The position numbers and the translations under genes are program-made. From Prochlorococcus marinus subsp. marinus str. CCMP1375 (GTDB taxonomy: Bacteria > Cyanobacteriota > Cyanobacteriia > PCC-6307 > Cyanobiaceae), in assembly GCF_000007925.1 (NCBI RefSeq), contig NC_005042.1, forward strand, positions 558,001 through 622,000: a stretch of DNA of 64,000 bases, in the 5' to 3' direction. The notes below the pieces were generated by a model. The model was not told where the DNA came from. It did no database searches and saw nothing but the letters and a program-made list of their open reading frames with translations. Within the stretch, counting starts at the first letter, position 1. Each line of letters starts with the position of its first letter. Below are positions 1 to 64,000 of the stretch, piece after piece.

Positions 1-110
1 TTATTTTCTAGTTTAGTTATTTTCTTTTCAATGCCTTGATCAGCTATAGCTGTACCTGAAGATAGGAAAGTAATAGCTGTAAAGATTAAAGCAAGTAGGA
101 AGTGTCTCAT
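1..110 (-). CDS. Small exported protein, N-terminal part (runs off window)
   Basis: The reading frame starts at ATG 110 on the minus strand and is still open at base 1, so only the first 36 residues are visible. They form a clear signal peptide: a short basic start (MRH), a hydrophobic core (FLLALIFTAITFL) and a likely cleavage after TAIA, followed by charged residues (DQGIEKKITKLEN). An exported or periplasmic protein is inferred. The family cannot be named from this piece. Confidence 0.6.
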   Translation of the reverse strand, partial: MRHFLLALIFTAITFLSSGTAIADQGIEKKITKLEN

Positions 111-288
111 TGTTCAATCATGAGTACTATTGATATTTTCCTATAGAGACCTAGTAAATGTGAAGGAAGGGTATTAAAAGTATTTTCTGTTTTTAACAAA
201 CAACTGAAAAATTTACCAAAACAACCTCCTATCTAAGGATCCTTTTCTTGCTAATGTTTCAGAAGTTAAGGATCATGTGCTAAAAGCA

Positions 289-456
289 ATGAGAAAAATT
301 TTATCTTTGGGCTTTGTTTTTTTTCTCTCCTCAGCGCCTGTGATCGCTTGGGGTTGGGGAGAGAATAGCCCTTGTCCTTATTCAAAAAAGGATGCAATTC
401 AAGAAGAAGTCTCTAACGAAGAATCAGATAAGAGCAAGTCATCTGATAAAAAATAA
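289..456 (+). CDS. Small exported hypothetical protein
   Basis: This 55-residue frame runs from ATG 289 to TAA 454-456. It begins with a signal peptide (MRKILSLGFVFFLSSAPVIA) followed by a Trp/Gly/Cys/Pro segment (WGWGENSPCPY) and an acidic, Ser/Lys-rich tail. The organisation is that of a short secreted protein. I recognise no enzyme motif. It is a real gene judging by its signal peptide and clean boundaries, but its role is unknown. Confidence 0.55.
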   Translation: MRKILSLGFVFFLSSAPVIAWGWGENSPCPYSKKDAIQEEVSNEESDKSKSSDKK

Positions 457-477
457 CCCTAGTATTAAATATTGCTT

Positions 478-675
478 TCACTTTAAGCTGCTATTGCTTT
501 CAGACTTGCTTGAAGAGCTTTCTGGCTCAAATGAACGGAGATATCTCTTGCATTGCCGGCTTGCTTCTATTGCAATCTCAAAATTGTAAACAAAGCTTGG
601 ATATTTGCTTTTCCAATTTAACTCTGCTTCTTTCTCTGAAAGGATTTCCTCTTTGATTTCAATGGTGATATTCAA
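478..675 (-). CDS. Hypothetical protein, 65 aa, TTG start
   Basis: The frame is open from a TTG at 675, with a stop just upstream and no ATG near its beginning. The product starts NITIEIKEEI and has mixed charge, one Cys, and a Ser/Glu-rich tail (ESSSSKSES). The composition is protein-like, but the start codon is weak and no family is recognised. It could be a decayed gene. Confidence 0.35.
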   Translation of the reverse strand: MNITIEIKEEILSEKEAELNWKSKYPSFVYNFEIAIEASRQCKRYLRSFEPESSSSKSESNSSLK

Positions 676-879
676 CCATTTTCAAGATGTTTTACAATGT
701 ATCTATGCATACATATTAGAAGTTTAAAAATATATGGTTGATTATTATAGATTAATCAATCTAAAATATTAGAAAGAAATAAATGATAAAAAATAGTTTA
801 CTGAGATAAAGTGCACTTATAATTCGTCTGTCATAGGTTTATATATGATCTCTTGTTAATTAAGGCTTACTATAATAAA

Positions 880-1701
880 TTAACCAAACTTACCAGAAAT
901 ATAATCCTGTGTTGCTTTCTCTTTTGGAGAGTTGAATATTTTCTTTGTTTTGTCAAACTCTACTAAGTACCCTACTTTACCATCATCTGTTCCCCCTTTC
1001 TCTGCTGCATTAAAGAAAGCTGTTTTATCACTAACTCTCAAGGCTTGTTGCATATTATGAGTCACAATTACAATAGTAAAATTCTTTTTAAGTTCATGAA
1101 TTGTTTCTTCGATTTTAATTGTAGAAATAGGATCAAGAGCAGAACAAGGTTCATCCATTAAAATTACATCAGGTTTTATAGCAATTGTTCTTGCAATACA
1201 TAACCTTTGTTGTTGACCACCTGATAATGAATAACCACTTTCATTCAATTTGTCTTTACATTCATCCCATACAGCTGCTTTTCTTAAAGAATCCTCTACT
1301 AATTCATCAAGGTTTCCACTGAAACCATTGATTCTTGCTCCAAAAGCAATATTTTCATAAATACTTTTAGGGAAAGGATTAGGCTGCTGGAAAACCATTC
1401 CTATTTTCCTCCTTACTTCGACTGGGTCAATTTGGTCGGAGTACAAATCTAATCCTTCAAATAAAATAAGCCCTTTTAGTGTGCAGCTACTAATTAAATC
1501 GTTCATACGATTTAATGATCGAAGTACTGTTGATTTACCACACCCGGAAGGACCTATTAGAGAAGTCACTTTATATTTAGGAATGTCAAAATATACATTT
1601 CGAACAGCATCAGAATCGCCATAGCTTATAGTTACATTTTGAAGAGATATAGACGTCTCATTTGAATTCTTGATATCTTCCATTTGGTATGAATCTGTCA
1701 T
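880..1701 (-). CDS. pstB: Phosphate ABC transporter ATP-binding protein PstB
   Basis: PstB is the cytoplasmic ATPase that drives high-affinity phosphate import through the PstCA channel, with PstS as the periplasmic binding protein. The 273-residue length is normal for the family. The Walker A motif GPSGCGKST is at residues 50-58, the ABC signature LSGGQQQRL at 159-167, the Walker B segment ending DEPCSALD at 183-190, and the switch His is in VTHN near 215. The specific [14 protein letters not shown] stretch is typical of PstB. It is the last gene of a pstC-pstA-pstB set, 20 bases after pstA. No pstS lies beside it. Confidence 0.97.
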
Positions 1702-1721
1702 TTGCCTACAATAATTATAAT

Positions 1722-2636
1722 TTATTTATTTGAATCACCTGATGCTATATCGCTAACAAGTTTAGATAATATATTCATGGAAAGTAGTAACACAACTAGT
1801 ATGAAGGATGCTGCCCAGGCTAGTTCATTTTGTGCTTCGTATGGTTCGAGTGCAAAGTTATAAATCAATACAGATAATGAACCCATTTCATAGAACAAAT
1901 CACCAAAGCCTGTTAAGTAATAACGAGAGAAGAGTGCAGTGAAAATTAGAGGAGCTGTCTCCCCAGCCGCTCTTGCTAGGCCTAATACAATTCCCGTTGC
2001 AATTGATCTAAATGCTGCAGGAAGAGTTATCCGAATAACTGTTGTAAACATAGAAGCGCCTATCCCTAAAGATCCTCTCCTAAGGTCATCTGAGACAAGT
2101 TTCAAGCTTTCATCTGTGGTTTTGATTACTGTTGGAAGCATTAAAATTGATAGGGCCATACCTCCAGCAATGCCGCTAAACATGCTCCCAAATAGTACTT
2201 TAGTGGCAACTATTACAGCATAAATAAAAACACCGGCAATTATGGAAGGGACTCCCGCAAGTACATTAGTTCCAAACCTTATAAATCTGGAAAAGGGACC
2301 TCCTTTAGCATATTCAGCAAGGTAAATTCCTCCTCCTACTCCAATTGGTATTGATATTATTGATGCAATGCTAGATATAATAAATGTACCAATAATTGCA
2401 GGCCCTATTCCACCTGCTGACAACAAATCGTCGCCAGGAGGCTCAGGCTCTAATATTAATGTCTCCCAACTAATTTGAGAACCACCTTTAATGAGAATAT
2501 ATGCAAGAACAAGTACAAGAGGTAAGATTGCAATAATTGAAAAAATAGCAGATATTGATGTAAATAACTTCTCAGTTAAATTTCTTTTAGATTTTGGATC
2601 GTATATAAGATTAGCTTTAAGTTTTGAAATTGTCAT
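1722..2636 (-). CDS. pstA: Phosphate ABC transporter permease PstA
   Basis: PstA is one of the two inner-membrane permease subunits of the phosphate importer. The 304-residue protein has an N-terminal helix (residues about 28-50), then the usual block of five further helices. The conserved permease-ATPase coupling loop is around [24 protein letters not shown], with the typical [12 protein letters not shown] stretch following. It lies between pstC (14 bases away) and pstB on the minus strand, so the three are probably co-transcribed. Confidence 0.96.
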
Positions 2637-2649
2637 TGCTCTATTTAGA

Positions 2650-3600
2650 TTAATACTTAAGACTCAATCGTTTCACTACCCACTGAGCAAATATATTGAC
2701 TACTAAAGTTAATAACATAAGAATAAATGCAGCATACATTAATGAAGAAACTTGACTGCCATCTGCTTCACCAAACTGATTAGCAAGCATCGCAGAAATT
2801 GTATATCCAGGTGAAAGGATTGACCAGCTAAAAGTATTAGTGTTTCCAATAATCATTGTCACAGCCATTGTCTCCCCCATTGCTCTGCCAAGCCCAAGTA
2901 AAACACCACCTGTAATACCAGATATTGCAGCGGGAAGAATCACATTGAACATTGCAGTCCATCTTGTGGCTCCAATCCCATAGGCAGCTTCTCTTAATTT
3001 CGCAGGAACTTGTTTTAGTGAGTCTCTTGAAATTGAAGTGATAATAGGGAGAATCATTACAACAAGAATTAATATTGCTGGTGCTATTCCAGGCCCTATT
3101 GGCTGAGTGCTTAGAAAAGGTATCCATCCAAACATTTTGTAGAGAAGATTGAGGAAAGGTCTTATAAAAGGTTCCATCACAAATATGGCCCAAAGGCCTA
3201 GCACTACCGAAGGTATGGCTGCTAACAGCTCTACCATTAATCCTATGAGACCCCTAATTTTTTTTGGGATTATATCTTCTGTGATGAAAATGGCTGTACC
3301 AACCCCTAAGGGGACTGCAATTATCAAAGAAGCAAATGATGTAACTAATGTTCCATAGATAGCGGTAAATGCTCCATATTCGTCAGTTACAGGATTCCAA
3401 TTTGAAGTAGTTAGAAACTTCATTCCATAACTATCTATAGAATCTAGTGACTGATAAAAAATAACAACAAAAATTGCGAAAACTATAATTGCAACTATAG
3501 ATGCCATTGAAAGGAAAAATAATTTAAACCCTTCATCTATAAATTTTTCTGAGACTGTTCTTTGCTTTAGCAAGAACTTGTCTTTGTCATCATCCGCCAC
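2650..3600 (-). CDS. pstC: Phosphate ABC transporter permease PstC
   Basis: PstC is the partner permease of PstA in phosphate uptake. The 316-residue protein has an N-terminal cytoplasmic segment, a first helix at about residues 28-50, and the family coupling motif LREAAYGIGATRWTAMFNVI. That motif is followed by GLGRAMGETMAV, which is diagnostic for PstC. It is the first gene of the operon. A candidate Pho box lies 48-77 bases upstream of its start, consistent with induction under phosphate limitation. Confidence 0.96.
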   Translation of the reverse strand: MADDDKDKFLLKQRTVSEKFIDEGFKLFFLSMASIVAIIVFAIFVVIFYQSLDSIDSYGMKFLTTSNWNPVTDEYGAFTAIYGTLVTSFASLIIAVPLGVGTAIFITEDIIPKKIRGLIGLMVELLAAIPSVVLGLWAIFVMEPFIRPFLNLLYKMFGWIPFLSTQPIGPGIAPAILILVVMILPIITSISRDSLKQVPAKLREAAYGIGATRWTAMFNVILPAAISGITGGVLLGLGRAMGETMAVTMIIGNTNTFSWSILSPGYTISAMLANQFGEADGSQVSSLMYAAFILMLLTLVVNIFAQWVVKRLSLKY

Positions 3601-3647
3601 TCTTTAAACTATTAGTAAATTCAATCTATATGCTTTTATCAAGTGCA

Positions 3648-3677
3648 TGTTTAAGAGAGAGTTAAGAGGTTGCTTTG
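3648..3677 (-). promoter_or_regulatory. Candidate Pho box (PhoB site) upstream of pstC
   Basis: Read on the minus strand there are two good 8-base direct repeats, CTTAACTC and CTTAAACA, separated by 3 bases, with a weaker third half-site (CAAAGCAA) in the same 11-base register. Cyanobacterial Pho boxes are described as 8-bp repeats of the CTTAACCT type with 3-bp spacers. The position 48-77 bases before pstC supports the assignment. The site is read by eye only. Confidence 0.5.
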
Positions 3678-3802
3678 ATCAGCATTAGCAGATAAATCAT
3701 GAATTTGGTTGCCAATAGAAATATATAAGCCTCGGCAATAAATCTAGATTAGTTATTCATGAGTTCTGGCTTGATTTCTGTAGAGCTTCAAAAATATTAA
3801 AT

Positions 3803-3931
3803 CTATGAAGAAAGCTTTGAAGTGGCTTTGTCTGCTTTGCGAATTATTTTTTGAGCTTCCTCTCTAGATAAGCAAGTCTCAGCTTTTGCTTGTAGCTTTA
3901 AAAGCTTTGCATGTTGTTTTGTTGGGTTCAT
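3803..3931 (-). CDS. Small basic hypothetical protein, 42 aa
   Basis: ATG 3931 to TAG 3803-3805 encodes a 42-residue, Lys-rich, helix-prone protein (MNPTKQHAKLLKLQAKAE, then SREEAQKIIRKADKA). The regular Ala/Lys/Glu spacing suggests a single amphipathic helix or short coiled coil. It stands alone between pstC and tRNA-Pro. I recognise no family. The composition is far better than random sequence of this base content. Confidence 0.5.
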   Translation of the reverse strand: MNPTKQHAKLLKLQAKAETCLSREEAQKIIRKADKATSKLSS

Positions 3932-4383
3932 TGAATCAAAAAAGATGTATTGAGTAATCTTGTTAGAGCAACTTCTTAGACTTGCAGCTAGGCCTTAAAT
4001 TAAAGAGGTGTTGTCAATACATTTTAGCAAGAAACATTTAATTCTGCCTTGCATGGTGACAATTTATTTTTAGCACGCATTAGTTTGTATAGATAGAATT
4101 GGCTTTAATTACAAACTAATCAGGTTATTGATTATGTGATTAAGAATTACAGAGAAAGAAGAAGATCCTTCTTCCCAAAGGATATGGTAAAGCTAGAGGT
4201 ATTTAAATCATATTAAAAGCTTAATCTAATCAAGAATGGGTAGATATGTTTGAGTGTGATCTCTCTAGAGATGATGTGAGCAGCCTTTAAGCTTTTATCG
4301 ATTGCATCTGGGCTTGAGTCTTGCGCGAGAAAGAAAATCTTTGCTGCTTATTTGTTCATGCGGCTTTATTATGAATTAAATAA
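3932..4383. other. Intergenic stretch without recognised gene
   Basis: The stretch is AT-rich sequence between the 42-aa gene and tRNA-Pro. I find no convincing reading frame, repeat or hairpin in it. The tRNA promoter should lie in the last part. Confidence 0.4.
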
Positions 4384-4457
4384 CGGGGCGTGGCGCAGTT
4401 TGGTAGCGCGGGTGCTTTGGGAGCACTAGGTCGCAGGTTCGAATCCTGTCGCCCCGA
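4384..4457 (+). tRNA. trnP: tRNA-Pro(UGG)
   Basis: This is a complete 74-nt cloverleaf. The acceptor stem CGGGGCG (4384-4390) pairs with CGCCCCG (4450-4456), with discriminator A at 4457. The anticodon loop is CTTTGGGAG with anticodon TGG, and the T arm is GCAGGTTCGAATCCTGT. CCA is not encoded. Its 3' half is the sequence repeated, in part, at about 30.4, 39.2, 40.6, 41.6 and 43.4 kb, which makes this gene the integration target of the neighbouring island. Confidence 0.97.
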
Positions 4458-4536
4458 CTAGGATCTCAGCTATTGAGAAAATGGCAATCCCAAAGAAATC
4501 CCCCCAAACAAAGTTTTAAAGGGGTTAAATTTGCTT

Positions 4537-4629
4537 ATGGATACCCTTTTCCCAATGTTGTTGCTAGTTGGTTCAACCATTTACTTGGTTTGGATGTTCC
4601 AAAAGTTTTTCAAGAAGAAAGATTCATAG
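4537..4629 (+). CDS. Tiny single-helix membrane protein, 30 aa
   Basis: ATG 4537 to TAG 4627-4629 encodes a 30-residue protein. One hydrophobic helix (LFPMLLLVGSTIYLVWMF) is followed by a basic C-terminus (QKFFKKKDS). The second half, SxIYLxWMFQKFFK, is nearly the same as in the 36-aa protein at 40827-40937, so the two are paralogues. That conservation argues that both are translated. The function is unknown. An approximately 40-bp dispersed repeat follows the stop codon. Confidence 0.6.
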   Translation: MDTLFPMLLLVGSTIYLVWMFQKFFKKKDS

Positions 4630-4635
4630 CTTTTA

Positions 4636-4675
4636 AAACTGCCTGAAGAGTTGAACTAGATCAGCTAGAAAGGGA
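4636..4675 (+). repeat. Dispersed ~40-bp repeat, copy 1
   Basis: This stretch ends in the core TAGATCAGCTAG, preceded by AACTGCCTGAAGAGTTGAAC. A similar stretch with the same core occurs at about 5281-5318, and a more diverged one at about 40756-40785. Each copy sits beside a tiny gene. The function is unknown. Confidence 0.5.
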
Positions 4676-4692
4676 ATAAGTGAGAATTTTTT

Positions 4693-5157
4693 ATGTCTAG
4701 GAGGTTTGTTAATGACTTTAATGAAGCAATCAAAGGAACTGCTCCTGGCTCAACTGGAATTGCGATACTGAATGTTCTAACTGCCGTTGGTTGTGTAGTT
4801 GCTGCCCCTTTTACTTTTGGAACAAGTCTTTTTGGACTATTAGCCATCCCTGTCTACACATCTCTGAGTTCAATAGCGAATGAAACTTACAGGACAAGAC
4901 GTCTTCTACAAATGGATTTAGAAATCAAGGCAGACAAAGAAGGTCTGTTCGAAATAAGACCAACTAGACCTGTTAGACGAAAGCTTTCAGGTGAAGCTTA
5001 TGAGCAAGAATCTTTTGAAGATGATGACTGGGATACTGAACCAGAAGAAGAAATATTTCATGATATAGAAAATCAGGTTTCTAATGAAATTGATTCTGCA
5101 GATCAAATTTTGACAGAAGACAAAGAGAAGAAGGAAGGTAAACCTGAAGGCGATTGA
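4693..5157 (+). CDS. Membrane protein with acidic C-terminal tail, hypothetical
   Basis: This is a 154-residue protein. Residues about 14-58 contain two hydrophobic stretches (TGIAILNVLTAVGCVVAAPF and a second around SLFGLLAIPVYTSL), so it is probably anchored by a helical hairpin. The remaining 90 residues are polar and strongly acidic (FEDDDWDTEPEEEIF) and end in a Lys/Glu-rich tail. I recognise no family. Its stop codon overlaps a 19-base match (5155-5173) to the start of the exported-protein gene at 29990, suggesting it once preceded such a gene. Confidence 0.6.
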   Translation: MSRRFVNDFNEAIKGTAPGSTGIAILNVLTAVGCVVAAPFTFGTSLFGLLAIPVYTSLSSIANETYRTRRLLQMDLEIKADKEGLFEIRPTRPVRRKLSGEAYEQESFEDDDWDTEPEEEIFHDIENQVSNEIDSADQILTEDKEKKEGKPEGD

Positions 5158-5189
5158 AACGCTTACTACTACCTCAACAAAATTAAATC

Positions 5190-5282
5190 ATGCCTATCAA
5201 CAAACCTATTCCTGATTCTGTTATTAGCTTTTGGAAAAAGTTCTTTAAAGACCTTAAGGCGAGATTTAAAAAATCAAGTTAA
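5190..5282 (+). CDS. Tiny basic protein, 30 aa
   Basis: ATG 5190 to TAA 5280-5282 encodes 30 residues. A short polar start (MPINKPIPDSVI) is followed by an aromatic/basic amphipathic end (SFWKKFFKDLKARFKKSS). The WKKFFK stretch recalls the QKFFKKK end of the protein at 4537. It is directly followed by copy 2 of the dispersed repeat, as that gene is by copy 1. The translation status is uncertain. Confidence 0.4.
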   Translation: MPINKPIPDSVISFWKKFFKDLKARFKKSS

Positions 5283-5318
5283 AGCTGCATGAAGACTTGA
5301 GCTAGATCAGCTAGGAAT
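5281..5318 (+). repeat. Dispersed ~40-bp repeat, copy 2
   Basis: This copy shares with copy 1 the ordered blocks GCTGCATGAAGA, TTGAGC and TAGATCAGCTAG. It starts at the stop codon of the preceding tiny gene. Confidence 0.5.
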
Positions 5319-5476
5319 AAAGCATTAGAAAAAGGCTAAATTGTTTAGAATGAAGTTATTAATCTTGAAATCAAGATCTTTTTATTACTAGGCAAGACAA
5401 TTAAAAGCGATTGATATTGATTATTTGCCATTTAAGTGTGAAGTTTTCAATAACCATATTATTTTCTTAAATTAAG

Positions 5477-5785
5477 ATGACTCAATTCTGGAGACTTTTT
5501 ACATCTGATTACGTTCAAGATTTTGTCGACTCCAAGCCAATACCTACAAAAGATGAAATAGCAGAAACCTATACAAGTCAGTTTAACAAGGTCTTAAATC
5601 CTCATAAGCAGAAGGTAGCCAACTTCTTTCAAAAGCTCCCTTCATTCAAGCAATTTATAGCAATAGTAAAAGACCCTACACTTCTCCAAGTCAAAAAGAC
5701 TCCAGTGAGTAGCCCTGTTAATGACAAAACGCCATTAACTCAGCCTGTATATTCTGATCAAGGTATTGACTTGGCTTTTGCTTAA
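5477..5785 (+). CDS. Hypothetical protein, 102 aa
   Basis: The frame from ATG 5477 encodes a soluble-looking 102-residue protein rich in Phe, Lys and Gln (MTQFWRLFTSDYVQDFVD at the start, KVANFFQKLPSFKQFIAIVK in the middle). It has no signal peptide, helix or catalytic motif that I recognise. It lies between tRNA-Pro and the integrase remnant, so it is probably island cargo. Confidence 0.5.
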   Translation: MTQFWRLFTSDYVQDFVDSKPIPTKDEIAETYTSQFNKVLNPHKQKVANFFQKLPSFKQFIAIVKDPTLLQVKKTPVSSPVNDKTPLTQPVYSDQGIDLAFA

Positions 5786-5864
5786 TTCCCTTATCTTTAT
5801 TCGTCTTACTAAAATTCTTTGAGACTGATTAAAGCTTAACAGCCTTAAATAAAAGTCCTTTTAA

Positions 5865-6242
5865 TTAAGGCTCCAATTCTCCATCAGCTATATCCGCCTT
5901 GGCGTACCGGTGGCGGAAAGTATACGGCACTAAAACCTCGCTAACTGCTTCTGCATCGGCTTTAAGTTGTTGCCATTTCTTATTCCTTTTAAGATAGGTT
6001 CCTAAGGCCCTACCAGCACAACCTTCTGCTCCTAATGGTGGTAAGGCTTCTTTCTTGGTTAATCTCTCTTTCAGATTCCAGTTGTAGTGCTTTGCTTCTT
6101 TTAATTCACCAAAGAGTGGAAATAAAAACCTTGTGCCTGTGCGCTCTCCTTTCGTGCCTCCCTGACTCTCTTTTTTATTGTTTTCATTCTCAGATGAGAA
6201 AGGGGCGCTAGGTGGGGCGCTAAAAAGTATGTACTTGTACTA
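5865..6242 (-). pseudogene. Tyrosine recombinase remnant (middle/C-terminal part)
   Basis: Read on the minus strand the frame contains GGTKGERTGTRFLFPLF, then NWNLKERL and LPPLGAEGCAG, and ends with VLVPYTFRHRYAK before a stop at 5865-5867. These are recognisable pieces of the catalytic domain of marine cyanobacterial tyrosine integrases: the segment after box I, and the box II Arg region. There is no start codon, the N-terminal and box I parts are absent, and the final His/Trp and catalytic Tyr are missing. It is a dead fragment. A doubled GGGGCGCTA motif (about 6204-6224) lies at its broken 5' end. Confidence 0.75.
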
Positions 6243-6320
6243 GAAGGTGCTTATTTTCTCCTTATATATAGAGAGAGATTCCTCGCTCCAATGAGTTGCC
6301 ATTGCCTGAATTGCTGACCG

Positions 6321-6986
6321 TCAAAAAAGTGTTTCTGTATCCCAATCCACACCTTCAAAAACATATATGTAATCATTAGAATCATCAAATTCGTGTTCAA
6401 GTCTATGAAAACTAGAAGTATTGGTTAGTAAATTATTATATTTAACCACTTTAGGCTCATAAGCACTTTCACACTCTTTACATACATATTGATCCCCTTT
6501 AAATTTAACTCCTTTAATATTTTTCCAGATTTCTTTTAAGGAAAAAAGGCAAGGTTCTATTACACCTTCTTCTTCTTCTTCAAGATTTGGTTCAATATAA
6601 GATATTCCATCTTTTAGGTATTCACCTTCCTTTAGTGATAGCTTACCTTGTATTGTGGATGAAATTAGCCGGGCAATTGATTCACAATTAAGTGGTTCTA
6701 AATCTTTAATTATAAACTCATTATTTTTAAGAGTGGATTCAATTTCCTCCGTTGATGGCAAATGTGAATTAAAAGTTAGTGGTATTGGTACAGAGCGATT
6801 AACGGGACGGCATGTCGAATATTCAAGAATGCAGTATTCATTGCCATATTGTGATTCTGCAAGAGAAATAACTAGAGCTTTAAAACTAAAATGTTTATAT
6901 TCATTTTCATCATCTGGATCAAAATTTTTGTCAGAGTTAATTTTTCCAATCTCTACTTTATAAATAGTGTGAATATCTAATTCCAT
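6321..6986 (-). CDS. Hypothetical protein, 221 aa
   Basis: This is a soluble protein with an acidic N-terminal half. Residues about 165-180 hold a VCKECE pair of cysteines (GDQYVCKECESAYEP) that could be half of a zinc knuckle. The C-terminus is acidic and aromatic. No family is recognised. It is transcribed divergently from the 7.3-11.6 kb operon and lies in the defence-rich part of the island, but nothing in the sequence ties it to a function. Confidence 0.55.
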   Translation of the reverse strand: MELDIHTIYKVEIGKINSDKNFDPDDENEYKHFSFKALVISLAESQYGNEYCILEYSTCRPVNRSVPIPLTFNSHLPSTEEIESTLKNNEFIIKDLEPLNCESIARLISSTIQGKLSLKEGEYLKDGISYIEPNLEEEEEGVIEPCLFSLKEIWKNIKGVKFKGDQYVCKECESAYEPKVVKYNNLLTNTSSFHRLEHEFDDSNDYIYVFEGVDWDTETLF

Positions 6987-7099
6987 AGAATAATTACATT
7001 TTTCATATTATAGACATAGGGACAATCGGGACATTGATATTCCATTGATTTATTCCTCGTAGGTTTTGCAAGTAGAAGCGGTTGGATGGTCGGCACACT

Positions 7100-7179
7100 C
7101 CTTTCCCAAAAACCTTTCCAGTATCTAGTTTGACTAGATATTCGATTGATTTAGATAGGTTCTTGGATAGTTCATCTTT
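7100..7179 (-). pseudogene. Gene remnant, shared with 25.7 kb
   Basis: This stretch is about 85% identical by eye to 25744-25821. Translated on the minus strand both read ELSKNLSKSIE, then LVKL and GK, which looks like a fragment of a DNA-binding or phage-type protein. Neither copy has a full reading frame. The pair marks parts of the island derived from a common mobile segment. Confidence 0.45.
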
Positions 7180-7291
7180 CGTGAACCATTAGTTACATGG
7201 TCTTAATTGCTTGATTTGAAAAGGAATGTTTTACGTTTTAAGTGTTTAGTATTTTGAATATAAGCACTTGGAGATCTTAGCTTTTAATACT

Positions 7292-7459
7292 ATGACTCAA
7301 TACAACGTCAAAGGTCGTTATACAGACAAACAAGGCAGAACGCACAATTTTCGACTGGTTTCTGATGTTTCTGACCGTAGATTTATTGAGGATCTTGTAC
7401 GTGCTCAATACCCTGCAGAGAAGGTGTACATCAATATCGTTAATCAAGATTTGAGCTAG
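7292..7459 (+). CDS. Small hypothetical protein, first of helicase-nuclease operon
   Basis: I chose ATG 7292 over an upstream in-frame TTG at 7268, giving 55 residues (MTQYNVKGRYTDKQGRTHNF). The mixed alpha/beta-looking sequence with a central RFIEDLVRAQYPAEKV helix resembles in layout the 50-aa protein at 12949-13101. The gene stops 5 bases before the 186-aa gene, which overlaps the large helicase gene, so it is probably in the same transcript. Confidence 0.55.
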   Translation: MTQYNVKGRYTDKQGRTHNFRLVSDVSDRRFIEDLVRAQYPAEKVYINIVNQDLS

Positions 7460-7464
7460 TTGCT

Positions 7465-8025
7465 ATGAAACAATCTAATGCTTACCCCAATAAGAAGCTT
7501 GTTGATAAAGCTGATGTAATAGCTCGCACTGTTGTGAGTCAACAATCTTTTTATCGATCTAAAGATTGTAATGAGAACCATCGCCAACTTCTAGAAACGA
7601 TGATAGGCGCTGCTATTTGGTACTTGCCTCATGGTAAGGAGTTTTGGACCGGTGGTATCTCAGTTGAAGCATTAAAAAAACTTAGTGAAACTAAAAAAAT
7701 CACTTCTCTTACTAAAGATCATAAATACCCTCGAAAAGTTGCAGCCGCTGAACTTTTTAAAGTCGACTGGTCAGAGATTCCAAATCATTGTGATGAAATC
7801 GTAAACCGCTATCAAAGAAAATATGGTCTCTTTAACTATGTCACACCTACTGAGAATAAGAGGCTTGTTAAATATCAAAAAGGGCATGTTTTTATCAGTC
7901 CAGAAGATTCTTATAGACAGGCTGGAATTTTACTTCAAAAAATATCTGTTGATCAATTAAATTTGATAAGGAAGGGTGATCTTCAACTTACTGAGTTGGC
8001 GATAACAAATCAGATCAATGTTTGA
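7465..8025 (+). CDS. Hypothetical protein co-transcribed with helicase-nuclease
   Basis: This is a 186-residue soluble protein. A central block reads ENHRQLLETMIGAAIWYLPHGKEFWTGGIS, followed by Lys-rich sequence and, near the C-terminus, FISPEDSYRQAGILLQKIS. It has no membrane segment and no motif that I can name. Its last 8 bases overlap the start of the 1189-aa helicase-nuclease gene, which is strong evidence for coupled translation. It is probably a partner of that enzyme, but this is inferred only from the overlap. Confidence 0.65.
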   Translation: MKQSNAYPNKKLVDKADVIARTVVSQQSFYRSKDCNENHRQLLETMIGAAIWYLPHGKEFWTGGISVEALKKLSETKKITSLTKDHKYPRKVAAAELFKVDWSEIPNHCDEIVNRYQRKYGLFNYVTPTENKRLVKYQKGHVFISPEDSYRQAGILLQKISVDQLNLIRKGDLQLTELAITNQINV

Positions 8026-11000
8026 AGTAATGAAACGTCAAATCACACCCACTCAACTTGCATTATTTAGTAGAAGTCCAGTTATTGGTGCTTGGTGGGA
8101 AGAGTTAAATAAAATTGATCCAGAGAGTGCACCAAAACCACAGCCTGACTCATTGGATAAATTATTGATTGACTTTGGTCATGAACACGAAAAAATATTG
8201 ATTAACGATTTAATAGCACAAGGATACAGAGTGAATGTGAAGTGGGTTAAAGGAAAGATGACATCACTCAATTTCCAAGAGACACTAGATGCCATGCACA
8301 ACGGAGATGATTATATATATCAAGCTTGTTTGCAAAATGATGAACTTCGAGGCTCGGTTGATCTCCTTCAGCGAATTGATAAGTCTTCGAAACTAGGGCC
8401 ATGGAGTTATATACCAATTGAATGCAAACTCTCTAGTCATCCTAAGCCTATTTATTTAGTCCAAGGATGCGCATATTGCGAGTTGCTTGAGCCTATCCTT
8501 GGGACACGACCTCAACATTTTAAGCTTTATTTAGGGGGAAAGAAATTTGAGAAAGGAGCAGATGGATTTTTAGTTAATGACTATTGGATGTGGTATAGAC
8601 GTCTTCGTGATCGATATCGGAAGTTTCTAGACACTTTCGATTCTAATAAACAACCAGAACATGCTCCTGGTGATCATGGTCATTGGTCTTCTTTTATTGA
8701 AGAAGAATTAGTGAAGAAACGAGATTTGATCCTTGTTGCTGGTATGAGACAAAGTCAGAGGGAAAAGTTGATTAAAGCAGGTATATCCACTATTGAGCAA
8801 CTTGCTAATAAAGTTGCTAATAAATCAAATACGACAACCATACCTGATTTAGATGAGAATATGTTTATTAGATTAAAGGAACAAGCTGAGATTCAGACAT
8901 CTCCAATGGGAGAAGGAGGGAGACCACCTTATAAAGTTCGCCCCTTAGATGAGCAGACGAAAGGTTTAGAAATGTTGCCTGAGGGTGATACTGGAGATAT
9001 TTGGTTTGATATGGAGGGATACCCAAACCCCCTTACAGGGAAGAAACTTGAATATCTTTTTGGTGCTTGTTATAAAAATAACGAAGACAAGGTCGAGTTT
9101 TTTCCTTTATGGGCCCATGATGAGATACAAGAAGAGAAAGCTTTTAATGATTTTATTGAATGGGTAAAAAATCGCCGTATAGCTTACCCCAAGCTTCATG
9201 TTTACCATTATGCAAATTATGAAAAAGCAGCTTTAGGGAATCTTGCTTTAAAGTATAAGGATCATCAACCTTTGTGGGAAGAATGGTTAAGAGAAGAACT
9301 ATTTGTCGATCTCTATCCTATCGTTCGAAATGGGATACTTCTTGGGGCTCCAAGTTATTCGATTAAAAAGGTTGAAAAGCTCTATTTAGGTGATCGTAAC
9401 GAAGAAATTAGTACTGCTGTTGATTCTGTTGTGCAATATGCAGAATGGTTAAAGTCCGGAGAAGCAAAATTAACGGGTGATTCAATTTCGTCAAGTGAGC
9501 GACTTCAAAACCTTCAAGATTACAACGAAAAGGATTGTGAGTCTACTAAGCAACTTCAAGATTTTCTCATTGATAGGCAGAGGGAGATGCTCATTTCTCC
9601 TCGTCTTAATAAGTTCAGTAATTTAGAGGAGGAGGTTTTAAATAAAAAGCTTAGAGATTTAGAACTAATAGCAAAGAAAATGAGAAAAGAAGTTTCAGAT
9701 CCAAATAATGATCAACACCTAAAAGGATCAGATGGGTTGAGTTTTAAACATCAAAAGCTTGTCTCATATTTGATTGAGTTTCATGAAACAGAGGGGAAGG
9801 TTGAATGGTGGGAGTTCTTTAACCGGAGAGATCAAACGACTTCTGATGAGCGATATTACGATACAGAAATAATTGCTAATGCTAGAAAAATAGGCAAAAA
9901 AACAATTAAAAAAAGTGAAGGATATATTTATGAATTTAAAGCTGAACAGCCTTTAAAGCTTTCGAATAAACCTGGTCTGAATATGTCCTTTTCTTTAGCT
10001 GAATTTAGAAAGAAAAAAGAGAGACTTATTTCTAAAGATAAATTAGGTACAAATAATAATGAAGATAAAAAGAAAATATTTTCTCTTGTAGGCAACTTTT
10101 GTGAAAATGATCCAACAAAAATTGTTCTCAAAGTTGGAGCCAAGAAGAAAGAATATTTAGATGAAATGGGTTTTAAAGAACTTCCCTCGCATTGTGATTT
10201 GATTCTTTTTCCTAGGCAGATTTATCAATATATGCTTCCTGATTTAGTTAGACAAGCCAAAGCCTGGGTCGAGGTAAAGAAACCATTTTCAAAGGCAATG
10301 GTTCATTTATTAGAAAAAAGGAAAATACCTGAACTTATAAAGCTCAATCAGCAAATTTGTAATACACCAGATAAGGTAGCTACCTTATTAACTGACTTTT
10401 TATCAACAGCAAAGGGGATTGCACTTTCACTGCAAGGTCCTCCTGGAACTGGAAAAACTACTGTTACAGGAGAACTCATTGCTAGATTGGTGAAAGAAGG
10501 TAAACGAATAGCTGTTAGTTCCCAGACTCATGAGGCGATTAATAATCTACTTAAGTGTGTAGATGAAAAGGCAGAGTCATTAGCAGTAAATCCTTTTATT
10601 GTTAAAATAAGTAGTGGTACGAGTAAGAAAAGTGATAAGCGATCTCTTAAGGGGACAAAAATACAGTCAATTAGTCAGAAAGCTTTCAACTCCGAACATA
10701 CTGTGCTTGGTGCCACAGTTTTTAGCTTAGTGAAGGAATGTTTTAGTGAGGAACCTTTTGATCTTTTAGTTGTTGATGAGGCTGGGCAGGTCTCTTTAAG
10801 TAATCTTTTGTTTATGAGTCAGTGTGCTCGCAATATTTTGCTTGTTGGCGATCAAAATCAATTGTCTCAACCAAATCGTGCGGCACATCCAGAAAATAGT
10901 GATTTAAGTTGCTTGGATTATATGATGGGGGATGAAAAAATAGTGCCTACTGACCGAGGTGTGTTTTTGGCTACCAGTTGGAGAATGCCTCCATCATTAA

Positions 11001-11587
11001 CTTCAGTTGTTTCTGAGCTTTTTTATCAAGGTGAACTGCAGTCATGTATATCTAAATCAGAGAACAAGATCCTTTGGGAAGGATTACAACAAGGCTTGTC
11101 TTTTGAACCAGTGGAGCATTCTTCTAATTCAAGTGAAAGCAAGGAAGAAATTGATCGAATTGAGCAATTGGTGAATCAATTGCTTGGTTGCTCATATCAA
11201 TTGGTTCAACAAAATAGCGAAGGGACATCATTACTTCAAGGCATTATTGGCCGTGATGAGATACTGATTACGGCTCCTTATAACCTTCAAGTAAATCGAC
11301 TTGAGAGGCGTTTATCTAGTAAAGCTCGAATAGGAACTGTTGACCGTTTTCAAGGCCAACAAGCTCCTATATCGATTCATTCCCTTACTGCAAGTGATGC
11401 TGAAAATGCTCCTAGAGGAATTGGATTTGTTTTGGACCCAGATCGTTTAAATGTTGCAATTAGCCGAGCTCAATGTTTATCTATTGTCGTTGGCTCTCCT
11501 TCTCTGGCCACAGGGATTGCGGGTACTGTTGAAGGCGTTATGCAGTTAAACCGACTTTGCCGAATCATGGACACAGCGACCAAATAA
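8018..11587 (+). CDS. RecB-like (TM0106-type) nuclease fused to superfamily 1 helicase
   Basis: This 1189-residue protein has two parts. The N-terminal half starts with TPTQLALFSRSPVIGAWWEE and has the layout of TM0106-type RecB-family nucleases, including a DIWFDMEGYPNP segment near residue 330. The C-terminal third is a UPF1/Dna2-type helicase: Walker A GPPGTGKTT at about 807, a DEAG box at about 920, a GDQNQLSQP motif III, then SWRMPP, TVDRFQGQQ and a final RLNVAISRAQ. Related fusions are widespread and are thought to process DNA, often in defence contexts. It closes a three-gene operon (7292-11587). Alternative start at 8030. The family assignment is solid; the biological role is inferred. 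Confidence 0.85.
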   Translation: MFEVMKRQITPTQLALFSRSPVIGAWWEELNKIDPESAPKPQPDSLDKLLIDFGHEHEKILINDLIAQGYRVNVKWVKGKMTSLNFQETLDAMHNGDDYIYQACLQNDELRGSVDLLQRIDKSSKLGPWSYIPIECKLSSHPKPIYLVQGCAYCELLEPILGTRPQHFKLYLGGKKFEKGADGFLVNDYWMWYRRLRDRYRKFLDTFDSNKQPEHAPGDHGHWSSFIEEELVKKRDLILVAGMRQSQREKLIKAGISTIEQLANKVANKSNTTTIPDLDENMFIRLKEQAEIQTSPMGEGGRPPYKVRPLDEQTKGLEMLPEGDTGDIWFDMEGYPNPLTGKKLEYLFGACYKNNEDKVEFFPLWAHDEIQEEKAFNDFIEWVKNRRIAYPKLHVYHYANYEKAALGNLALKYKDHQPLWEEWLREELFVDLYPIVRNGILLGAPSYSIKKVEKLYLGDRNEEISTAVDSVVQYAEWLKSGEAKLTGDSISSSERLQNLQDYNEKDCESTKQLQDFLIDRQREMLISPRLNKFSNLEEEVLNKKLRDLELIAKKMRKEVSDPNNDQHLKGSDGLSFKHQKLVSYLIEFHETEGKVEWWEFFNRRDQTTSDERYYDTEIIANARKIGKKTIKKSEGYIYEFKAEQPLKLSNKPGLNMSFSLAEFRKKKERLISKDKLGTNNNEDKKKIFSLVGNFCENDPTKIVLKVGAKKKEYLDEMGFKELPSHCDLILFPRQIYQYMLPDLVRQAKAWVEVKKPFSKAMVHLLEKRKIPELIKLNQQICNTPDKVATLLTDFLSTAKGIALSLQGPPGTGKTTVTGELIARLVKEGKRIAVSSQTHEAINNLLKCVDEKAESLAVNPFIVKISSGTSKKSDKRSLKGTKIQSISQKAFNSEHTVLGATVFSLVKECFSEEPFDLLVVDEAGQVSLSNLLFMSQCARNILLVGDQNQLSQPNRAAHPENSDLSCLDYMMGDEKIVPTDRGVFLATSWRMPPSLTSVVSELFYQGELQSCISKSENKILWEGLQQGLSFEPVEHSSNSSESKEEIDRIEQLVNQLLGCSYQLVQQNSEGTSLLQGIIGRDEILITAPYNLQVNRLERRLSSKARIGTVDRFQGQQAPISIHSLTASDAENAPRGIGFVLDPDRLNVAISRAQCLSIVVGSPSLATGIAGTVEGVMQLNRLCRIMDTATK

Positions 11588-11925
11588 TTACAAAATCCCT
11601 AGGGCACTTTTTTTGCCTTTCCTTTTGATTTTTTATCTTACATATGCAGAGCATGTGCACAATCCTTGTGATGATAAAAGGACAGTATTCACCTACAGCA
11701 ATGTGCTATTCAAAAACCTAAATAATCAAATCAGGAATTAAGAAAAGATCTTACGCCTAAAACCTTTAATCAATGTATTTCAATTGCTGATAAGGTTTGC
11801 CAAGAAACCTATGCTCTTTATAGGAAAGGATCTATCTACCCATTTGTAGTCATTAATTGTCAAAAGGATCTAAAACAATGGGTCTCATGTCGTTTTAATA
11901 AAGGGCTCAAAGGTGGATGTAGTGA
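11588..11925 (+). pseudogene. Possible decayed small gene in gap
   Basis: Within this gap one frame reads CQETYALYRKGSIYPFVVIN and ends GLKGGCSD at a TAG near 11930. It has no start codon. A second frame just upstream (TVFTYSNVLFKNL) ends where the first becomes open. This suggests a frameshifted remnant. Nothing else is seen here. Confidence 0.3.
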
Positions 11926-12129
11926 TTAGATTTGTTCGATAGTCTTTTCCTCTTTTTTAAATTGGGGTACCATTAATTCATCATCAAGATCAAGGTCATT
12001 AAAAATCCATTCACCTATTTCTAGAAGTAGTTCTAAACGCTCTGCTGGCTTTAGCTTTTTCATTCTTTCAAGTGAATGATTGACAACATGATTGATTGTC
12101 TTTTTTAGTTGCTTTTTTTTCTTGCTCAT
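11926..12129 (-). CDS. Hypothetical protein, 67 aa, second gene of HTH pair
   Basis: This is a basic then acidic small protein (MSKKKKQLKKTINHVVNHS, then LELLLEIGEWIFNDLDLDDE). It is predicted helical throughout, with no membrane segment. Its start ATGA overlaps the stop of the 211-aa gene, so the two are translationally coupled. The small size and coupled position could fit an antitoxin-like or adaptor protein, but no family is recognised. Confidence 0.55.
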   Translation of the reverse strand: MSKKKKQLKKTINHVVNHSLERMKKLKPAERLELLLEIGEWIFNDLDLDDELMVPQFKKEEKTIEQI

Positions 12130-12761
12130 GGTCTTACCTCCGCTGTTGGTTGAACTTTTACTGTTGAGGTCAATTCCTCTTTAAAAATAAATTTCTCAGC
12201 ACTTCCTGAAACCTGCATCCATGCAGATGCAGGAGGTTCTTCAAAGGTTGCCTTACATCGCGATGAATTTGTTCCACCTTTTTCAAAGAAGGTTTGTTCT
12301 CGTCTTGTCCAATTCAAATAACCCTTTGCTCTAAAGTTTTTTAATTCATTTGAGCACCACCATTCAGCATCTTCTCTTAGGGAAGTAAATGCTTTTGGAA
12401 TTGATTTGGTTCCATACACAGCTGGTATGTAGCGAATGGTTAGATACGGATCAATATCTGTATCAGCCCATTGATTCCATTTGACTTTTTGTTCTTCAAT
12501 TTCTTTGCGATGAGCCTCTTGATCTTGTGTGATGCATTTTTGCAATGCATCTTTTTGAGGATTTAATTCATTGATTAGTTTTTTAAACCAATAAGAACTT
12601 ATGTCTCCATTGAGCTCAAATTGTCTTATTAGGCTTCCAATCTTTGAGATGTTTCTTGCTTGCAGGATGGAAGCAAGTTGACCGGGCTTTAGTTCCCGTT
12701 CTATGCGTAAATTCGCTAAATATCGGGACACATGCGTGCCTCGATTATGATGGATTGTCAT
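12126..12761 (-). CDS. Hypothetical protein with possible N-terminal helix-turn-helix
   Basis: This protein has 211 residues. Residues about 11-68 (YLANLRIERELKPGQLASIL, then GSLIRQFELNGDISSYWFKK) read like an XRE-type helix-turn-helix, with the Arg/Glu/Gln spacing of such domains. The rest has an acidic region and many Trp residues but no recognised catalytic motif. It is the first gene of a two-gene operon. A DNA-binding role is a moderate-confidence inference. Confidence 0.55.
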   Translation of the reverse strand: MTIHHNRGTHVSRYLANLRIERELKPGQLASILQARNISKIGSLIRQFELNGDISSYWFKKLINELNPQKDALQKCITQDQEAHRKEIEEQKVKWNQWADTDIDPYLTIRYIPAVYGTKSIPKAFTSLREDAEWWCSNELKNFRAKGYLNWTRREQTFFEKGGTNSSRCKATFEEPPASAWMQVSGSAEKFIFKEELTSTVKVQPTAEVRP

Positions 12762-12777
12762 TAAAACTGTCGGTAGC

Positions 12778-12834
12778 GTTCCTGCTCATCAACCCTCTTG
12801 GGTTCCAGGTTTGACCACCTTGCCTAGCAGGAAC
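12778..12834. other. Inverted repeat, candidate structured RNA
   Basis: GTTCCTGCT (12778-12786) pairs perfectly with AGCAGGAAC (12826-12834). Inside lies a second hairpin, AACCC (12791-12795) with GGGTT (12800-12804). It sits in the gap between divergent genes. It may be a leader, an operator or a small RNA. Confidence 0.35.
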
Positions 12835-12948
12835 AACGGCAGGTTGGTGATTGACAATCCCCTGAAGGATTAGCGTCAATACTCGGGATGAACGGAGATA
12901 ACTCCTTACAGTTAAGTTACCATAGATAATAATAAAAAGCGTTTAATT

Positions 12949-13101
12949 ATGAGAACTTGGGATATTAGATACAAATTGACAAAAGTAGGAGGAAAATATT
13001 TTTTGAAAAGAGTTAATGCTACTTATCAGCATGAGGCGAATAAAATTCTTGACGCTGAAATGCCTGGTGCTTATCGTTGTGGATCTGCCAGCCTTGTCTG
13101 A
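12949..13101 (+). CDS. Small hypothetical protein, 50 aa
   Basis: ATG 12949 to TGA 13099-13101 encodes a 50-residue protein that begins MRTWDIRYKLTKVGGKYFLK and has a central EANKILDAEMPGA segment. Its layout, with a beta hairpin and then a helix ending near a Pro, resembles the 55-aa protein at 7292. It could be a member of the same small family. The role is unknown. Confidence 0.5.
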   Translation: MRTWDIRYKLTKVGGKYFLKRVNATYQHEANKILDAEMPGAYRCGSASLV

Positions 13102-13123
13102 GCTTAAAAAATAGAAGTGAATT

Positions 13124-13642
13124 ATGAATACATTGCAAACTAAAATTTTTAATGTCATCAATGCAATTATACGCATTGATGATTTTGGTGAATATTATAA
13201 GGATCACACAATTCGATATGGGGTTTTGAATTATGTCGCCAAGTTTAGCCTTTCTAAAGACAAATACTTGATTACGGCGAAAGCCTATAGGCATTTAGAG
13301 TTAAATGGCTTTTTGAATGAGAAGGGATTGAGGCGAGGATTAAAATCTAGAAAAAATGGTTTTACATATGAACACCCAGTTCCATCAAATAGAATTTCAG
13401 CGGAGATAATAAAATATCGCTATGACGAAGATATGGTCGCAAAAATCCTTAATTGGACTGACTATATAGTTGTCCTGACAACTGATGAAAATAATTCTAT
13501 TAAGGATTCGGGTTTCCAAAATAATATGCCTGAGGACTGGATCTTTTTTAAAGATAATATTTTTGAAAGATATAAGTTTTCTCCTCTCGTTGAAGATATA
13601 CCTTCACAGGAAATTAACGTATATGGTCAAATTTGTAGATGA
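13124..13642 (+). CDS. Hypothetical protein, 172 aa, downstream of retron
   Basis: This is a soluble protein. Residues about 70-95 contain a basic stretch (GLRRGLKSRKNGFTYEHPVPSNR), with an EHPVPS motif reminiscent of some nuclease-like proteins but not diagnostic. The second half is acidic. It is transcribed toward the retron operon, with an integrase remnant in between, so it is not part of that operon. I cannot name a family. Confidence 0.5.
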   Translation: MNTLQTKIFNVINAIIRIDDFGEYYKDHTIRYGVLNYVAKFSLSKDKYLITAKAYRHLELNGFLNEKGLRRGLKSRKNGFTYEHPVPSNRISAEIIKYRYDEDMVAKILNWTDYIVVLTTDENNSIKDSGFQNNMPEDWIFFKDNIFERYKFSPLVEDIPSQEINVYGQICR

Positions 13643-13661
13643 CTTTAATTTTGTATTCAAT

Positions 13662-13880
13662 TTAGTTATTTTTAGAGATGCATCTCCCCACCGCAATAAT
13701 GGTTAAAGAGGAATTATTCACCACCTTTTCCCTCTGTCCGAGTGGAGGAAGTTTTTCACCTATCGAGAATTTTTTCTGTAAGTTCCAATCAATTGGATTA
13801 GCGTCTAAATCTTTAACGAAAAGAGTATGCAACTTTCTTAGCACTGTGCTTTTACCCTGTTTACCACTCTTAGAGTTTTA
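13662..13880 (-). pseudogene. Tyrosine recombinase remnant (between box I and box II)
   Basis: On the minus strand the frame reads SKSGKQGKSTVLRKLH, then DWNLQKKFSIGEKLPPLGQ. It aligns by eye with NWNLKERL...LPPLG in the remnant at 5865-6242. That is the linker region of marine cyanobacterial integrases, without box I, box II or the Tyr. It lies directly downstream of the retron reverse transcriptase gene, marking an old element boundary. Confidence 0.55.
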
Positions 13881-13899
13881 GAGAGGTAATCAAAATATA

Positions 13900-15318
13900 T
13901 TATTTTGAAATCCATAAGTGTTTTGAAGACAATGTTGTAGCTAATTCTGGTGAAACCATATTGATGTAAGATAAATATCCACGAGCTACAGCAATTGCAT
14001 TTTTCCCGATGTCTTTAGATACAAATTCTAGACCTTTAGTTTCACAATGATGTAGAAAGGCTCGGAACTTACGCAAATCATTTCTACTAATTCGAACATC
14101 TTTATTGACAACTAATCCTGTTACTGTTTGGCGATGAGGATGTCTCATTATATTAGTTTTATGCTTATTGATTCTAAACCCCTCGCTTGCAACGATCTTT
14201 GAAGCAGCTTTGACAAGGCGGTATGCTGGCATTTCTTCGGCATTGCTTGAGAATACAAGATCATCAGCATATCTTGAGTAAATCCATCCTATCTTTTCTG
14301 TATATTTCTGTAGGCGACGATCTAGTTTATGGGCGATTAAATTTGCCAATGCTGGAGATGTACATGCTCCTTGAGGAAGGTTGCGGGGACCTACTTTTAC
14401 AAAGTGAGTTTCTCCATGATATTTTAAAATTATTCTAGGACTATCGGTACATAAAAGACTAAATACCGTAGATATTCCAGGATTATATCCTAGGGACTCA
14501 AATAGGCCTCTTATACGTATGAAGGTGATTGAAGGGAAGAAATCTTTAAGATCTAATCGTAAAACTACTTTTGAATTGGCATGTAATTTTGCATTGTCTA
14601 ATATTGATTTACCAGGCCTAAAAGCTGTCGCTGCTGAGTGAATATCAAGCTTGTTTAATATAGATTCTAGAATCCATTTTTGAGCATTTCTTAAAGCTGG
14701 TTTCGGACTGGATATTAGGCGAGATCCACCTGATTTCTTTGGGATTTCGAATCTCGTATAGTGGTCAATTTTTTGAGAGTCTCTTTCATAAGTTAACCAC
14801 TGTAGGCTATTTGGGGTTGTTTCTAACGTTGATGATAATTCTGCAAAGGTTGTGATCACGGGTAATCCGTTTAGCTCAAGTTTCTCTGTATTACCCCCTG
14901 TAAAATTCAGTCGATTAGATACGTCTCTACCTAGAAAAGTTGGAGACTTAATTCGCTGTTCATAAGCTAATTTTGAACGCTCTTTGCGTTGAGATTCTTT
15001 TTTTTGTTTGCGATCTTCATTTTTTTGCTTTACACGTTTAATCCTTTCGGAACGTATTTTTTCAAGAGCTACTTCAACTGAGTCAATAGATTCTATCTCT
15101 TCATTAGTTGCTCTTATGAAATTTGAAATATCAGATAACTTTGATTTTGCTTGTTCGTATTCCTCTAAAGAGATTCCACTAGCTTCTATCATTTTTGCTA
15201 TTTTCTTGTTGCTCAGAAAACCCAGTCGAGACATTTCCTCAAATTCATATGCGGCTTGTCCAATTTCATCAAGTCTTTTCCGCCAATTTTGATTAATACT
15301 CCTCTCTTCCTTGCTCAT
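13900..15318 (-). CDS. Retron-type reverse transcriptase
   Basis: Retron RTs copy part of a partner RNA into msDNA, a branched RNA-DNA hybrid used in phage sensing. The 472-residue protein has a charged N-terminal extension (about 150 residues, coiled-coil-like near 90-120). It then shows the retron NAxxH motif as NAKLH (242-246), motif A RLDLKDFFPS with D256, LPQGACTSP at 314-322, the catalytic YADD at 350-353, and the retron VTG motif at 399-401. It is the last gene of a three-gene operon, starting 1 base after the SWIM gene ends. The long extension and partners fit type XIII retron RTs. All catalytic residues are intact. Confidence 0.9.
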   Translation of the reverse strand: MSKEERSINQNWRKRLDEIGQAAYEFEEMSRLGFLSNKKIAKMIEASGISLEEYEQAKSKLSDISNFIRATNEEIESIDSVEVALEKIRSERIKRVKQKNEDRKQKKESQRKERSKLAYEQRIKSPTFLGRDVSNRLNFTGGNTEKLELNGLPVITTFAELSSTLETTPNSLQWLTYERDSQKIDHYTRFEIPKKSGGSRLISSPKPALRNAQKWILESILNKLDIHSAATAFRPGKSILDNAKLHANSKVVLRLDLKDFFPSITFIRIRGLFESLGYNPGISTVFSLLCTDSPRIILKYHGETHFVKVGPRNLPQGACTSPALANLIAHKLDRRLQKYTEKIGWIYSRYADDLVFSSNAEEMPAYRLVKAASKIVASEGFRINKHKTNIMRHPHRQTVTGLVVNKDVRISRNDLRKFRAFLHHCETKGLEFVSKDIGKNAIAVARGYLSYINMVSPELATTLSSKHLWISK

Positions 15319-15319
15319 T

Positions 15320-16963
15320 TTATGTACCCCCCATCAAGCTAAGTGCGACAATATGTCTACAAGGTCCAAATTTAAGCTTGTTGTATCGAAAATAAGAACA
15401 ATCGCATTGGGCAAGTTTAACTCTATTATCTGAGTCAGTTTTGAGGGATGGGTGATTGATTTTGCCATTATAGTTTACTTTGCCATTAATACTTCTACTG
15501 TCTGTCGCGATTTCATCAGACATGATTTCAATAGCATTCTCTTTAAATATTTGAATGCCTTTTCTTTCTTCGGTTCCAGTTTCATTAGTTGATTTGAGGT
15601 TGAGATTAGGAAATAGTTGCCTCCAGCGATAAATCCCTGGATCAGGGTCGAACATCGCAGAGCCAGCTAAGCATAAGCGCTGTAAAATACGTCTTGACTC
15701 AATTGGACTGGAATTCAATGAATTAGATAGATCATCTACCGATAAAGATCCCTGAGCCTTTAAAAGATCTGCCGCTTTTGAAATCGTTTCAATTGGAGCA
15801 TCAGATGCAGGGACGATAGCGGAAAAACGTGCTCGCCCAGCCCAGTCTTGTGATGTCCATCCAGAAAGACCAATTGTTAATGTTATTTCATCTATTTCTA
15901 AACTCCAAAATGAAGGCATCCCTGAGTCAATTAGTCTGACATTTACTTTAGGTTTCAATGGCAATAAATCTTTTATAACTCTAAGTCTTCTTCTCCCCCA
16001 AACTTTTATTTTTTTGTTTTCTGTACCCTCATATGGGATATCTGAAACCGTAAAAACATCATTCCATGGTTCTACTATGATTTGAGGTGGTTCGCCAGCA
16101 ACGAGATCAAAGATCAAGGATCTTGGCCCATGCTTTTCTCGTTCTGAATCCAATCTTGCTATAACATCTGCGAGAGCTGAAGATGAGAGATTAATTTGGA
16201 TTGGTGCTAGAGATAGAGATGCTTGTACTTCAACTAAACCTTTGACCCAAGATTCCGGTAAGTCTATTTTCTTTTCGACTGTTGAGGAAATGCCAGTATC
16301 AATACCAACAGAATCGGAACCAACAGTTAGATGTAGTGGTCTATATGCTCTTGTACGTGCGAGTTCTTTTTCTAAAGGAATACTAAAGTCAATATTCGTA
16401 GTTCCAAGCAATGGTTTGCTTTTAGTTCGTGTGACGTGATGGGGTAAAAGTACTCTTGCATATGTTGACTCGTCTTTAGAAAATGCTTCAAAAAAAGTCG
16501 CATCAGATTGAACGCTGACTATGGGATCAAGAATTATCCATGCCTCTCGATTGTGATTGTAAAGCCACTTCCAAAAAGCTTTAGTTTCCTTGGAAACACT
16601 TTTAGCACTATGAAATTTGTTGATTATCTTTTTTATTTCAATTTTTTCTTTCTCTAAGTTTTCTTTTTTGGTCAATAAACTCGGAAGTTTTTTTGCTGCG
16701 TCTAGTTGATATTGTGGAAGTTCTTTTATGTATTCTCCTTTGACCCATTTTTGATAAGCTGAATGATCGCGTTCAATTAGATTATCTTGCATTTTTACTA
16801 CTTGTCCTAATGCCAGCATTAAACGAGCAAATGAATGGCTAGGCATAATATCTGCGCTTAGAAAAACAGGTGATTGTGCAACATCTGTCCCAAACGTGAT
16901 ATCACTATTTTGGGATGTAGATCTAGCTACTGATTTAGTGTAGAGACCTTGATAAGTAGGCAT
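15320..16963 (-). CDS. SWIM zinc-finger protein of retron operon (WHSWIM-like)
   Basis: This is a 547-residue protein. The C-terminus carries a textbook SWIM finger: C520-x-C522, then C535-x-H537 (CDCSYF...GPCRH). The segment before it (around ISKAADLLKAQGSLSVDDLS to RILQRLCLAGSAMFD) looks like a winged helix. This combination is the WHSWIM effector described in type XIII retrons. The N-terminal two thirds has no motif I can name. Its start overlaps the stop of the 930-aa ARM-like gene and its stop is adjacent to the RT start, so the three are translationally linked. It probably binds nucleic acid as part of the retron effector. Confidence 0.85.
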   Translation of the reverse strand: MPTYQGLYTKSVARSTSQNSDITFGTDVAQSPVFLSADIMPSHSFARLMLALGQVVKMQDNLIERDHSAYQKWVKGEYIKELPQYQLDAAKKLPSLLTKKENLEKEKIEIKKIINKFHSAKSVSKETKAFWKWLYNHNREAWIILDPIVSVQSDATFFEAFSKDESTYARVLLPHHVTRTKSKPLLGTTNIDFSIPLEKELARTRAYRPLHLTVGSDSVGIDTGISSTVEKKIDLPESWVKGLVEVQASLSLAPIQINLSSSALADVIARLDSEREKHGPRSLIFDLVAGEPPQIIVEPWNDVFTVSDIPYEGTENKKIKVWGRRRLRVIKDLLPLKPKVNVRLIDSGMPSFWSLEIDEITLTIGLSGWTSQDWAGRARFSAIVPASDAPIETISKAADLLKAQGSLSVDDLSNSLNSSPIESRRILQRLCLAGSAMFDPDPGIYRWRQLFPNLNLKSTNETGTEERKGIQIFKENAIEIMSDEIATDSRSINGKVNYNGKINHPSLKTDSDNRVKLAQCDCSYFRYNKLKFGPCRHIVALSLMGGT

Positions 16964-19755
16964 TAGTCTGTCCTTGGTGACACATTGCTGACTTGAATAT
17001 CATTAAACTCAACTCCTTGACAAGTTAGCAATGCAATTGTCTTAAGTGCCCATTCTTGGTCACGTAAATTAGAACCTTTAGCTAAATCTAGAAGTGCTTC
17101 TTTTCTTTCTGGAGTTAGCAATTCGTTGCTCATAATCTTATTGTTTGAACTTAGCCGATTTTTTATCATTTCTTTAGCACGACGATTTTTTCTTCGAGTG
17201 ATTAATATACGACGATCGAATGATGCTATAGAAGAATTTTCTTCCCATTTATGCGTAAGTATCTCCTTAACTGCTCTGGCTTGAACTTTTGGGTCATCTG
17301 AATTAACTAAAGCTTTAGCTATAAAATTCTGATCAATACGATGATTTTCTTGCTCAAGAAGTTCAAGTCCCAGATCTCTTAATGGAGAAACCATACTGTC
17401 AATACAAGTAACAACATATTCAGTGAATTGATTTCTATCCGAAATTGACTCTAAAAAGTCTCTTACCTCCTGTAATGGTATAGGTAAGCCTAATTCTCCA
17501 ATAGTTAGCCAACAGTTTTCAAATTCGTTAGAGTTAATTATTTGACTTAATACTATCTTTTGTATAGATGGGTTTGGGATAGCAACCAAGCCAATCGCGA
17601 ATGTTCGATCACTTCTTATTCTGGTTGGCTTTAAATTAATATAACGAATTAAAAGTTCTTGCTGTACGGGAGTAGTTGCTTTGATTTGTTCTGGGTCTAA
17701 TGAATCTCCAACTGATTTGACAAAATCCGTATCGCTCAAGAGCACATCTTTAAGAGTATTCAAATGGTTTTGCTCAAGCTCATTCCAAGCAACAAATTTT
17801 AATTCTGAAATTTTTGAAATAAGCCAAGTTTTTTCATCATCATTAAATTTCCAAGCAGTATCAGTTAAAAGTTCTGAAATACTTTCTTGTAAATTAGTGA
17901 TTCTATCTACGAAGCTTAATACAAGTTTTAATCGTACTTTAGACCATTGCTCTAGAAGTAATTCCGATTCGTCTTTGTGTTTGAGCCAATCTAATAATTG
18001 ATTCTCAATATAGTTCTGGTTTGCTGCTAGTTTAAAGAATTCCCAACCTAATTGATTTATAGATTCATCACTATTCTCAAAACAAACCTTAGCCAATTTA
18101 ATTAACTCTTCATTGTCATCAGAGACTGAGTCAAAAATGGTTTTGGAAATTAAACTCAAATTAGCTTCTTTGATAGAATCATTCTTAAATATACTTATAT
18201 AAGAGTAGAGTAGAACAGATAAATCAATATCTTTGAAAATTCTTTTCCATTGACTTTCTGAATTATTAAAATTAAAGTATAAAGAACTTAATTCAATAGA
18301 TTGACTTATTATATCTTTCGTTTCATTAGCTTTATCCCATTGATATTTATTGCAATAGTTTAATAAATATAGTTGGCTTATTTCACCCAATCGTTTATAA
18401 TCTAACTGCGATAAAGTATTGTCATTATTTGCATTTGAATTGATAATTTCTCTTAATTCTGAGCCAAGAGTATAGAATTCATGCTTGCTATTATTAATTA
18501 TCTGAGCAATGCCAGGAAAGAGATTGAGATCACTATTTAAAAGAAATTCATTCCATATATTTGAAGGTATTTTATTCCAAGTGCCTGGATATTTATGTAT
18601 ATAAGGAAGAACTATTTTTATAACTTTTTGATCTGAACTTAATAGAGCTAATTTTAGATGTGCTTCATTTAATTCTGGAATTTGTTGTCCATTTTCAAGA
18701 AGCACTTGAATGCAAAAGGTGAAAACTTCAGATGAAAATCTAATAGATTCTAGAATAGAGTAAATTTTATCAAGATTATTGTTCCATAATTCTGGATATG
18801 ATTCTTTTCTAGACTCCTGTATAAATGGAATCTTTATGTATCTACTTTTTGCATCAAGGATTGAATCAGAACCAGCTAATATATATGCAGGAATATATGA
18901 ATTTGATTGAATGCTTGAATCCCATTCAATTAGTATATTTTCAGCAATAGTTGTATATATATCTGGTTCTTTATTGCCAATGCTTGATAATAATCTACGC
19001 ATGCGCCTAGACATATATTGACAAGTAAGTTTACTTGGTACTGGCATGAAATAATTCATCCAAGAGATATCTTCACAGTTACTAAACTCTTCAAGATATT
19101 GATTAGAATTAAAAATATCTGCGGAAGAGAAACCTTTCATTTTGGCAAGTCTCCCAAGGGCTTTCCCAAACTCAACTGGCATAAGTTTTGGATCAAGAAA
19201 TTTCATTAAACATTTGAAAGGTCCCCAATAGCCAAAGATGAGTGGTGCTTCTGTTAATAGTATTTTCACTAATCGCAGCTCATTACTAGTTAAAGTTTCT
19301 GTGTTACGAACTTTTATTGATAGTTTTTGAGCAGATGCAAGTGATAGTTTTGAAATTGAGGATTCTTCTTCATTCCCATCAACAAAATTTATTATTTTTA
19401 ATTCATTTAAATTGTGTTTGATTTTACTTTCTAATTCTCGTCTTTTGTCTTCTTCAATTGTATTTTCACTATAAGAGGTTAGCATCTTTTTCAGTATCCC
19501 TTTGATATCGTATGTTTCACTATTCTTGTCTTCATAAGTATTCTTCAATACATCTTTGATTTCATCAAATTCTTTTGATTCTCCCCAATATGTAAAAATT
19601 GGCTTGAAAATTTCCCCCCAATACCCTTTCTTTTCAATCAGTTGGAATAAAATACGAGATTTGTTTTTTAGGTTGCTTTGAAGAATAAAAAATTTTATAT
19701 CATTTGATACTAACTGTGCTGCAAATTTTATTTCTGATGAAAACGCTTTTGCCAT
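16963..19755 (-). CDS. Large helical-repeat protein of retron operon (ARM-like)
   Basis: This 930-residue, almost entirely alpha-helical, Leu/Ser/Asn-rich protein has no membrane segment and no enzyme motif. Repeated helix pairs are visible especially in the last 300 residues (e.g. ELLEQENHRIDQNFIAKALV, then DDPKVQARAVKEIL), typical of armadillo/HEAT solenoids. In type XIII retrons a large ARM protein accompanies the WHSWIM protein and the RT, and this gene has exactly that place. It is the first gene of the operon, beginning 17 bases after the candidate ncRNA. It may be a scaffold or sensor for the retron complex; this is inferred. Confidence 0.8.
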   Translation of the reverse strand: MAKAFSSEIKFAAQLVSNDIKFFILQSNLKNKSRILFQLIEKKGYWGEIFKPIFTYWGESKEFDEIKDVLKNTYEDKNSETYDIKGILKKMLTSYSENTIEEDKRRELESKIKHNLNELKIINFVDGNEEESSISKLSLASAQKLSIKVRNTETLTSNELRLVKILLTEAPLIFGYWGPFKCLMKFLDPKLMPVEFGKALGRLAKMKGFSSADIFNSNQYLEEFSNCEDISWMNYFMPVPSKLTCQYMSRRMRRLLSSIGNKEPDIYTTIAENILIEWDSSIQSNSYIPAYILAGSDSILDAKSRYIKIPFIQESRKESYPELWNNNLDKIYSILESIRFSSEVFTFCIQVLLENGQQIPELNEAHLKLALLSSDQKVIKIVLPYIHKYPGTWNKIPSNIWNEFLLNSDLNLFPGIAQIINNSKHEFYTLGSELREIINSNANNDNTLSQLDYKRLGEISQLYLLNYCNKYQWDKANETKDIISQSIELSSLYFNFNNSESQWKRIFKDIDLSVLLYSYISIFKNDSIKEANLSLISKTIFDSVSDDNEELIKLAKVCFENSDESINQLGWEFFKLAANQNYIENQLLDWLKHKDESELLLEQWSKVRLKLVLSFVDRITNLQESISELLTDTAWKFNDDEKTWLISKISELKFVAWNELEQNHLNTLKDVLLSDTDFVKSVGDSLDPEQIKATTPVQQELLIRYINLKPTRIRSDRTFAIGLVAIPNPSIQKIVLSQIINSNEFENCWLTIGELGLPIPLQEVRDFLESISDRNQFTEYVVTCIDSMVSPLRDLGLELLEQENHRIDQNFIAKALVNSDDPKVQARAVKEILTHKWEENSSIASFDRRILITRRKNRRAKEMIKNRLSSNNKIMSNELLTPERKEALLDLAKGSNLRDQEWALKTIALLTCQGVEFNDIQVSNVSPRTD

Positions 19756-19772
19756 TTCGGGAATAAAAATGG

Positions 19773-19990
19773 AGGCTGTTCTACTGCCCTATCTATGATC
19801 GGTGTCGATCACTGTAGGCGTCTAGCGGCTTAGGCCGGCCTAAACTTTGAAGGACTCGTAGAGTCGTTTCAGAGAAAGGTTTAGGCCGGCCTAAGCAGCT
19901 AGATGCTGAGAGACATCGTCAGCCGATGATGGTTTTGTAGCTTAACTACTGCCTTGGCGAAACGCCAAGGTTTAATTGCTAGAACAGCCT
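19773..19990 (-). ncRNA. Candidate retron ncRNA (msr-msd)
   Basis: Transcribed on the minus strand, immediately before the operon. The ends form a perfect 11-bp inverted pair: a1 at 19980-19990 and a2 at 19773-19783 (AGGCTGTTCTA/TAGAACAGCCT). Directly after a1 comes AGC, whose G (complement of 19979) is the expected branching guanosine. An 8-bp msr hairpin (CCTTGGCG, loop of 3) spans 19952-19970, and a second small hairpin lies at 19914-19928. The msd part is a 25-bp stem with one mismatch, 19821-19845 with 19879-19903. Each arm of that stem contains the 14-base palindrome TTAGGCCGGCCTAA, and a small GACTC/GAGTC hairpin lies in the loop. The architecture fits a retron RNA very well. Confidence 0.85.
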
Positions 19991-19999
19991 GCCTAAAAA

Positions 20000-20005
20000 A
20001 TCATA
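20000..20005 (-). promoter_or_regulatory. Candidate -10 element for retron ncRNA/operon
   Basis: TATGAT on the minus strand lies 10 bases before the a1 end of the ncRNA, a proper distance for a -10 box. No clear -35 element is seen at 17 bases, so the call is tentative. Confidence 0.3.
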
Positions 20006-20130
20006 GGATAGAATTGTTGATTTGATAATCAAATAGCTTTAATAATGAGAAATTTTAATTTTTTAAAATTGATCTCATCTCAGATGTAGACCTTTATCTT
20101 TTAACAGATTCATTAAATTTAATTCTTTTT

Positions 20131-21900
20131 TCAGTTACCCCAATTGCGTAAAATGTATTTCCAGGCTCTCTGCTTGGAATCACCATCATCATTAAGTTGT
20201 GCCAGGATAGCTAATGATGCATTTTTGTTTGATCCAGCAGCTTTTCTAAGTAATGGTTTAGTTGAATTACTAAATATTACTAAAACCTCTTCAGAAACCT
20301 TTTCTCTCTTTAGCCTTTCAAGCTTTTGATTTTCATCAAGCTTTTGCCAATCGCTTGGTAATTGACGTTGTAAGATTGCTTCCGTTATTTCAGATTCACC
20401 CTCTTTCGCAAGTTGTTTAAGAACATCCTCAGGGGTATTTTCATTGGAAGCAACTGCTGCTCTTATTTGTGTATAATTCCAGCTTTTGAATTGTGCAAGT
20501 ATTGTTAAAACCTCTTCAGAGACATTTTGATTATTGATTTTTTCCAATTTTTCATCTTCATCAAGTTGTCGCCAATCGACTGGTAATTGACGATTTAGAA
20601 CAGCTTCTTGCACATCAGAAGCATCATCTTTCGCAAGTTGTTTAAGAACATCCTCAGGGGTATTTTCATTGGAAGCAACTGCTGCTCTTATTTGTGTATA
20701 ATTCCAGCTTTTGAATTGTGCAAGTATTGTTAAAACCTCTTCAGAGACATTTTGATTATTGATTTTTTCCAATTTTTCATCTTCATCAAGTTGTCGCCAA
20801 TCGACTGGTAATTGACGATTTAGAACAGCTTCTTGCACATCAGAATCATCATCTTTCGCAAGTTGCTGAATAACTTCTTCAGGTGTGTTTTCATGAAGTG
20901 CAATTGCTTTACGAATCTCCCAATTACTACTTTGTGCAAGTATTTCTAGAATATTCGTCGGAACATTGTCTTCTTTAAGCTTGTCGAGCTTTTCATCATC
21001 ATCTAGCTCTCTCCATTCTTTTGGTAATTCTCTATAGGCAACTGCGTTTAGAGCAGCTTCTTGCACATCAGAATCATCATCTTTCGCAAGTTGTTTAAGA
21101 ACATCCTCAGGAGTATTTTCATTGGAAGCAACTGCTGCTCTTATTCGCCAATTACTGCTTTTAGCAAATGCTTTTAAAATATCAGGACCAACATTTTCTT
21201 CTTGTAATTTTTCGATTTTTTCAGCTTCATCAAGTTGTCGCCAATCGACTGGTAATTGACGATTTAGAACAGCTTCTTGCACATCAGAATCATCATCATC
21301 ACGAAGTTGTTCTATAACATCAGATGGCGTTTGTGGGTTTAATGCTATTGCTTGGCGAACTTCCCAATTCTCAGAGTCAACAAAACGACTAAATATCTCT
21401 TTTGGAAGATCTGTCTCTTTTAATTTTTCTATTGCTTCATCGTCCTCTAATGAGTCCCAATCATCTGTGGCAGCATTTATTTTTTCAACTTCCTTCTCTG
21501 GCGTAACGTTTTCACCTTTCTCCTCTGAAGAAAGGTTGACACCTTTAGCTTCTAATAGAGCTTCGTAAAACGCTGTGAAATTAAGTCTTTCTCCCCCATC
21601 TTTTTTTGTAGATACATAACCACAAGCTTTGACTAAATCACTTTTGCTTACATCCCCAAGCTCTTTGATTTTTTCTAAAAGTGTAGTCCCTTTTAAGGGC
21701 TCGATTGATTCAACTTCCTCAGAACTTTCAATTGTTTCTGGATGTTGTTCTAGTTGAGGTCCTTTAGGCATCAATAGCACCCATCCAATAGGCATTAGGG
21801 CTATTATCAATACCCAAGGACTTGCTACAATGCCAATCACCAGTAATGTCAGTGTTAGTAAGCAAGCATTGCGATATTCAGACCAGAGTCGCTTCAGCAT
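20131..21900 (-). CDS. Membrane-anchored LRV-repeat protein with cyAbrB-like domain (paralogue A)
   Basis: This 589-residue protein starts with a hydrophobic hairpin (residues about 10-45, including LTLTLLVIGIVASPWVLIIA). Next is a domain at about 70-118 (SKSDLVKACGYVS, then LNFTAFYEALLEAKG) that resembles the N-terminal part of cyanobacterial AbrB-like proteins. From about 175 to the end there are acidic leucine-rich-variant repeats of the kind IRAAVASNENTPEDVLKQLA, each joined by LPxxWRxLDExEK linkers. Two 75-residue units (20403-20852) are nearly identical at DNA level. It is a close paralogue of the 1110-aa gene at 22239. The role is unknown; a scaffold at the membrane is a guess. Confidence 0.7.
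   Translation of the reverse strand: MLKRLWSEYRNACLLTLTLLVIGIVASPWVLIIALMPIGWVLLMPKGPQLEQHPETIESSEEVESIEPLKGTTLLEKIKELGDVSKSDLVKACGYVSTKKDGGERLNFTAFYEALLEAKGVNLSSEEKGENVTPEKEVEKINAATDDWDSLEDDEAIEKLKETDLPKEIFSRFVDSENWEVRQAIALNPQTPSDVIEQLRDDDDSDVQEAVLNRQLPVDWRQLDEAEKIEKLQEENVGPDILKAFAKSSNWRIRAAVASNENTPEDVLKQLAKDDDSDVQEAALNAVAYRELPKEWRELDDDEKLDKLKEDNVPTNILEILAQSSNWEIRKAIALHENTPEEVIQQLAKDDDSDVQEAVLNRQLPVDWRQLDEDEKLEKINNQNVSEEVLTILAQFKSWNYTQIRAAVASNENTPEDVLKQLAKDDASDVQEAVLNRQLPVDWRQLDEDEKLEKINNQNVSEEVLTILAQFKSWNYTQIRAAVASNENTPEDVLKQLAKEGESEITEAILQRQLPSDWQKLDENQKLERLKREKVSEEVLVIFSNSTKPLLRKAAGSNKNASLAILAQLNDDGDSKQRAWKYILRNWGN
20403..20852 (-). repeat. Two-copy 225-bp tandem repeat inside LRV gene
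   Basis: Copy 1 is 20403-20627 and copy 2 is 20628-20852. They are identical by eye apart from one difference (gaagcatca versus gaatcatca). Each encodes 75 residues, so the reading frame is kept. The near-identity implies a recent duplication. Confidence 0.85.
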
Positions 21901-22003
21901 CTAGATCACTAGTTTTCTTTAATTTAGCCTCTCACTCATTAATTCAAAAGAATCCTCTCTTCAATTTACTAGTTCTTAATCCAGCGTCTTCTCCACCACT
22001 CCA
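21539..22003 (-). repeat. 465-bp duplicated segment, copy 1
   Basis: This segment is almost identical to 25210-25674 at a constant offset of 3671. It covers the first about 120 codons of paralogue A and about 100 bases upstream of its start codon, so promoter and N-terminus are shared by both genes. Confidence 0.85.
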
Positions 22004-22192
22004 AAAGGCATCCCAAATACCATCGACCTTATTACGAAGATCGCCTGTAAGAACTGATTCTGCTGTTACCCCTGGGGCAAGTTGCTCACTCAAGGAAGTT
22101 AATTAAACCTTCTCTATAGCTTGCCTCAATTTTCACTTTTTGTGTTTTTTTATCTTTAGACCCTATACACCTCTATTTATTAATCTATGGAT

Positions 22193-22240
22193 TTAAAGCC
22201 TTTTTAAAGCCGCATCTCTAACGTCATCATCATCGTCATT
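22193..22240 (-). pseudogene. Leftover LRV-repeat C-terminus after paralogue B
   Basis: Directly after the stop of the 1110-aa gene, in another frame, the minus strand reads NDDDDDVRDAALKRL and then stop. This is the acidic end of an LRV repeat. It suggests that the gene once ended with repeats and that its present C-terminal domain was acquired or shifted later. Confidence 0.5.
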
Positions 22241-25200
22241 ACATAAGATTCAATATCTCTGCAGAATTATTCCATTCTTCATCACCGTTGTAATTGCTAT
22301 AGATAACTGTTGTCTTTCCCTCTTTGATAGAGAATATTGTAAATTGGTCATCATATCCACGATCAATGATTTCATAATCTTCTTCAATTTCTTCTCCATC
22401 ATATTTAAAGCCAGTAATTATATTGAAATCAGGATGACCATATAAACCATGTTTAATTTCAGATGGAAGTCTTATCGGCACACATGTCTCCTCCAATTTG
22501 TCATTATCAAATTCTTCATCTAGTTCAAATTCGAATTCAATTGAGCATTTTGATAAACTCATGAGTACAGCATAAATTCCATCCTTAAACTTTTCAGTTT
22601 CTTTATCTTCATCAGGACCAATTCTTTGCAAATATTCGTTGAAAAAGATTCTCCCTTCATTACCATATTCACCTTCATCACCACTATTGACAACTCCCTC
22701 AGCATCAACACCACTATATCTAAGTTCATCTAATGCCTCGTCCAAATTCATTTTACTAATTGATTGAATTAATAAATTCACCTGATTTTGATCTAATTGG
22801 CTAAAAGCAATTCGTCCTCCAGGCTCTGTTTTCATATAAATACTCTTTCTTTCTTTCCCAAAGGCGTCTGAATTTGGGTTAAGGATTCGCAATGATTTAT
22901 TTGCAGCTTCCTTGACGTCATCATCCTCATCTTCCCTAAGAGTGGTTAGAATTTTTTCGGGAGTTGAGGTGTTTTGGGCAACAGCCTGACGAACATGCCA
23001 ATCTGAGGATTTAGAGAAAAATTCAAGAATTATCTCGTTAGCCAACCCTTCTTCAAATCGTTTTATTAATTCTTCTTGTTCTAGTTCTCTCCATTCTTCA
23101 GGAAGTTCACGTTGCCTAATTGCCTCCTTAACTTCACTATCGGAATCATTAGCTAAAATATCTAGTATAGGTTGAGAGGTCTTGTCAGATCTTGCTATAG
23201 CTAATCTGATTTGATAATTAGGAGAGAGTGCAAGTGTATTAAAAACTTCAAGAGGAACATCTGAGCTTTTCAATGCTGATATCCTCTCCTCATCTGACAT
23301 AACAACCCAATCAGATGGCATAGTTGTCTCTCTAAATGCAGCCTTTATATATTCATCATCATCTTGACGTAGATGATTTAAAATATCATCTGGCGTATCA
23401 GGGTAATAAACCACACAAGCACTAAATTGTTTATTATCATATGAACTGGTGAATTCTTCTTCATCTCGTTTTAAAAGAGTATTTATAACCTTTAGACTCG
23501 GATGTTCATTAATCATTCTCTTGCGTATTTCGCCTATGTCTTCATCTTGAATGAGCTTGATCCAATCATTTGGCAAGCCATTCAAAAGAGCTGCACGTCT
23601 AACTAGAATTCCATGAGTATCATCATCATGTAGTAGTCGGTTTATTGTTTCTTTCGAGCAATTAGGATTAAGGGCAACAACTTCTTTTACCCATCCACTA
23701 TTTACATCATTAGCTAACATCCCCAAAGTTTCCTGCGGAGTTTTTGGATTGCCAGCCACTGCACTTCGAATATACACAGGTCCATATTCTGCACAAGTCT
23801 TGAGCATTTCTTCTTCTGCATCTTCTTGCTTAAGAGCTTCAATAATCGCTTGCTCTTCCATTGCCCTGAATTCAATAGGTATCTTCCTTCGATATAGATT
23901 TTCTCTGGCTAAATCGTCTACACTATCAGAACAGGAATTCTCTCTCCAGTTAACTTCTGATTCTTTAATAAGCTTAATTAAAACCTCCTCAGAGGTGGAA
24001 GTGTTTTCTGCTATGGCACACTTTAATTCATGATTATCAGTACTTGAAAGCACTTCAAGTAACTCTTTGGACGCACCTCTCTCATTAATTCTTTTTGCGA
24101 TATTTGATAAGGACATCGATCTTAATTCGGCTGGAAGTTGACTCTTTTTAATACAACCCACCTCGTCATCGTCTATGCTTTTATCGTTATCATCTTTATT
24201 GATTGAGTATTCATAGGAGATTTCTTTTGCCTTTAAAGCTTTTTTTGTAGCTTTTTTTACATCATCATCATCATCATGAATAAGTATTTTCAGTATATTT
24301 TCTGTCGTACTAGGACTTTGAGCAACAGCTTGCCTGATTCCCCAATTGTTTGAAGTAGATAAGATTTCAATAATATTGTCATCAACATTTTCATCATCTT
24401 TAAGTTTTTCAATTTTCTCGTCATCATCAAGCTTTCTCCATTCAACTGGTAGCTGCCTGTAGGCAACAGCATCTTTAACATCATCATCATCATCATTTCT
24501 AAGCTTTTCAATAATCTCTAATGGTAAATCTTCCCTCAATGCGATTGTTCTTCGAATCTCCCAATTTTCTGAATTTACAAATTTCCTAATTATATCAATT
24601 GGAACCTCTGTGCCCTTTAATCTTTCTATGAGCTCATCTTCATCTAATGCTTCCCATGAATTTTCTGAATTGACTTCATCAGCTACACCGTTATTTGACT
24701 TGTCAACTTTTATAGAGTTGATTTCTTCAAGATACTCATCCATTCCACAATTTTCTAGATACTCTGGAATCCCATAAATGTTTAATCCTTGTCTAATCCC
24801 TTCTTTGGCTACGACTAAAATACAATCCCAATGTAGTTCATCAATTTGTTCCTGTATTCCTTCATAATTTTCATCTTCCTCATCATTTGGTCCGTAAATT
24901 GTACCCTCTGGTACAGCTTCTGCTTGAGCTAATTGTTTGGCATTAAGAAATGAATTATATAAGCCAGTATTTTTTAAGTAGATATGTATCCATTCATATA
25001 AAGTTGATTCATAAGATCCTTCTAATCTTGAGAAATCATATGATCTTTGGGTGGAATCATCATAAATCTCTTGTAAATCACTAATTCCATATTCTTTTAT
25101 ATTTTCTGAAATTATTCTAATTAAGGCTTCTTCTATTGATTTCGATAAATTAGTTTGATGAGAATCTTCTCTTTGTTCTTCTGAATCACTAGAACTTGTA

Positions 25201-25571
25201 GTTATTTCAACACCTTTAGCTTCTAATAGAGCTTCGTAAAACGCTGTGAAATTAAGTCTTTCTCCCCCATCTTTTTTTGTAGATACATAACCACAAGCTT
25301 TGACTAAATCACTTTTGCTTACATCCCCAAGCTCTTTGATTTTTTCTAAAAGTGTAGTCCCTTTTAAGGGCTCGATTGATTCAACTTCCTCAGAACTTTC
25401 AATTGTTTCTGGATGTTGTTCTAGTTGAGGTCCTTTAGGCATCAATAGTACCCATCCAATAGGCATTAGGGCTATTATCAATACCCAAGGACTTGCTACA
25501 ATGCCAATCACCAGTAATGTCAGTGTTAGTAAGCAAGCATTGCGATATTCAGACCAGAGTCGCTTCAGCAT
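22239..25571 (-). CDS. Large membrane-anchored LRV-repeat protein (paralogue B)
   Basis: This is an 1110-residue protein. The first about 118 residues (hydrophobic hairpin plus cyAbrB-like domain) match paralogue A almost exactly. Residues about 130-320 are a specific insert absent from A (rich in Asp/Glu/Tyr). From about 315 to 915 there are acidic LRV repeats (e.g. IRQAVAQSPSTTENILKILI), interrupted by less regular units. The last about 190 residues form a unique acidic domain without known motif. With paralogue A it forms a tandem pair downstream of the retron. A modular binding protein with exchangeable ends is a reasonable reading; the function is unknown. Confidence 0.7.
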   Translation of the reverse strand: MLKRLWSEYRNACLLTLTLLVIGIVASPWVLIIALMPIGWVLLMPKGPQLEQHPETIESSEEVESIEPLKGTTLLEKIKELGDVSKSDLVKACGYVSTKKDGGERLNFTAFYEALLEAKGVEITTSSSDSEEQREDSHQTNLSKSIEEALIRIISENIKEYGISDLQEIYDDSTQRSYDFSRLEGSYESTLYEWIHIYLKNTGLYNSFLNAKQLAQAEAVPEGTIYGPNDEEDENYEGIQEQIDELHWDCILVVAKEGIRQGLNIYGIPEYLENCGMDEYLEEINSIKVDKSNNGVADEVNSENSWEALDEDELIERLKGTEVPIDIIRKFVNSENWEIRRTIALREDLPLEIIEKLRNDDDDDVKDAVAYRQLPVEWRKLDDDEKIEKLKDDENVDDNIIEILSTSNNWGIRQAVAQSPSTTENILKILIHDDDDDVKKATKKALKAKEISYEYSINKDDNDKSIDDDEVGCIKKSQLPAELRSMSLSNIAKRINERGASKELLEVLSSTDNHELKCAIAENTSTSEEVLIKLIKESEVNWRENSCSDSVDDLARENLYRRKIPIEFRAMEEQAIIEALKQEDAEEEMLKTCAEYGPVYIRSAVAGNPKTPQETLGMLANDVNSGWVKEVVALNPNCSKETINRLLHDDDTHGILVRRAALLNGLPNDWIKLIQDEDIGEIRKRMINEHPSLKVINTLLKRDEEEFTSSYDNKQFSACVVYYPDTPDDILNHLRQDDDEYIKAAFRETTMPSDWVVMSDEERISALKSSDVPLEVFNTLALSPNYQIRLAIARSDKTSQPILDILANDSDSEVKEAIRQRELPEEWRELEQEELIKRFEEGLANEIILEFFSKSSDWHVRQAVAQNTSTPEKILTTLREDEDDDVKEAANKSLRILNPNSDAFGKERKSIYMKTEPGGRIAFSQLDQNQVNLLIQSISKMNLDEALDELRYSGVDAEGVVNSGDEGEYGNEGRIFFNEYLQRIGPDEDKETEKFKDGIYAVLMSLSKCSIEFEFELDEEFDNDKLEETCVPIRLPSEIKHGLYGHPDFNIITGFKYDGEEIEEDYEIIDRGYDDQFTIFSIKEGKTTVIYSNYNGDEEWNNSAEILNLM

Positions 25572-25674
25572 CTAGATCACTAGTTTTCTTTAATTTAGCC
25601 TCTCACTCATTAATTCAAAAGAATCCTCTCTTCAATTTACTAGTTCTTAATTCAGCGTCTTCTTCACCGCAACA
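25210..25674 (-). repeat. 465-bp duplicated segment, copy 2
   Basis: This is the second copy of 21539-22003, carrying the upstream region and N-terminus of paralogue B. At least one base difference is visible (25447 versus 21776). Confidence 0.85.
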
Positions 25675-25743
25675 ATGGTTACAAAGGAGGGAGATGGGAG
25701 GTGGGGTTTATAAGCATTGCGGTGATCATCCCTGATATGTGCT

Positions 25744-25821
25744 TTTGCCCAAAACCTTTCTAGTACCAAGCTTGACTAGATGTTCTATTGATTTAGATAG
25801 GTTCTTGGATAGTTCATCTTC
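25744..25821 (-). pseudogene. Gene remnant, shared with 7.1 kb
   Basis: This is the counterpart of 7100-7179. The minus strand reads DELSKNLSKSIEHLVKLGT and ends at a stop near 25734. No start codon or complete domain remains. Confidence 0.45.
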
Positions 25822-25915
25822 CTAAAGGGGGAGAGGTAAAGGCCTCCTAGGGGTATTACAGACTGAGTTATGGAGAGACTTCTCGCCTAGAACAGAGATA
25901 GCGATCCTGTTCGAT

Positions 25916-26095
25916 ATGGCTGATTGCAGTTTTTGTGGCAAAGGTTTAGCCAACAACAAGCAAATTCATTTCCGATGCAGCTTCTGTGGTGCGGTCTTTT
26001 GTAGTAATGGCAATTGCGATGGCAGTTATGGCAAAGGCCGAAACGTGGGATATTGTAAATCTTGCCGGAAATCGAACGTTGTTAAAAGGGCCTAA
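25916..26095 (+). CDS. Small cysteine-rich zinc-ribbon protein, 59 aa
   Basis: ATG 25916 to TAA 26093-26095 encodes 59 residues with nine cysteines, mostly in CxxC-type pairs: CSFC, CSFC, then C and C, and finally CKSC. The order suggests two zinc ribbons or a zinc-binding cluster. Such proteins usually bind nucleic acid or another protein. It lies in the island, alone on the plus strand. The cysteine pattern makes coding near certain, but the partner is unknown. Confidence 0.65.
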   Translation: MADCSFCGKGLANNKQIHFRCSFCGAVFCSNGNCDGSYGKGRNVGYCKSCRKSNVVKRA

Positions 26096-26214
26096 ATATC
26101 TCAGCTTTGGGGTAGGTATTTAAAATCTCATCATTCTGTATTCTCCTTCTGATAGGAATCTTGCAGATCTAGGAACGATAAGTGATATTGAAAATCCCTA
26201 AGTTAATTAAATCG

Positions 26215-26373
26215 ATGAGTGTTGAACTTCCTTCTTTCCCAGGAAATGGAACACTGAAGTCATTTCAGGAGGTAACTAAGGGTCCAAGGTTTATTGCAAA
26301 ACCTCAAATACAAAAATCACAAGTACTCATTGATAGACATTCCTTCAAAAGCAATAAAGAAGTTTGTTGGTGA
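26215..26373 (+). CDS. Hypothetical protein, 52 aa
   Basis: ATG 26215 was chosen over an in-frame GTG at 26182. The product begins MSVELPSFPGNGTLKSFQ and has a basic C-terminal half (RHSFKSNKEVCW). It is soluble with no motif recognised. It is the first of a run of small plus-strand genes extending to 27384. Confidence 0.4.
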   Translation: MSVELPSFPGNGTLKSFQEVTKGPRFIAKPQIQKSQVLIDRHSFKSNKEVCW

Positions 26374-26411
26374 TTATTTTCTTATAATTAACTACCTTGA
26401 TTTCTTAGAAA

Positions 26412-26621
26412 ATGAAAATAGAGGATCTGTCTTATAAGCAAAAAGATGAATTGGCAGCAACTTATGCTGGTATAGCAGCGCAAGAAAGATTACAGTCTTC
26501 TCTTGATGGAGGTTCTATGGCTACGGCAATGGGTCATTCTTACGAAACCCATTGCAGAGAGTATCCTTGGGCTACAAAGAGTGGAACTGACTCTGCATTT
26601 GCAAGGGTAAAGGCTGCCTAA
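26412..26621 (+). CDS. Hypothetical protein, 69 aa
   Basis: This small soluble protein has a helical first half (MKIEDLSYKQKDELAATYAG) and a second half with HSYETHCREYPW. No family is recognised. The clean start, its length and a neighbouring gene on the same strand support it as real. Confidence 0.5.
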   Translation: MKIEDLSYKQKDELAATYAGIAAQERLQSSLDGGSMATAMGHSYETHCREYPWATKSGTDSAFARVKAA

Positions 26622-26699
26622 TGGATTCCTTGATTAGTAAAGAAGGGCATCCAACTCGTCTTTTTGTAATTACCTTATAAATATGATTTGATTAATTTC

Positions 26700-26900
26700 A
26701 TGGCTGTAGCTACTCCTGTTGCTAAAAAGACCTCTCCTCAAAGATCTATCGAAACTTTGAACTTAGGTGGGAAATCCTTGTATGCAGCAAAGCAATCTCG
26801 TTTCACTACGTCAAAACTCATTCAGAATTTAGGATCAGGAAATAACGGAGTTCAGTTCAATTTTTCAGGTAATCTAAGAACTGCTCATGGGAGAGATTAA
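26700..26900 (+). CDS. Hypothetical protein, 66 aa
   Basis: ATG 26700 was preferred to an upstream TTG. The sequence is basic, with Ala/Thr/Ser-rich ends (MAVATPVAKKTSPQR, then NLGSGNNGVQFNFSG). There is no helix or motif. The tone is that of a structural or nucleic-acid-associated small protein, but nothing specific can be said. Confidence 0.45.
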   Translation: MAVATPVAKKTSPQRSIETLNLGGKSLYAAKQSRFTTSKLIQNLGSGNNGVQFNFSGNLRTAHGRD

Positions 26901-26980
26901 GCAAAATCTTTGACACTTCTAAATGAAACGTCTAAAGAAGAAACCCCTTTAAATCTTAGAGATAAGAGTTTTATATTTTC

Positions 26981-27217
26981 ATGGATTCATTTGATCCTCT
27001 TAATTCAGTAACAGCAAGCGGAACAAGCTTCGATACCGTAAGACTAATCATGTTGATGATTGGGACTTTCTTCTTCGGTGCGTTGACCGCTGCAGTTCAA
27101 AGAGGAATAAAAGAACAAGGCTGGTTTGGTTTTAAAAAGCCAAGTCGAACAACACAAACCAAAGAACAAATGCAGCGTCTAGAAGATATCGCTAACAATG
27201 CCAACGATTCTGAGTAA
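26981..27217 (+). CDS. Single-helix membrane protein, 78 aa
   Basis: One membrane helix lies at about residues 21-40 (VRLIMLMIGTFFFGALTAAV), followed by a basic/polar cytoplasmic tail ending in an acidic helix (QMQRLEDIANNANDSE). Its TAA shares one base with the ATG of the next gene (27217), so the two are translationally coupled. Confidence 0.55.
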   Translation: MDSFDPLNSVTASGTSFDTVRLIMLMIGTFFFGALTAAVQRGIKEQGWFGFKKPSRTTQTKEQMQRLEDIANNANDSE

Positions 27218-27384
27218 TGGGGAAATCACTAAGGGTTCTAGAACTGTCCGAGCGGATACAAAAAAACGCAGAAGACATCATTGCCATCTGCGTTTTATTA
27301 GATATTCCAGCTAACTCAAGGATTAGCTGTTTGACCGACGAGAATGCTCAGAAGATCATTGATTACTACAAAGAGAATCCTTAA
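27217..27384 (+). CDS. IF2 N-domain-like mini-protein, 55 aa
   Basis: ATG 27217 to TAA encodes 55 residues. The order SLRVLELSERIQKNAEDIIA, then a short Leu/Ile helix and SCLTDENAQKIIDYY, follows the IF2_N module found at the N-terminus of initiation factor IF-2 (VyELAkel...LT-eeAqkI). Here it stands alone as a whole protein. Free IF2_N-type modules are unusual. The stop overlaps by 4 bases with the convergent histone-like gene. Confidence 0.55.
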   Translation: MGKSLRVLELSERIQKNAEDIIAICVLLDIPANSRISCLTDENAQKIIDYYKENP

Positions 27385-27884
27385 GCAAGTGTTGTTGCCT
27401 TAGCAGGTGCTTTCTTTGCACGTCTAGCCTTTCTTGGCTTAGCTGTTGTTGCTGGTGCAGCTTTCTTAGCTACAGCTTTCTTTGCAACTGCTTTCTTTGC
27501 AACTGCTTTCTTAGCTGCTGGCTTTTTAGCCGCTGCTTTTTTAACAGTTGTTTTCTTTACAGCTTTCTTAGGTGCAGCCTTCTTAGCTGTAGTACCTTTA
27601 CGAGCACGATGTGATATCAACATCGCCCACTCTTCAGCGGAGACATTGGCTGGCTTGTTGCCATGCACTTCAGAAGCCTTTGCTGCCTTCTCAATGTCCT
27701 TAATTAGATTCTTCCAAGAAGACGCATAACGCTTGTCAGACTGAGACTTTGCACCGCTTTCAACAAGAGACTCAACTACACCTTGTGCAGTGATTTTCTT
27801 GCGTCTACGGTTAAAGATCTCCTTCTGAAGTTGAGCAATCATTGCTTCTGCCTTAGCAGAGACATTAATTTTTAATTGAGACAT
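27381..27884 (-). CDS. Histone H1-like Lys/Ala-rich DNA-binding protein
   Basis: This is a 167-residue protein. The first about 95 residues form a globular helical part (MSQLKINVSAKAEAMIAQLQ, then SAEEWAMLISHRARKG). The rest is a Lys/Ala/Pro tail made of AAPKKA, AVKKA and AVAKKA units, as in histone H1 and bacterial H1-like proteins. It very probably binds DNA non-specifically. The repetitive tail can vary in length by slippage. Confidence 0.65.
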   Translation of the reverse strand: MSQLKINVSAKAEAMIAQLQKEIFNRRRKKITAQGVVESLVESGAKSQSDKRYASSWKNLIKDIEKAAKASEVHGNKPANVSAEEWAMLISHRARKGTTAKKAAPKKAVKKTTVKKAAAKKPAAKKAVAKKAVAKKAVAKKAAPATTAKPRKARRAKKAPAKATTLA

Positions 27885-27975
27885 GAGGTAGTTAATTCCG
27901 AACCTCCATCTCTACCACATAGAAGAGGTAAAGATCAAATTGGAGACCGTACCTCTGTCATGTCAGAGGTGAGAG

Positions 27976-28053
27976 CTAACCAAGATTGCTGATGGTAATG
28001 CCGTAATAAATAACAGTTCCGAGAATGAGTGCAATAGCGAGAACACGTGCCAT
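27976..28053 (-). CDS. Tiny membrane protein, 25 aa
   Basis: ATG 28053 to TAG encodes 25 residues that are almost one hydrophobic helix (MARVLAIALILGTVIYYGIT, ending SNLG). This is similar in kind to the small subunits seen in thylakoid complexes, but no specific subunit is matched. It may be part of an operon with the two genes upstream on the same strand. Confidence 0.4.
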   Translation of the reverse strand: MARVLAIALILGTVIYYGITISNLG

Positions 28054-28079
28054 TGTCTGAAAGATCACCTAATAACAGT

Positions 28080-28256
28080 TTAGACAGAAACCCCGTATCT
28101 ATTACCAATTCCAGCAATATCTTCTAATGAAAGTTCTTGAAAATAATTACTTAAACACTTATAGGTATTGAAGTATGCACCGAAACTATCCATAGGTGCA
28201 TGAGGTGGTTTGTGCATCGCTAAAGCGATCTTGAGGGCAAGTTGATCTTTAGTCAT
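28080..28256 (-). CDS. Hypothetical protein, 58 aa
   Basis: ATG 28256 is preferred to an upstream in-frame start. The product begins MTKDQLALKIALAMHKPPHA and ends with LSLEDIAGIGNRYGV. It is helical and soluble, and the start lies 4 bases after the stop of the Cys-rich 93-aa gene, so the two are probably co-transcribed. No family is recognised. Confidence 0.5.
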   Translation of the reverse strand: MTKDQLALKIALAMHKPPHAPMDSFGAYFNTYKCLSNYFQELSLEDIAGIGNRYGVSV

Positions 28257-28260
28257 TGTG

Positions 28261-28542
28261 TTAAGCAGCTTCAGGACAAATACCAAACTTGTCTTCGTAG
28301 TTCTTATGCCATTGAGGACATCTACTTGTTAGATGAGAACCTTGAGGGATAAGACGCTGGTGAGCTCGACAAGTAAGAAGGGTGTGACAATGTTTATCGC
28401 AGGAATAACGAAAGTGAACACACGTCATGCAAACGCGAGCTGAACGTGACATTTTGAGTGTCCCTTCTTCGAGATAGTCCCAACCCTCTTCTTCTGCATA
28501 TCGCTTTTTGGGTAGAACTTTTTGGGTTGAATGCGTAAACAT
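28261..28542 (-). CDS. Cysteine/histidine-rich small protein, 93 aa
   Basis: The second half holds a dense metal-binding pattern: CMTCVHFRYSCDKHCH, then C and H residues in TCRAH, and SRCPQWH. This suggests one or two zinc sites. The first 30 residues are basic. It is upstream of, and nearly abuts, the 58-aa gene. The protein is typical of Prochlorococcus small conserved proteins, but I cannot name a function. Confidence 0.55.
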   Translation of the reverse strand: MFTHSTQKVLPKKRYAEEEGWDYLEEGTLKMSRSARVCMTCVHFRYSCDKHCHTLLTCRAHQRLIPQGSHLTSRCPQWHKNYEDKFGICPEAA

Positions 28543-28716
28543 TGCCTTAGGCCAATAGGTTGTGCTACTGCAGAACTCCAGTCAGACGCTCGGAATAAGG
28601 CGTAAGGTGAGGAAGCTGAAGCCATGTCTCTTGCAGTAGTACATTTATACTATTACGGTTATTCCGTAACTGTCAATACATCAACGGCAAACAATATCTT
28701 TTATCTTTGATCGACT

Positions 28717-28878
28717 ATGACAAAAACCCAATTACACGAGGAATACTCGAAGACCATGAAAGAAGCTCAACATGCTTCTGGAAGAAGAGAAACGATGGAT
28801 CTTTTCAAAAAGGCTAATTCCATTAAAAAACGTCTCTATAACGTGGATCATCCATACCCTCTAATCCATAACGGATAA
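28717..28878 (+). CDS. Hypothetical protein, 53 aa
   Basis: ATG 28717 to TAA 28876-28878 encodes a basic, helical 53-residue protein (MTKTQLHEEYSKTMKEAQHA, then KKANSIKKRLYNVDHPYP). No motif is recognised. It is followed 80 bases later by the exported-protein operon at 28958. Confidence 0.45.
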   Translation: MTKTQLHEEYSKTMKEAQHASGRRETMDLFKKANSIKKRLYNVDHPYPLIHNG

Positions 28879-28957
28879 ATAAAAACGCTTATTATTTCTA
28901 CCTGCAGGAAATCCGAACTAGAGTAACTAGAAAGGTAGCAAGAGTAAGAACAACTGA

Positions 28958-29416
28958 ATGAGCAACAACATTTTCTATAAGGCTTTAGCTGCCGTAAGCA
29001 CCGCTGGAATCTTGGTTATAGCTGGGATGCAAGTTTCAACAGCACTGAAGAAAGGCAATAACGCTGACGATCAATTAGCTAAGACAATGGTTGACATTAA
29101 AAAAGCTAGAAAAGATGCTCTAGCTGAGGTGAAATCATCTCAGATTGAAGCCTTAAATGAACTCAAAACGGCAAAGAAAGAAGCAATGAAAGCTATTGAA
29201 AAATCTAGTGGGAGAAATGATGATGGGAAAATATGGCTAATACTCGTTGGTATTGGACAATCAATTGGTGGAGGAGTTGGAATAGAAAAAATTGAAATGG
29301 AAAATATGGAGCAGTGCGAATTGCAAGGAGCCTTATGGTCATCAAGTGAAAGGCTTAGCAATAACAAAAACAAAAAGGTGAGAAATGTTCGCTATGAATG
29401 TATAACTGGCAAGTGA
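28958..29416 (+). CDS. Membrane-anchored coiled-coil protein
   Basis: This is a 152-residue protein. A single N-terminal helix (residues about 8-28, KALAAVSTAGILVIAGMQV) is followed by a Lys/Glu/Ala coiled coil at about 40-85 (KKARKDALAEVKSSQIEALN). The C-terminal domain has two Cys (EQCELQGALW and RYECITGK) that could form a disulphide outside the cytoplasm. It is the first of three genes; the next starts 2 bases after its stop. Confidence 0.55.
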   Translation: MSNNIFYKALAAVSTAGILVIAGMQVSTALKKGNNADDQLAKTMVDIKKARKDALAEVKSSQIEALNELKTAKKEAMKAIEKSSGRNDDGKIWLILVGIGQSIGGGVGIEKIEMENMEQCELQGALWSSSERLSNNKNKKVRNVRYECITGK

Positions 29417-29417
29417 G

Positions 29418-29993
29418 ATGAATAGAAGAGTTCTGCTTCCTCTTTTATTGTCAGCAATAGCAACTTGCTTTAATCATGCAAAAGCTGATTTTGGTGATGC
29501 TGACTTCCCAGTCGGGATATTCAATGATGGGGCAAAAAGTTATCACGATGCTTGGTGTAGGAGAATTAAAAAAAAATGTCGCGTTAGATTCCAGGGGAAG
29601 GCCATGTGGGTAGAGGGGCAGGGAGGTATTCAGCGATCACAATATCTTGGGTATAAATTTGATTTAGAAGGACAAGAGTATTACAACTATATTTCTTATA
29701 AATCTAATAATGGGAAAGAGAGAAAAGAAGCTCTTTTCCTTTTTGCACATGCAAAAGCTCATAGGGAGTTCCAGAGAGCTTTTATCAGATGGACCCAACA
29801 AGAAGCTAGTCCAATCCCTAATTACCGCTATCCAAATAGCCAAGGTCCACAAGACACCCAAGGCAGAGATGAAGGTTTAAACCCTTACGACAATCCACCA
29901 ATTACTGATTGGTCAGAAAAGACAACCAAGGAATCACCGCCAGGAATCAACTGCAACTCACCTGTTTATAGAAACAAACCTATGTGCAGATGA
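29418..29993 (+). CDS. Exported hypothetical protein, 191 aa
   Basis: The signal peptide is MNRRVLLPLLLSAIATCFNHAKA, followed by a mature domain with several Cys (AWCRRIKKKCRVRF, then INCNSPVYRNKPMC) and many Tyr/Asn. It is probably secreted or periplasmic with disulphides. It overlaps the next gene by the ATGA arrangement at 29990-29993. No family is recognised. Confidence 0.55.
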   Translation: MNRRVLLPLLLSAIATCFNHAKADFGDADFPVGIFNDGAKSYHDAWCRRIKKKCRVRFQGKAMWVEGQGGIQRSQYLGYKFDLEGQEYYNYISYKSNNGKERKEALFLFAHAKAHREFQRAFIRWTQQEASPIPNYRYPNSQGPQDTQGRDEGLNPYDNPPITDWSEKTTKESPPGINCNSPVYRNKPMCR

Positions 29994-30313
29994 AACGCTT
30001 ACTACTACCACTACCATTACTAGCTGCTCTATCTTTACATTCTGGAATTAAGGCAGAAGAACCTTACTATTCAAATACTTGGATGGGGACAGATTATCAG
30101 CTTTTTATTAACGATAAGGAGCCTTTAGATAACGGATATATTTATAAATTCAGAACAAGATATGAGAGCGATTCAAGAACAACGATAGTCGATTGGAGAA
30201 TAGCAGATTGTTTTAAGTCATCAATAGATGGGGAATTAGTTCCCGCTATTGCAAGATTCGGATATGAAAGAGGGATGCCAGAGTTAATTAGAGAAATCTG
30301 CGGTGGAAGATAG
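29990..30313 (+). CDS. Exported hypothetical protein, 107 aa
   Basis: I chose ATG 29990, which overlaps the previous stop, rather than GTG 29984. The signal peptide is MKRLLLPLPLLAALSLHSGI, then KAEEPYYSNTWM. The mature part includes Cys pairs (ADC and REICGG). The first 19 bases around the start (TGAAACGCTTACTACTACC) recur at 5155-5173, pointing to a lost homologue near the tRNA. Confidence 0.55.
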   Translation: MKRLLLPLPLLAALSLHSGIKAEEPYYSNTWMGTDYQLFINDKEPLDNGYIYKFRTRYESDSRTTIVDWRIADCFKSSIDGELVPAIARFGYERGMPELIREICGGR

Positions 30314-30601
30314 TAAAGTTTTAATCTTAATGATATTTATACACAAAACGAAGTTTTGCGTGAGTTTTGCGTGAAGCAATTATTTGCGTGAATTATGTAT
30401 TAGCTGAGACTTACTGCTATAACTGATCTGGGCGACAGGATTCGAACCTGCGACGTAGAGTAAAAATTGAAAACGGAAAAAAAGGGAGGCCAACTTTTTT
30501 ATATGGTCCTTTGTAAATATGCAGGGGGTGAATTTTATTTTTCCTACATACACCCCCCATATTTTTAAGCAAACCTTTTCAAGTAATTATTCAAATAAAT
30601 C
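30314..30601. other. Gap with tRNA-Pro remnant and short repeats
   Basis: The gap holds short repeated GTTTTGCGTGA units (30351-30375) and the tRNA fragment listed separately. No gene is seen. Confidence 0.4.
30428..30455 (-). repeat. tRNA-Pro 3'-end fragment (att-like)
   Basis: On the minus strand GTCGCAGGTTCGAATCCTGT followed by CGCCCAG matches the T arm and acceptor strand of tRNA-Pro(UGG), with one change in the acceptor. It is in inverted orientation to the gene at 4384 and too short to be a tRNA. It lies at the edge between the exported-protein operon and the methyltransferase cassette. Confidence 0.7.
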
Positions 30602-31783
30602 TCAGCATTCAACCAATTTTGCCTTTGAGGGATCATATTGAAAATTCAAGATAGTTCTGTCTTTAATTTTTTCAATAGCCGATTCGATTTCTATTAAAGG
30701 TACTAAAAACCATTCTTGTGGAGAGTATGGTCTGCCAAATCGATCTTTGATTTTTATATTTAATTTAGCTGGTGCAAAAATGCTCTGAATAAGATGCTCA
30801 AGTTTTGTCCGATTAATACTGTATAGCTTAAATTCACCAACAATATTTACTTCAGCCATTAAATAAGTGGGATCATTACGTGAGTTAGAGATTCGTTTTT
30901 GAATGCTCCCACCAGTTACTCCGATCTTGTGAATCAATTCACGATTTTCTTCGATAATTGGCAACTTTGATTTACTCCGTAAAACATAAATAGTGCCACT
31001 TGACTCATCTCCATCTTTAACAAGGTTGTCAAAAAGTGGGCCCAGAATAGGATTAGTAACAAGTCTTGCTGTTTCATCCATTGTCAATGCACGCTGCAAT
31101 GAACGCAGAAGCATCCTGCTTTCAGTGCCATTATCAAAAACGATATATAGACGAGCATCTCTGATGCCATATTCTTGAATAAATGGTTCGCCAACGTCAG
31201 CTATATAAGCTGTTTGACCATTAAGAACAAAAAACTGTCCTTGATTAATTTCCGGCGTTTTCTTTAGAGATACAGATTCCCTAATGCCTTTTTTAATATC
31301 ACGTTGAATATTATCAAAAAGGTTCCTATATTTTTCGAAATCCGAGCATGGCTCCCTTTTAGCAAACTCTTCAGCCACACGTCTATCTTCATTAGAGCGC
31401 ACATGCCGAAGAAGAGTCAGGTTTGACACTTCAGGCGATATATTTAATTTTGCAAGCAACTCTGAATCATCAAGTTCCTGATTGTTTTCAACATAGTTTT
31501 TAACAGCTTTTACATCTAACAAACCCTGATAATCAAAAGTCCTCAACACACTCTTAAACTCCTCACTTTCTTTCAAGACACTTAATCTGATCGCATACAG
31601 CCTCTCAAAGATGTCTCTATCTTCTAGATTTTCAGGTGCTCTATTAAATTCTTCATGAAATTTTTGAATTTCTTTGAAACCATTAATAATTTGCTCCTCT
31701 CGAAGTGTCTGTGAAGAATTTGACTTCTTCACAACCTCTACACCTAATAAATCAAGAAGTTCTTTATTTGTGGGTTCAGTCAT
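30602..31783 (-). CDS. GIY-YIG nuclease family protein of methyltransferase cassette
   Basis: This is a 393-residue protein. The C-terminal part, from about 262, has the GIY-YIG (T5orf172/Mug113-like) layout: GTIYVLRS, then IHKIGVTGGSIQKRI, KLYSINRTKLEHLI and an EWFLVPL end. In this family these supply the Tyr, Arg and Glu of a metal-dependent nuclease. The N-terminal half is helical and unnamed. Its start overlaps the end of the helicase gene by 8 bases, so it is the last gene of a methyltransferase-helicase-nuclease operon. DNA cleavage is a family-based inference. Confidence 0.8.
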   Translation of the reverse strand: MTEPTNKELLDLLGVEVVKKSNSSQTLREEQIINGFKEIQKFHEEFNRAPENLEDRDIFERLYAIRLSVLKESEEFKSVLRTFDYQGLLDVKAVKNYVENNQELDDSELLAKLNISPEVSNLTLLRHVRSNEDRRVAEEFAKREPCSDFEKYRNLFDNIQRDIKKGIRESVSLKKTPEINQGQFFVLNGQTAYIADVGEPFIQEYGIRDARLYIVFDNGTESRMLLRSLQRALTMDETARLVTNPILGPLFDNLVKDGDESSGTIYVLRSKSKLPIIEENRELIHKIGVTGGSIQKRISNSRNDPTYLMAEVNIVGEFKLYSINRTKLEHLIQSIFAPAKLNIKIKDRFGRPYSPQEWFLVPLIEIESAIEKIKDRTILNFQYDPSKAKLVEC

Positions 31784-33839
31784 CTATTTTCTCTGATTCT
31801 TTTTTCTGTAAAAAAGCAATACCTTCAGCCATTCTTTTCTCCCAAGGATCAGCTGATGTAATAGATGGCAATCTATTTCTTTCTTTTTGAAATTTAATTG
31901 CTCGTAAAGTTAGATCTCGAGCCTCCTCATTTGTTAGAGAAATTCTCTTAGAAGAAATAATGGCATGAATTTGCCTCAAACTTTCCTCACTCATTGATTT
32001 AGATAGAATTGAGTAAGCCCCTCCAAAGGGATTTATTCGATCAATTAAATCAATATTTAACTCATTGACATCAGTAACAAATTTTCTAACCCCATTAATT
32101 AATGCCATATTAGTTCTTTCACTATTGCTATCTGCATCTAGGGTGCTTTGCCCATTCGCAATTTCTTTTGCTTTTTGAGTAATATTCATCATGGCAACAA
32201 CTTGTTGGCGAACTGCCTCTTGATCATCATCATCAAGCTCAGGATATCTTTTTTGAATAATCTTTCCCATTCGTACTTGAGTTAATTCTTCCGGTACCAA
32301 TTCTTCATCAAATAAACCTCTCTCTATTGATGTGGGGTCCTGAACGAAGGCAGCAACCAATTCATTTAAGTCATTCTCACAAATCCTTTTTGCGGCATTA
32401 CTCTTTGGTTGTTTTAAACCATTAATTTCTATTTCAAACTGTCCAGTTTCATCATTGAAGCCAACATTTTCTTTGTTCTGGTCATAGCCACCTTCTCCAT
32501 AATCGTAGCCTTCTTGAGGACTACTAGTTGAAGTTTTCGACTTAAAATTAAAACAAGGAGCAAGAACCTGTTCCATTAACAAACTAGCAGCAATAGCTTT
32601 TAAAGTATCGTTAACAGCCTCTGCCACTTTTTGTTCAGAGGCATCTGGTTCAGCTATTAAATTAGTAAATTTTGCTCTAGTTTTTCCCGGTGCATCCCTT
32701 GTTGCTCGTCCAATAATTTGTACAACCTCAGTAAGACTTGCACGATAACCAACCGTAAGTGCATGCTCACACCAGATCCAATCAAAACCTTCTTTGGCCA
32801 TTCCTAGAGCAATAATTATATCTACATGATTTCGATTTTGTTTTTGAGTCGGATCTTTTAGTGAAGCTACTATTTGATCACGTTTACTTGCTTCATCGTC
32901 TACCAAATCAGCTATACGAAGAATGTACCCATTCTTTTGCTTCACAAGATGAAAACCTGTTTGATCATCAGTTCCTTGCCATTCTCCAAGTTCTTCAAGT
33001 ATGTGATCAACTTCTCTGAGCTTATCCTTAGTGCTTTCCCTAGAGTTAACAGAAGGAATATGTAGAATCGTTTTTTCTTCTGGATTTAAAACCTTAAGAA
33101 TATCATCTGCATATTTACCTGAATAGAAAAAATATCCGATATCTAGTTTTTTAAGATATTCATAGCCATTAAGCTGCTCATAATATGTATAAGTAACATT
33201 TTCGAACTTCTCTTCATCTTCAGGCATTAGAACTGGTTCTGCATCTCCCCGAAAATATGAACCTGTCATCGCAACAATATGTACCCGATCACGATCTATA
33301 AATTTTGCGAGATGATTACCTAATTTGTTCTCAGGATTTGCTGAAACATGATGAAATTCGTCGATAGCAATTAAACGTCTATCAAAAACTTCACAACCAA
33401 ATTCATCTACTGCGAATCGGAAAGTCGAATGCGTCGTTACTAGAACAGGATCATCACTATTAAGAAATGCTTTGACTGCTTTAACTTTTCCACCTTCTGT
33501 CGCCGGAGAATCACATAAATTCCACTTGGGAACGACCTTCCAATCTGAAAAGAAACCATTGAGACTCAAAGGTTCATCATGAAAACTTGCACCTATTGAA
33601 CGCTCAGGAACAACAATAATAGCTTGTTTTATTTCCTGATTATGTAGCTTATCAAGTGCAATAAACATCAAAGCTCGACTCTTCCCAGAAGCAGGTGGAG
33701 ATTTAATAAGTAAATATTGTTCACCTCTTTTCTCATAAGCACGCTCCTGCATTGGACGCATACCGAGTTCGTTTACTTGAGTAGATTTACCCGTTCGAGA
33801 ATAGTTAACAGAAACAGATGGGATATTTATTGTTGTCAT
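31776..33839 (-). CDS. DEAD/DEAH-type superfamily 2 helicase of methyltransferase cassette
   Basis: This is a 687-residue protein. Walker A SPPASGKS is at 47-54, the Walker B/DExH-type segment IDEFHH at 159-164, a motif III-like MTGSY near 195, and motif VI QIIGRATRDAPGKTR near 385. This is a type III/type I restriction-like translocase core. The C-terminal third is helical without a nuclease motif. It begins 7 bases after the methyltransferase gene ends and overlaps the GIY-YIG gene. It probably supplies DNA translocation for the cassette. Confidence 0.85.
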   Translation of the reverse strand: MTTINIPSVSVNYSRTGKSTQVNELGMRPMQERAYEKRGEQYLLIKSPPASGKSRALMFIALDKLHNQEIKQAIIVVPERSIGASFHDEPLSLNGFFSDWKVVPKWNLCDSPATEGGKVKAVKAFLNSDDPVLVTTHSTFRFAVDEFGCEVFDRRLIAIDEFHHVSANPENKLGNHLAKFIDRDRVHIVAMTGSYFRGDAEPVLMPEDEEKFENVTYTYYEQLNGYEYLKKLDIGYFFYSGKYADDILKVLNPEEKTILHIPSVNSRESTKDKLREVDHILEELGEWQGTDDQTGFHLVKQKNGYILRIADLVDDEASKRDQIVASLKDPTQKQNRNHVDIIIALGMAKEGFDWIWCEHALTVGYRASLTEVVQIIGRATRDAPGKTRAKFTNLIAEPDASEQKVAEAVNDTLKAIAASLLMEQVLAPCFNFKSKTSTSSPQEGYDYGEGGYDQNKENVGFNDETGQFEIEINGLKQPKSNAAKRICENDLNELVAAFVQDPTSIERGLFDEELVPEELTQVRMGKIIQKRYPELDDDDQEAVRQQVVAMMNITQKAKEIANGQSTLDADSNSERTNMALINGVRKFVTDVNELNIDLIDRINPFGGAYSILSKSMSEESLRQIHAIISSKRISLTNEEARDLTLRAIKFQKERNRLPSITSADPWEKRMAEGIAFLQKKESEKIDD

Positions 33840-33846
33840 AAATTTT

Positions 33847-36594
33847 TCAGATTTTATTATTCAATTTTCTAGAGTATAAATGAAATAATTTCTCTAGTCG
33901 CTCAGTATCATTTTTAAATTGGCGACCTATATAAATTCGTTCTAAAATCTCATCATTTTGTTTATGAGCATTTATCAAGTTATTGGGCATTCTCTCAGGA
34001 TCATAAAGTTCTGCAATTGTCTTCGGAAAATGTATTTCACGAGCTAGAAGTATCTCCTCAGCACTACGAGTCAAATCCAGCATATTCTTTTCGGTTAATT
34101 TTGGGACATAAAAAGTATTCCAGCCAAGGGTATTAGAGTACGAAAAATCAGTTCTCATTCTGACGCATACCGTTGCTATCCAAAGCCAATGTAATCGAGA
34201 GGAAATAATTGCAATATTCCATAAAGGTGCATCATGTATTGCAAAATTTCTATCTCCAATAATTATTCCATTTTCTGCAATTCCAACTGGTAGGTAATCT
34301 CTATTCTCAGAACTTACTCTTGGAATTACTATTGATCTTTCTGATCCAGCCTGACGAACCTCCCCAAAAAGATAAGGAGTTTTTGCTAGTTTTTTTGTAG
34401 TAGGCCTATCTGAAGCAGTTCTTTTTTCCCTAACCTGTTCAAATCGATACATCAACCATTGATTTTTTTTGGCGTCTTCATAATCATCATCATTTACCCA
34501 AATGCAATAACGTAATTTACCTTTAATAAACTCGTCTGAGCCTAAAAAGCGTCTTATATATTTTGGATTAACTCCATACTTGGCTCTTGCCTCTTTAACT
34601 TCACTCTCATTTAAGAGTAAAAAGCCACCTTCATTAGGCATATTCCCAAATCTCATTTCACTAAGACCATTGATGGGTTTAGCCTCTGAGTGCACAATGA
34701 CATCAGGTGCATTAATTAGATAAGCATTTATATTTTCACAATGTTTTTGAACAGTTACATCATTTTCATCATTGTAAAAAAGTATACGTAATGGAACGGG
34801 CTTTTTGGTTATCCCAACAATAACTACAGTTACACCAGCATTATGACTCGCTAAATTGCTCCACTTAAAACTCCTATGAGCGAAAAATATTTTGGAAGAA
34901 GTATTAGCAATTAAAGTCCAAAGATTTTCAACCTGTCTTCCTTGACAAATTGAATTTGTCGAGACGAAGGCTGCCGCTGCGTTCTTATGACAACAGAATA
35001 TTGCAGCTTTCATAAACCAACCAGATACATAATCAAGAGACTTCCATTTTTTTGTTCTCCCCTCAAAAACTTGTTGTAAATCATACTTTTGATCTTTACT
35101 TTGCCATTGACTACCACGATATGGAGGGTTCCCACAGATATAAATTTCCCCACCCTTATTATCAAAATCAATTTCCGCCTGATCAAGTGGGGTACTAAAT
35201 AAATCATCCGAATGCAACTTGACAGAGGAACCTGAAGGTGGACAAAGGCTCACCCAATCAAGTCTCAATGCATTACCACATGTGATCCAATTGTTCGCCT
35301 CAAGAGGAAGAAACTCAGCGAGAGCCTCTTTCTGACCAAGGTAGTTAACATTACATTGATATTCAGAAATGATTAGTGCTAGTCGAGCAATTTCAGAAGT
35401 GAAGCTTCTTATTTCAATCCCCCTGAAGTTTGTCAATGGGATTTCAGATTTTCGACCAACTTCTTTTCGCCGACAATTGATTATGTCTTCAATTCTCCTC
35501 AGCTCTTTATAGGCAATTACAAGAAAATTTCCAGAACCACAAGCTGGATCAAAAATTCTTATTTTAGAAATTCTATTCCGAATGTTTGCAAGCTTTCTCT
35601 CATTATCGCCCGCTAATTTAAGCTTATTGTGTAGATCATCCAAAAAAAGTGGGTTTAAGACCTTCAAGATATTTGGCACACTTGTGTAGTGCATACCTAA
35701 GAAACCTCTTTCCTCGTCTTCTGCAACGGCCTGAATCATGGAGCCAAAAATATCTGGGTTAATTTTCTTCCAGTCAAGGTTCCCTATATGTATCAAGTAA
35801 GAGCGTGCAATCTTGCTAAAAAGAGGGACCTCAACACTCTCAGAGAAAAGCCCCCCATTAACATATGGAAAAGCCTCTGCCCATCTAGGAAGATTGGCGT
35901 TAATCCGCATCTTCTTCGGAATGTTCATCGATCTAAAAATTTCCGAAATAATTTGATGAGTATTTGAAGAATCACTCTCACTCATCTGTTCAACAGTATT
36001 TGTAAATGAAAGCGTTTCTCCGAAAATATCAGTGTCTTCAGCAAAGAAACAAAATATAAGTCTTGCAAGGAAATGATTAATTTCTTTTCTTCTCTCAGAT
36101 GTTGCCCAATCAGGATTATCTTTAATTAACTCAATATAAAGCTTGTTTAGTCTTCCTGTAGCCCTTATATCAAAAGAACTTTCGCAAATCTGTTTAACAT
36201 TTGATATACCGGCTAATGGAAGAAAAAAACCAAAATAATTCGAAAAATCCTTATAGTTACAAACTATTGTCTCGCCAGATCTACAGTCCTCGGCCTCAAA
36301 TGTCTCTCCATCAGTTGCTAAGACAAATTTCGACTTACTTTTAGAAGTGGAAGGACTTGTTTTGAGCTCTTCTAGAGTCTTAGGCACCTCTCCTAACTGA
36401 CATATAGAAATATGAATATTATTCCTGAGCAAAACCCCACCCAAATCAGATTTATTGGAGGATCCACTTCGCAACTTCTTTAATGTAGTGCTTTTAAATC
36501 CAAATGCTTCCAGAAAAGAATAAGCAAAAGTATCCCTACAAAATGGTTGAGCTGAAAGATCTGTAATCGCTTCTTCTATCTCGACAGCATTCAT
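33847..36594 (-). CDS. N6-adenine DNA methyltransferase, MmeI-like
   Basis: This is a 915-residue protein. SAM-binding motif I FDPACGSGNF is at 348-357, and the catalytic NPPY of gamma-type adenine methyltransferases is at 488-491. The N-terminal about 200 residues resemble the region that is the nuclease in MmeI enzymes (FVLATDGETFEAED at 90-103), but I cannot confirm an intact PD-ExK site. The C-terminus (e.g. RMRTDFSYSNTLGWNTFYVP) has the family's target-recognition layout. It is the first gene of the operon. It probably protects self DNA; with the helicase and GIY-YIG protein it forms a restriction-like system. Confidence 0.85.
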   Translation of the reverse strand: MNAVEIEEAITDLSAQPFCRDTFAYSFLEAFGFKSTTLKKLRSGSSNKSDLGGVLLRNNIHISICQLGEVPKTLEELKTSPSTSKSKSKFVLATDGETFEAEDCRSGETIVCNYKDFSNYFGFFLPLAGISNVKQICESSFDIRATGRLNKLYIELIKDNPDWATSERRKEINHFLARLIFCFFAEDTDIFGETLSFTNTVEQMSESDSSNTHQIISEIFRSMNIPKKMRINANLPRWAEAFPYVNGGLFSESVEVPLFSKIARSYLIHIGNLDWKKINPDIFGSMIQAVAEDEERGFLGMHYTSVPNILKVLNPLFLDDLHNKLKLAGDNERKLANIRNRISKIRIFDPACGSGNFLVIAYKELRRIEDIINCRRKEVGRKSEIPLTNFRGIEIRSFTSEIARLALIISEYQCNVNYLGQKEALAEFLPLEANNWITCGNALRLDWVSLCPPSGSSVKLHSDDLFSTPLDQAEIDFDNKGGEIYICGNPPYRGSQWQSKDQKYDLQQVFEGRTKKWKSLDYVSGWFMKAAIFCCHKNAAAAFVSTNSICQGRQVENLWTLIANTSSKIFFAHRSFKWSNLASHNAGVTVVIVGITKKPVPLRILFYNDENDVTVQKHCENINAYLINAPDVIVHSEAKPINGLSEMRFGNMPNEGGFLLLNESEVKEARAKYGVNPKYIRRFLGSDEFIKGKLRYCIWVNDDDYEDAKKNQWLMYRFEQVREKRTASDRPTTKKLAKTPYLFGEVRQAGSERSIVIPRVSSENRDYLPVGIAENGIIIGDRNFAIHDAPLWNIAIISSRLHWLWIATVCVRMRTDFSYSNTLGWNTFYVPKLTEKNMLDLTRSAEEILLAREIHFPKTIAELYDPERMPNNLINAHKQNDEILERIYIGRQFKNDTERLEKLFHLYSRKLNNKI

Positions 36595-36648
36595 TAAAGA
36601 CTTATTTCTTATTTCTAAACTATAAACAGCTATTTTAAATCAAACATC

Positions 36649-36759
36649 CTAAAAAATTTTTTTTGATAAAAGTGAAACCAAAACAGACATAGTCAAAGCA
36701 AGTACATAAATCACTAATAGTACATTCGACCTCTTGCTAGCCCATTCAAGATATTGCAT
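36649..36759 (-). CDS. Tiny membrane protein, 36 aa
   Basis: ATG 36759 to TAG encodes 36 residues, MQYLEWASKRSN followed by a hydrophobic helix (VLLVIYVLALTMSVLVSLL) and a basic end SKKIF. It is in the gap before the SIMPL gene. It resembles other tiny single-helix proteins in the window. Translation is plausible but unproven. Confidence 0.35.
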   Translation of the reverse strand: MQYLEWASKRSNVLLVIYVLALTMSVLVSLLSKKIF

Positions 36760-36913
36760 GATCAGGAACCAACTCACAAATCGGAACACCATCTAATGAT
36801 GTCCCGATGGGAAGCGAAATACCAGTTCCTTGGTCAAACAGAGTAGACCAGAGATTCATCTATTCGAATTGAATTGATTTTTCGCTAAATACGACTCCTC
36901 ACAATTGAATCCA

Positions 36914-37705
36914 ATGAAAGTTCTATCTCGCATAGGTGCTTTACCTCTTCATGCGGTTGAAATTATTCGTCGCACACCTCCTCTTGTTTTTGCCACGACA
37001 GTTTTATCAGTTGGTGGACTTATAGGATTTATAAGCGCATCAAAAATCTTGGTCGATGGACTCAGGCCTCCTGTGAATTACATCACGGTAACTGGAGCAA
37101 GTACAGAGCCGATAGAAAGTGACATCGCAAAGTGGGACATCAAAGTGCAGGCAGAAGGGAAATCACAACTGAAATCATTTACAAAGCATCAGGAATCCAT
37201 AAGAAAAACTATCGAGTTTCTTAATCGCAATGGAGTTCGAACAAATGACTCTCAATCGCTAGCTTTACTACCTGCTTCGACATCCGAGGTGAAAACGAAA
37301 AATTCAAAAACAGGTGAAATTATTTCCACAAAATGGGTCACTACTCAATGGATAGAAATTGAAAGTGATGATGTTTTTAATATTGATAAGACATATCGAA
37401 AAGTGAGTGAACTTCTTGGCCAAGGAGTCCTTGTAAAGCCTAATCGACCCAAATTCACATATACAAAGCTTGCAGCAAAACGAGTCGATATGCTTTCTAA
37501 AGCAACTAAAGATGCACGAACACGAGCAGAGGCAATTGTCCAGCAAGCAGGTTCAAGTCTTGGCACTGTGAAGAAAGTTGATACTGGTGTCTTTCAGATC
37601 ACTGTCCCAAACTCAACAAAGGTCAGCAGCTGGGGCTCTTACGACACAACCACGATCAAAAAAGATATTACGGCCGTCATGGGAGTCACTTTCATCGTCG
37701 AATAA
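36914..37705 (+). CDS. SIMPL (DUF541) domain protein, membrane-anchored
   Basis: The start at ATG 36914 gives 263 residues (a TTG at 36905 is the alternative). An N-terminal helix at about residues 20-47 (PPLVFATTVLSVGGLIGFIS) anchors the protein. The rest is a SIMPL domain: NYITVTGASTEPIESDIAKW at its start, the typical SQLKSFTKHQESIRKTIEFL, and DARTRAEAIVQQAGSSLG near the end. SIMPL proteins face the periplasm and are linked to envelope stress, with unclear biochemistry. It is not island-specific. Confidence 0.8.
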   Translation: MKVLSRIGALPLHAVEIIRRTPPLVFATTVLSVGGLIGFISASKILVDGLRPPVNYITVTGASTEPIESDIAKWDIKVQAEGKSQLKSFTKHQESIRKTIEFLNRNGVRTNDSQSLALLPASTSEVKTKNSKTGEIISTKWVTTQWIEIESDDVFNIDKTYRKVSELLGQGVLVKPNRPKFTYTKLAAKRVDMLSKATKDARTRAEAIVQQAGSSLGTVKKVDTGVFQITVPNSTKVSSWGSYDTTTIKKDITAVMGVTFIVE

Positions 37706-37741
37706 AACCTATTTTTTTAAACCCCTATCACTGAAAAGTCC

Positions 37742-38104
37742 ATGTGCTTAGATCCCGACGTCTGGGAGGAGTGCTACCAAGACACATTAGCCCTCTCATA
37801 CGAACAACTAATTGACCTAGATCAGCATTATCAACAACATGGTGAATCTTCTATTGATAACGAGTTTCATCACATCGTGAAGCTGGTCATGAAAGAAAAA
37901 GCAACTCAAATAAAAAGTCTAGAAAAGTCTCTATTTCTATCTGTTTCTAAGAAAAACCTATTCCTAAAACTTGGAAATATTGTGAAAAGTTTTGTTTGGA
38001 TCTTTTCTCGAAAAGATCCCTATTGGAATGCAAAAAGGGATCCAGTGGAAGACGACGTTTCCTCTTACTGCATTTTGCCTGTAGATGACGTATGGAACTT
38101 ATAA
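37742..38104 (+). CDS. Hypothetical protein, 120 aa
   Basis: This is a soluble, acidic N-terminal half (MCLDPDVWEECYQDTLALSY) followed by a more basic region (LFLSVSKKNLFLKLG). No membrane helix or motif is recognised. It sits between the SIMPL and zinc-ribbon genes on the same strand, 36 bases after the former. Confidence 0.5.
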   Translation: MCLDPDVWEECYQDTLALSYEQLIDLDQHYQQHGESSIDNEFHHIVKLVMKEKATQIKSLEKSLFLSVSKKNLFLKLGNIVKSFVWIFSRKDPYWNAKRDPVEDDVSSYCILPVDDVWNL

Positions 38105-38165
38105 AGAACCAATTAGATCATTTATCAAAAAACAATTTTCTATTAATTAATCAAGGTCTGCTGCT

Positions 38166-38642
38166 ATGCCCAGAAAAAAACTCATCAGGATCAATTCTTC
38201 ACACTTTCAATCGCTATTCAAAGCTATCTATTCCTTTTTTAAATCCTTTGGTAAATACCATTCTTATCAATGGCAAAAAGAGCAGAAAGAACAGGTTATA
38301 GATTTACCCCCAATAAAAAAAGAAAGGATAGTCAGCACTGAGAGGCCTAATGACTGTTCAAAGTGTGGTCATGGACCTCTTGCGGAAATTCTTTACGGTC
38401 TACCAGATTTCAAAGATCCAGAATTTCAAAGGGCACAAGCAGCAGGAGAAATCACTTGCGGTGGATGCTGCATTACTGGGATGGAAGCAAAATGGCAATG
38501 CGTTGAATGTGGCCAAAAAGTTTGGCAGCCTCCTCTATGGCATGAGAAACAGGCATTAGCAAGATACAGCTCTTCTTATAGAAAACGATTATTCGAGGAA
38601 ACCATGAAAGCAAATGGATTTCAAAAGAAAGAAATGTCTTAG
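38166..38642 (+). CDS. Zinc-ribbon hypothetical protein, 158 aa
   Basis: The first about 50 residues are basic (MPRKKLIRINSSHFQSLF). The middle contains CSKCGHG, then CGGCC and CVECGQKVW, i.e. three Cys pairs that can hold one or two zinc ions. It ends with a helical basic tail. It could bind nucleic acid or be a metalloprotein; the Cys pattern is the only functional clue. Confidence 0.55.
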   Translation: MPRKKLIRINSSHFQSLFKAIYSFFKSFGKYHSYQWQKEQKEQVIDLPPIKKERIVSTERPNDCSKCGHGPLAEILYGLPDFKDPEFQRAQAAGEITCGGCCITGMEAKWQCVECGQKVWQPPLWHEKQALARYSSSYRKRLFEETMKANGFQKKEMS

Positions 38643-39002
38643 CTAATTCTTTCGATTTCTTTGGTTATAAGAACTATCAGCAGCAAGACCGCAAAGATGA
38701 ATCAAAGCTCGTGCATTACTAGCAACAGATCCTGTGCGTCCCAAAACAAGACTTTTCTGAATAGCGCTTTGCAAGTTTGCCACTAATTGGGCTGTGATTT
38801 GTGGCCTGCTTAAATCCACTTCTTCTAGGTCTTGAACAAGCAACTCATAGGCTGCAGCTGTGATTCTTCGAGCTTGTCTGCGACTCAAGCGATAAGTTTC
38901 GGCCACATGGGCCGTAACAACTGTGGCGCCATTACCTTCAGCGAGCATGGAAGCAGCCTCTCCAACGCGAAGTTCTAATTCAGCTTTTGTTGCTCTAGCC
39001 AT
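38643..39002 (-). CDS. Terminase-small-subunit-like helix-turn-helix protein
   Basis: The start chosen at MARATKAEL (39002; MSM at 39008 is possible) gives about 119 residues. AELELRVGEAASMLAEG, then HVAETYRLSRRQARRITAAA, is a helix-turn-helix of the kind found in phage terminase small subunits. The base composition is visibly richer in G and C than its neighbours, suggesting transfer. It sits beside a tRNA-Pro fragment and a broken integrase. Alternatively it is a conserved cyanobacterial regulator of similar fold. Confidence 0.55.
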   Translation of the reverse strand: MARATKAELELRVGEAASMLAEGNGATVVTAHVAETYRLSRRQARRITAAAYELLVQDLEEVDLSRPQITAQLVANLQSAIQKSLVLGRTGSVASNARALIHLCGLAADSSYNQRNRKN

Positions 39003-39157
39003 ACTCATAAAATCGTCCAAGACCTAGTGCTCCAGGCACTTCTGCTATAGCAAGGGATTCAAGCAGTTGTTAGCGCTTTGTTGGCTCAAAAGGGCAAACA
39101 AAAAATTGGCTTAGCTAGACTATAGCCAAACCTATTGCAAATAAAGAGTTTTACCAG

Positions 39158-39202
39158 TCGGGGCGACAGGATTCGAACCTGCGACCTAGTGCTCCCAAAG
39201 CA
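39158..39202 (-). repeat. tRNA-Pro 3' half, 45-nt exact copy (att-like)
   Basis: Bases 39158-39202 are the exact reverse complement of the last 45 bases of tRNA-Pro(UGG), from the anticodon loop to the discriminator. The match stops abruptly after the anticodon stem, so it is no functional tRNA. It is the best-preserved attachment-site copy and is inverted relative to 4384-4457. The broken integrase at 39.4 kb starts just beyond it. Confidence 0.85.
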
Positions 39203-39367
39203 TTGGGTTGTCAAGATGAGACAGGGGCATAAATCTAGTCACTCACTGAGAACTATCTAGTTATCAGAATGGGTTTGAGACTCACTATTGTGTGATAATC
39301 CTGCTTGGTTTTAAATATATTCAACCAGGAGCTACCCCTAGAGCTACCCCTCAAAGTCCACTCCCCA

Positions 39368-39670
39368 ATGAAAGCTAGAAGTACATCTGAAGAGTGGGTA
39401 AGAAGCGTTAGGAGTTACTTAAGCAATCAGCTCAACTCGAATTGGCAGATAACTCAAAACAAAGGCAAAGTGATGCTTGGCATCAGATGGGCAGATGGGG
39501 ATAGGACCTACAAATATCTTCCTTTCAGGTGGGAAAGAACTAACCATGGAAAGATCCAGAGTTTTATTGAAGAAGTCCATGACCTCGTCATCAATAAAAA
39601 GGTTGGACTAAATGAAGCATTAGAGCGAGTAAAAAAGACCCAATCTGAATCGCTTAAAGCAGCAAAAAGT
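39368..39670 (+). pseudogene. Tyrosine recombinase N-terminal remnant
   Basis: From ATG 39368 the plus frame reads MKARSTSEEWVRSVRSYLSN, then NKGKVMLGIRWADGDRTYKY and SFIEEVHDLVI. This is the DNA-arm and core-binding layout of marine cyanobacterial integrases. The frame runs on to 39727, but from about 39665 it reads antisense to another integrase piece. It therefore lacks the catalytic domain. Two GAGCTACCCCT units lie before the start (39331-39351). Confidence 0.7.
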
Positions 39671-39893
39671 GGAAATAAAAACCGTATAGATGTTCGTTCT
39701 CCTTTTGTGCCTCCCTTACTCTTTTGATAGGTCGTTTTAAGCTTTCCATCTTGGACAACAAGATAACGTAATTCTTCTGGCCGTAGATAAACACTCAAGA
39801 TTTGGATTGCAAATCTCCATTTCTGATAACGCTTAAAGATTTGCTGGATTCTTGGCAAGGCTCTCGCTATTACTAGGTTTTGGATTTTTTCTA
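39665..39893 (-). pseudogene. Tyrosine recombinase box I remnant, inverted
   Basis: On the minus strand the frame gives KWRFAIQILSVYLRPEELRY, then QKSKGGTKGERTSIRFLFPL. LRPEELRYL is the box I region with the first catalytic Arg. The piece abuts the N-terminal remnant tail to tail, so part of one gene has been inverted or two pieces joined. GGTKGERT...RFLFPLF is also in the remnant at 5865-6242, so the two come from related integrases. Confidence 0.7.
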
Positions 39894-39917
39894 TGCAGTT
39901 TTCTACGCATCAAATAT

Positions 39918-40535
39918 TTAGTAACTTGAATAGCTAAATTTTTGACCACCTATGCTGGCTTCATACATAAGCCCCCCTTTTGAAAAAGTAAGAACTGCGA
40001 CTCCATCGCTGTAGTCTGCAGAAGCATTAACTCCTTCAGATATTAATGCTGCACTTGCTGAGGCACCAAACTCAAAATTACCTTGAGTAAATCTATCTAG
40101 AGATTTTTTATCTTTAAAAAAGATAATTTGGCTAAATGCTTGTCCTCCTAATTGAAATCCTATAGAAACTTGAGTTAGGGTAGTCGAGCCAATAACATTT
40201 CCATTTTCAAAAACCTCCCCTTTCCCTCTAGCACCACCAATACCAATACCGCCTTTCCCTACATTTGGGAAAACTGCATAACCTCTAGCTTTCTTAAAAT
40301 AAGGTTTCAAGAAAGGCATTTTTTTGAAATCATTTAATGCATCGATTGTTTTTTCATTTGCTTTATTTTTATTCTTGCTTTTATTACCAAGAGGTTTCCA
40401 CCCTGATATTAATAAATTATTTGAATATTCATTTGAAATTATTGGATTAAATTGGGATGCTTTAACTTCAATGAAATTCTGTGGTACAAAAAATAATGAT
40501 ATTAAAAATAATTGTTTGAAATTTTTAAAATACAT
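39918..40535 (-). CDS. SYLF (YSC84-like) lipid-binding protein, exported
   Basis: This is a 205-residue protein with a signal-like hydrophobic start (FKNFKQLFLISLFFVPQNF). The SYLF domain covers about 65-200: KARGYAVFPNVGKGGIGIGG, SIGFQLGGQAFSQIIFFKD, and ASADYSDGVAVLTFSKGGLM. SYLF domains bind phosphoinositides or other lipids. In bacteria the role is mostly unknown, often at the envelope. It stands alone between the integrase pieces and a decayed tRNA copy. Confidence 0.8.
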   Translation of the reverse strand: MYFKNFKQLFLISLFFVPQNFIEVKASQFNPIISNEYSNNLLISGWKPLGNKSKNKNKANEKTIDALNDFKKMPFLKPYFKKARGYAVFPNVGKGGIGIGGARGKGEVFENGNVIGSTTLTQVSIGFQLGGQAFSQIIFFKDKKSLDRFTQGNFEFGASASAALISEGVNASADYSDGVAVLTFSKGGLMYEASIGGQKFSYSSY

Positions 40536-40610
40536 ATTAGTTTTTAAATACTTTATTTATTATAAACATTTTTATTATATCCCTGAAATTTGTAGCTTTA
40601 TTTTACCCAT

Positions 40611-40650
40611 TTCTTTGGAAGAACTAAGTCGAAGGTTCGACCCCCTTCTC
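40611..40650 (+). repeat. Decayed tRNA-Pro 3'-end copy
   Basis: TTCTTTGGAAGAACTAAGTC followed by GAAGGTTCGA aligns by eye with the tRNA-Pro anticodon-to-T-arm region, with several changes. The orientation is the same as the functional gene. Confidence 0.5.
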
Positions 40651-40755
40651 CTTACTATCTTTGAACAGTCTCAATATACGTCGGTTAGAACAACAGCTGA
40701 AGGGTTATAAACGCACCAAGAGAACTGAGGAAGAATTATTTATGAAGTCCATCTC

Positions 40756-40785
40756 CTAGCAGAATGAAAAGTTGAAATAGATCAG
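40756..40785 (+). repeat. Dispersed ~40-bp repeat, copy 3 (diverged)
   Basis: TAGCAGAATGAAAAGTTGAA with TAGATCAGCTA is a weaker match to the copies after 4629 and 5282. As there, a tiny gene is adjacent (40827). Confidence 0.35.
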
Positions 40786-40826
40786 CTACTTAGAGTATCT
40801 TTTATGCAATTGCAAATACGTAGTAA

Positions 40827-40937
40827 ATGCCAACAGTAGAAGCAGCAAATTCAGCGGTTGGTACATTTAGCTTGATTTTATTCATAGGCTCAAGTATTTA
40901 CTTGATTTGGATGTTTCAGAAGTTTTTCAAGAACTAG
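40827..40937 (+). CDS. Tiny single-helix membrane protein, 36 aa
   Basis: ATG 40827 to TAG 40935-40937 encodes 36 residues, paralogous to the 30-aa protein at 4537. The shared stretch is SIYLIWMFQKFFK, preceded by a hydrophobic helix (TFSLILFIGS). Two copies on either side of the island support a real, conserved product. The function is unknown. Confidence 0.6.
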   Translation: MPTVEAANSAVGTFSLILFIGSSIYLIWMFQKFFKN

Positions 40938-41095
40938 CAGTATTACGATGTTTTCATTAAAAACCGAGGTTTAATTGTTGTCTTAGCTTCTCCCACTTTG
41001 AGGTTTGTTGTGTGGGAACTAATTATGGGAAGTCTGAAAAATTGACCATTTGGGATTCAGCAATAATAGTGGAAATAAAGAATTCATTTTTTTAA

Positions 41096-41215
41096 ATGAC
41101 TCGAAAAGAATTTATGGACCAGTTCTTTGATTTGTGCAAGGAAGCGCAGGAATCAATCCCACCGCAGGTAATTGCAGAAATTATCAGAGATTATGCAGAG
41201 AGATTAGATGACTGA
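41096..41215 (+). CDS. Hypothetical protein, 39 aa, first of overlapping pair
   Basis: ATG 41096 to TGA 41213-41215 encodes a helical 39-residue protein (MTRKEFMDQFFDLCKEAQES, then EIIRDYAERLDD). Its last codons overlap the start of the next gene by 8 bases (41208). The two short proteins probably work together. No family is recognised. Confidence 0.55.
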   Translation: MTRKEFMDQFFDLCKEAQESIPPQVIAEIIRDYAERLDD

Positions 41216-41384
41216 AATTTTTTCACCTAAAGATCCTTATGAAGTCCAAGCGGCTTGGGAGACTGTAATGACTGCAGTTGAAGAAATTAGAGCAGAACAA
41301 AAATGGCCTGATGAATATATTGCAAAAACGCTTAAGGGAATTGCTGAAAGTCTTGAAGAAAAGCCTTGCTGCGAAAATCAATAA
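41208..41384 (+). CDS. Hypothetical protein, 58 aa, second of overlapping pair
   Basis: ATG 41208, inside the end of the previous gene, to TAA 41382-41384. The 58-residue protein (DPYEVQAAWETVMTAVEEIR, then YIAKTLKGIAESLEEKP) is acidic and helical and ends with CCENQ. A terminator hairpin follows at once. Confidence 0.55.
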   Translation: MTEIFSPKDPYEVQAAWETVMTAVEEIRAEQKWPDEYIAKTLKGIAESLEEKPCCENQ

Positions 41385-41413
41385 AAAAGCCGCCCATTTA
41401 GAGCGACGCTTTT
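41383..41413. terminator. Bidirectional-type intrinsic terminator
   Basis: AAAAAAGC with CGC pairs across a short loop with GCG and GCTTTTTT (2-base bulge), leaving runs of A and T on both sides. It ends the two-gene unit 41096-41384. Confidence 0.6.
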
Positions 41414-41582
41414 TTTGCTCCTTAGACCGGCTGTCAACTAAAACTATTTTAGAAAATAAATGAACCCTGCTCAATTATCTTTTGTTAAAGAGATTGCAAT
41501 GACCTTGAAAGTCATACCAAATTCTGCGGTTTCAGGATTTAATTCGACCCTTTCCATATATGCATAATGCCAAAAAAACTTA

Positions 41583-41616
41583 CTTTGGAATTACTAAGTC
41601 GAGGTCGAAGATGCCA
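41583..41616 (+). repeat. Decayed tRNA-Pro 3'-end copy
   Basis: CTTTGGAATTACTAAGTCGA with GGTCGAAGATGCC aligns loosely with the anticodon-to-T-arm part of tRNA-Pro, in the orientation of the functional gene. It is strongly mutated. The rest of 41414-41676 holds no gene. Confidence 0.4.
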
Positions 41617-41676
41617 TTCCTATACCCCTGATTGGAATCTTGCGTAATTGAATTCGCACTCCTTGATGGAGTGTCT

Positions 41677-41916
41677 TTATTGAGTTTTCAACTTAGGTTC
41701 ATACACAGCCCCATTGCATACCCCAACAGCAAGTGACTCCTTAGCCTCTTGCCCCCATCCCTTTAGATCCGACTTTTCATTGATCCATCTAACGGTACTA
41801 TCAAAACAGCGGTTCCAAGATGCAGCTTGCCTAGACACAGGAACTAATGCGATTGCGGTACAAGAAACTCCAAGTGCAATTACTCCGAAAAAAGCCTTCT
41901 GCAATGATTCACTCAT
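41677..41916 (-). CDS. Exported or membrane-anchored small protein, 79 aa
   Basis: An N-terminal hydrophobic segment (KAFFGVIALGVSCTAIALVP) is followed by a soluble domain with two Cys (NRCFDSTVRW and GVCNGAVY), possibly disulphide-bonded. It is short and tidy with an ATG start at 41916. No family is recognised. Confidence 0.55.
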   Translation of the reverse strand: MSESLQKAFFGVIALGVSCTAIALVPVSRQAASWNRCFDSTVRWINEKSDLKGWGQEAKESLAVGVCNGAVYEPKLKTQ

Positions 41917-42112
41917 TTTTTTGTAAATGTACTAAATGTATTTAAGCTTGATTAATACTTGAAAAGAAGATTTAGTACAATAGTCAGAAGCGCAAGTCAT
42001 AAGATTTGGTGTCTATCTCAACACTTCACTGATTTCTGGTAGCTAATTCAAAGCTATAAAATAATAGGTATCTACTCAATAGTTACCTATTAATCAATCG
42101 CTCTACTGAGGC

Positions 42113-42295
42113 ATGGTTGCATACGCTAGATCGAGAACAAGATCATGGCTTTCAATGCTATGGCCTGTGACGGTTCAACCCATCGAGAATGAGACAGTTG
42201 AGTTATCCAAGTCCAATGAGCTTATTGAGAAACACGAGGAGCAAAGAAAGAGCTTTTTAGAAGCAAGTAAGAATGGAGGGATGTGGTTTTCTTAA
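42113..42295 (+). CDS. Hypothetical protein, 60 aa
   Basis: The product has a basic/aromatic start (MVAYARSRTRSWLSMLWPVT) and then an acidic helix (ENETVELSKSNELIEKHEEQ). No motif is recognised. An isolated short gene; moderate support only from composition. Confidence 0.45.
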   Translation: MVAYARSRTRSWLSMLWPVTVQPIENETVELSKSNELIEKHEEQRKSFLEASKNGGMWFS

Positions 42296-42608
42296 GGTTC
42301 ACACTAAATTGACAAAAGTAGAACTTTATAGTTCTACTAGCACAGACTTAAGAAGCCTTATTGAGTCAAGGGTTATAGAATCTGCTTCTTTTTACTTTCG
42401 CAAGAATCAGTTGGCTCAATAAAAACTTGGCTTTATTGGGTTTCATTGGTTTTAGATCAGAGAGATAAAACATATGGACTTATGAGTTAATTATCTACAA
42501 GCTTGAGAGGTTAATGCTAGGAATCGTTCAAGACTTAGGGTGAACCAGAGGCATAGCTCTAAAAAGAACCTAGGAGTATCTCCTGCTCTTTAAAATATTT
42601 TTAAAAGA
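42296..42608. other. Gap with one hairpin
   Basis: A perfect 8-bp inverted repeat, AGTAGAAC/GTTCTACT with a 6-base loop, lies at 42317-42338, shortly after the 60-aa gene. It lacks a T run. A 20-base stretch near 42504 (GAGAGGTTAATGCTA) recurs near 44191. No gene is seen. Confidence 0.4.
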
Positions 42609-43028
42609 ATGGACTCTTCCTTGCAATGTCTAAAAGAAATAGATATATATAGGAGACTATCTTACCTATTAATGTTTACTCTAATTACGGTACTTTTTTC
42701 TCTATTCTTTATTGGCTTAACGGGATGGACGATTATAACTTACCTCGTTAAAGAAGATTCCCAGAAGTACATTAAAGAAGAACTCGACAACTTGTTTGAC
42801 ATTTCTAAGATGCTTTTTCTTTCCCTAAAGGGTCTCATCGGAGTTTTAGCAAAGCATTCCTTTTCTTCTGATTCAGTAGAGAGAACCTCTAATGAATCAC
42901 AAGGAATAGATGACCAGCTATTGAAAATGGTTACCCCAGTTGAAGCAGTTGAAGAGGACACTGCTCTTTCTTCATTCAGTCCAGAATTGATTGAAGTAAT
43001 TACTGAAGAAGAAGAAAAAGTTGCTTAG
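42609..43028 (+). CDS. Membrane protein with acidic tail, 139 aa
   Basis: One strong helix at about 16-45 (LSYLLMFTLITVLFSLFFIG and beyond) is followed by an amphipathic linker and an acidic C-terminus (VEEDTALSSF, then TEEEEKVA). The architecture recalls the protein at 4693 (helix plus acidic tail). No family is recognised. Confidence 0.55.
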   Translation: MDSSLQCLKEIDIYRRLSYLLMFTLITVLFSLFFIGLTGWTIITYLVKEDSQKYIKEELDNLFDISKMLFLSLKGLIGVLAKHSFSSDSVERTSNESQGIDDQLLKMVTPVEAVEEDTALSSFSPELIEVITEEEEKVA

Positions 43029-43044
43029 TCTAAGTAGGACTGCC

Positions 43045-43263
43045 TTAATAGTCATTTCGATTCTCGCGTTTTTTCTGTCTTGTTTTGGAGTGGCAGCTTT
43101 CAGGAGACCAACGACTTTTAATTTCCTCTAGGAAATCATAGATAAATTTATCAGGACAATCCAACTCTTCCTGTAATTCATTCAGCTCATCAGTAATAAA
43201 TTCATTTACCCCAGAAATGATCCCTATTTGCTGGTCTTGAGTTGGTTCCCACTTCTCTGGCAT
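43045..43263 (-). CDS. Hypothetical protein, 72 aa
   Basis: This is an acidic first half (MPEKWEPTQDQQIGIISGVN, then ELNELQEELDCPDKFIYDFL) and a basic tail (KTRQKKRENRNDY). It is soluble and helical. It is convergent with the 139-aa gene, 16 bases apart. The role is unknown. Confidence 0.5.
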   Translation of the reverse strand: MPEKWEPTQDQQIGIISGVNEFITDELNELQEELDCPDKFIYDFLEEIKSRWSPESCHSKTRQKKRENRNDY

Positions 43264-43427
43264 AAACCTTTATATTGGAGAGCGCACTTTTATTGTGTGA
43301 AAGGCTTGAGATATGTGCGTTAAATAATCAACTTATTGTGATCTTTTTTGAAGAAGGATGAACTTGGGTTATCTCTAAGGATTCTCTTTATAGCTTACAA
43401 CCCTAGTGAAAGATGTTATTGCACATA

Positions 43428-43472
43428 GTGCTTTGTTAGTCCTAGGCCGAAAGGTCGAATCCTGTCGCCTCG
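43428..43472 (+). repeat. Decayed tRNA-Pro 3' half (att-like), direct orientation
   Basis: GTGCTTTGTTAGTCCTAGGC, AAGGTCGAATCCTGTCGCC and TCG align with the last 45 bases of tRNA-Pro with about seven changes. It is in direct orientation to 4384-4457 and is the most distant good copy, so it may mark the far end of the oldest island. Confidence 0.65.
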
Positions 43473-43602
43473 CATAGGGTTTGATGCGTCTCATAAACAG
43501 ACTATTCATACCTGAGATGAACTTATTACTATTTGCTAGGGTTTATTTCTTTTCTTACGCGCTCTTTTTAAGCTCTTAACTAACTCTTGGCATGATCAAG
43601 GT

Positions 43603-44019
43603 ATGAAATCCTTTCTGGTTGCCTATTTTATGGCAACAATATTTTTCCTGGCTCCGGTTTCGACATTCTCATCCGCTGCGGATTTACCATCTTCCGTGTC
43701 AGATATAAGTAAGGATTTTTCAGAGAAGTTCTGTACCTCTATTGGGAATGGAATGACTTCTGAAAAAGCTGGAGAGACTGCTGCTGCTCAATTGTCAAAA
43801 GGATTATTGTTTTCGCCAGTTTTGAAAGAAATAATGTCTGCACCAAAAGAAGATTTAGCGGCATCTCTATCTAAGAATATTTTTGATGGATGCGGGAATG
43901 AGATTGGAGGTACAAAAGGAGAACTTGAGGATTATTTGGCACAATTGGCAAATAAAGTCCCAAATAAATCTACTAACAGTTTGCAGCTCCCGATGACTCG
44001 ACAGAAACCTTCCAAATGA
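43603..44019 (+). CDS. Exported hypothetical protein, 138 aa
   Basis: The signal peptide covers about residues 1-26 (FLVAYFMATIFFLAPVSTFS, then SAADLPS). The mature part is soluble with two Cys (EKFCTSIGNG and FDGCGNEIGG) and Lys/Ser-rich helices, so a disulphide-stabilised periplasmic protein is likely. No family is recognised. Confidence 0.6.
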   Translation: MKSFLVAYFMATIFFLAPVSTFSSAADLPSSVSDISKDFSEKFCTSIGNGMTSEKAGETAAAQLSKGLLFSPVLKEIMSAPKEDLAASLSKNIFDGCGNEIGGTKGELEDYLAQLANKVPNKSTNSLQLPMTRQKPSK

Positions 44020-44428
44020 AAGACCTTGCTTCTTCCTCTTCTTTCTGAAATCCCTTTACCAGAGAGCTAATGTAAGGCTGAAGCTTATCGACTGTTAGGC
44101 CAATGCTGCAGAGCAATAGTCTAATAGCGAGCAAATAATTCAATCCGAAAACCGAATTATCTGCTCGCTTGGTTACTTGCCTACAAACATGAGAGGTTAA
44201 TGCTATAAGAGCTTTAGTCTTCGAAGAGAGATAAAGTAGATGGGAAGCCTTTGGCAACCTTCTTTGGGGAGCAAAACGATATCCTCATCGTATTGTGACT
44301 TGTTTTGACTGCAATCAGCAAAATGATGACTGAAGGAATAGGGCGTTAGAGCTTATGTTTCTTTTTTGGTGTCATTATTTAAGATTTCCCAAATATTTTC
44401 CAATCTTTTCTCTTAGCCATTGCACGTT
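44020..44428. other. Gap without supported gene
   Basis: A minus-strand frame (43973-44257) exists here but has poor composition and overlaps the preceding gene. I see no hairpin of note. Confidence 0.3.
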
Positions 44429-44767
44429 TTAATTGCTCATCATTTTAAAACCTGTTCCACATCCACTTGCTTCTGCTCCTTCTGGAGGACTAATTAAAAA
44501 ACCTCCACCACTCAAATCAGCAAAATAATCAAGCTTTAAGCCTTGCATTAAGTTCAGTTGCTTAGATGGAGCAAATAGTGTTATCCCATCAGTTCTTGCA
44601 ATAGGAACCCCACCTTGGCTTCCACATCGCAACCGAATATACAACCAGCCTTCCTCAAAACTATCGGGTAATAAATCAATATGCATTTCACCAGGAGTAC
44701 CTCCAAATGCAGATTGCCTCATTAATTCAGCAGTGGCAGATTTGGAAATAGTTAAATTGTAAGACAT
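44429..44767 (-). CDS. HesB/IscA-family iron-sulphur carrier-like protein
   Basis: The start MSYNLTISKSATAELMRQ at ATG 44767 (44794 also possible) gives 112 residues. It follows the A-type carrier fold: helix, then WLYIRLRCGSQGG, FAPSKQLNLMQGLKLDYFAD, GGGFLISPPE and the C-terminal ASGCGTGF. IscA-type proteins bind an Fe-S cluster through Cys in the first loop and a CxC pair near the end. Here only single Cys residues remain (CGS and GCG), so cluster binding is uncertain. The family match is good. Confidence 0.7.
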   Translation of the reverse strand: MSYNLTISKSATAELMRQSAFGGTPGEMHIDLLPDSFEEGWLYIRLRCGSQGGVPIARTDGITLFAPSKQLNLMQGLKLDYFADLSGGGFLISPPEGAEASGCGTGFKMMSN

Positions 44768-44931
44768 CACGCAGGTTCCCTTGTTCATATGCATTTTAGA
44801 TTAATCGATTTCTTTGTAGTTAATGATTTCCAAAGTTCTTAATTTTGTACAGTTTGACTACCTGCATTCGACTCTGAGGTCCTTGGATTGTCTAATTGTT
44901 CTAGATTCAGTTTCGGGGTGAATGAAAGATG

Positions 44932-45117
44932 TTAGAACAAATATTTTTTAATGCTTTTTGAGCTGTTCTTTAAATGAGTCCTTTCGATACTGTCAAAACA
45001 GGCTGTGATTATCAATGGAAGAACTAACCAAAAGGTTGGGAGAGAATGAGAGTAGAGTCCAGTATTTAGAAGTAGTGTTGCGATACCAAGAAAATAAATA
45101 AATTGTTCTGTATACAT
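44932..45117 (-). CDS. Small membrane protein, 61 aa
   Basis: Two hydrophobic stretches (FIYFLGIATLLLNTGLYSHS and WLVLPLIITACF) are followed by a basic tail (LKNSSKSIKKYLF). The start immediately follows the stop of the 45118-45303 gene, so the two are co-transcribed. No family is recognised. Confidence 0.5.
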   Translation of the reverse strand: MYTEQFIYFLGIATLLLNTGLYSHSLPTFWLVLPLIITACFDSIERTHLKNSSKSIKKYLF

Positions 45118-45303
45118 CTAGCCAATCCCTGGAAGATCAAAAGGAAGCTTGTCTTCAATTGATATTAGGTATTTTTGAACGGCAGGTATACGTAATAGAG
45201 CTAAAGGAGCAACAATGTTGAGCACGATCCAAGCCCCGCCAATTATTGGGGCCCATTTCCCAAACTTTTTAAGAAACCCTTTTTGTTCATTTTCTTTACT
45301 CAT
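45118..45303 (-). CDS. Small membrane protein, paralogue of 57240-57425
   Basis: The start MSKENEQKGFLKKFGKWAP at ATG 45303 gives 61 residues. The following helix (IGGAWIVLNIVAPLALLRIP) and the end AVQKYLISIEDKLPF, then PGIG, match the protein at 57240 almost residue for residue in the core (VPLALLRIPAFQKYLIAFQN). The two are paralogues or duplicates. A conserved membrane peptide of unknown role. Confidence 0.6.
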   Translation of the reverse strand: MSKENEQKGFLKKFGKWAPIIGGAWIVLNIVAPLALLRIPAVQKYLISIEDKLPFDLPGIG

Positions 45304-45478
45304 AAGATTTAGCTCTATCAAATCTTGAATACTCTATTATCTATTCCACGAAAAAGGGACCATTTAGTCCCTCTGAGTAATTCCTTGCTGATTCTAATCC
45401 TCAGGATTCGAAAGAATTAATAGCATGCTTTTTAGTTTTAGGCAGCGAAGAAACAAACGCTCCCTTTTAGCAAATTCT

Positions 45479-45643
45479 TTAAGGCTTAGAGGAAAATGGC
45501 CAAGCATATGAAGATAAAGGAGTAGGTGAACATATTTCTTCTCCATTGGAAGAGATGTAGCACCTTTCAATTCCCCACTCTCTTTCAACAATCTTCATTT
45601 CAATTGATCCGTTTGGTAAACGGGAAGAAGGCATTGAAGTCAT
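45479..45643 (-). CDS. Hypothetical protein, 54 aa
   Basis: ATG 45643 to TAA 45479-45481 encodes MTSMPSSRLPNGSIEMKIVE, then REWGIERCYISSNGEEICSP and an aromatic end. The amino-acid mix is more protein-like than the overlapping frame at 45394-45591, so I prefer this one. The support is modest. Confidence 0.4.
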   Translation of the reverse strand: MTSMPSSRLPNGSIEMKIVEREWGIERCYISSNGEEICSPTPLSSYAWPFSSKP

Positions 45644-45904
45644 TTGAATTTGCAGTTAAACACTTGTAGCTACTCATTAAGTTTGAGCAATGAGTAATTA
45701 GCTATATTGACAACCTCGCAAGTACCAAAGATACAGAAGCTTTATAACTTCATACTGCTTAAGTTCCTTCATTCGGCAAGCAAGGCTCTTGGATTTGCTG
45801 ATTGTTCTCGATCAGGCTTTCTGGTGAGATTCACGATGAAGTAATAAGAACTATTTTGTAATTCTTTTTCACTGTTCTACACAAAAGCAATTAGTAGGAA
45901 ATGC

Positions 45905-46057
45905 TTAGAAATATTTTCCTTTGAGAAATCTCTCCATGCATATTGTTTGGCAATCGCTCATGCTCTCTTCTAAAGAACAGAAAGATGTACATTCAAAATA
46001 ATCGTCTATAGCTTCTACTTCCTTTTCAGGTTTGCTTTTATCTAAGATTTTGTCCAT
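45905..46057 (-). CDS. Small Cys-rich hypothetical protein, 50 aa
   Basis: Starting at ATG 46057 (MDKILDKSKPEKEVEAIDDY), 50 residues contain four Cys (FECTSFCSLEES, DCQTICMERF). The CxxxC-x7-CxxxC arrangement (C22, C26, C34, C38 by my count) could be a small disulphide or metal-binding module. The role is unknown. Confidence 0.45.
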   Translation of the reverse strand: MDKILDKSKPEKEVEAIDDYFECTSFCSLEESMSDCQTICMERFLKGKYF

Positions 46058-46255
46058 GAGAATTACCCCTTTTACTATAAATAATGTATCTAGTAGAAAA
46101 GGTATTTGCATCTGCATTTTTTCCTATCGCTTTGGAAGGATGATAATGAGATGTTCAGATTACTATTTCGATAAGCAATCAAAAACATGAAATAACAACA
46201 AAAAGTACTTTCCTATTCATTTAGGAGCAATAATCTTTATGAATTTAATCTTTTG

Positions 46256-46534
46256 ATGGCTTTCGAAACCTCTGTTTTTACTTTCAGGATTTCTGTTCCA
46301 TTTGAACAATGGGCTGCAATATTTGACAGTGAGGATATTCGTAAGATGCACGATGAAAATGGCATCCAACCTTTATACAGAGGAGTCAGTGAAGACGACC
46401 CAATGAAGGTAATAGTTATCCACCAAGCTGAAGCAGGAGTCGCAAAAGCATTCTTTGAAGCAAGTAGAGAACCTATTGAAGCAGGAGGCCATATTTGGGA
46501 TTCAACCGAGATTACTTTGTGGAAAGCTGGCTAA
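46256..46534 (+). CDS. DUF3764 family protein
   Basis: The start ATG 46256 (46253 also ATG) gives 92 residues. The order TFRISVPFEQWAAIFDSED, GIQPLYRGVSEDDPMKVIVI, HQAEAGVAKAFF and GGHIWDSTEIT is the DUF3764 pattern I know from marine cyanobacteria. The fold resembles small stress-related alpha/beta barrel proteins. The function is not established. Confidence 0.75.
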   Translation: MAFETSVFTFRISVPFEQWAAIFDSEDIRKMHDENGIQPLYRGVSEDDPMKVIVIHQAEAGVAKAFFEASREPIEAGGHIWDSTEITLWKAG

Positions 46535-46562
46535 ACCTTATGTTCAAAATCCATACTCTAGT

Positions 46563-46772
46563 TTGACAAAAGAAACACCTAAAGAAAGAAAAGAAAGATT
46601 CAAAGCAATGTCTAGTGCTGAGAGACAAGCATTGATTAGAGCAAAAATGAAAGCTGAAGGATTGCAGGAAGGGAGTGGTGTCATAGGTGTGGCCTATGAC
46701 GAAGGCGAAGTATGGGATCTAATCCTAATAACTAGTTTCTTCCCTGAAATGCAATCTAAGAAGGAACCATAA
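46563..46772 (+). CDS. Hypothetical protein, 69 aa
   Basis: TTG 46563 would include LTKETPKERKERFKAMSSAE, which reads as one natural helix; ATG 46608 is the conservative start. The second part (GVIGVAYDEGEVWDLILITS) is less basic. It directly follows the DUF3764 gene by about 30 bases. No family is recognised. Confidence 0.4.
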   Translation: MTKETPKERKERFKAMSSAERQALIRAKMKAEGLQEGSGVIGVAYDEGEVWDLILITSFFPEMQSKKEP

Positions 46773-46974
46773 CCTCAATTAAAAATAATTTGATGTAAGA
46801 ATGGGCTTTCAAGGAACTTTCCTGAGAGTCATTTGAAGTCCATCTTGTTTCAAGAGGCTAATCCATTCAATAATGGAATAAATACGTCACTATGAAGAAT
46901 CCAATATCTCAAACCAATCAGAATTAATACATTGACTATTACCAAAGTCATCAATCGAAGCTTTGGATCTAACA

Positions 46975-47196
46975 TCAGTTCTGCTTTTTCTTTGGGTAAA
47001 GCCTTGCAATTTTTTTAGATTGCTCATCTTTGGCTAATTTTTTTCTCTTTCGATCCATACTTGATTCTTTGTCTTGGCTGGCGTTTATAAATATCAAGAT
47101 AATCATGCTAGTGAAGATTGCTCCAACTACCAAAATCAATATTCCTAAGGGTTGCGAGGGACTTAGGAATTCATAGCCTAAAGAATTGCTTGCCAT
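46975..47196 (-). CDS. Single-helix membrane protein with basic tail, 73 aa
   Basis: One helix (GILILVVGAIFTSMIILIFI, about 18-38) is followed by a Lys/Arg-rich cytoplasmic tail (MDRKRKKLAKDEQSKK, then YPKKKQN). It is a good candidate for a real small membrane protein. The function is unknown. Confidence 0.5.
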   Translation of the reverse strand: MASNSLGYEFLSPSQPLGILILVVGAIFTSMIILIFINASQDKESSMDRKRKKLAKDEQSKKIARLYPKKKQN

Positions 47197-47744
47197 ATTT
47201 TCTTTATAGACAAATTATGAATATTTTACAAAGAGACTATTTAGGAAGTGAAATAGCGATGCAAGTTTTTTGCTACTGGAAGTTACGAAATGAATAACAC
47301 TTGCAAGCATCTTGATCAAAGCCAAATATTACTTGTGGTAGTTAGTCATTCCAAAAATATGTCAAAGAATTCAAAAAACAAAGAAGAGACTATGTAATGA
47401 GTGTTTGATCGCAAAATGTAGGGGCACTTTAATCATTGAAGCTGTAAGGGAGCAAACTACTTAGCATTTATAGGGATATAGACTTGCAGGCTTGCCCTGT
47501 TCTGCCCCAAGGGCATTTTAAGGGATCCAAAAGGAGTGGATCTAAAAGTTCTTCAATATCAAAATATGGATCCTCTAAAAAGCTAGTAATTATCTACGGT
47601 TTAAAATGCTTTTCTATGACTACGACTTATTGATCAAAGAAGTTAACTTTTCGATGAACAGCTTTTTGTCTTTGAGAATTAGGTGTAAAGACGGATTCTT
47701 ATCCTTTTTAGATTCGTTAAGTTTGGTGCCCTCACTAAATAGCT
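47197..47744. other. Gap without recognised gene
   Basis: The gap contains only short frames. The best is a 52-residue frame from ATG 47607 (MLFYDYDLLIKEVNF) that overlaps the next gene. I see no strong hairpin. Confidence 0.3.
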
Positions 47745-47915
47745 ATGAAAAAAAACGAGATTGAAATTGCTATGGAAGGTCTATTCCTTGGTGCTGAAAG
47801 AGTTAGATCAAAAAAGCATGCAAATAGACTCTCTAAGAATGTTCATAGAGAATTCTCATCCAGAATTGTTAATGAATTGTGGGAGGAGCAAAGGAAAAAA
47901 TTTAAGGCCGCATAG
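47745..47915 (+). CDS. Hypothetical protein, 56 aa
   Basis: ATG 47745 to TAG 47913-47915 gives MKKNEIEIAMEGLFLGAERV, then KKHANRLSKNVHREFSSRIV and an EQRKKFKAA end. The frame is helical with mixed charge and clearly more protein-like than the overlapping frame at 47761-47964. Confidence 0.5.
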   Translation: MKKNEIEIAMEGLFLGAERVRSKKHANRLSKNVHREFSSRIVNELWEEQRKKFKAA

Positions 47916-47988
47916 TAGAAAAAACAGTTTTCACAGTTTTCTTGGCTTCACGATGGATTTGTAATTGCTCTTAATAGTAGTTTTTATT

Positions 47989-48156
47989 ATGGCAACAGAG
48001 GATTTAGAAAAATTAGATACTTATATTGTTGGTTCAATGGTTGCCAAGAATATTGAAGCGATTTCTGAATTGAAAGAGAGTCAAAAGAAATTGAAAAAGC
48101 AAATTGACAAACTTAAGAATCAGCTGAAGTTCCTTAGCAAGAAAATTACAGAATGA
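47989..48156 (+). CDS. Small coiled-coil protein, 55 aa
   Basis: Starting at ATG 47989 (MATEDLEKLDTYIVGSMVAK), the C-terminal two thirds is a Lys/Leu heptad pattern (LKESQKKLKKQIDKLKNQLK). A short coiled coil is likely, perhaps for self-association. No family is recognised. Confidence 0.5.
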   Translation: MATEDLEKLDTYIVGSMVAKNIEAISELKESQKKLKKQIDKLKNQLKFLSKKITE

Positions 48157-48359
48157 TCTAATGAAAAATATCAGAAGACTATTTGCTCTTCAAAAGTTTG
48201 TTTAGCGTTTAATTAATCAAGAAACATTCCATCTACAGATATCTTCTGTCTTGTTTGGGCTGAAGGGAAATTCTCATGAAAAATAAGCATTCCATGAGTA
48301 AAGGCTACAACGATAAATATTCCAACAATTGAAAACCTCTTTTTCACTTTGAATTTCAG

Positions 48360-48476
48360 TTAAATCATTAGTGACTTTGGATCGATGAATCCGGCAATGA
48401 TGCCAATCATCATAAGGAAAGCTGCAAGAACGATTAGAGCAACAGGCCAAATAAATTTAAATTGAAGTTGATCCAT
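48360..48476 (-). CDS. Tiny membrane protein, 38 aa
   Basis: ATG 48476 to TAA encodes 38 residues: MDQLQFKFIWPVAL, then a helix (IVLAAFLMMIGIIAGF) and IDPKSLMI. Single-span membrane peptide. The good hydrophobic periodicity supports it. Confidence 0.45.
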   Translation of the reverse strand: MDQLQFKFIWPVALIVLAAFLMMIGIIAGFIDPKSLMI

Positions 48477-48579
48477 CAAAAACAACCTTTCTTTACCATC
48501 ATGCCAAAAAAATTAAATACCTTTAGTAGTACTAGATCAAATCTTGGCATAATGGACATTATAAAAAAACTTTTTTTCA

Positions 48580-49020
48580 ATGAGGCGATTTTTACTTTTT
48601 GCTATAACGGCTGGGATTGCGTTCCCTATAAGCGCCTGCAGTCAAAAGAAAGAGATATCCAAAAATATTGATTCAGTAGTTGTTGAAACTCTTATAAGTG
48701 CAACTGAATCTTGGAATGGAGACACTTATAAATATCCAGAAGGCAAAGCGCAAATGACACTTCAAAAAATAGTTGCTCAACCTGGTTTTCAAACAGATCT
48801 TCATTTTCACCCTCAACCTGGAATTGCTTATGTGGTTAGAGGGACTATTTCTTGTAGAACCATTGATGGCACATCACTCAAAGTCGGACCTGGGGAAAGT
48901 TTTGCTACTCCGCAGGACACTATTCATTACTGCGCTAATGATGGTGATGAAGCTGCTCTAATCTTTGTTGCTTCTGCAGGTGCTAAAGGTAAGAAAACGA
49001 CTGTTCCTTTTTCGAAGTAG
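48580..49020 (+). CDS. Cupin-domain lipoprotein
   Basis: This is a 146-residue protein. The lipoprotein signal has the lipobox ISAC with Cys20. The cupin core includes DLHFHPQPGIAYVVRGTISC with metal-type His75 and His77, then LKVGPGESFATPQ and IHYCANDGDEAALIFVAS. Cupins of this kind are small metal-dependent beta-barrel proteins with varied roles. An outer-envelope location is inferred from the lipobox. The substrate is unknown. Confidence 0.75.
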   Translation: MRRFLLFAITAGIAFPISACSQKKEISKNIDSVVVETLISATESWNGDTYKYPEGKAQMTLQKIVAQPGFQTDLHFHPQPGIAYVVRGTISCRTIDGTSLKVGPGESFATPQDTIHYCANDGDEAALIFVASAGAKGKKTTVPFSK

Positions 49021-49095
49021 ATGCAGAAAACCCTAATCCTTAACGGACTTACAATTGTTTTTATAGGGATTTTTTCTCTTATTTCAAGAAATTAG
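49021..49095 (+). CDS. Possible tiny peptide, 24 aa
   Basis: ATG 49021, directly after the cupin stop, gives MQKTLILNGLTIVFIGIFSL and a short end. It is a hydrophobic peptide that could be translated by coupling. The evidence is weak. Confidence 0.25.
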   Translation: MQKTLILNGLTIVFIGIFSLISRN

Positions 49096-49117
49096 GTTTA
49101 GGAAAGTAGCAGACGAC

Positions 49118-49219
49118 ATGATTTTGATAATAGAAAATTCAACTTTTTATTTTCCAATTGTTATTTGCATTATTATCAGTTTAGCCCTTACGATATTTGT
49201 AAATCTTGCTAAATCCTAA
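49118..49219 (+). CDS. Tiny membrane protein, 33 aa
   Basis: ATG 49118 to TAA 49217-49219 encodes MILIIENSTF followed by a strongly hydrophobic helix (YFPIVICIIISLALTIFV). It is one of several single-helix peptides in the window. No family is recognised. Confidence 0.35.
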   Translation: MILIIENSTFYFPIVICIIISLALTIFVNLAKS

Positions 49220-49246
49220 TAATCAAATTGCTTCTTTTAGTTAGAT

Positions 49247-49885
49247 ATGTGTAGTAGATATGAGCTGATAACTAAATTCGATGAACTACCTTCTCTTTTA
49301 AAGAAAGATCTACCAAAAGGTTTCGAACAAAAGTATGCTCAACAGGAATTAATTAGACCGAGTGATCCTGTCCTGGCTTTAAAGAATGAAGGAAAAATAA
49401 CAACCTCAATTATGCTTTGGGGGTTTATATCTGAATGGGCTATAGATCCATTTGATAAAAAAAGGCCTAGACCTTTTAATGCAAGAGCTGAAAGTATTGG
49501 GGAGAAGAAATTATTTAGAGGAAGTTGGAGACATAAAAGGTGTCTCATGCCAGCGAGTGGATTTTTTGAGAAGGGTTATCGCATAACTAGAAAAAATGAA
49601 GAACCTTTTTGGTTTGGAGGCCTTTGGAATAAATGGACGTCACCTGAGGGCAGTGAGCTTGAAAGTTGTTGCGTATTAACTACCGAACCAAATGAATTAG
49701 TAAAACCATTACATAATAGAATGCCAGTTATCATTCCAAATGGATTAGAAGAAGAGTGGCTGGCTATAGTTAAAGATAGATATGAATTAAGAGCACTTGA
49801 GAAGATGTTAGTTGGATGGAGTTCAGAAGGATGGAAAGCAGAAGCGCTAAGCAAAGCATCAACTACTCAAATGAGCTTGTTTTAA
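49247..49885 (+). CDS. SOS response-associated peptidase (SRAP/HMCES-like)
   Basis: SRAP proteins (YedK/HMCES) use Cys2 to form a covalent link with abasic sites in single-stranded DNA and so shield them. All key residues are visible in the 212-residue protein: MCSRYEL with Cys2, FNARAE with Asn78, FFEK with Glu108, and HNRMPVI with His156. WGFISEWA and the C-terminal helices also fit. It stands alone on the plus strand. The annotation is secure. Confidence 0.92.
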   Translation: MCSRYELITKFDELPSLLKKDLPKGFEQKYAQQELIRPSDPVLALKNEGKITTSIMLWGFISEWAIDPFDKKRPRPFNARAESIGEKKLFRGSWRHKRCLMPASGFFEKGYRITRKNEEPFWFGGLWNKWTSPEGSELESCCVLTTEPNELVKPLHNRMPVIIPNGLEEEWLAIVKDRYELRALEKMLVGWSSEGWKAEALSKASTTQMSLF

Positions 49886-49984
49886 TCGACTTTTATTATT
49901 AGGTGACGTATTAGTACAAAAACATTCGAACAAAGATTTTCAGAAATTACCTTTGATGAAAAATTTATAGCAAATGTTTAGATA

Positions 49985-50257
49985 TTAGCTATAAATTTTG
50001 GCGATAATTGGACCAGCTTGATCGTCAGTAAATACAGGAGTTGTATCCCATTCCATAAATTCACCCCAATCAGCTGCATGCTCATATAAAGCAGTTGGAT
50101 CGTCAGTCTCTACTATTATCCAACCTTCTAAAGACCCTGGACCGTGATAGCGGCCAAGCATATTAGCTCTAGGGTATGGAGCTTGTGTAGCTAGGAATTT
50201 CTTTGCAGCTTGCTCGTGGTATCCGGTTTTAAATTTCCAGTGCTGAATGTAAAGCAT
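49985..50257 (-). CDS. DUF3303 family protein
   Basis: This is a 90-residue protein with the DUF3303 pattern: MLYIQHWKFKTGYHEQA, PYPRANMLGRYHGPGSLEGW, IIVETDDPTALYEHAADWGE and a Trp/Asp-rich end. The fold is likely a dimeric ferredoxin-like barrel, as in ABM-type stress proteins. The function is unknown. Confidence 0.7.
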   Translation of the reverse strand: MLYIQHWKFKTGYHEQAAKKFLATQAPYPRANMLGRYHGPGSLEGWIIVETDDPTALYEHAADWGEFMEWDTTPVFTDDQAGPIIAKIYS

Positions 50258-50428
50258 TTATTAATTGAAGTATGAATTGATTTAATCATAGTTAGCTATT
50301 TATTAAGTGTACTTGCACAAACTTTATTACTCTCAATCAAGAAAAATATTTAAAGGTGCATGCTTTTAGAGCAATAGATCGAAAGTGTTATAAGGGAAGA
50401 ATGAAAAATGATGATTGCCTGCATGCAT

Positions 50429-50797
50429 CTATTGCAATTTATTTTTGTCAAAAACGCTTTGTCTAAAAGGTTCGACTATTTCAGGTTTTTTCTCTTCCCA
50501 AGGATCTTCTATTACAAAACCTTGTGATATCTCATGGACTTTTTTCTTAAGTGCAAGATTTTTCCATTCGCACCACATGTCACAGAGCATTAGTGTTTGA
50601 CTTTGACTTTGTGCTCCTTCTTCTAGCAATTTTATTTGGAAAGGCTTTAGGCTAGGTTTCCATTCCTTAAATTCCTCTTTCCAGTTTTCATCGTTCATAC
50701 TGCTGCCTCTTGTCCTTTCCCTAATAGTCCTATAGATATTCGCTACGGCAAGACCTAATCCATTGTTTTGGGTTCTTAACTTGAGAAAGTCTTCCAA
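50429..50797 (-). CDS. Hypothetical protein, 122 aa
   Basis: This is a soluble helical protein (MEDFLKLRTQNNGLGLAVAN, then NWKEEFKEWKPSLKPFQIKL) with a central MLCDMWCEWKN pair of Cys. It is Trp-rich with charged ends. No family is recognised. The frame fills the gap well and its composition is protein-like. Confidence 0.55.
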   Translation of the reverse strand: MEDFLKLRTQNNGLGLAVANIYRTIRERTRGSSMNDENWKEEFKEWKPSLKPFQIKLLEEGAQSQSQTLMLCDMWCEWKNLALKKKVHEISQGFVIEDPWEEKKPEIVEPFRQSVFDKNKLQ

Positions 50798-51020
50798 CTG
50801 GTTTTTGTTTCAGAGCCTTTTTGAAAAATCTTTTAGATCGGTAGTTATTGGCTCCAATCTATGTTCCTCATGGATTTAGAACAGTCTCAAAGTAAGATAT
50901 ATGCCTTCATTCTCTCCACAAAGAATCTATTTGCAATTATTTTAAGACTTAGCTTGTTTCAGTCCGCCATGCTTTAAAGATTGCTATTAAATAAGAAACT
51001 AGAACACAAGAGTTAAATCT

Positions 51021-51194
51021 ATGGGAGAAGCTAAAAGGCGTAAAGAGCAAGGCTTGGCTCCCAAGACTATAAAGAAAGAATCAAAATCAGATTCCTTAAA
51101 TCTATTTGTTAAATACCCAAGGTTGCCCTATATCCTTGTTAGTATTGGTGTTATATACCTGCTTTTTGATTTGATAAGATACTATAATCGTTAA
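51021..51194 (+). CDS. DUF2839 family small membrane protein
   Basis: ATG 51021 to TAA 51192-51194 gives 57 residues starting MGEAKRRKEQGLAPKTIKKE, the typical beginning of DUF2839 proteins. It ends with one membrane helix (YILVSIGVIYLLFDLI). It is found in cyanobacteria with unknown function. Confidence 0.7.
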   Translation: MGEAKRRKEQGLAPKTIKKESKSDSLNLFVKYPRLPYILVSIGVIYLLFDLIRYYNR

Positions 51195-51520
51195 GAATTA
51201 ATTTTTCTGACAACTGCTTGAGTATATTTATTGTAATTATTTTTTCCTTTTTGGAGAAAGATATTTTTGGGGAAATATTTCGCAATCTAATTTTTTTATG
51301 ATATTTCTTGGTGCAATTAGTTGTTTTGAACTTGCTGGAAAAATCGCAGAAATAATTGCAATAAGGAAGTCTCATATTATAAAAGTATTTTAATATTATT
51401 TTCTAAGTTCATATCATTCTTACGCTCTATTTAGAAACGGGTTTCATGTAAGTTCTAAATTTCACCTTTAGAAGTTTCATTTTTCAGCCAGTAAAAATTC
51501 CTTAGGATTTCATTAGTTGT
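51195..51520. other. Gap without supported gene
   Basis: The minus-strand frame at 51151-51375 is antisense to the DUF2839 gene and has no protein-like pattern. I see nothing else clear in this stretch. Confidence 0.3.
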
Positions 51521-51619
51521 TTAATGTAAATACCAGCTTGGATCTAGAATATCCCTTGTGACGAAATAGATAGCACTTCCAAGAAGGATTGAGAGAGCAA
51601 GAAATTTTAACAAGTTCAT
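51521..51619 (-). CDS. Tiny membrane protein, 32 aa
   Basis: ATG 51619 to TAA encodes MNLLKFLALSILLGSAIYFV, then TRDILDPSWYLH. A single helix with a Tyr/Asp/Trp tail. It starts 3 bases after the stop of the next tiny gene on the same strand (51623-51712), so the two form a mini-operon. Confidence 0.45.
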   Translation of the reverse strand: MNLLKFLALSILLGSAIYFVTRDILDPSWYLH

Positions 51620-51622
51620 CTG

Positions 51623-51712
51623 TTAGACCATCTGAGCTAAAACAAATAAAAATGCTTTTGAAAGGAGCCATCCAATTCCAAGGCAAATTAAAACAGTTTT
51701 GAGTGTGTCCAT
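51623..51712 (-). CDS. Tiny membrane protein, 29 aa
   Basis: ATG 51712 to TAG/TAA at 51623-51625 encodes MDTLKTVLICLGIGWLLSKA, then FLFVLAQMV, which is almost all membrane helix. It is followed by the 32-aa gene 3 bases later. Such pairs can be components of a small membrane complex; no family is matched. Confidence 0.4.
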   Translation of the reverse strand: MDTLKTVLICLGIGWLLSKAFLFVLAQMV

Positions 51713-51840
51713 TATTTAGAGAATGCTTTGAATGGTTATCTGAAGCAATAAGCTTTTAGATTTTAACCAACTAACTTTACTTTTATTGCTACTTAGGGAA
51801 ACAGGATTTAGATTATCTGTTATCTTTCAGCCATAGAGAT

Positions 51841-52272
51841 ATGACAACTCCCCTAGAGTTCAGTGAGGTATATAAACTCCTCAACGCAATCAAACAAGGA
51901 GATAAAAGCAAAAATGAATCGCTGAATTCAATTTTAAGAGAGTATAAAGAAGGGGAGAATGCAGAAAGTTTTTTACATGAGTTAGGGCAAAATTTCTTGT
52001 ATCTAGGTGTCGAGGAATTATTCAAATACACAAATTCCAGTAACTTACAATTTATTGGCCAGTTAACTAAGGAAGAGTGGGACGTACTGGCAAATAACAA
52101 TAACTGTGATTTACCAGTTCACCTTGCAAATACAATGATTAACTATTTAAAGGATAATAAATTTTCAGAAAGATTATCTTTAAAATGGAATAAATCTATT
52201 GGGGAGGTTGAAAAACATGTAATGCCAATGGCAAGGTATATAACAGAAGGTATCATTGATGTATTGGAATAA
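51841..52272 (+). CDS. Hypothetical protein, 143 aa
   Basis: This is a soluble, helical, charged protein (SEVYKLLNAIKQGDKSKNES, then HELGQNFLYLGVEELFKYTN and IGQLTKEEWDVLANNNN). The two-fold pattern of helices with polar turns recalls TPR-like or helical-bundle proteins but is not diagnostic. No family is recognised. Confidence 0.55.
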   Translation: MTTPLEFSEVYKLLNAIKQGDKSKNESLNSILREYKEGENAESFLHELGQNFLYLGVEELFKYTNSSNLQFIGQLTKEEWDVLANNNNCDLPVHLANTMINYLKDNKFSERLSLKWNKSIGEVEKHVMPMARYITEGIIDVLE

Positions 52273-52370
52273 TATAAATATACCATTAACAATATATTTT
52301 TTTGCTATTTAACTATTGTAAAAGTTGTTTTCTAAAAATATAAAACCAATTATATTTACCATTTGAATCA

Positions 52371-53435
52371 TTAGTTTGCCATGCCTAATATCTTATGCAA
52401 ATCAATATAATGAGAGTTTCTTAATGAATTTCTTAGGATAGCTTTTTTATTAAGCCAGCTTGTAAACGAAGTCATAGTTATACCTAGCTCATCAGCAAGC
52501 TCGTGAAGTTCTTGGAGGTTTGCCCCATATCCAGCTCGTTCGATCCAGGAAGCCATTTGAGCAATGTCATGTTCGATGAAATTCATAAGTGTGCGAGGGA
52601 CCATGGAGTAGCGCACCGATTGAGAATCGTACCCTTGTACTTTTTGCCAAGCTTCTGCCATTTCATTTCCAGTCAATTCTGCGCCAGCGAGATTCAGAGC
52701 TTGACCTAAAAATTTCCTTGGCTTTTTAAAAATTGCATTTGCCCAAAGCCCAATATCATCTACTGCAATTGTTTGCCAAACCTTGTCTCCTTTAACAACT
52801 CCAGGAAAACTTTTTTCAGAAATTTTTACGCTAGGAAGATCGCTATCGAAATTTTCGAAATAACTCACAGGCCTCAGAATTGTCGAGAATTCTTTTAATC
52901 CATTAACGAATATATATTCCTCAATACTCCATTTGTTCGAGAAATGACTTGGAGCAGGATCACTCTTTAGTGGATCTTTTGCTTTGCAAACTGAACTGAA
53001 AACAAAGTGTTTTAAACTTCCTTCTTCTATAGTTCTTTTTAAAACATCTACCAAATTTCTTCCTTGCTGTAGTTCATATTCTCGAACTATGCTCCCACGG
53101 CCTAATGCCCAGCCTTTGGTAGGAGTTGTATTGCCAAATACCCCATAAACTCCTGCAAAGCATTTCTCTAAACTTTGCGGTTCTAATAGGTCTCCTTCCA
53201 AGACCTGAACATTTGGCAGCTTGGCCAATTGCTTTGAACCTTGGCTTAAAGGATCACGTGTAATGGCACGAATGCTAAATAAATTACTCTTGGACAAATG
53301 ATTTACGACAGAAACCCCTTGTCGGCTAGTAGCCATTGTTACTGCTATAACAGGCTTTGTTCTTTGTTCTTCAAAGGTGTTTTTGGGAGGAGATTGAATT
53401 TTATAAAGAGCATCGGAATGGAAACGGCAATCCAT
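52371..53435 (-). CDS. NmrA-like NAD(P)-binding protein
   Basis: This is a 354-residue protein. A Rossmann start VIAVTMATSRQGVSVVNHLS (near residue 29) is of the NmrA kind, where GATG-type glycines are replaced by ATSRQG. Then come VQVLEGDLLEPQSLEKCFAG, HFVFSSVCKA and a NmrA-type C-terminal region. NmrA-family members are nucleotide-sensing or reductase-like proteins in stress and regulatory roles. It has no obvious partner nearby. Confidence 0.75.
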   Translation of the reverse strand: MDCRFHSDALYKIQSPPKNTFEEQRTKPVIAVTMATSRQGVSVVNHLSKSNLFSIRAITRDPLSQGSKQLAKLPNVQVLEGDLLEPQSLEKCFAGVYGVFGNTTPTKGWALGRGSIVREYELQQGRNLVDVLKRTIEEGSLKHFVFSSVCKAKDPLKSDPAPSHFSNKWSIEEYIFVNGLKEFSTILRPVSYFENFDSDLPSVKISEKSFPGVVKGDKVWQTIAVDDIGLWANAIFKKPRKFLGQALNLAGAELTGNEMAEAWQKVQGYDSQSVRYSMVPRTLMNFIEHDIAQMASWIERAGYGANLQELHELADELGITMTSFTSWLNKKAILRNSLRNSHYIDLHKILGMAN

Positions 53436-53708
53436 TGCAAAGAAACATCAAGCTATACATGAAGAAATGTAACGCATGAATTTTGAATTCGTGGGCGGTG
53501 GTTTTGAATTAATTCGATAGAAGATCTCAGTGCTTTCAAAAATCGATTTATGTTTTTAAAACCTCATCTCTGTAAAAAAACGCCTCAAGGCCATTAAAAA
53601 TTGAAAGTGCAATAGATAAATAGTTGCATTCTTAATATTTAATGGACTAGTAATGAAACTCCTGCTAATTGTAAACAGTAATATCTAATACCTTTTGGAT
53701 TAATTCAC

Positions 53709-53846
53709 ATGATTAATGACAACATTGCAGAAATTCTCCTAGCAGCAATTCTTGTTTCATCTACTTATGACAAGGATCAGCCAGTAATCAAGTGGGGCGG
53801 ATTGGTAGTTGCAGTTGGAGCTGTGGTTTCAGCTCTATTTGGATAG
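53709..53846 (+). CDS. Small membrane protein, 45 aa
   Basis: ATG 53709 to TAG 53844-53846 encodes MINDNIAEILLAAILVSSTY, then a hydrophilic turn (DKDQPVIKWG) and a second helix (GLVVAVGAVVSALFG). It is probably a two-helix hairpin. It sits upstream of the hairpin cluster at 53.9-54.2 kb. Confidence 0.5.
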   Translation: MINDNIAEILLAAILVSSTYDKDQPVIKWGGLVVAVGAVVSALFG

Positions 53847-53915
53847 ACCTGTCAACTAAATAAGCAGATTTGAGTCGATTTTCTAGAAAGTCCATTAGAT
53901 CAGCTTCTAGAACTA

Positions 53916-53955
53916 TTTGTCCTCAATAGATGCCTAACAATCTATTGAGGACAAA
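53916..53955. other. Perfect 16-bp inverted repeat
   Basis: TTTGTCCTCAATAGAT (53916-53931) and ATCTATTGAGGACAAA (53940-53955) pair perfectly around an 8-base loop. It lies 70 bases after the 45-aa gene and directly before the terminator at 53972. Together they may form one RNA with two hairpins. Confidence 0.75.
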
Positions 53956-53971
53956 ATCTAATAACTCTATT

Positions 53972-54002
53972 GCAAACTACTCAAAGTAGTTTGCTTTTTT
54001 TA
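53972..54002 (+). terminator. Strong intrinsic terminator
   Basis: GCAAACTACT and AGTAGTTTGC form a perfect 10-bp stem with a CAA loop, followed by seven T. This is a textbook Rho-independent terminator for transcripts on the plus strand, ending the 45-aa gene and/or a small RNA. Confidence 0.85.
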
Positions 54003-54106
54003 TGCAAAACTTCTTTATTAGAAATGGACTCTGCCCTTTTAAATGCAGTTAAGTCTCTATATATGACTTCTAGTCAAATACTTTTAAATTAACTGATCTT
54101 TGAAAA

Positions 54107-54196
54107 GCTTTTGCGTGAAGAAGGGGGGCGTATTTCGATGCCCCCCTTGAGTCCAGCTCTTATTGTTTCCTGCAATGAGCTTGGACTCCTTTTTTA
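54107..54196 (+). ncRNA. Candidate small RNA with GC-rich hairpin and terminator
   Basis: AAGGGGGGC and GCCCCCCTT form a 9-bp stem (54121-54148), unusual in such AT-rich DNA. It is followed at once by a long terminator stem (GAGTCC, AGCTC, then GAGCT and GGACTC, 54149-54188) and a run of T. There is no gene in the stretch. The two hairpins suggest a stable short RNA or a leader; the promoter is not identified. Confidence 0.5.
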
Positions 54197-54366
54197 TTAC
54201 TAGCCTTTAAAAAGGTTAAATATCAAGAGTAAAAACACCTGTTTTACCTTTCCTAAAATTTTATGTCATTTCTTTTCTAGATTTTTTTATTTTGGGTGGT
54301 TAACCGCTGATCTTAAATAGTCGGTTTTTTGTTATTGCTTATTCTATTACTAATGAAAATTCAAGA

Positions 54367-54552
54367 ATGACAGGGATTCTTTTTCTACTTTTCAAACCAA
54401 TACTTTTCCTAATGATTAAAAAGTTTTTCAAGAAGCAAATGAAGGCTTGGATAGTTGCTGCTTTGGAATGGCTAGCCCTTCAAACAGATAATGATATAGA
54501 TGATGCAATTGTTAAAAAGGTGAAAGGTGCAATGAAGATAGGAGTTGTCTAA
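54367..54552 (+). CDS. Small membrane protein, 61 aa
   Basis: A hydrophobic start (MTGILFLLFKPILFLMIKKF, basic FKKQ) is followed by a second amphipathic helix (AWIVAALEWLALQTD) and an acidic/basic end. The structure is that of a membrane-associated small protein. No family is recognised. Confidence 0.5.
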   Translation: MTGILFLLFKPILFLMIKKFFKKQMKAWIVAALEWLALQTDNDIDDAIVKKVKGAMKIGVV

Positions 54553-54697
54553 CTTTTGTTTTTGAACAACCTCTGGAATGCCCATACTCAATAAACCCAG
54601 ATTATGACCTGAGAACTCTTTAGACTGATTTAGGTGTTAAGACGGACTTGATTGGTTTTTTCTTTATTGCATATTTTAAGTAATTGCTTTTGCTTCA

Positions 54698-54847
54698 ATG
54701 GCTTCACCAGCTTTCGATGCTTTTATTGATGATTGCTTTGTAGAAAAAGACCCTATTTGCGATTTAAGGAAAGAAGATTCAATTGAATTGGATCTCTATG
54801 CCTCAAAATTGATTACAGAAATGCTTGCTAAATCACAAGAAGACTGA
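54698..54847 (+). CDS. Small acidic protein, 49 aa
   Basis: ATG 54698 to TGA 54845-54847 encodes MASPAFDAFIDDCFVEKDPI, then CDLRKEDSIELDLYASKLIT and an EDQ-rich end. It is strongly acidic and soluble with two Cys. No family is recognised. Confidence 0.45.
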   Translation: MASPAFDAFIDDCFVEKDPICDLRKEDSIELDLYASKLITEMLAKSQED

Positions 54848-54888
54848 GGTAGCTTTGTCGCAGTGCTTTGAAAGCTTTTACTAGTTGT

Positions 54889-55047
54889 TCATCTTTCTTC
54901 TTTCTTGAGAAGAAAAAACAAGCCGCCAATTACTAAAGGGCCTGTAACTGCTGCTAGACCAATCAAGGCTATTAGCTTAAAAGCTTCAAGTCCTTCTATT
55001 GCTGCTTCAGTCCCTAAGAGCATCACAATTAAGAAGAGGCTTTGCAT
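54889..55047 (-). CDS. Small membrane protein, 52 aa
   Basis: ATG 55047 to TGA encodes MQSLFLIVMLLGTEAAIEGL, then LIALIGLAAVTGPLVIGGLF and a basic end (LLKKEER). Two hydrophobic stretches suggest a hairpin in the membrane. The frame is clean and good in composition. Confidence 0.5.
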   Translation of the reverse strand: MQSLFLIVMLLGTEAAIEGLEAFKLIALIGLAAVTGPLVIGGLFFLLKKEER

Positions 55048-55293
55048 ATCTGTTAGCCTCCATTAGTGAAAGCTTAATCTACTTCAGATCTTAATTATCC
55101 TTGTAAGGATGAAGTAATGACATTTATTTTTCTAAGATCAAATACAATAAAGTGCAGTCATTTAAATCAAATACACCTAGCTACTGCATAGATATATTCC
55201 ATTAGAGATCTTGTGAAACAATCATTTGTATATATTTCGTTTTGTTGATAGTGCAACTTATCCTTAGGGAATAGAAGAAATAATCTAGGGGCT

Positions 55294-55473
55294 CTATTTC
55301 TTAAGAAGTTTTTCTAGCTTTTCTTTAGTGTCTTTAAGGGGATCACGATTGATTTTGAAAAGGCCTTCTCTTCTAAGTCCTTTTATGGTTTGAGAAATCC
55401 AATAAGCTTGAAGTAGGAAAAAAATTAATCCAAATACAGCTAAGGGAATAGTCCCTGGAGGTAGATTTTCCAT
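55294..55473 (-). CDS. Small membrane protein, 59 aa
   Basis: ATG 55473 to TAG encodes MENLPPGTIPLAVFGLIFFL, then QAYWISQTIKGLRREGLFKI and a Lys-rich helix (DTKEKLEKLLKK). A single N-terminal helix with a basic cytoplasmic tail. No family is recognised. Confidence 0.5.
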   Translation of the reverse strand: MENLPPGTIPLAVFGLIFFLLQAYWISQTIKGLRREGLFKINRDPLKDTKEKLEKLLKK

Positions 55474-55977
55474 TAGTTGCGGATGGTTTTTAAAGGTGAG
55501 ATTGACAGTGCAGTACTTGTAGAAATTAATAGAACTACCAAAAAAGATCTAGTTTGCTTATTAAAGATGCCACCATTCATTGACTCAGGAGCTAGGATTT
55601 GATGCAATTAGTGATTTTAAGCGATTCGCAAACTTGTTAAAAGATTAAATAAAAAAACATTCAAAGGGGATCCAAAGACTTGTTACTTGCTGAAGCTTTT
55701 CCAATCAATGAAGGTATTTCTAAGAATGAGCCTCTAGGGGAATCTTTACCTGATTAAATCTAGTTTGATTTAATCTAAGGTAGTAGTGCTTGGAAGAACA
55801 ATGGCCAAAAAGTCAGCTATCAATAATACATTTAATATTCTTCATCCTTTCTTATAAAAGCAGGCTATTCCTAAACAGCTAAAGATCTTCTGATCAAAAT
55901 CATTAGATGATCAATCGCATTAGTCTTGGCATTAACCACTGCTTTCGATATAACAGAATTAAGCTGCAAGGTCATTT
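55474..55977. other. Gap with one hairpin
   Basis: A 9-bp perfect inverted repeat GATTAAATC/GATTTAATC with a 6-base loop lies at 55752-55775. No supported gene is seen; the promoter of the mini-Hli gene is expected near the end. Confidence 0.4.
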
Positions 55978-56076
55978 ATGTCCACCTTCGCTCGTATGTC
56001 TAGATCAGAGATTATTCATGGTCGCGCAGCTATGGTCCTCATGTCTGTATTAGTTATCGCGAAAAGTCTTATTTGA
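55978..56076 (+). CDS. Mini high-light-inducible (Hli/ELIP-type) protein, 32 aa
   Basis: ATG 55978 to TGA 56074-56076 encodes 32 residues with the chlorophyll-binding helix signature ExxxGRxAM as EIIHGRAAMVLMSVLV. Hli proteins (about 40-70 residues) bind chlorophyll or carotenoid and protect photosystems from excess light. This one has only the single core helix with a short basic start (MSTFARMSRS). The next gene begins at 56078, so the two are almost certainly co-transcribed. Confidence 0.75.
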   Translation: MSTFARMSRSEIIHGRAAMVLMSVLVIAKSLI

Positions 56077-56077
56077 G

Positions 56078-56473
56078 ATGGCATCTATTAAAAAAGTTTC
56101 TGAGCCATTTGAGGATTTTACAGATGAGCAAATAGCTGATTTAGAGAAATCGATTGGCACTTTGGAGGAGGAATCGGAGAGGATTATTAAAGAAGAGATG
56201 GAGGAAGCGAAAAGGAAAAAAGCTCCAAAATCACCTTTTAAGAGATTAAGAAAATCCCCTTTAGAAATAGTTAATCGATCCTTATTTTTTCTTTTCTTAG
56301 GAAGTTTTCTATTTTCATTCTCTTCTGTTTATACTGCAAGCCGGTGGTGGTTTTTCTGGTATGTAATTAGTGCTTTTTCCTGTATTCTTTATACTCCAAA
56401 CAGGAAAGCTCTTAAAGAATTGCTCGATGCTTGGCCTAATATTGAAGATCTAATAAAGGGACGAAGTCAATAA
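56078..56473 (+). CDS. Membrane protein with acidic N-terminus, 131 aa
   Basis: This is an acidic coiled-coil-like first half (FTDEQIADLEKSIGTLEEES) and a basic linker, followed by two hydrophobic helices in the second half (LFFLFLGSFLFSFSSVYTAS and WWFFWYVISAFSC). It starts 1 base after the mini-Hli stop. A role beside Hli in the thylakoid membrane is conceivable, but only from this position. Confidence 0.5.
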   Translation: MASIKKVSEPFEDFTDEQIADLEKSIGTLEEESERIIKEEMEEAKRKKAPKSPFKRLRKSPLEIVNRSLFFLFLGSFLFSFSSVYTASRWWFFWYVISAFSCILYTPNRKALKELLDAWPNIEDLIKGRSQ

Positions 56474-56553
56474 TCATTCGTTAGAAAAGTTATACGCAAA
56501 AAGGCATGTTGCTACTAAAGCTGCTTAAATAAAGCATTACTGCAAAGATTCAG

Positions 56554-56826
56554 ATGCTAGAAAAAATATTTAAAGCTGTATCAGTGACTTTTTTAGCTGT
56601 TTTTGTTATCTCTTCGATCTTATTTTCAGGATTGACTAAAGTTGAAGCTCTTTCTTCAGAGGCCAACGGAGACAACCCTCTTAAAATTGTCATTGAACAA
56701 ACTGGGGATCAACAAAATAATGAAAAATCCCTTGATCAAAGAAAAATGGAACGAGTACCAGACCTAGGGGATGATCAAGTTTTTCCATTTGTCGCAGGCT
56801 TAGATTCCTATGAAGTTATGAGATAG
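56554..56826 (+). CDS. Exported small protein, 90 aa
   Basis: An N-terminal hydrophobic segment (VSVTFLAVFVISSILFSGLT), perhaps a signal, is followed by an Asn/Asp/Gln-rich polar mature part (QTGDQQNNEKSLDQRKMERV) ending in FVAGLDSYEVMR. No family is recognised. Confidence 0.5.
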   Translation: MLEKIFKAVSVTFLAVFVISSILFSGLTKVEALSSEANGDNPLKIVIEQTGDQQNNEKSLDQRKMERVPDLGDDQVFPFVAGLDSYEVMR

Positions 56827-57013
56827 AACTTAAAAGATAGAAAATACTAGAGTTCGTAAACCAGATTAAGTTTCAGATGTAGCGGTTCATATAAGCGTTC
56901 CATGCGATATGAAGAATTCAATATTTCACTCATAGACTTTTCTAAAGCAACACCTATTTCTTCTGTTGGAAAATTTACTAGGCTTTAAAGAGTAAATGAA
57001 TTGGGGTTTCTAA

Positions 57014-57160
57014 ATGGATTGGGAGGCTGCTAAAAAGCATTGCATTAATAGGAATTGGCAATGGTCATTAGATTTAATTAACCAGGCTGAAAAGGAAATG
57101 ATTGCGTTGCAAGAAAAAGTTAGAAAACTTGAAGCCAAAAATGAGCCCTCAGATTTGTAA
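57014..57160 (+). CDS. Small coiled-coil protein, 48 aa
   Basis: ATG 57014 to TAA 57158-57160 encodes MDWEAAKKHCINRNWQWSLD, then NQAEKEMIALQEKVRKLEAK and an acidic end. A helix with heptad-like spacing suggests a small coiled coil. No family is recognised. Confidence 0.45.
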   Translation: MDWEAAKKHCINRNWQWSLDLINQAEKEMIALQEKVRKLEAKNEPSDL

Positions 57161-57239
57161 AAACCCTGAAACAAGTTATGCAGATAATTAAAGAGAACAA
57201 AAAGAGCTGTAAAGTAAACAAAATGCTTCTTTGGATAAA

Positions 57240-57425
57240 ATGAAGAAATCAAGCATGCAAAAGAATTTACTTCAAAAAAGTGGGAAATGGGGCGTAACCC
57301 TTGGTGCTATTTGGCTGGGAATTCATATTGCTGTTCCTTTGGCTTTATTACGAATCCCCGCTTTTCAGAAATACTTAATTGCATTTCAAAATAAGCTTCC
57401 TTTCTCTATTCCTGGAGTTGGTTAA
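57240..57425 (+). CDS. Small membrane protein, paralogue of 45118-45303
   Basis: The start ATG 57240 gives 61 residues. The core GKWGVTLGAIWLGIHIAVPL, then ALLRIPAFQKYLIAFQNKLP and PGVG at the end, matches the protein at 45118-45303. The shared LALLRIP, QKYLI and KLPF segments show a true family. The function is unknown. Confidence 0.6.
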   Translation: MKKSSMQKNLLQKSGKWGVTLGAIWLGIHIAVPLALLRIPAFQKYLIAFQNKLPFSIPGVG

Positions 57426-57717
57426 ATAAGAATAGAGGGTTAACTCTTCTGGAATATTATTAACTATCTATAAAAGTTTGACCAGAAATAAAACTCTAAT
57501 CAGTATTTATATTAATTAAATCCATACGTGCAGAATAACTTAGATTTTTACAACGATGATTCCAAAATAATGTGTAGAGCAAATATTACTCAGCTTTAGA
57601 GTTAGTTAGGAAGACTTTACTCTATAGACATATTTTTTGGTTAGTAATATAATTTGAAATACATAAAATCATTTTAATTTATAATAGCAATTGATAAAAA
57701 ATAAACTTCGCCTAAAA

Positions 57718-58089
57718 TCAAGCAACTTCTTTATCATTAGCGGAGCTATTCTCTTCAGATAGACTCATTACTGGGGCAATATTCTTCTGCTGCTGTTCTT
57801 TTAAACTTTGAAATTTCATCTCCAATTCCTTCATGTATTTCTTAGTATCTTCCAATTCCTTAATTTCATCACCTCTTAATTTATTACTCCAACTATCAAA
57901 AAACCATGCAATACAAGCTCCAACTCCAGCTGAAATAATCACTAGGGATGCAATAGGGAAAGAAACTGATAAACCTGGAATGATATTTATAGTCGTTGAA
58001 GCAGTATTTTCCAGAGTGAAATAAGCTGTTAAAAGGGCAAGTGCAAATATCAAAGCAAAGTTGAATACTTTAAGAGTTGTTTGTTGCAT
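57718..58089 (-). CDS. LapA (DUF1049)-like membrane protein
   Basis: This is a 123-residue protein. Two helices, one early (FNFALIFALALLTAYFTLEN) and one at about 46-65 (IASLVIISAGVGACIAWFFD), separated by a short loop, are the LapA/DUF1049 layout. A coiled-coil tail follows (ELEDTKKYMKELEMKFQSLK). LapA proteins are inner-membrane proteins linked in enterics to LPS assembly control; in cyanobacteria the role is unclear. Confidence 0.65.
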   Translation of the reverse strand: MQQTTLKVFNFALIFALALLTAYFTLENTASTTINIIPGLSVSFPIASLVIISAGVGACIAWFFDSWSNKLRGDEIKELEDTKKYMKELEMKFQSLKEQQQKNIAPVMSLSEENSSANDKEVA

Positions 58090-58315
58090 TGAAACAATAG
58101 AATTAATAAAAGGTGGTCAGTAGGACCTATGTAAATGAGGACAATTTAATTGTTTGTCCTTGGACTACAAATGCTTTCTAATTGATGAAGTGAATTTTGC
58201 CATCGGTGTTTTCACCTGTGTTTACGTTTGCATCTTCTACTAAGACATGCGCTTAAGCTATTACTTCCTGCCCAGCTTTTTATAAAGTAGCTTAGGAGTG
58301 GATATTGTAATAAAA

Positions 58316-58528
58316 ATGGTCAAGAGCTTCAAATTGATGGACGCTTCTTTTTTCAAGGCTCTTGAGTTAGCTGATGCCTCTAGGACTACTTCATTAGTTG
58401 TTTGGTCAATGTTGATTTTTCTTGCGGTCCTTTTAATTGGATTAAGTATTGCGTTAGTAACACAAATCAAATCACGGGTGAAGAAGTATGAGTCTCCATC
58501 TAAAAAAGAAGGCCCTAAAGGGTTTTAA
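58316..58528 (+). CDS. Single-helix membrane protein, 70 aa
   Basis: ATG 58316 was chosen over GTG 58298. The product starts MVKSFKLMDASFFKALELAD and has one helix (SLVVWSMLIFLAVLLIGLSI), followed by a basic tail (QIKSRVKKYESPSKKEGPKG). No family is recognised. Confidence 0.5.
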   Translation: MVKSFKLMDASFFKALELADASRTTSLVVWSMLIFLAVLLIGLSIALVTQIKSRVKKYESPSKKEGPKGF

Positions 58529-58558
58529 AGGAATTATTTAGACCTATCATAAATCCAA

Positions 58559-58747
58559 TTAAAGCCCTCCTTGGTTGATTACATTAATAGCTATAGGGGT
58601 TATACATATTCCCGCAATTAGAAAAGCCAATGCTATTTGAAAAATCGGCAAGATATTTTCTGGCTTCATTGGTTTTACAGCCTCTTTGCTTTTTTCTGTG
58701 CCTTCACTGCTGAAAACTTTTGTTAAAAGCTTATCTTTGAGTGCCAT
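58559..58747 (-). CDS. Small membrane protein, 62 aa
   Basis: A basic start (MALKDKLLTKVFSSEGTEKS) and one C-terminal helix (FQIALAFLIAGICITPIAIN) end in QGGL. It is convergent with the previous gene. The role is unknown. Confidence 0.5.
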   Translation of the reverse strand: MALKDKLLTKVFSSEGTEKSKEAVKPMKPENILPIFQIALAFLIAGICITPIAINVINQGGL

Positions 58748-59075
58748 CTAATTAATTTCATCAACTAAACAAACAATATCGCATTAAGTAAGTCCTGCCT
58801 TAATTCGTTATAAGTATCTTTCCTTGTGCTCTTAACATCGCTGTGCCGTACTACCCAGTCATTTGAATGACTTTTTCAGATTGTTTGGATTTGATTTGAT
58901 ATAGAACAAAAATTGACTTTTATTAAGAATAAACAAGTGAAACCTTAGTTATGAAAATCAATTAATATTGATCAAGAAAGAAATATTTGAAGAATAGACT
59001 TATTAAACTCTCTATTCCTTTAACTATTTTAATAATAATTAAGGTGGTATTAATTTTTTTAATAACAAAGCAAAA
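58748..59075. other. AT-rich gap
   Basis: The stretch is very AT-rich and carries no supported gene; it should hold the divergent promoters of the 62-aa and 212-aa genes. Confidence 0.3.
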
Positions 59076-59714
59076 ATGAATTTTACTAAATTTCTCCTTA
59101 TCGATTGTGCTCTGGTCCTTATAGGACTTGCTTGGATATTAATACTTCAATTTCAGAAAGATCAAACTTCTCTAGTTTTAAATCTCAATGGCAACAAAAA
59201 AATTGATCAAAGATTTACAAAATTTCCAAGCTTAGACAAACTATTAGAGCTTGAAAAGTTGTCTAGACAGAAAGGAAGTGGAATAGAACTTGACTCTTTA
59301 ATTGGTCTCTGGAAATTTGTATCTGTTTGGAAAAAAGGAACTGATAATGAAGACAAGATGTCTAGCTCATTGCTTCGACTTTTTTCTGCAAGCTTAGAAC
59401 TAAAAAAACAGCAAGTAAATGAAGACCTTTTGAAATTTGATCTTTCTAATTCTATCCAGTTTGGAAAGTTGTCAATCAGATTTATCGGCTCTGGCTGGTT
59501 AAAAGGTTCTCAACCTCTTTTGCCATTCTTTTTTGAACGAATTGAACTTAAATTAGGCGAAATCATTTTGTTTAGTCGAGCACTTGAAATTCCTAATGAA
59601 AAAGATAGCCCCTTTTTTGCTCTTATTGGTATGGGAGACCATGGGGAATGGCTTTCTGCAAGAGGAAGAGGAGGAGGCTTGGCCCTTTGGACGAAAGATG
59701 ATGCGTCTAAATAA
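59076..59714 (+). CDS. Membrane-anchored hypothetical protein, 212 aa
   Basis: An N-terminal helix (FLLIDCALVLIGLAWILILQ) is followed by a mostly beta domain: SLIGLWKFVSVWKKGTD, SSLLRLFSASLELKK, and GEWLSARGRGGGLALWTKDD at the end. The layout of short strands with GLW and the final RGGGLALW loosely recalls PAP/fibrillin-type lipid-binding proteins, but this is only a resemblance. No clear partner. Confidence 0.55.
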   Translation: MNFTKFLLIDCALVLIGLAWILILQFQKDQTSLVLNLNGNKKIDQRFTKFPSLDKLLELEKLSRQKGSGIELDSLIGLWKFVSVWKKGTDNEDKMSSSLLRLFSASLELKKQQVNEDLLKFDLSNSIQFGKLSIRFIGSGWLKGSQPLLPFFFERIELKLGEIILFSRALEIPNEKDSPFFALIGMGDHGEWLSARGRGGGLALWTKDDASK

Positions 59715-59847
59715 TAAACCGTTTTTGTTGAAGATCAGATCTTGTATTCGAGAACTATTTATTGCTGAACCACGAGTTTGCATTCTAGGATTAGAACCCA
59801 AGTGGAAGAAATCGCTTACGCATCAAGACATAACTATGACTTTTTAA
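59698..59847 (+). CDS. Possible small basic protein, 49 aa
   Basis: ATG 59698, overlapping the end of the 212-aa gene by 17 bases, gives MMRLNNKPFLLKIRSCIREL, then FIAEPRVCILGLEPKWKKSL and an ITMTF end. The composition is protein-like. It overlaps the convergent ATPase gene by 14 bases, which weakens the case. Confidence 0.4.
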   Translation: MMRLNNKPFLLKIRSCIRELFIAEPRVCILGLEPKWKKSLTHQDITMTF

Positions 59848-60583
59848 TTTGATTTAAGAATTGTCTACTCCTCTTATGTTGTGCATTTGCAAAGAAAATC
59901 TCAGGTGAAGATGTTTCTACTACTTTGCCTGAGTCCATAAATAAAACTTTATCGCCTACTTCTTTTGCAAAGTTGATTTCATGAGTTACTACAACCATTG
60001 TCATTCCTCGCTTTGCCAAGATTTTCATTGCATCTAAAACTTCGTTGACTCGCTCTGGATCTAATGCACTGGTTGGCTCATCAAACAAAAGTAATTCTGG
60101 GTTCATAGCTAGGGCCCTTGCTATTGCTACTCTTTGCTGCTCCCCCCCACTAAGTTGGCTGGGGTATTTCTTAGCATGTGAAGCTATGCCCATTTGGGAA
60201 AGTAGGTTAATTGCATGTGCTTCAGCTTCTATCTTTCGACGTTTTTGTACTTTGATCGGAGCAAGGGTTATATTTTCTAAAATAGATAGGTGTGGAAATA
60301 AATTAAATTGTTGAAAAACCATCCCAACTCTTTTTCTTATTCTACGAATGTTGTGCTCGTCATTATTTCTTGCACTCAATTGAATTCCCAAGACATTTAA
60401 CTCACCAGAGTCAAATGTTTCAAGGCCATTAAATGTGCGAATAAGTGTGCTTTTGCCTGACCCTGAAGGACCCATCACTACAAGTACCTTACCTTGCTCA
60501 ATTTCAATGGAAACATTGTCAAGAGCTCGTATGCCCGTTGTATAGGATTTGATGAGTTTTTTGGCTGTAATTATAGGGCTCAT
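59834..60583 (-). CDS. aapP: Polar amino-acid ABC transporter ATP-binding protein
   Basis: This is the cytoplasmic ATPase of an amino-acid importer. The 249-residue protein has Walker A GPSGSGKST at 38-46, the ABC signature LSGGEQQR at 144-151, Walker B ending LLFDEPTSALDPE around 165-177, and the switch His in VVVTHEINFAKEVGD. The QQFNLFPHL and NPELLLFDEP wording is typical of the GlnQ/AapP/BgtA type. It starts 6 bases after the AapM-like permease and completes a four-gene operon. Confidence 0.93.
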   Translation of the reverse strand: MSPIITAKKLIKSYTTGIRALDNVSIEIEQGKVLVVMGPSGSGKSTLIRTFNGLETFDSGELNVLGIQLSARNNDEHNIRRIRKRVGMVFQQFNLFPHLSILENITLAPIKVQKRRKIEAEAHAINLLSQMGIASHAKKYPSQLSGGEQQRVAIARALAMNPELLLFDEPTSALDPERVNEVLDAMKILAKRGMTMVVVTHEINFAKEVGDKVLFMDSGKVVETSSPEIFFANAQHKRSRQFLNQIKKS

Positions 60584-60589
60584 GAATTG

Positions 60590-61609
60590 TTAGAGATTTC
60601 GTCTATTAATGGACAGTTTTTGCTCAAGATTTCTTGCCAGAAGGGCCATTATCATGCAAACAAGCCAGTAGATTGCTGCGAGCCAAACATAAACTTCTAT
60701 GTAACGGCCAATGAATTCTGGATTTGCAAGAAGACTTCGGCCAATTCCCAGCAATTCTACTAATCCTAAAATAGCCATTAAAGAAGTGTTTTGAAGTAGG
60801 CCAATAGCCTGATTAGTTAGAGCTGGCAAAGCAATTCTTAGTGCTTGTGGTAAAACAATGAATTGAGTGATTTGAATATTATTAAGTCCAATTGCTTTCC
60901 CGGCTTCTATTTGAGTATTTGGGATTGCCTGCAATCCTCCACGTATATCTTCGGCTATATATGCTGAGACAAATAAAGTAAAAGCAATTGCAGCTCTCCA
61001 TACTCGACTTATTTCTATTCCTACAGGAAGGAATAAAGGTATAAGTAGTTGTCCAAAGAAAAGTACTGAGATAAGAGGAACAGATCTCATTGCATCAATA
61101 TATATCGAACTAATTTTTTTAATTATTGATAATTTACTTTGTCTGCCCAGTGCTAAAGCTACTCCTAAAGGTAAAGAAAATAATGCGCTAGACGCTGTTA
61201 ATAAAATTGTTAGTGTTAATCCACCCCAATATCTACTTGCAATTGGGAGAAGTCCTAGCCCTCCAGCAAGAAGGTAAATACCTATAGGAGTAATGGAGAT
61301 CCAAGCAAAGGGAAGTGATTTCCCAATCCATCTCCATTTAGATTCACAAAGCGTAAGAGCCGTTAAAATGATAATCAGCACTATCCATAGAGCAGGTCGC
61401 CATCGCTGCGTTAGTGGATAACTGCCAAAAAGATATAAAGGAAGGTTTAGATTTACTACTCCCCAATCAGCAACAAATAATACCCATTTTGCTGTTGAGA
61501 TTATAATGGAAAGAATTATAATTGTAATTATTAGGCTTATTATTAAATTAGATATACTAGAAAATCTTAGTTGCTTTAATCTAATGGCAATTTCACGATC
61601 TAATCTCAT
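60590..61609 (-). CDS. aapM: Amino-acid ABC transporter permease (AapM/NatH-like)
   Basis: This is a 339-residue permease. A long N-terminal region has two helices (LIISLIITIIILSIIISTAK and SYPLTQRWRPALWIVLIIIL). The His/Glu-type permease core follows, with the coupling loop around EAGKAIGLNNIQITQFIVLP. The last part (LLQNTSLMAILGLVELLGIG) is typical of amino-acid permeases. The long N-terminus distinguishes it from the shorter partner. It lies 17 bases after the AapQ-like gene. Confidence 0.9.
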   Translation of the reverse strand: MRLDREIAIRLKQLRFSSISNLIISLIITIIILSIIISTAKWVLFVADWGVVNLNLPLYLFGSYPLTQRWRPALWIVLIIILTALTLCESKWRWIGKSLPFAWISITPIGIYLLAGGLGLLPIASRYWGGLTLTILLTASSALFSLPLGVALALGRQSKLSIIKKISSIYIDAMRSVPLISVLFFGQLLIPLFLPVGIEISRVWRAAIAFTLFVSAYIAEDIRGGLQAIPNTQIEAGKAIGLNNIQITQFIVLPQALRIALPALTNQAIGLLQNTSLMAILGLVELLGIGRSLLANPEFIGRYIEVYVWLAAIYWLVCMIMALLARNLEQKLSINRRNL

Positions 61610-61626
61610 AATAATATCTCTTAATT

Positions 61627-62535
61627 TTAATAATTAATTCGAGTGCTAAGTATTAACTTGTTGACCATTTCCATTAAGCTGCTAATTATAATGTTTAAGA
61701 ATAGGAAGCTTAAGAGTAAGAGAATAAAACACTCAATAGCTCTTCCTGTCTGGTTAATGATAGTATCATTGACTGCGTATATATCTGCATAACCAATAGC
61801 TATAGCTAAGGTGCTATTTTTAGCTAAATTCAAATATTGACTTGTTAGTCCTGGTATGATCGCAGGAAGGGCTTGTGGAATTATTATTTTGTAGAGACCA
61901 TGAATATCAGAAAGGCCAAGGCTTTTAAATGCTTCCCATTGTCCCCTTGGAACTGAGTTAATGCCGCCACGTACAACTTCTGCAATATATGCACCTGTAA
62001 AGACACTTAATCCAAGTAATAATGCTGAGAATTCAGCAGATAAATTTATTCCTAATAGATTTATCCCCTGATTAGATATACTTAATATACCTCTTAATGG
62101 AGCAATTGCTTTATCTTTGAGACCTAAAAATCCAACAAAATACCAAAACATCAGTTGTAGTAAAAGCGGAGTTTGCCGAATTATAGTGATATATCCAGTT
62201 GATATTAGATTAAGAAGTATGTTTGTACCTATGCGAGCTATGCCGACGAAGAAGCCTATAAATGTGGCAATAAATAGTGAAGCAAAAATTACTTTTAAGC
62301 TATTTAGCCAGCCTATAAATAAAGCCCAAGCGTAACTATCTGAAGGAGAGAAAGGTAAAGAATGCTCGGCTAGAGCAAAACTCGCAGGTCGAAGTAGCCA
62401 GCTGTAGTTAAATCCAAGCCCTGTATTATATAGATTGACTATAATATTATTAATTAATATACTCAATAAACCGATTACTAATAAAAGTAATCCTATTTGT
62501 AACCAGTTAGATTTTGATATCTTCATTCTTTTCAA
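61627..62535 (-). CDS. aapQ: Amino-acid ABC transporter permease (AapQ/NatG-like)
   Basis: This is a 302-residue permease. The N-terminal helix (WLQIGLLLLVIGLLSILINN) is followed by a periplasmic insert (LGFNYSWLLRPASFALAEHS). The coupling loop is GQWEAFKSLGLSDIHGLYKI and the core ends near LAKNSTLAIAIGYADIYAVN. It forms a heterodimer with the AapM-like subunit in the family. It is the second gene of the operon, 22 bases after the binding protein. Confidence 0.9.
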   Translation of the reverse strand: MKRMKISKSNWLQIGLLLLVIGLLSILINNIIVNLYNTGLGFNYSWLLRPASFALAEHSLPFSPSDSYAWALFIGWLNSLKVIFASLFIATFIGFFVGIARIGTNILLNLISTGYITIIRQTPLLLQLMFWYFVGFLGLKDKAIAPLRGILSISNQGINLLGINLSAEFSALLLGLSVFTGAYIAEVVRGGINSVPRGQWEAFKSLGLSDIHGLYKIIIPQALPAIIPGLTSQYLNLAKNSTLAIAIGYADIYAVNDTIINQTGRAIECFILLLLSFLFLNIIISSLMEMVNKLILSTRINY

Positions 62536-62557
62536 TGTATAATAATTGACTACATAT

Positions 62558-63625
62558 TCAGTTAAAGGGGGGAGCTATCTGCACTCCTCCCTTGTTGTAT
62601 AGTTTGTTTAATCCTCTAGGAATAGGTACCTCACTATTTATACCCAGATGCCTATTATAAATTTCTCCATAATTACCAGTTGAACTTATTACTTTAACAA
62701 CAAAGTCATTAGCGAGGCCAATCTTTTCTCCTAGATCTCCTTCAACACCAAGAAATCTTCTTAAGGATTTCATTTGAGGATTATTTTGTGCAATTTGGAG
62801 CTTCTCTTTGATATTACCTTTTGTTATGCCTTGTTCTTCAGCAGAGATAAGGGAGAAAATTACCCATCGCATAGCATCACTTAATTTTTGATCGCCTCCT
62901 GAGGAGGCAGGTGCGAGTGGTTCTTTGCTTAAAATGTCATTAAGAATAATGTGATCTTCGGGCTTTGGGAATCCAGATCTAGCAGCAGCTAATTGAGATC
63001 GATCTGATGTCATTGCTGAGCATCTACCTTGTAAATATCCAGCGACCACCTGATTTAAGTCTTGGTATTTAATTGGAGTATAAGGAAGTGATATTGCTTC
63101 AAATGCATCATTGATATTTTGCTCTGTTGTGGTTCCTGATCCAACACAAATTGATTTGTTTGCAAGGCTTTCTATGGTATTGATTCTGCTATTTCTTTTA
63201 ACCATCAACCCTTGCCCATCATGAAAGATGACAGGGGCAAAAGTAAGTCCATTCCCTCCTATGGAATCTCTACTGAGATTGAAAGTAGTGTTTCTTGATA
63301 GCAAATCTATCTCCCCAGTTCTTACTGCTGTGAACCTTTCTGCTGCTGTTAAAGGCCTGTATTGAACTCTTTTTGAATCTCCAATAAAAGCTGCAGCAAA
63401 TGCTTTGCAAATGTCTATATCCAATCCTTGATATGTGCCATCGGTCTCAAGAAAACTGAATCCAGGAATTTTTCCGCTTACTCCACATATTAGTGAATTT
63501 CGCTTTTTGATTAATTGAAGCCTAGACGCATTCCTTTCACCAGTGCTTGCACATCCAGTCAATAGGATGGAAAGAGTCATCATCCCTGAAAAAAATCTTT
63601 TGATTTTCATTGATTGCTTCTTCAA
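62558..63625 (-). CDS. aapJ: Amino-acid ABC transporter substrate-binding lipoprotein (AapJ/NatF-like)
   Basis: This 355-residue protein captures the amino acid outside the inner membrane. The N-terminus has a lipobox LLTGC with Cys25. The mature part has the class 3 binding-protein pattern: ICGVSGKIPGFSFLETDGTY, YQGLDIDICKAFAAAFIG, AVRTGEIDLLSRNTTFNLSR and ICVGSGTTTEQN. Cyanobacterial NatF-type proteins bind acidic and neutral polar amino acids. It is the first gene of the operon, so a promoter should lie in 63626-63700. The substrate is not determined by the sequence. Confidence 0.92.
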   Translation of the reverse strand: MKKQSMKIKRFFSGMMTLSILLTGCASTGERNASRLQLIKKRNSLICGVSGKIPGFSFLETDGTYQGLDIDICKAFAAAFIGDSKRVQYRPLTAAERFTAVRTGEIDLLSRNTTFNLSRDSIGGNGLTFAPVIFHDGQGLMVKRNSRINTIESLANKSICVGSGTTTEQNINDAFEAISLPYTPIKYQDLNQVVAGYLQGRCSAMTSDRSQLAAARSGFPKPEDHIILNDILSKEPLAPASSGGDQKLSDAMRWVIFSLISAEEQGITKGNIKEKLQIAQNNPQMKSLRRFLGVEGDLGEKIGLANDFVVKVISSTGNYGEIYNRHLGINSEVPIPRGLNKLYNKGGVQIAPPFN

Positions 63626-63879
63626 TAATCTTTAACAGAAATTCTATTTAGCGAAAGAACTAACCCAAAGGCTTTACTTTCTCCTTCATCATTAGTTGTG
63701 ATAATTACTTCTTAAAACCTATAAGCGTTAATCAACGGAAACTTCTGGGGCAACTAATTTTAAGAGGAGGCTGTAGCGTATTTATTGAATCAATGACTTT
63801 TTGATAAACTGCAAATGATGGATTTTTAAGGCAGAGTCAGTTTGATAAAGGGTAAGAGTGCTTGAATAATTAAAAACTT

Positions 63880-64000
63880 TTGGATAAACAAGTGGCTGAA
63901 AGGAATCCCGCTGCAGATAAAAAAGCAGCAGCTGAAAGGAAGGCCGCTGCAGATAAAAAAGCAGCCGCTGAAAGGAAGGCCGCTGCAGATAAAAAAGCAG
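63880..64000 (+). CDS. Lys/Ala-repeat protein, 5' part (runs off window)
   Basis: The frame is open from a TTG at 63880 (GTG 63892 is an alternative; no ATG is seen) to the end of the window. The translation is VAERNPAADKKA followed by repeated AERKAAADKKAA units. This is a highly charged, helix-forming sequence like the tail of histone H1-like proteins or a long coiled coil. The rest lies outside the window. Confidence 0.5.
   Translation, partial: MDKQVAERNPAADKKAAAERKAAADKKAAAERKAAADKKA
63895..64000 (+). repeat. 36-bp tandem repeats at window end
   Basis: Units of 36 bases (GCTGAAAGGAAGGCCGCTGC and the rest) encode 12-residue AERKAAADKKAA blocks. About three copies are visible and the array continues beyond the window. 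Confidence 0.7.

Follow-up and report, generated by a model that had tools for sequence, protein, structure and literature searches.

What is encoded by the strongly structured stretch at positions 19773-19990 of this 64,000-nucleotide region of the Prochlorococcus marinus CCMP1375 genome (the window), and does it belong to the genes that follow it? An earlier note on this DNA, made from the letters alone, had proposed a retron ncRNA on the minus strand. Three lines of evidence give this identity strong support: the type XIII RT and SWIM genes nearby, the conserved location of the RNA in the operon, and covariation in both its a1/a2 repeats and its msd stem. It is therefore very probable, judging from these sequence comparisons, that the stretch is the msr-msd RNA of a picocyanobacterial type XIII retron. 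Retron types were reportedly defined by Mestre in 2020. Our literature search found no experimental papers on type XIII retrons, and this RNA may have been described earlier.

The operon lies on the minus strand in the order ncRNA, HEAT/ARM-type protein, SWIM zinc-finger protein, retron reverse transcriptase, in a window with a GC content of 36%. The ARM gene (16963-19755, 930 aa) has its ATG at 19755, with 17 bases between a2 and the ATG; the start of the SWIM gene (15320-16963, 547 aa) overlaps the ARM stop, and the RT gene (13900-15318, 472 aa) begins after a one-base gap. All three reading frames are open. The RT matches the PADLOC model RT_XIII at 5e-155 (515 bits, against 312 for the next model), which places it in the type XIII clade, and carries the retron motifs NAKLH at 241 (the NAxxH motif), YADD at 349 and VTG at 398. 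The SWIM protein matches SWIM_XIII at 7.7e-158 and the Pfam SWIM domain at 4.4e-05. The third type XIII trait, a HEAT/ARM (WGR) protein, is present more weakly (HEAT-ARM_XIII 2.7e-11, WGR_XIII 3.9e-10), yet this gene is in the right place in the operon. By sequence, neither the ARM nor the SWIM protein has a recognizable toxic domain, and in profile searches against solved structures the SWIM protein matched nothing and the ARM protein matched only HEAT-like repeat proteins, mostly designed ones. Upstream of the RNA there is a weak promoter-like match on the same strand (TTATCA-17-TATGAT, 20000-20028; two such matches were found and 1.4 are expected by chance). The last base of its TATGAT is 20000, ten bases ahead of a1, and transcription from it would start near the end of a1.

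Several neighboring genes were noted on their own account. Just upstream of the retron (20131-25571) are two adjacent minus-strand genes for proteins of 589 and 1110 aa. The N-termini of the two, membrane-like and about 120 residues long, are identical and lead into leucine-rich-variant/HEAT-like repeats. At 30602-36594 there are defense-type genes, namely an MmeI-like type IIG restriction-modification protein (33847-36594), then a DEAD helicase and a T5orf172 protein, and at 8018-11587 a protein of 1189 aa that combines RNase H-like and superfamily 1 helicase domains partially matches Mokosh MkoA.

The RNA itself has the parts of a retron ncRNA: a1/a2 repeats, an AGC with a priming G, msr hairpins and an msd hairpin. 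The a1 repeat (AGGCTGTTCTA, 19980-19990) pairs with the a2 repeat (TAGAACAGCCT, 19773-19783) at 11 of 11 positions, and the AGC overlapping the end of a1 contains the predicted branching guanosine, G19979. Next come a first msr hairpin of 8 bp with a TTT loop (CCTTGGCG-TTT-CGCCAAGG, 19952-19970), a second, GTAGT-TAA-GCTAC (19937-19949), and a third small hairpin (19905-19923), the latter two identified from the fold. The msd stem, found in both sequence and fold, has a 25-nt RNA 5' arm (TCTAGCTGCTTAGGCCGGCCTAAAC, 19879-19903) and a 25-nt 3' arm (GTTTAGGCCGGCCTAAGCCGCTAGA, 19821-19845) with one mismatch (T.C), or is 28 long with two mismatches when its GC base is included. Within each arm is a copy of the 14-nt palindrome TTAGGCCGGCCTAA, at 19881-19894 in the 5' arm and 19830-19843 in the 3' arm. 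A short hairpin, TGATCG-ACAC-CGATCA (19797-19812), precedes a2 in the fold. The terminal pair, the AGC, the 8-bp msr hairpin, the 25-bp stem with its single mismatch and the palindromes are all where the earlier note had located them. It had also suggested folding the minus strand of 19773-19990, and this gives a minimum free energy of -105.9 kcal/mol against a shuffle mean of -57.4 (sd 4.3, z -11.4), with none of 200 shuffles as good. An Rfam scan found a tRNA and no other match.

Relatives were found by searching whole genomes with SWIM_XIII, and they form two sets. Set A comes from the same family as the window genome, and its members are probably Prochlorococcus-like cyanobacteria; relatives in the window genome's class carry GCGATCGC sequences, the cyanobacterial HIP1 motif. 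Set A comprises G135 (L026), G449 (L027), G570 (L028), G755 (L168) and G794 (L169, truncated); the RNA is present in three complete operons and in a fourth on a short contig. Set B comes from other cyanobacterial families (L029-L045) and is joined by a Methylobacterium bullatum plasmid (NZ_LR743510.1, L174). Peptide scans for relatives of the RT turned up a single close locus, L002, which is truncated, and no match in viral contigs; no SWIM protein was found in phages. A 14-base pattern had too many matches in viral contigs, which looked like chance hits, and a 23-base pattern had none. The L002 RT is 94% identical to that of the window, and its contig starts inside the ARM gene and so has no RNA. 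This contig, which carries the retron, is assigned to a gammaproteobacterial MAG (TMED78), likely through a binning error, or else the retron was transferred. The RT tree gives set A 100/100 support as a group and a long branch, and the same holds for set B with the Methylobacterium plasmid, although the tree was rooted by midpoint and does not prove the direction of change.

Covariance comparison with homologues, which had been proposed as a check, revealed compensatory changes in both the a1/a2 pair and the msd stem. In L026, L027, L028 and L168 the a1/a2 pair is 14-16 bp long with sequences that differ from those of the window; counting from the junction, positions 1 to 11 are all paired in 5/5 sequences, and two or three kinds of base pair occur at positions 6 to 11. 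Loss of this pairing in close homologues had been named beforehand as evidence against a retron; pairing is kept in all of them. Across the five sequences the msd stem has 134 of its 140 cells paired, and both sides have changed at 23 of 28 positions, with the registers for these pair counts set by hand from the stem ends or base. Elsewhere the RNA has highly conserved parts: the AGCAA at the predicted branch site and ATGTCTCTCAGC, at the third small hairpin and adjoining the msd stem, are invariant in five sequences, and CGCCTACAGTGATC, at the hairpin before a2, is invariant in the relatives. The place of the RNA is conserved too, with the distance to the ARM gene being 18 nt in L026 and L027, 21 nt in L028 and L168, and 17 in the window. 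Comparison shows the RNA, its pairing and its conserved place in the operon as well as the identity of the RT and SWIM genes.

Between close relatives, changes are concentrated in the core of the msd stem. L026 and L027, whose coding genes are ~93% identical at the DNA level, differ at 11 of 56 stem positions against 3 of 169 others (p 2e-5), and L028 and L168, at ~85%, differ at 15 of 60 against 9 of 167 (p 9e-5); these p values overstate the case somewhat because paired sites are not independent. At most of the changed stem pairs both sides have changed and pairing is kept. On these alignments the stem core is rewritten in concert, in both arms at once, and appears to be selected for pairing and not for a fixed sequence. 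The concerted rewriting could come from selection or from a copying mechanism acting on inverted repeats, and two pairs cannot tell these apart.

Symmetry within the arms is a second property of the stem. The palindrome in each window arm had been called unusual, which it is, without being extreme (p 0.012 against shuffled arms), and the claim that GGCCGGCC is rare holds, as the 1.75 Mb genome has only three copies and this RNA accounts for two. The 14-nt palindrome is not conserved as a sequence, and each relative has some dyad symmetry in its arm, for example TGTTATAG...CTATAACA in L028 and TGTTATAGC...GCTATAACA in L168. For the best inverted repeat in the 5' arm, the shuffle p is 0.012 in the window, 0.14 in L026, 0.083 in L027, 0.0025 in L028 and 0.001 in L168. 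In this sample L026 is not independent of L027, nor L028 of L168, and it was the palindrome that led to the choice of the window. The shorter stems of set B (10-15 bp) have no notable arm symmetry against shuffles. There is moderate support, then, for dyad symmetry that recurs in set A stems, though not as one sequence.

One explanation that would add to the retron reading is that a symmetric (dimeric) protein, be it a DNA-binding protein, a restriction enzyme or a methyltransferase, recognizes the dyad-symmetric stem as a double-stranded site. The msDNA would then sense phage or other foreign enzymes, and the fast change of its core would reflect selection to track or avoid them. We regard this as possible and on the whole unlikely. 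It would account for arms that are self-symmetric to some degree in all five set A sequences and not in set B, and for stem changes that are both concentrated and concerted, and it has a precedent in Ec86, which is activated through the msDNA stem-loop by a phage Dcm-like methyltransferase (PMC13158370). However, the symmetry comes from three lineages only, and without the window two groups remain, one of them at p ~0.1; nor is there a shared site, since GGCC occurs in three of the sequences and in neither the L028 nor the L168 stem. The more specific proposal that the picocyanobacterial type XIII stem is a rapidly rewritten recognition site of this kind, keeping its symmetry while its sequence changes, with which the msDNA senses a symmetric phage methyltransferase or nuclease, we hold to be somewhat less likely again. 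The earlier note's suggestion of a fixed GGCCGGCC binding site finds no support because that sequence is not kept in the relatives.

The note had also raised the idea that the msDNA could form two separate hairpins in place of a single long one; a switch between these forms we consider very improbable. Each arm can indeed fold on its own, or form a duplex with another molecule (arm:arm, -19.2 kcal/mol), but with DNA parameters the single hairpin is at -35.0 kcal/mol and the separated fold at -11.4, in the same order in all five relatives. Since one hairpin is better by ~24 kcal/mol, a two-hairpin form could only be transient or held by a protein. Finally, that the inverted repeats belong to an unrelated structured element (a terminator or insertion-sequence end) or to a decayed retron is scarcely credible, as the RT, SWIM and ARM frames are open and compensatory change keeps the RNA pairing in relatives whose RT and SWIM proteins are 53-62% identical to those of the window, which already contradicts it. 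The type XIII retron reading stands, and the retron in the window is a genuine, intact-looking, divergent branch of a known retron type, divergent in the place of its RNA and in its stem.

The place of the RNA had drawn attention because it lies 17 bases before the ARM gene and not before the RT. The observation is correct, and the arrangement is common to the picocyanobacterial clade; other retrons, however, are already known to vary in having ORFs that separate msr-msd from the RT (PMC6868368). In set B, where an RT was found, the RNA is directly upstream of it (about 2-140 nt), with L030, which has other ORFs between, as the sole exception, and on the Methylobacterium plasmid it is just before the RT as well, so by this comparison it is set A that has the RNA at the head of the operon. 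Set B and the plasmid share with the window the RT and SWIM families, a HEAT/ARM protein and a structured RNA in which GCAA follows a1, the first hairpin is 8 bp long and there is an msd hairpin. They differ in that the RNA adjoins the RT, the msd stem is only 10-15 bp, the RTs are a separate 100/100 group and, going by count, the ARM protein carries a WGR domain: Pfam detected WGR in 6 of 11 scanned ARM homologues, which is the number of set B and Methylobacterium members, while the window ARM protein had no Pfam match of any kind, WGR included. WGR is a nucleic-acid binding domain, and in set A ARM proteins it may be lost or altered.

From the set B msr sequences a covariance model was built (60 positions, with L174 in the training). 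It found L038, which was outside the training, at 1.8e-15 and matched the window RNA only weakly, though in register at 19983-19922 (8.3 bits, E 0.078 in 801 bases). The set A RNA is far diverged from that of set B, and this match falls short of proving by sequence that the two share descent. Two set B loci have features of their own. L031 has two tandem type XIII ncRNAs (~10212-10395 and 11492-11721, with SWIM on the + strand) with different msd stems and near-identical ends, and no RT was found within the stretch examined. In L032 the type XIII RT (12311-13522) is split over two reading frames downstream of an intact-looking ncRNA.

How the window retron would work can be proposed by analogy. 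In Retron-Eco1 (Ec86), type II-A, the RNA comes first, an accessory gene lies between RNA and RT, and 2'-5' priming occurs at the G of AGC. The window retron shares this RNA-first order and the AGC guanosine, whereas in Retron-Eco1 the RT is of another clade and the place of the ARM and SWIM proteins is taken by a nucleoside deoxyribosyltransferase-like effector. Transcription would start near a1, and a1 and a2 would pair, presenting G19979. The RT would then prime from the 2'-OH of this guanosine at the base just inside a2 (~19784) and copy the msd; the product would be a branched RNA-DNA molecule with its DNA folded as one 25-28 bp hairpin. An AGC priming G is the rule in known retrons (PMC6868368). 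The msDNA and RT may bind ARM and SWIM in a complex that keeps them inactive. A phage factor (a nuclease, DNA methyltransferase or ssDNA-binding protein) would then alter or strip the hairpin and release the effector, which on this scheme must be ARM, SWIM or both. The msDNA acts as a trigger-sensing latch in Ec86 (phage Dcm-like methyltransferase), Ec83 (msDNA degradation) and Eco8 (phage SSB) (PMC13158370). We infer cDNA synthesis, the complex, its trigger and defense from such systems, and for latch and release in particular the case seems about evenly balanced. An anti-phage role is probable, given what the type XIII family and the defense-like neighbors in the window suggest.

The locus offers a complete RNA-ARM-SWIM-RT operon with a predicted branch site and predicted cDNA ends. 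Less ordinary are the leading position of the RNA in the operon and the msd stem, which is long, changes fast and is often self-symmetric. Where two close relatives have RNAs that differ mainly in the core of that stem, the pair serves as a natural experiment on the function of the msDNA stem.

Follow-up and report, generated by a model that had tools for sequence, protein, structure and literature searches.

Setting of the junction

In Prochlorococcus marinus subsp. marinus str. CCMP1375, two partial integrase genes of opposite orientation meet beside a copy of the 3' end of tRNA-Pro, which raises the question of where the two halves came from and how they came to be joined. The genome is a single contig of 1,751,080 bases, and the stretch of DNA analyzed here (the window; 64,000 nt) covers its positions 558001-622000. 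An intact tRNA-Pro gene lies near the left end of the window, and to its right is a variable island with extra copies of the 3' 47 nt of the tRNA, referred to below as att. Coordinates are those of the window, and the integrase families are treated in the next section.

4384-4458, plus strand: intact tRNA-Pro (TGG); its 3' 47 nt (4413-4459) served as the reference att copy
30425-30471, minus strand: degraded att copy, 34/47, inverted
38643-39020, minus strand: gene F, 125 aa, found directly behind att in genome G065 and behind tRNA-Pro in genome G178
39156-39202, minus strand: exact att copy, 47/47 identical to 4413-4459, inverted relative to 4384-4458
39203-39367, plus strand: 165-bp leader between att and the start of the family-A integrase (IntA), parts of which are conserved in 7 intact relatives
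39368-39676, plus strand: N-terminal piece of a family-A integrase, ~100 of ~420-465 residues, predicted to form a compact alpha-beta3-alpha domain
39664-39676, no strand: tail-to-tail junction (widest interval 39640-39676)
39667-39882, minus strand: middle piece of a family-B integrase with box I, in native polarity, both gene ends lost
43045-43475, both strands: distal end of a family-B element, with a degraded att copy (plus, 43429-43475, 36/47, direct) and a 72-aa ORF (minus, 43045-43263)

The 5' flank of tRNA-Pro was collinear with that in the same-genus genome G065 (551.3-558.05 kb and 562.4 kb in CCMP1375). A flip of tRNA-Pro itself, an idea prompted by the 0.88-3.6 kb block and right flank being elsewhere or differently placed in relatives, was ruled out because the G065 flank upstream of tRNA-Pro is collinear. 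The genes immediately left of tRNA-Pro (600-3600) were found hundreds of kb away in genomes G010 and G065, so a block has moved to its present place between tRNA-Pro and the flank that it had ancestrally. The 3' flank of the att copy at 30425-30471 (30389-30426) was also found behind an att copy in genome G017, and the DNA of the 72-aa ORF lies just upstream of, or overlaps, the family-B integrase gene in three relatives. A further direct att copy at 40611 is doubtful (31/47; best match in 100 shuffles, 27). ARAGORN called a selenocysteine tRNA at 42120-42192, which is probably false.

Two integrase families

The original prediction, made from the letters of the DNA, placed an N-terminal integrase piece on the plus strand and a box I piece on the minus strand, meeting tail to tail near 39665 beside an exact att copy, and each of these points was borne out. 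Searches with the plus-strand piece covered 201 genomes, that of the window among them and the rest from its family; 55 gave a match of any kind. The piece aligned with nine intact integrases of 417-470 aa at 42-45% identity (E 1.8e-25 to 4.3e-22), and "family A" is used as a label for these nine; the six named relatives of the integrase were all Prochlorococcus. The tblastn alignments to family A stop at 39676 or 39685. The homologous part is the N-terminal domain of the intact members, ending at residue ~100; the catalytic part (Arg/His/Tyr) is absent, and the ORF is uninterrupted over 119 codons. In the structure predicted for an intact family-A integrase, a confident domain at residues ~6-94 was followed by low confidence at residues 95-108, with pLDDT falling from ~82 to ~45 after residue 90; the mean pLDDT of the full model was 50.8 and only residues ~6-94 were usable. 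Modelled alone, the N-terminal remnant gave a mean pLDDT of 81. By this confidence profile, the break falls in the interdomain linker and the remnant is a whole N-terminal domain. Considered as a candidate arm-binding domain of integrases, it gave no Foldseek match at E <= 0.001 among solved structures, the best VIA-align hit (Z 4.8) was to an unrelated protein with nothing above noise, and a profile of intact family A matched no solved-structure sequence. Homologs of the N-terminal piece were found neither in phages nor among viral contigs; among the best 20 of 30 phage DNA matches, only the 45-nt tRNA-Pro end was matched.

The minus-strand piece was searched against 300 genomes, of which 103 had some match. 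All 17 family-B integrases compared matched 39882-39667 (best E in the window 1.6e-16; ~55-61% identity to the best relatives), a segment that includes the box I stretch LRPEELRYL. A scan of genome contigs with the family-B piece gave no confirmed match. Family A had no match to the minus-strand piece, so that the halves come from two different integrase families. These are related only as members of one broad superfamily, so the event was not homologous recombination between like genes. The proposal of recombination between two related integrases therefore holds insofar as two integrase genes are joined in opposite orientation, but the kinship implied does not extend beyond the superfamily.

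Further family-B remnants were located in the window:

5880-6173, minus strand: C-terminal remnant in native polarity with the first copy of the junction motif, best E 7.5e-26
13725-13874, minus strand: short remnant in native polarity with one internal TAA, E 9e-14
44287-44406, minus strand: weak C-terminal remnant, E 1.2e-5

The motif AGTGGAAATAAAAA, which had been noted both at the junction and in the remnant at 6.1 kb, is present in exact copies at 39668 and 6115 (0.16 expected with one mismatch allowed); a third copy with one mismatch, at 41068, is inside no integrase piece found. On the minus strand AGTGGAAATAAAAA encodes FLFPL of family B at both exact sites, and the 6.1-kb remnant and the 39.7-kb piece share 81% DNA identity over 72 nt. 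The copy at 6.1 kb is explained by the family-B origin of that remnant too, and as one and the same coding stretch the two copies offer no independent evidence of a hotspot; AGTGGAAATAAAAA was ruled out as a recombination hotspot on these grounds. Its recurrence is ordinary family-B paralogy and no signal of recombination.

Position of the breakpoint

Residue-by-residue comparison with the intact families supported A as far as 39664-39667 and again at a conserved Asn (39674-39676), and supported B, in the opposite reading, down to 39667-39664. Family-A columns past residue 105 were misplaced by the aligner in this comparison and were left out. The alignments of 10 of the 17 family-B integrases continue, gapped, beyond 39667 to 39640 or further, so the outer limit was set at 39640-39676 and the breakpoint is inexact. 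The letters DSDW, which extend some family-B alignments to 39640, were taken as coincidence; they could move the breakpoint by ~27 bp. In several relatives the intact family-A gene has DNA of the form AG.G..AAT..AAA at the junction site, and up to ~13 bp may have been alike in both parents at the join. This fits joining at a short shared sequence and does not prove it.

The segment 39222-39925 had no match in any of 13 other same-genus genomes, and at a sampling of one genome per species the arrangement looks private to CCMP1375. When the whole genome was searched with the intact proteins of families A, B and C, the missing halves of A and B did not turn up; apart from the pieces given here, the only hits were a distant recombinase of 390 aa near 500 kb and, near 1395 kb, a truncated N-terminal integrase of 226 aa. 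With the reciprocal halves absent, there is no reciprocal junction to confirm an inversion, and a clean, reversible two-breakpoint inversion cannot be claimed.

Orientation of att and the integrase front

At seven of the nine intact family-A loci, the start codon is preceded by an antisense tRNA-Pro 3' copy at a distance of 161-166 bp; at one of the others the copy is 560 bp away, and at the last none was found. The att copy of the window is likewise antisense and 165 bp before the family-A start codon, and att, leader and start all fall within the DNA homology to genome G003 (76% over 228 columns). When full-length integrases of families A-D on the fetched contigs were considered together, att was within 700 bp of the start in 28 of 31, antisense in all 28 and sense in 0. 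By both comparisons, att and the family-A front of the window stand in their native, ancestral relation. The suggestion that the junction had inverted the tRNA fragment was thus wrong with respect to its own integrase; relative to the chromosomal tRNA-Pro, it is the larger block of F, att and IntA front that is flipped.

Because gene F adjoins att or tRNA-Pro in G065 and G178 and the relation of att to IntA is native, these three features make up a block in native arrangement. As a unit, the block is turned round relative to the intact tRNA-Pro at 4384. The C-terminal family-B pieces, the family-B middle piece and the att copy at 43429 have native polarity, and the island switches back to this polarity at the A/B junction. 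In genome G135, one tRNA-Pro island holds intact B and A integrases that read the same way, so A on the plus strand and B on the minus strand in the window requires a reversal.

Extra att copies on contigs with tRNA-Pro were direct in 17 cases and inverted in 4, with 2 of the 4 in the window; excluding the window, 16 were direct and 2 inverted. The latter lie in two same-genus genomes, at 2617 of locus L082 (G201) and at 145 of locus L083 (G190). At L077 (G166), L081 (G203) and L082 (G201), an integrase of a fourth family, D, lies 5' of the intact tRNA-Pro and points away from it, in this respect unlike A-C.

Left end of the inverted segment

Comparison with intact relatives and mapping of breakpoints, as the original prediction proposed, resolved the two families and the junction at 39664-39676, but gave the left end as candidates only. 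Among the markers of polarity, the family-B remnants at 5.9 and 13.7 kb (minus) are native, and the family-C tail at 26.5 kb (plus) is inverted, as are the markers at 30.4 and 39.2 kb. The first of the inverted markers is itself composite:

26502-26615, plus strand: C-terminal remnant of a family-C integrase in inverted polarity, behind the 5' part of an unrelated gene (26411-26517)

In the chimeric ORF 26411-26615 (plus) the first 33 codons are nearly identical to a gene start in genome G209 and the rest corresponds to the family-C integrase tail of G065, which makes this place one candidate for the left breakpoint. The candidates are near 26.5 kb and at ~30.3 kb. Partner pieces predicted for the left end are absent at both (family C at 26.5 kb, none at ~30.35 kb). 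The 28.9-30.0 kb block has the same orientation here as in most relatives, which argues against 26.5 kb and would favor a left end near 30.3 kb. The orientation of cargo blocks in general was dropped as a guide to the left breakpoint, since blocks occur in both orientations in relatives, with mixed signs.

Cargo of the island

The minus-strand segment 13900-19755 carries reverse transcriptase, SWIM-domain and HEAT/WGR-like genes that match PADLOC models of retron type XIII, and a strong inverted repeat at 19803-19921, just upstream of these genes, is a candidate for the retron RNA. The segment 30602-36594 (minus), which lies between the inverted att copies, encodes in a row an MmeI-like type IIG restriction-methylase, a DEAD helicase and a T5orf172 protein. 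A 1189-aa AAA helicase with an RNase H-like domain (8018-11587, plus) partially matches models of Mokosh MkoA. A 300-nt direct repeat (21539-21838 and 25210-25509, 100% identical) lies in two leucine-rich-repeat-variant genes and is a recent duplication or gene conversion.

Origin of the junction

The junction is probably a rearrangement scar in a decayed, tycheposon-like tRNA-Pro island, in which an illegitimate inversion (or reverse insertion) joined the front of an A integrase to the middle of a B integrase. The 3' end of tRNA-Pro would have taken up several integrative elements in a tandem array, with an integrase gene at the end of each that read away from its own att copy. A later illegitimate inversion, or insertion in reverse, would have cut the family-A integrase in the interdomain linker and, in the same event, the family-B integrase between box I and box II, so that the A front became attached to an oppositely oriented B middle and, together with F and att, was left inverted with respect to tRNA-Pro. 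Decay of both genes and loss of the reciprocal halves would have followed. We infer both the single inversion and the place of its left end; no close relative with the pre-inversion arrangement was found.

Absence of the reciprocal halves from the genome is also what would be expected had there been no single inversion and had an element carrying F, att and IntA been captured in reverse by end joining or transposition, the B piece being an older, unrelated remnant at the edge of the insertion. Reversed pieces are frequent in such islands: att is inverted in G201 and G190, and integrase remnants are reversed in G178, G151, G085, G185 and G052. No transposase or target duplication was noticed near the junction in a non-systematic look, however, and a simultaneous break in two integrase genes is more simply explained by one joining event, so that reverse capture is considered unlikely.

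A retained function is a much weaker prospect. The open frame of 119 codons, the truncation in the linker, the predicted compact domain and the native leader would suit an IntA front retained as a functional DNA-binding protein that might, for instance, block further elements arriving at tRNA-Pro, and a second genome, AH-324-J21, preserves att and an IntA front of ~127 codons. A stop at codon 21 in the AH-324-J21 copy suggests decay, however, no ortholog of the truncated form was found, and a DNA-binding role is suggested by position only; such retention is very unlikely. Slightly more doubtful still is the specific version in which the inversion preserved the complete N-terminal domain with leader and att, and the 119-codon product acts as a dominant blocker on the integrase binding sites and shields tRNA-Pro. 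Were this true, the IntA front of AH-324-J21 would be a related, now dead, case.

The att copies at 4413-4459 and 39156-39202 are identical, inverted and 34.7 kb apart, as integrase-driven site-specific inversion between them would have it. Such an event would place the breakpoints in att and not in integrase genes and would swap the att flanks, but 4459-5281, the flank joined to tRNA-Pro in the window, also adjoins tRNA-Pro in G065 (91%), F has stayed next to its att, in agreement with G065 and G178, and such an inversion leaves the A/B junction unexplained. With the flanks unswapped this candidate was rejected, and we regard it as highly improbable. That the pieces are not integrase remnants at all, or that the junction is an assembly error, is the least credible reading. 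In its favor, the pieces go unrecognized by Pfam-A, although on four intact relatives Pfam-A also missed the A and C proteins and recognized B and D only weakly. Against it, alignment to intact relatives gave E-values of 1e-25 and 1e-16, the att spacing is native, the letters of box I are present, and the genome is assembled as a single contig.

Relation to known islands

The inversion or reverse insertion favored here would have acted on an island comparable to the tycheposons of Prochlorococcus. These elements, described in PMC10872708, which cites Hackl et al. 2023, share with the window a cargo island at a tRNA 3' end, tyrosine-recombinase genes beside tRNA-fragment copies, and several tandem elements. 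In CCMP1375 an intact tRNA gene has the island at its 3' end, copies of the tRNA 3' part are present, and a tyrosine recombinase stands by att in the form of the family-A front remnant, at 165 bp and in the geometry of intact relatives. Unlike tycheposons, the island has no intact integrase of families A-C that could excise it, only pieces of these being found in the whole genome (family D was searched for in the window); its att copies are not direct at both ends, 39156-39202 and 30425-30471 being inverted and only 43429-43475 (36/47) direct; and one element end is inverted with its integrase fused head-on to another. The tRNA-Met island of strain MIT9313 (PMC2784084, P-SS2), a Prochlorococcus hypervariable island in which pseudo-tRNAs occur in several copies, is similar in its repeated tRNA fragments and degraded mobile genes; it differs in the tRNA used and, as described there, in having degraded transposase genes where the window has opposed integrase halves. 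The junction itself was not found in the titles and abstract openings of literature on Prochlorococcus and SS120 islands, tRNA-Pro, tycheposons and integrases.

The nearest parallel is in the uncultured Prochlorococcus AH-324-J21:

9788-10381 of locus L169: att (44/47), leader and IntA front cut at residue ~127, with a stop at codon 21

This case shares att, leader and a cut IntA front with the window and is independent of it; what directly follows its break is not any of the integrase pieces looked for, and the locus shows no evident inversion. Together with the reversed remnants in other genomes, it indicates that broken and reversed integrases are a recurring outcome in such islands. The junction of CCMP1375 is a new instance of known island decay, not a new kind of system, and is real but largely ordinary.

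By the rule that the integrase is antisense to its att copy (28/28 with att within 700 bp), inverted segments can be read from sequence alone. The locus records the fossilization of tRNA-linked islands in streamlined marine cyanobacteria, in which elements stack at one tRNA and inversions cut their integrases, with cargo, including restriction and retron-type genes, trapped in the decayed island.
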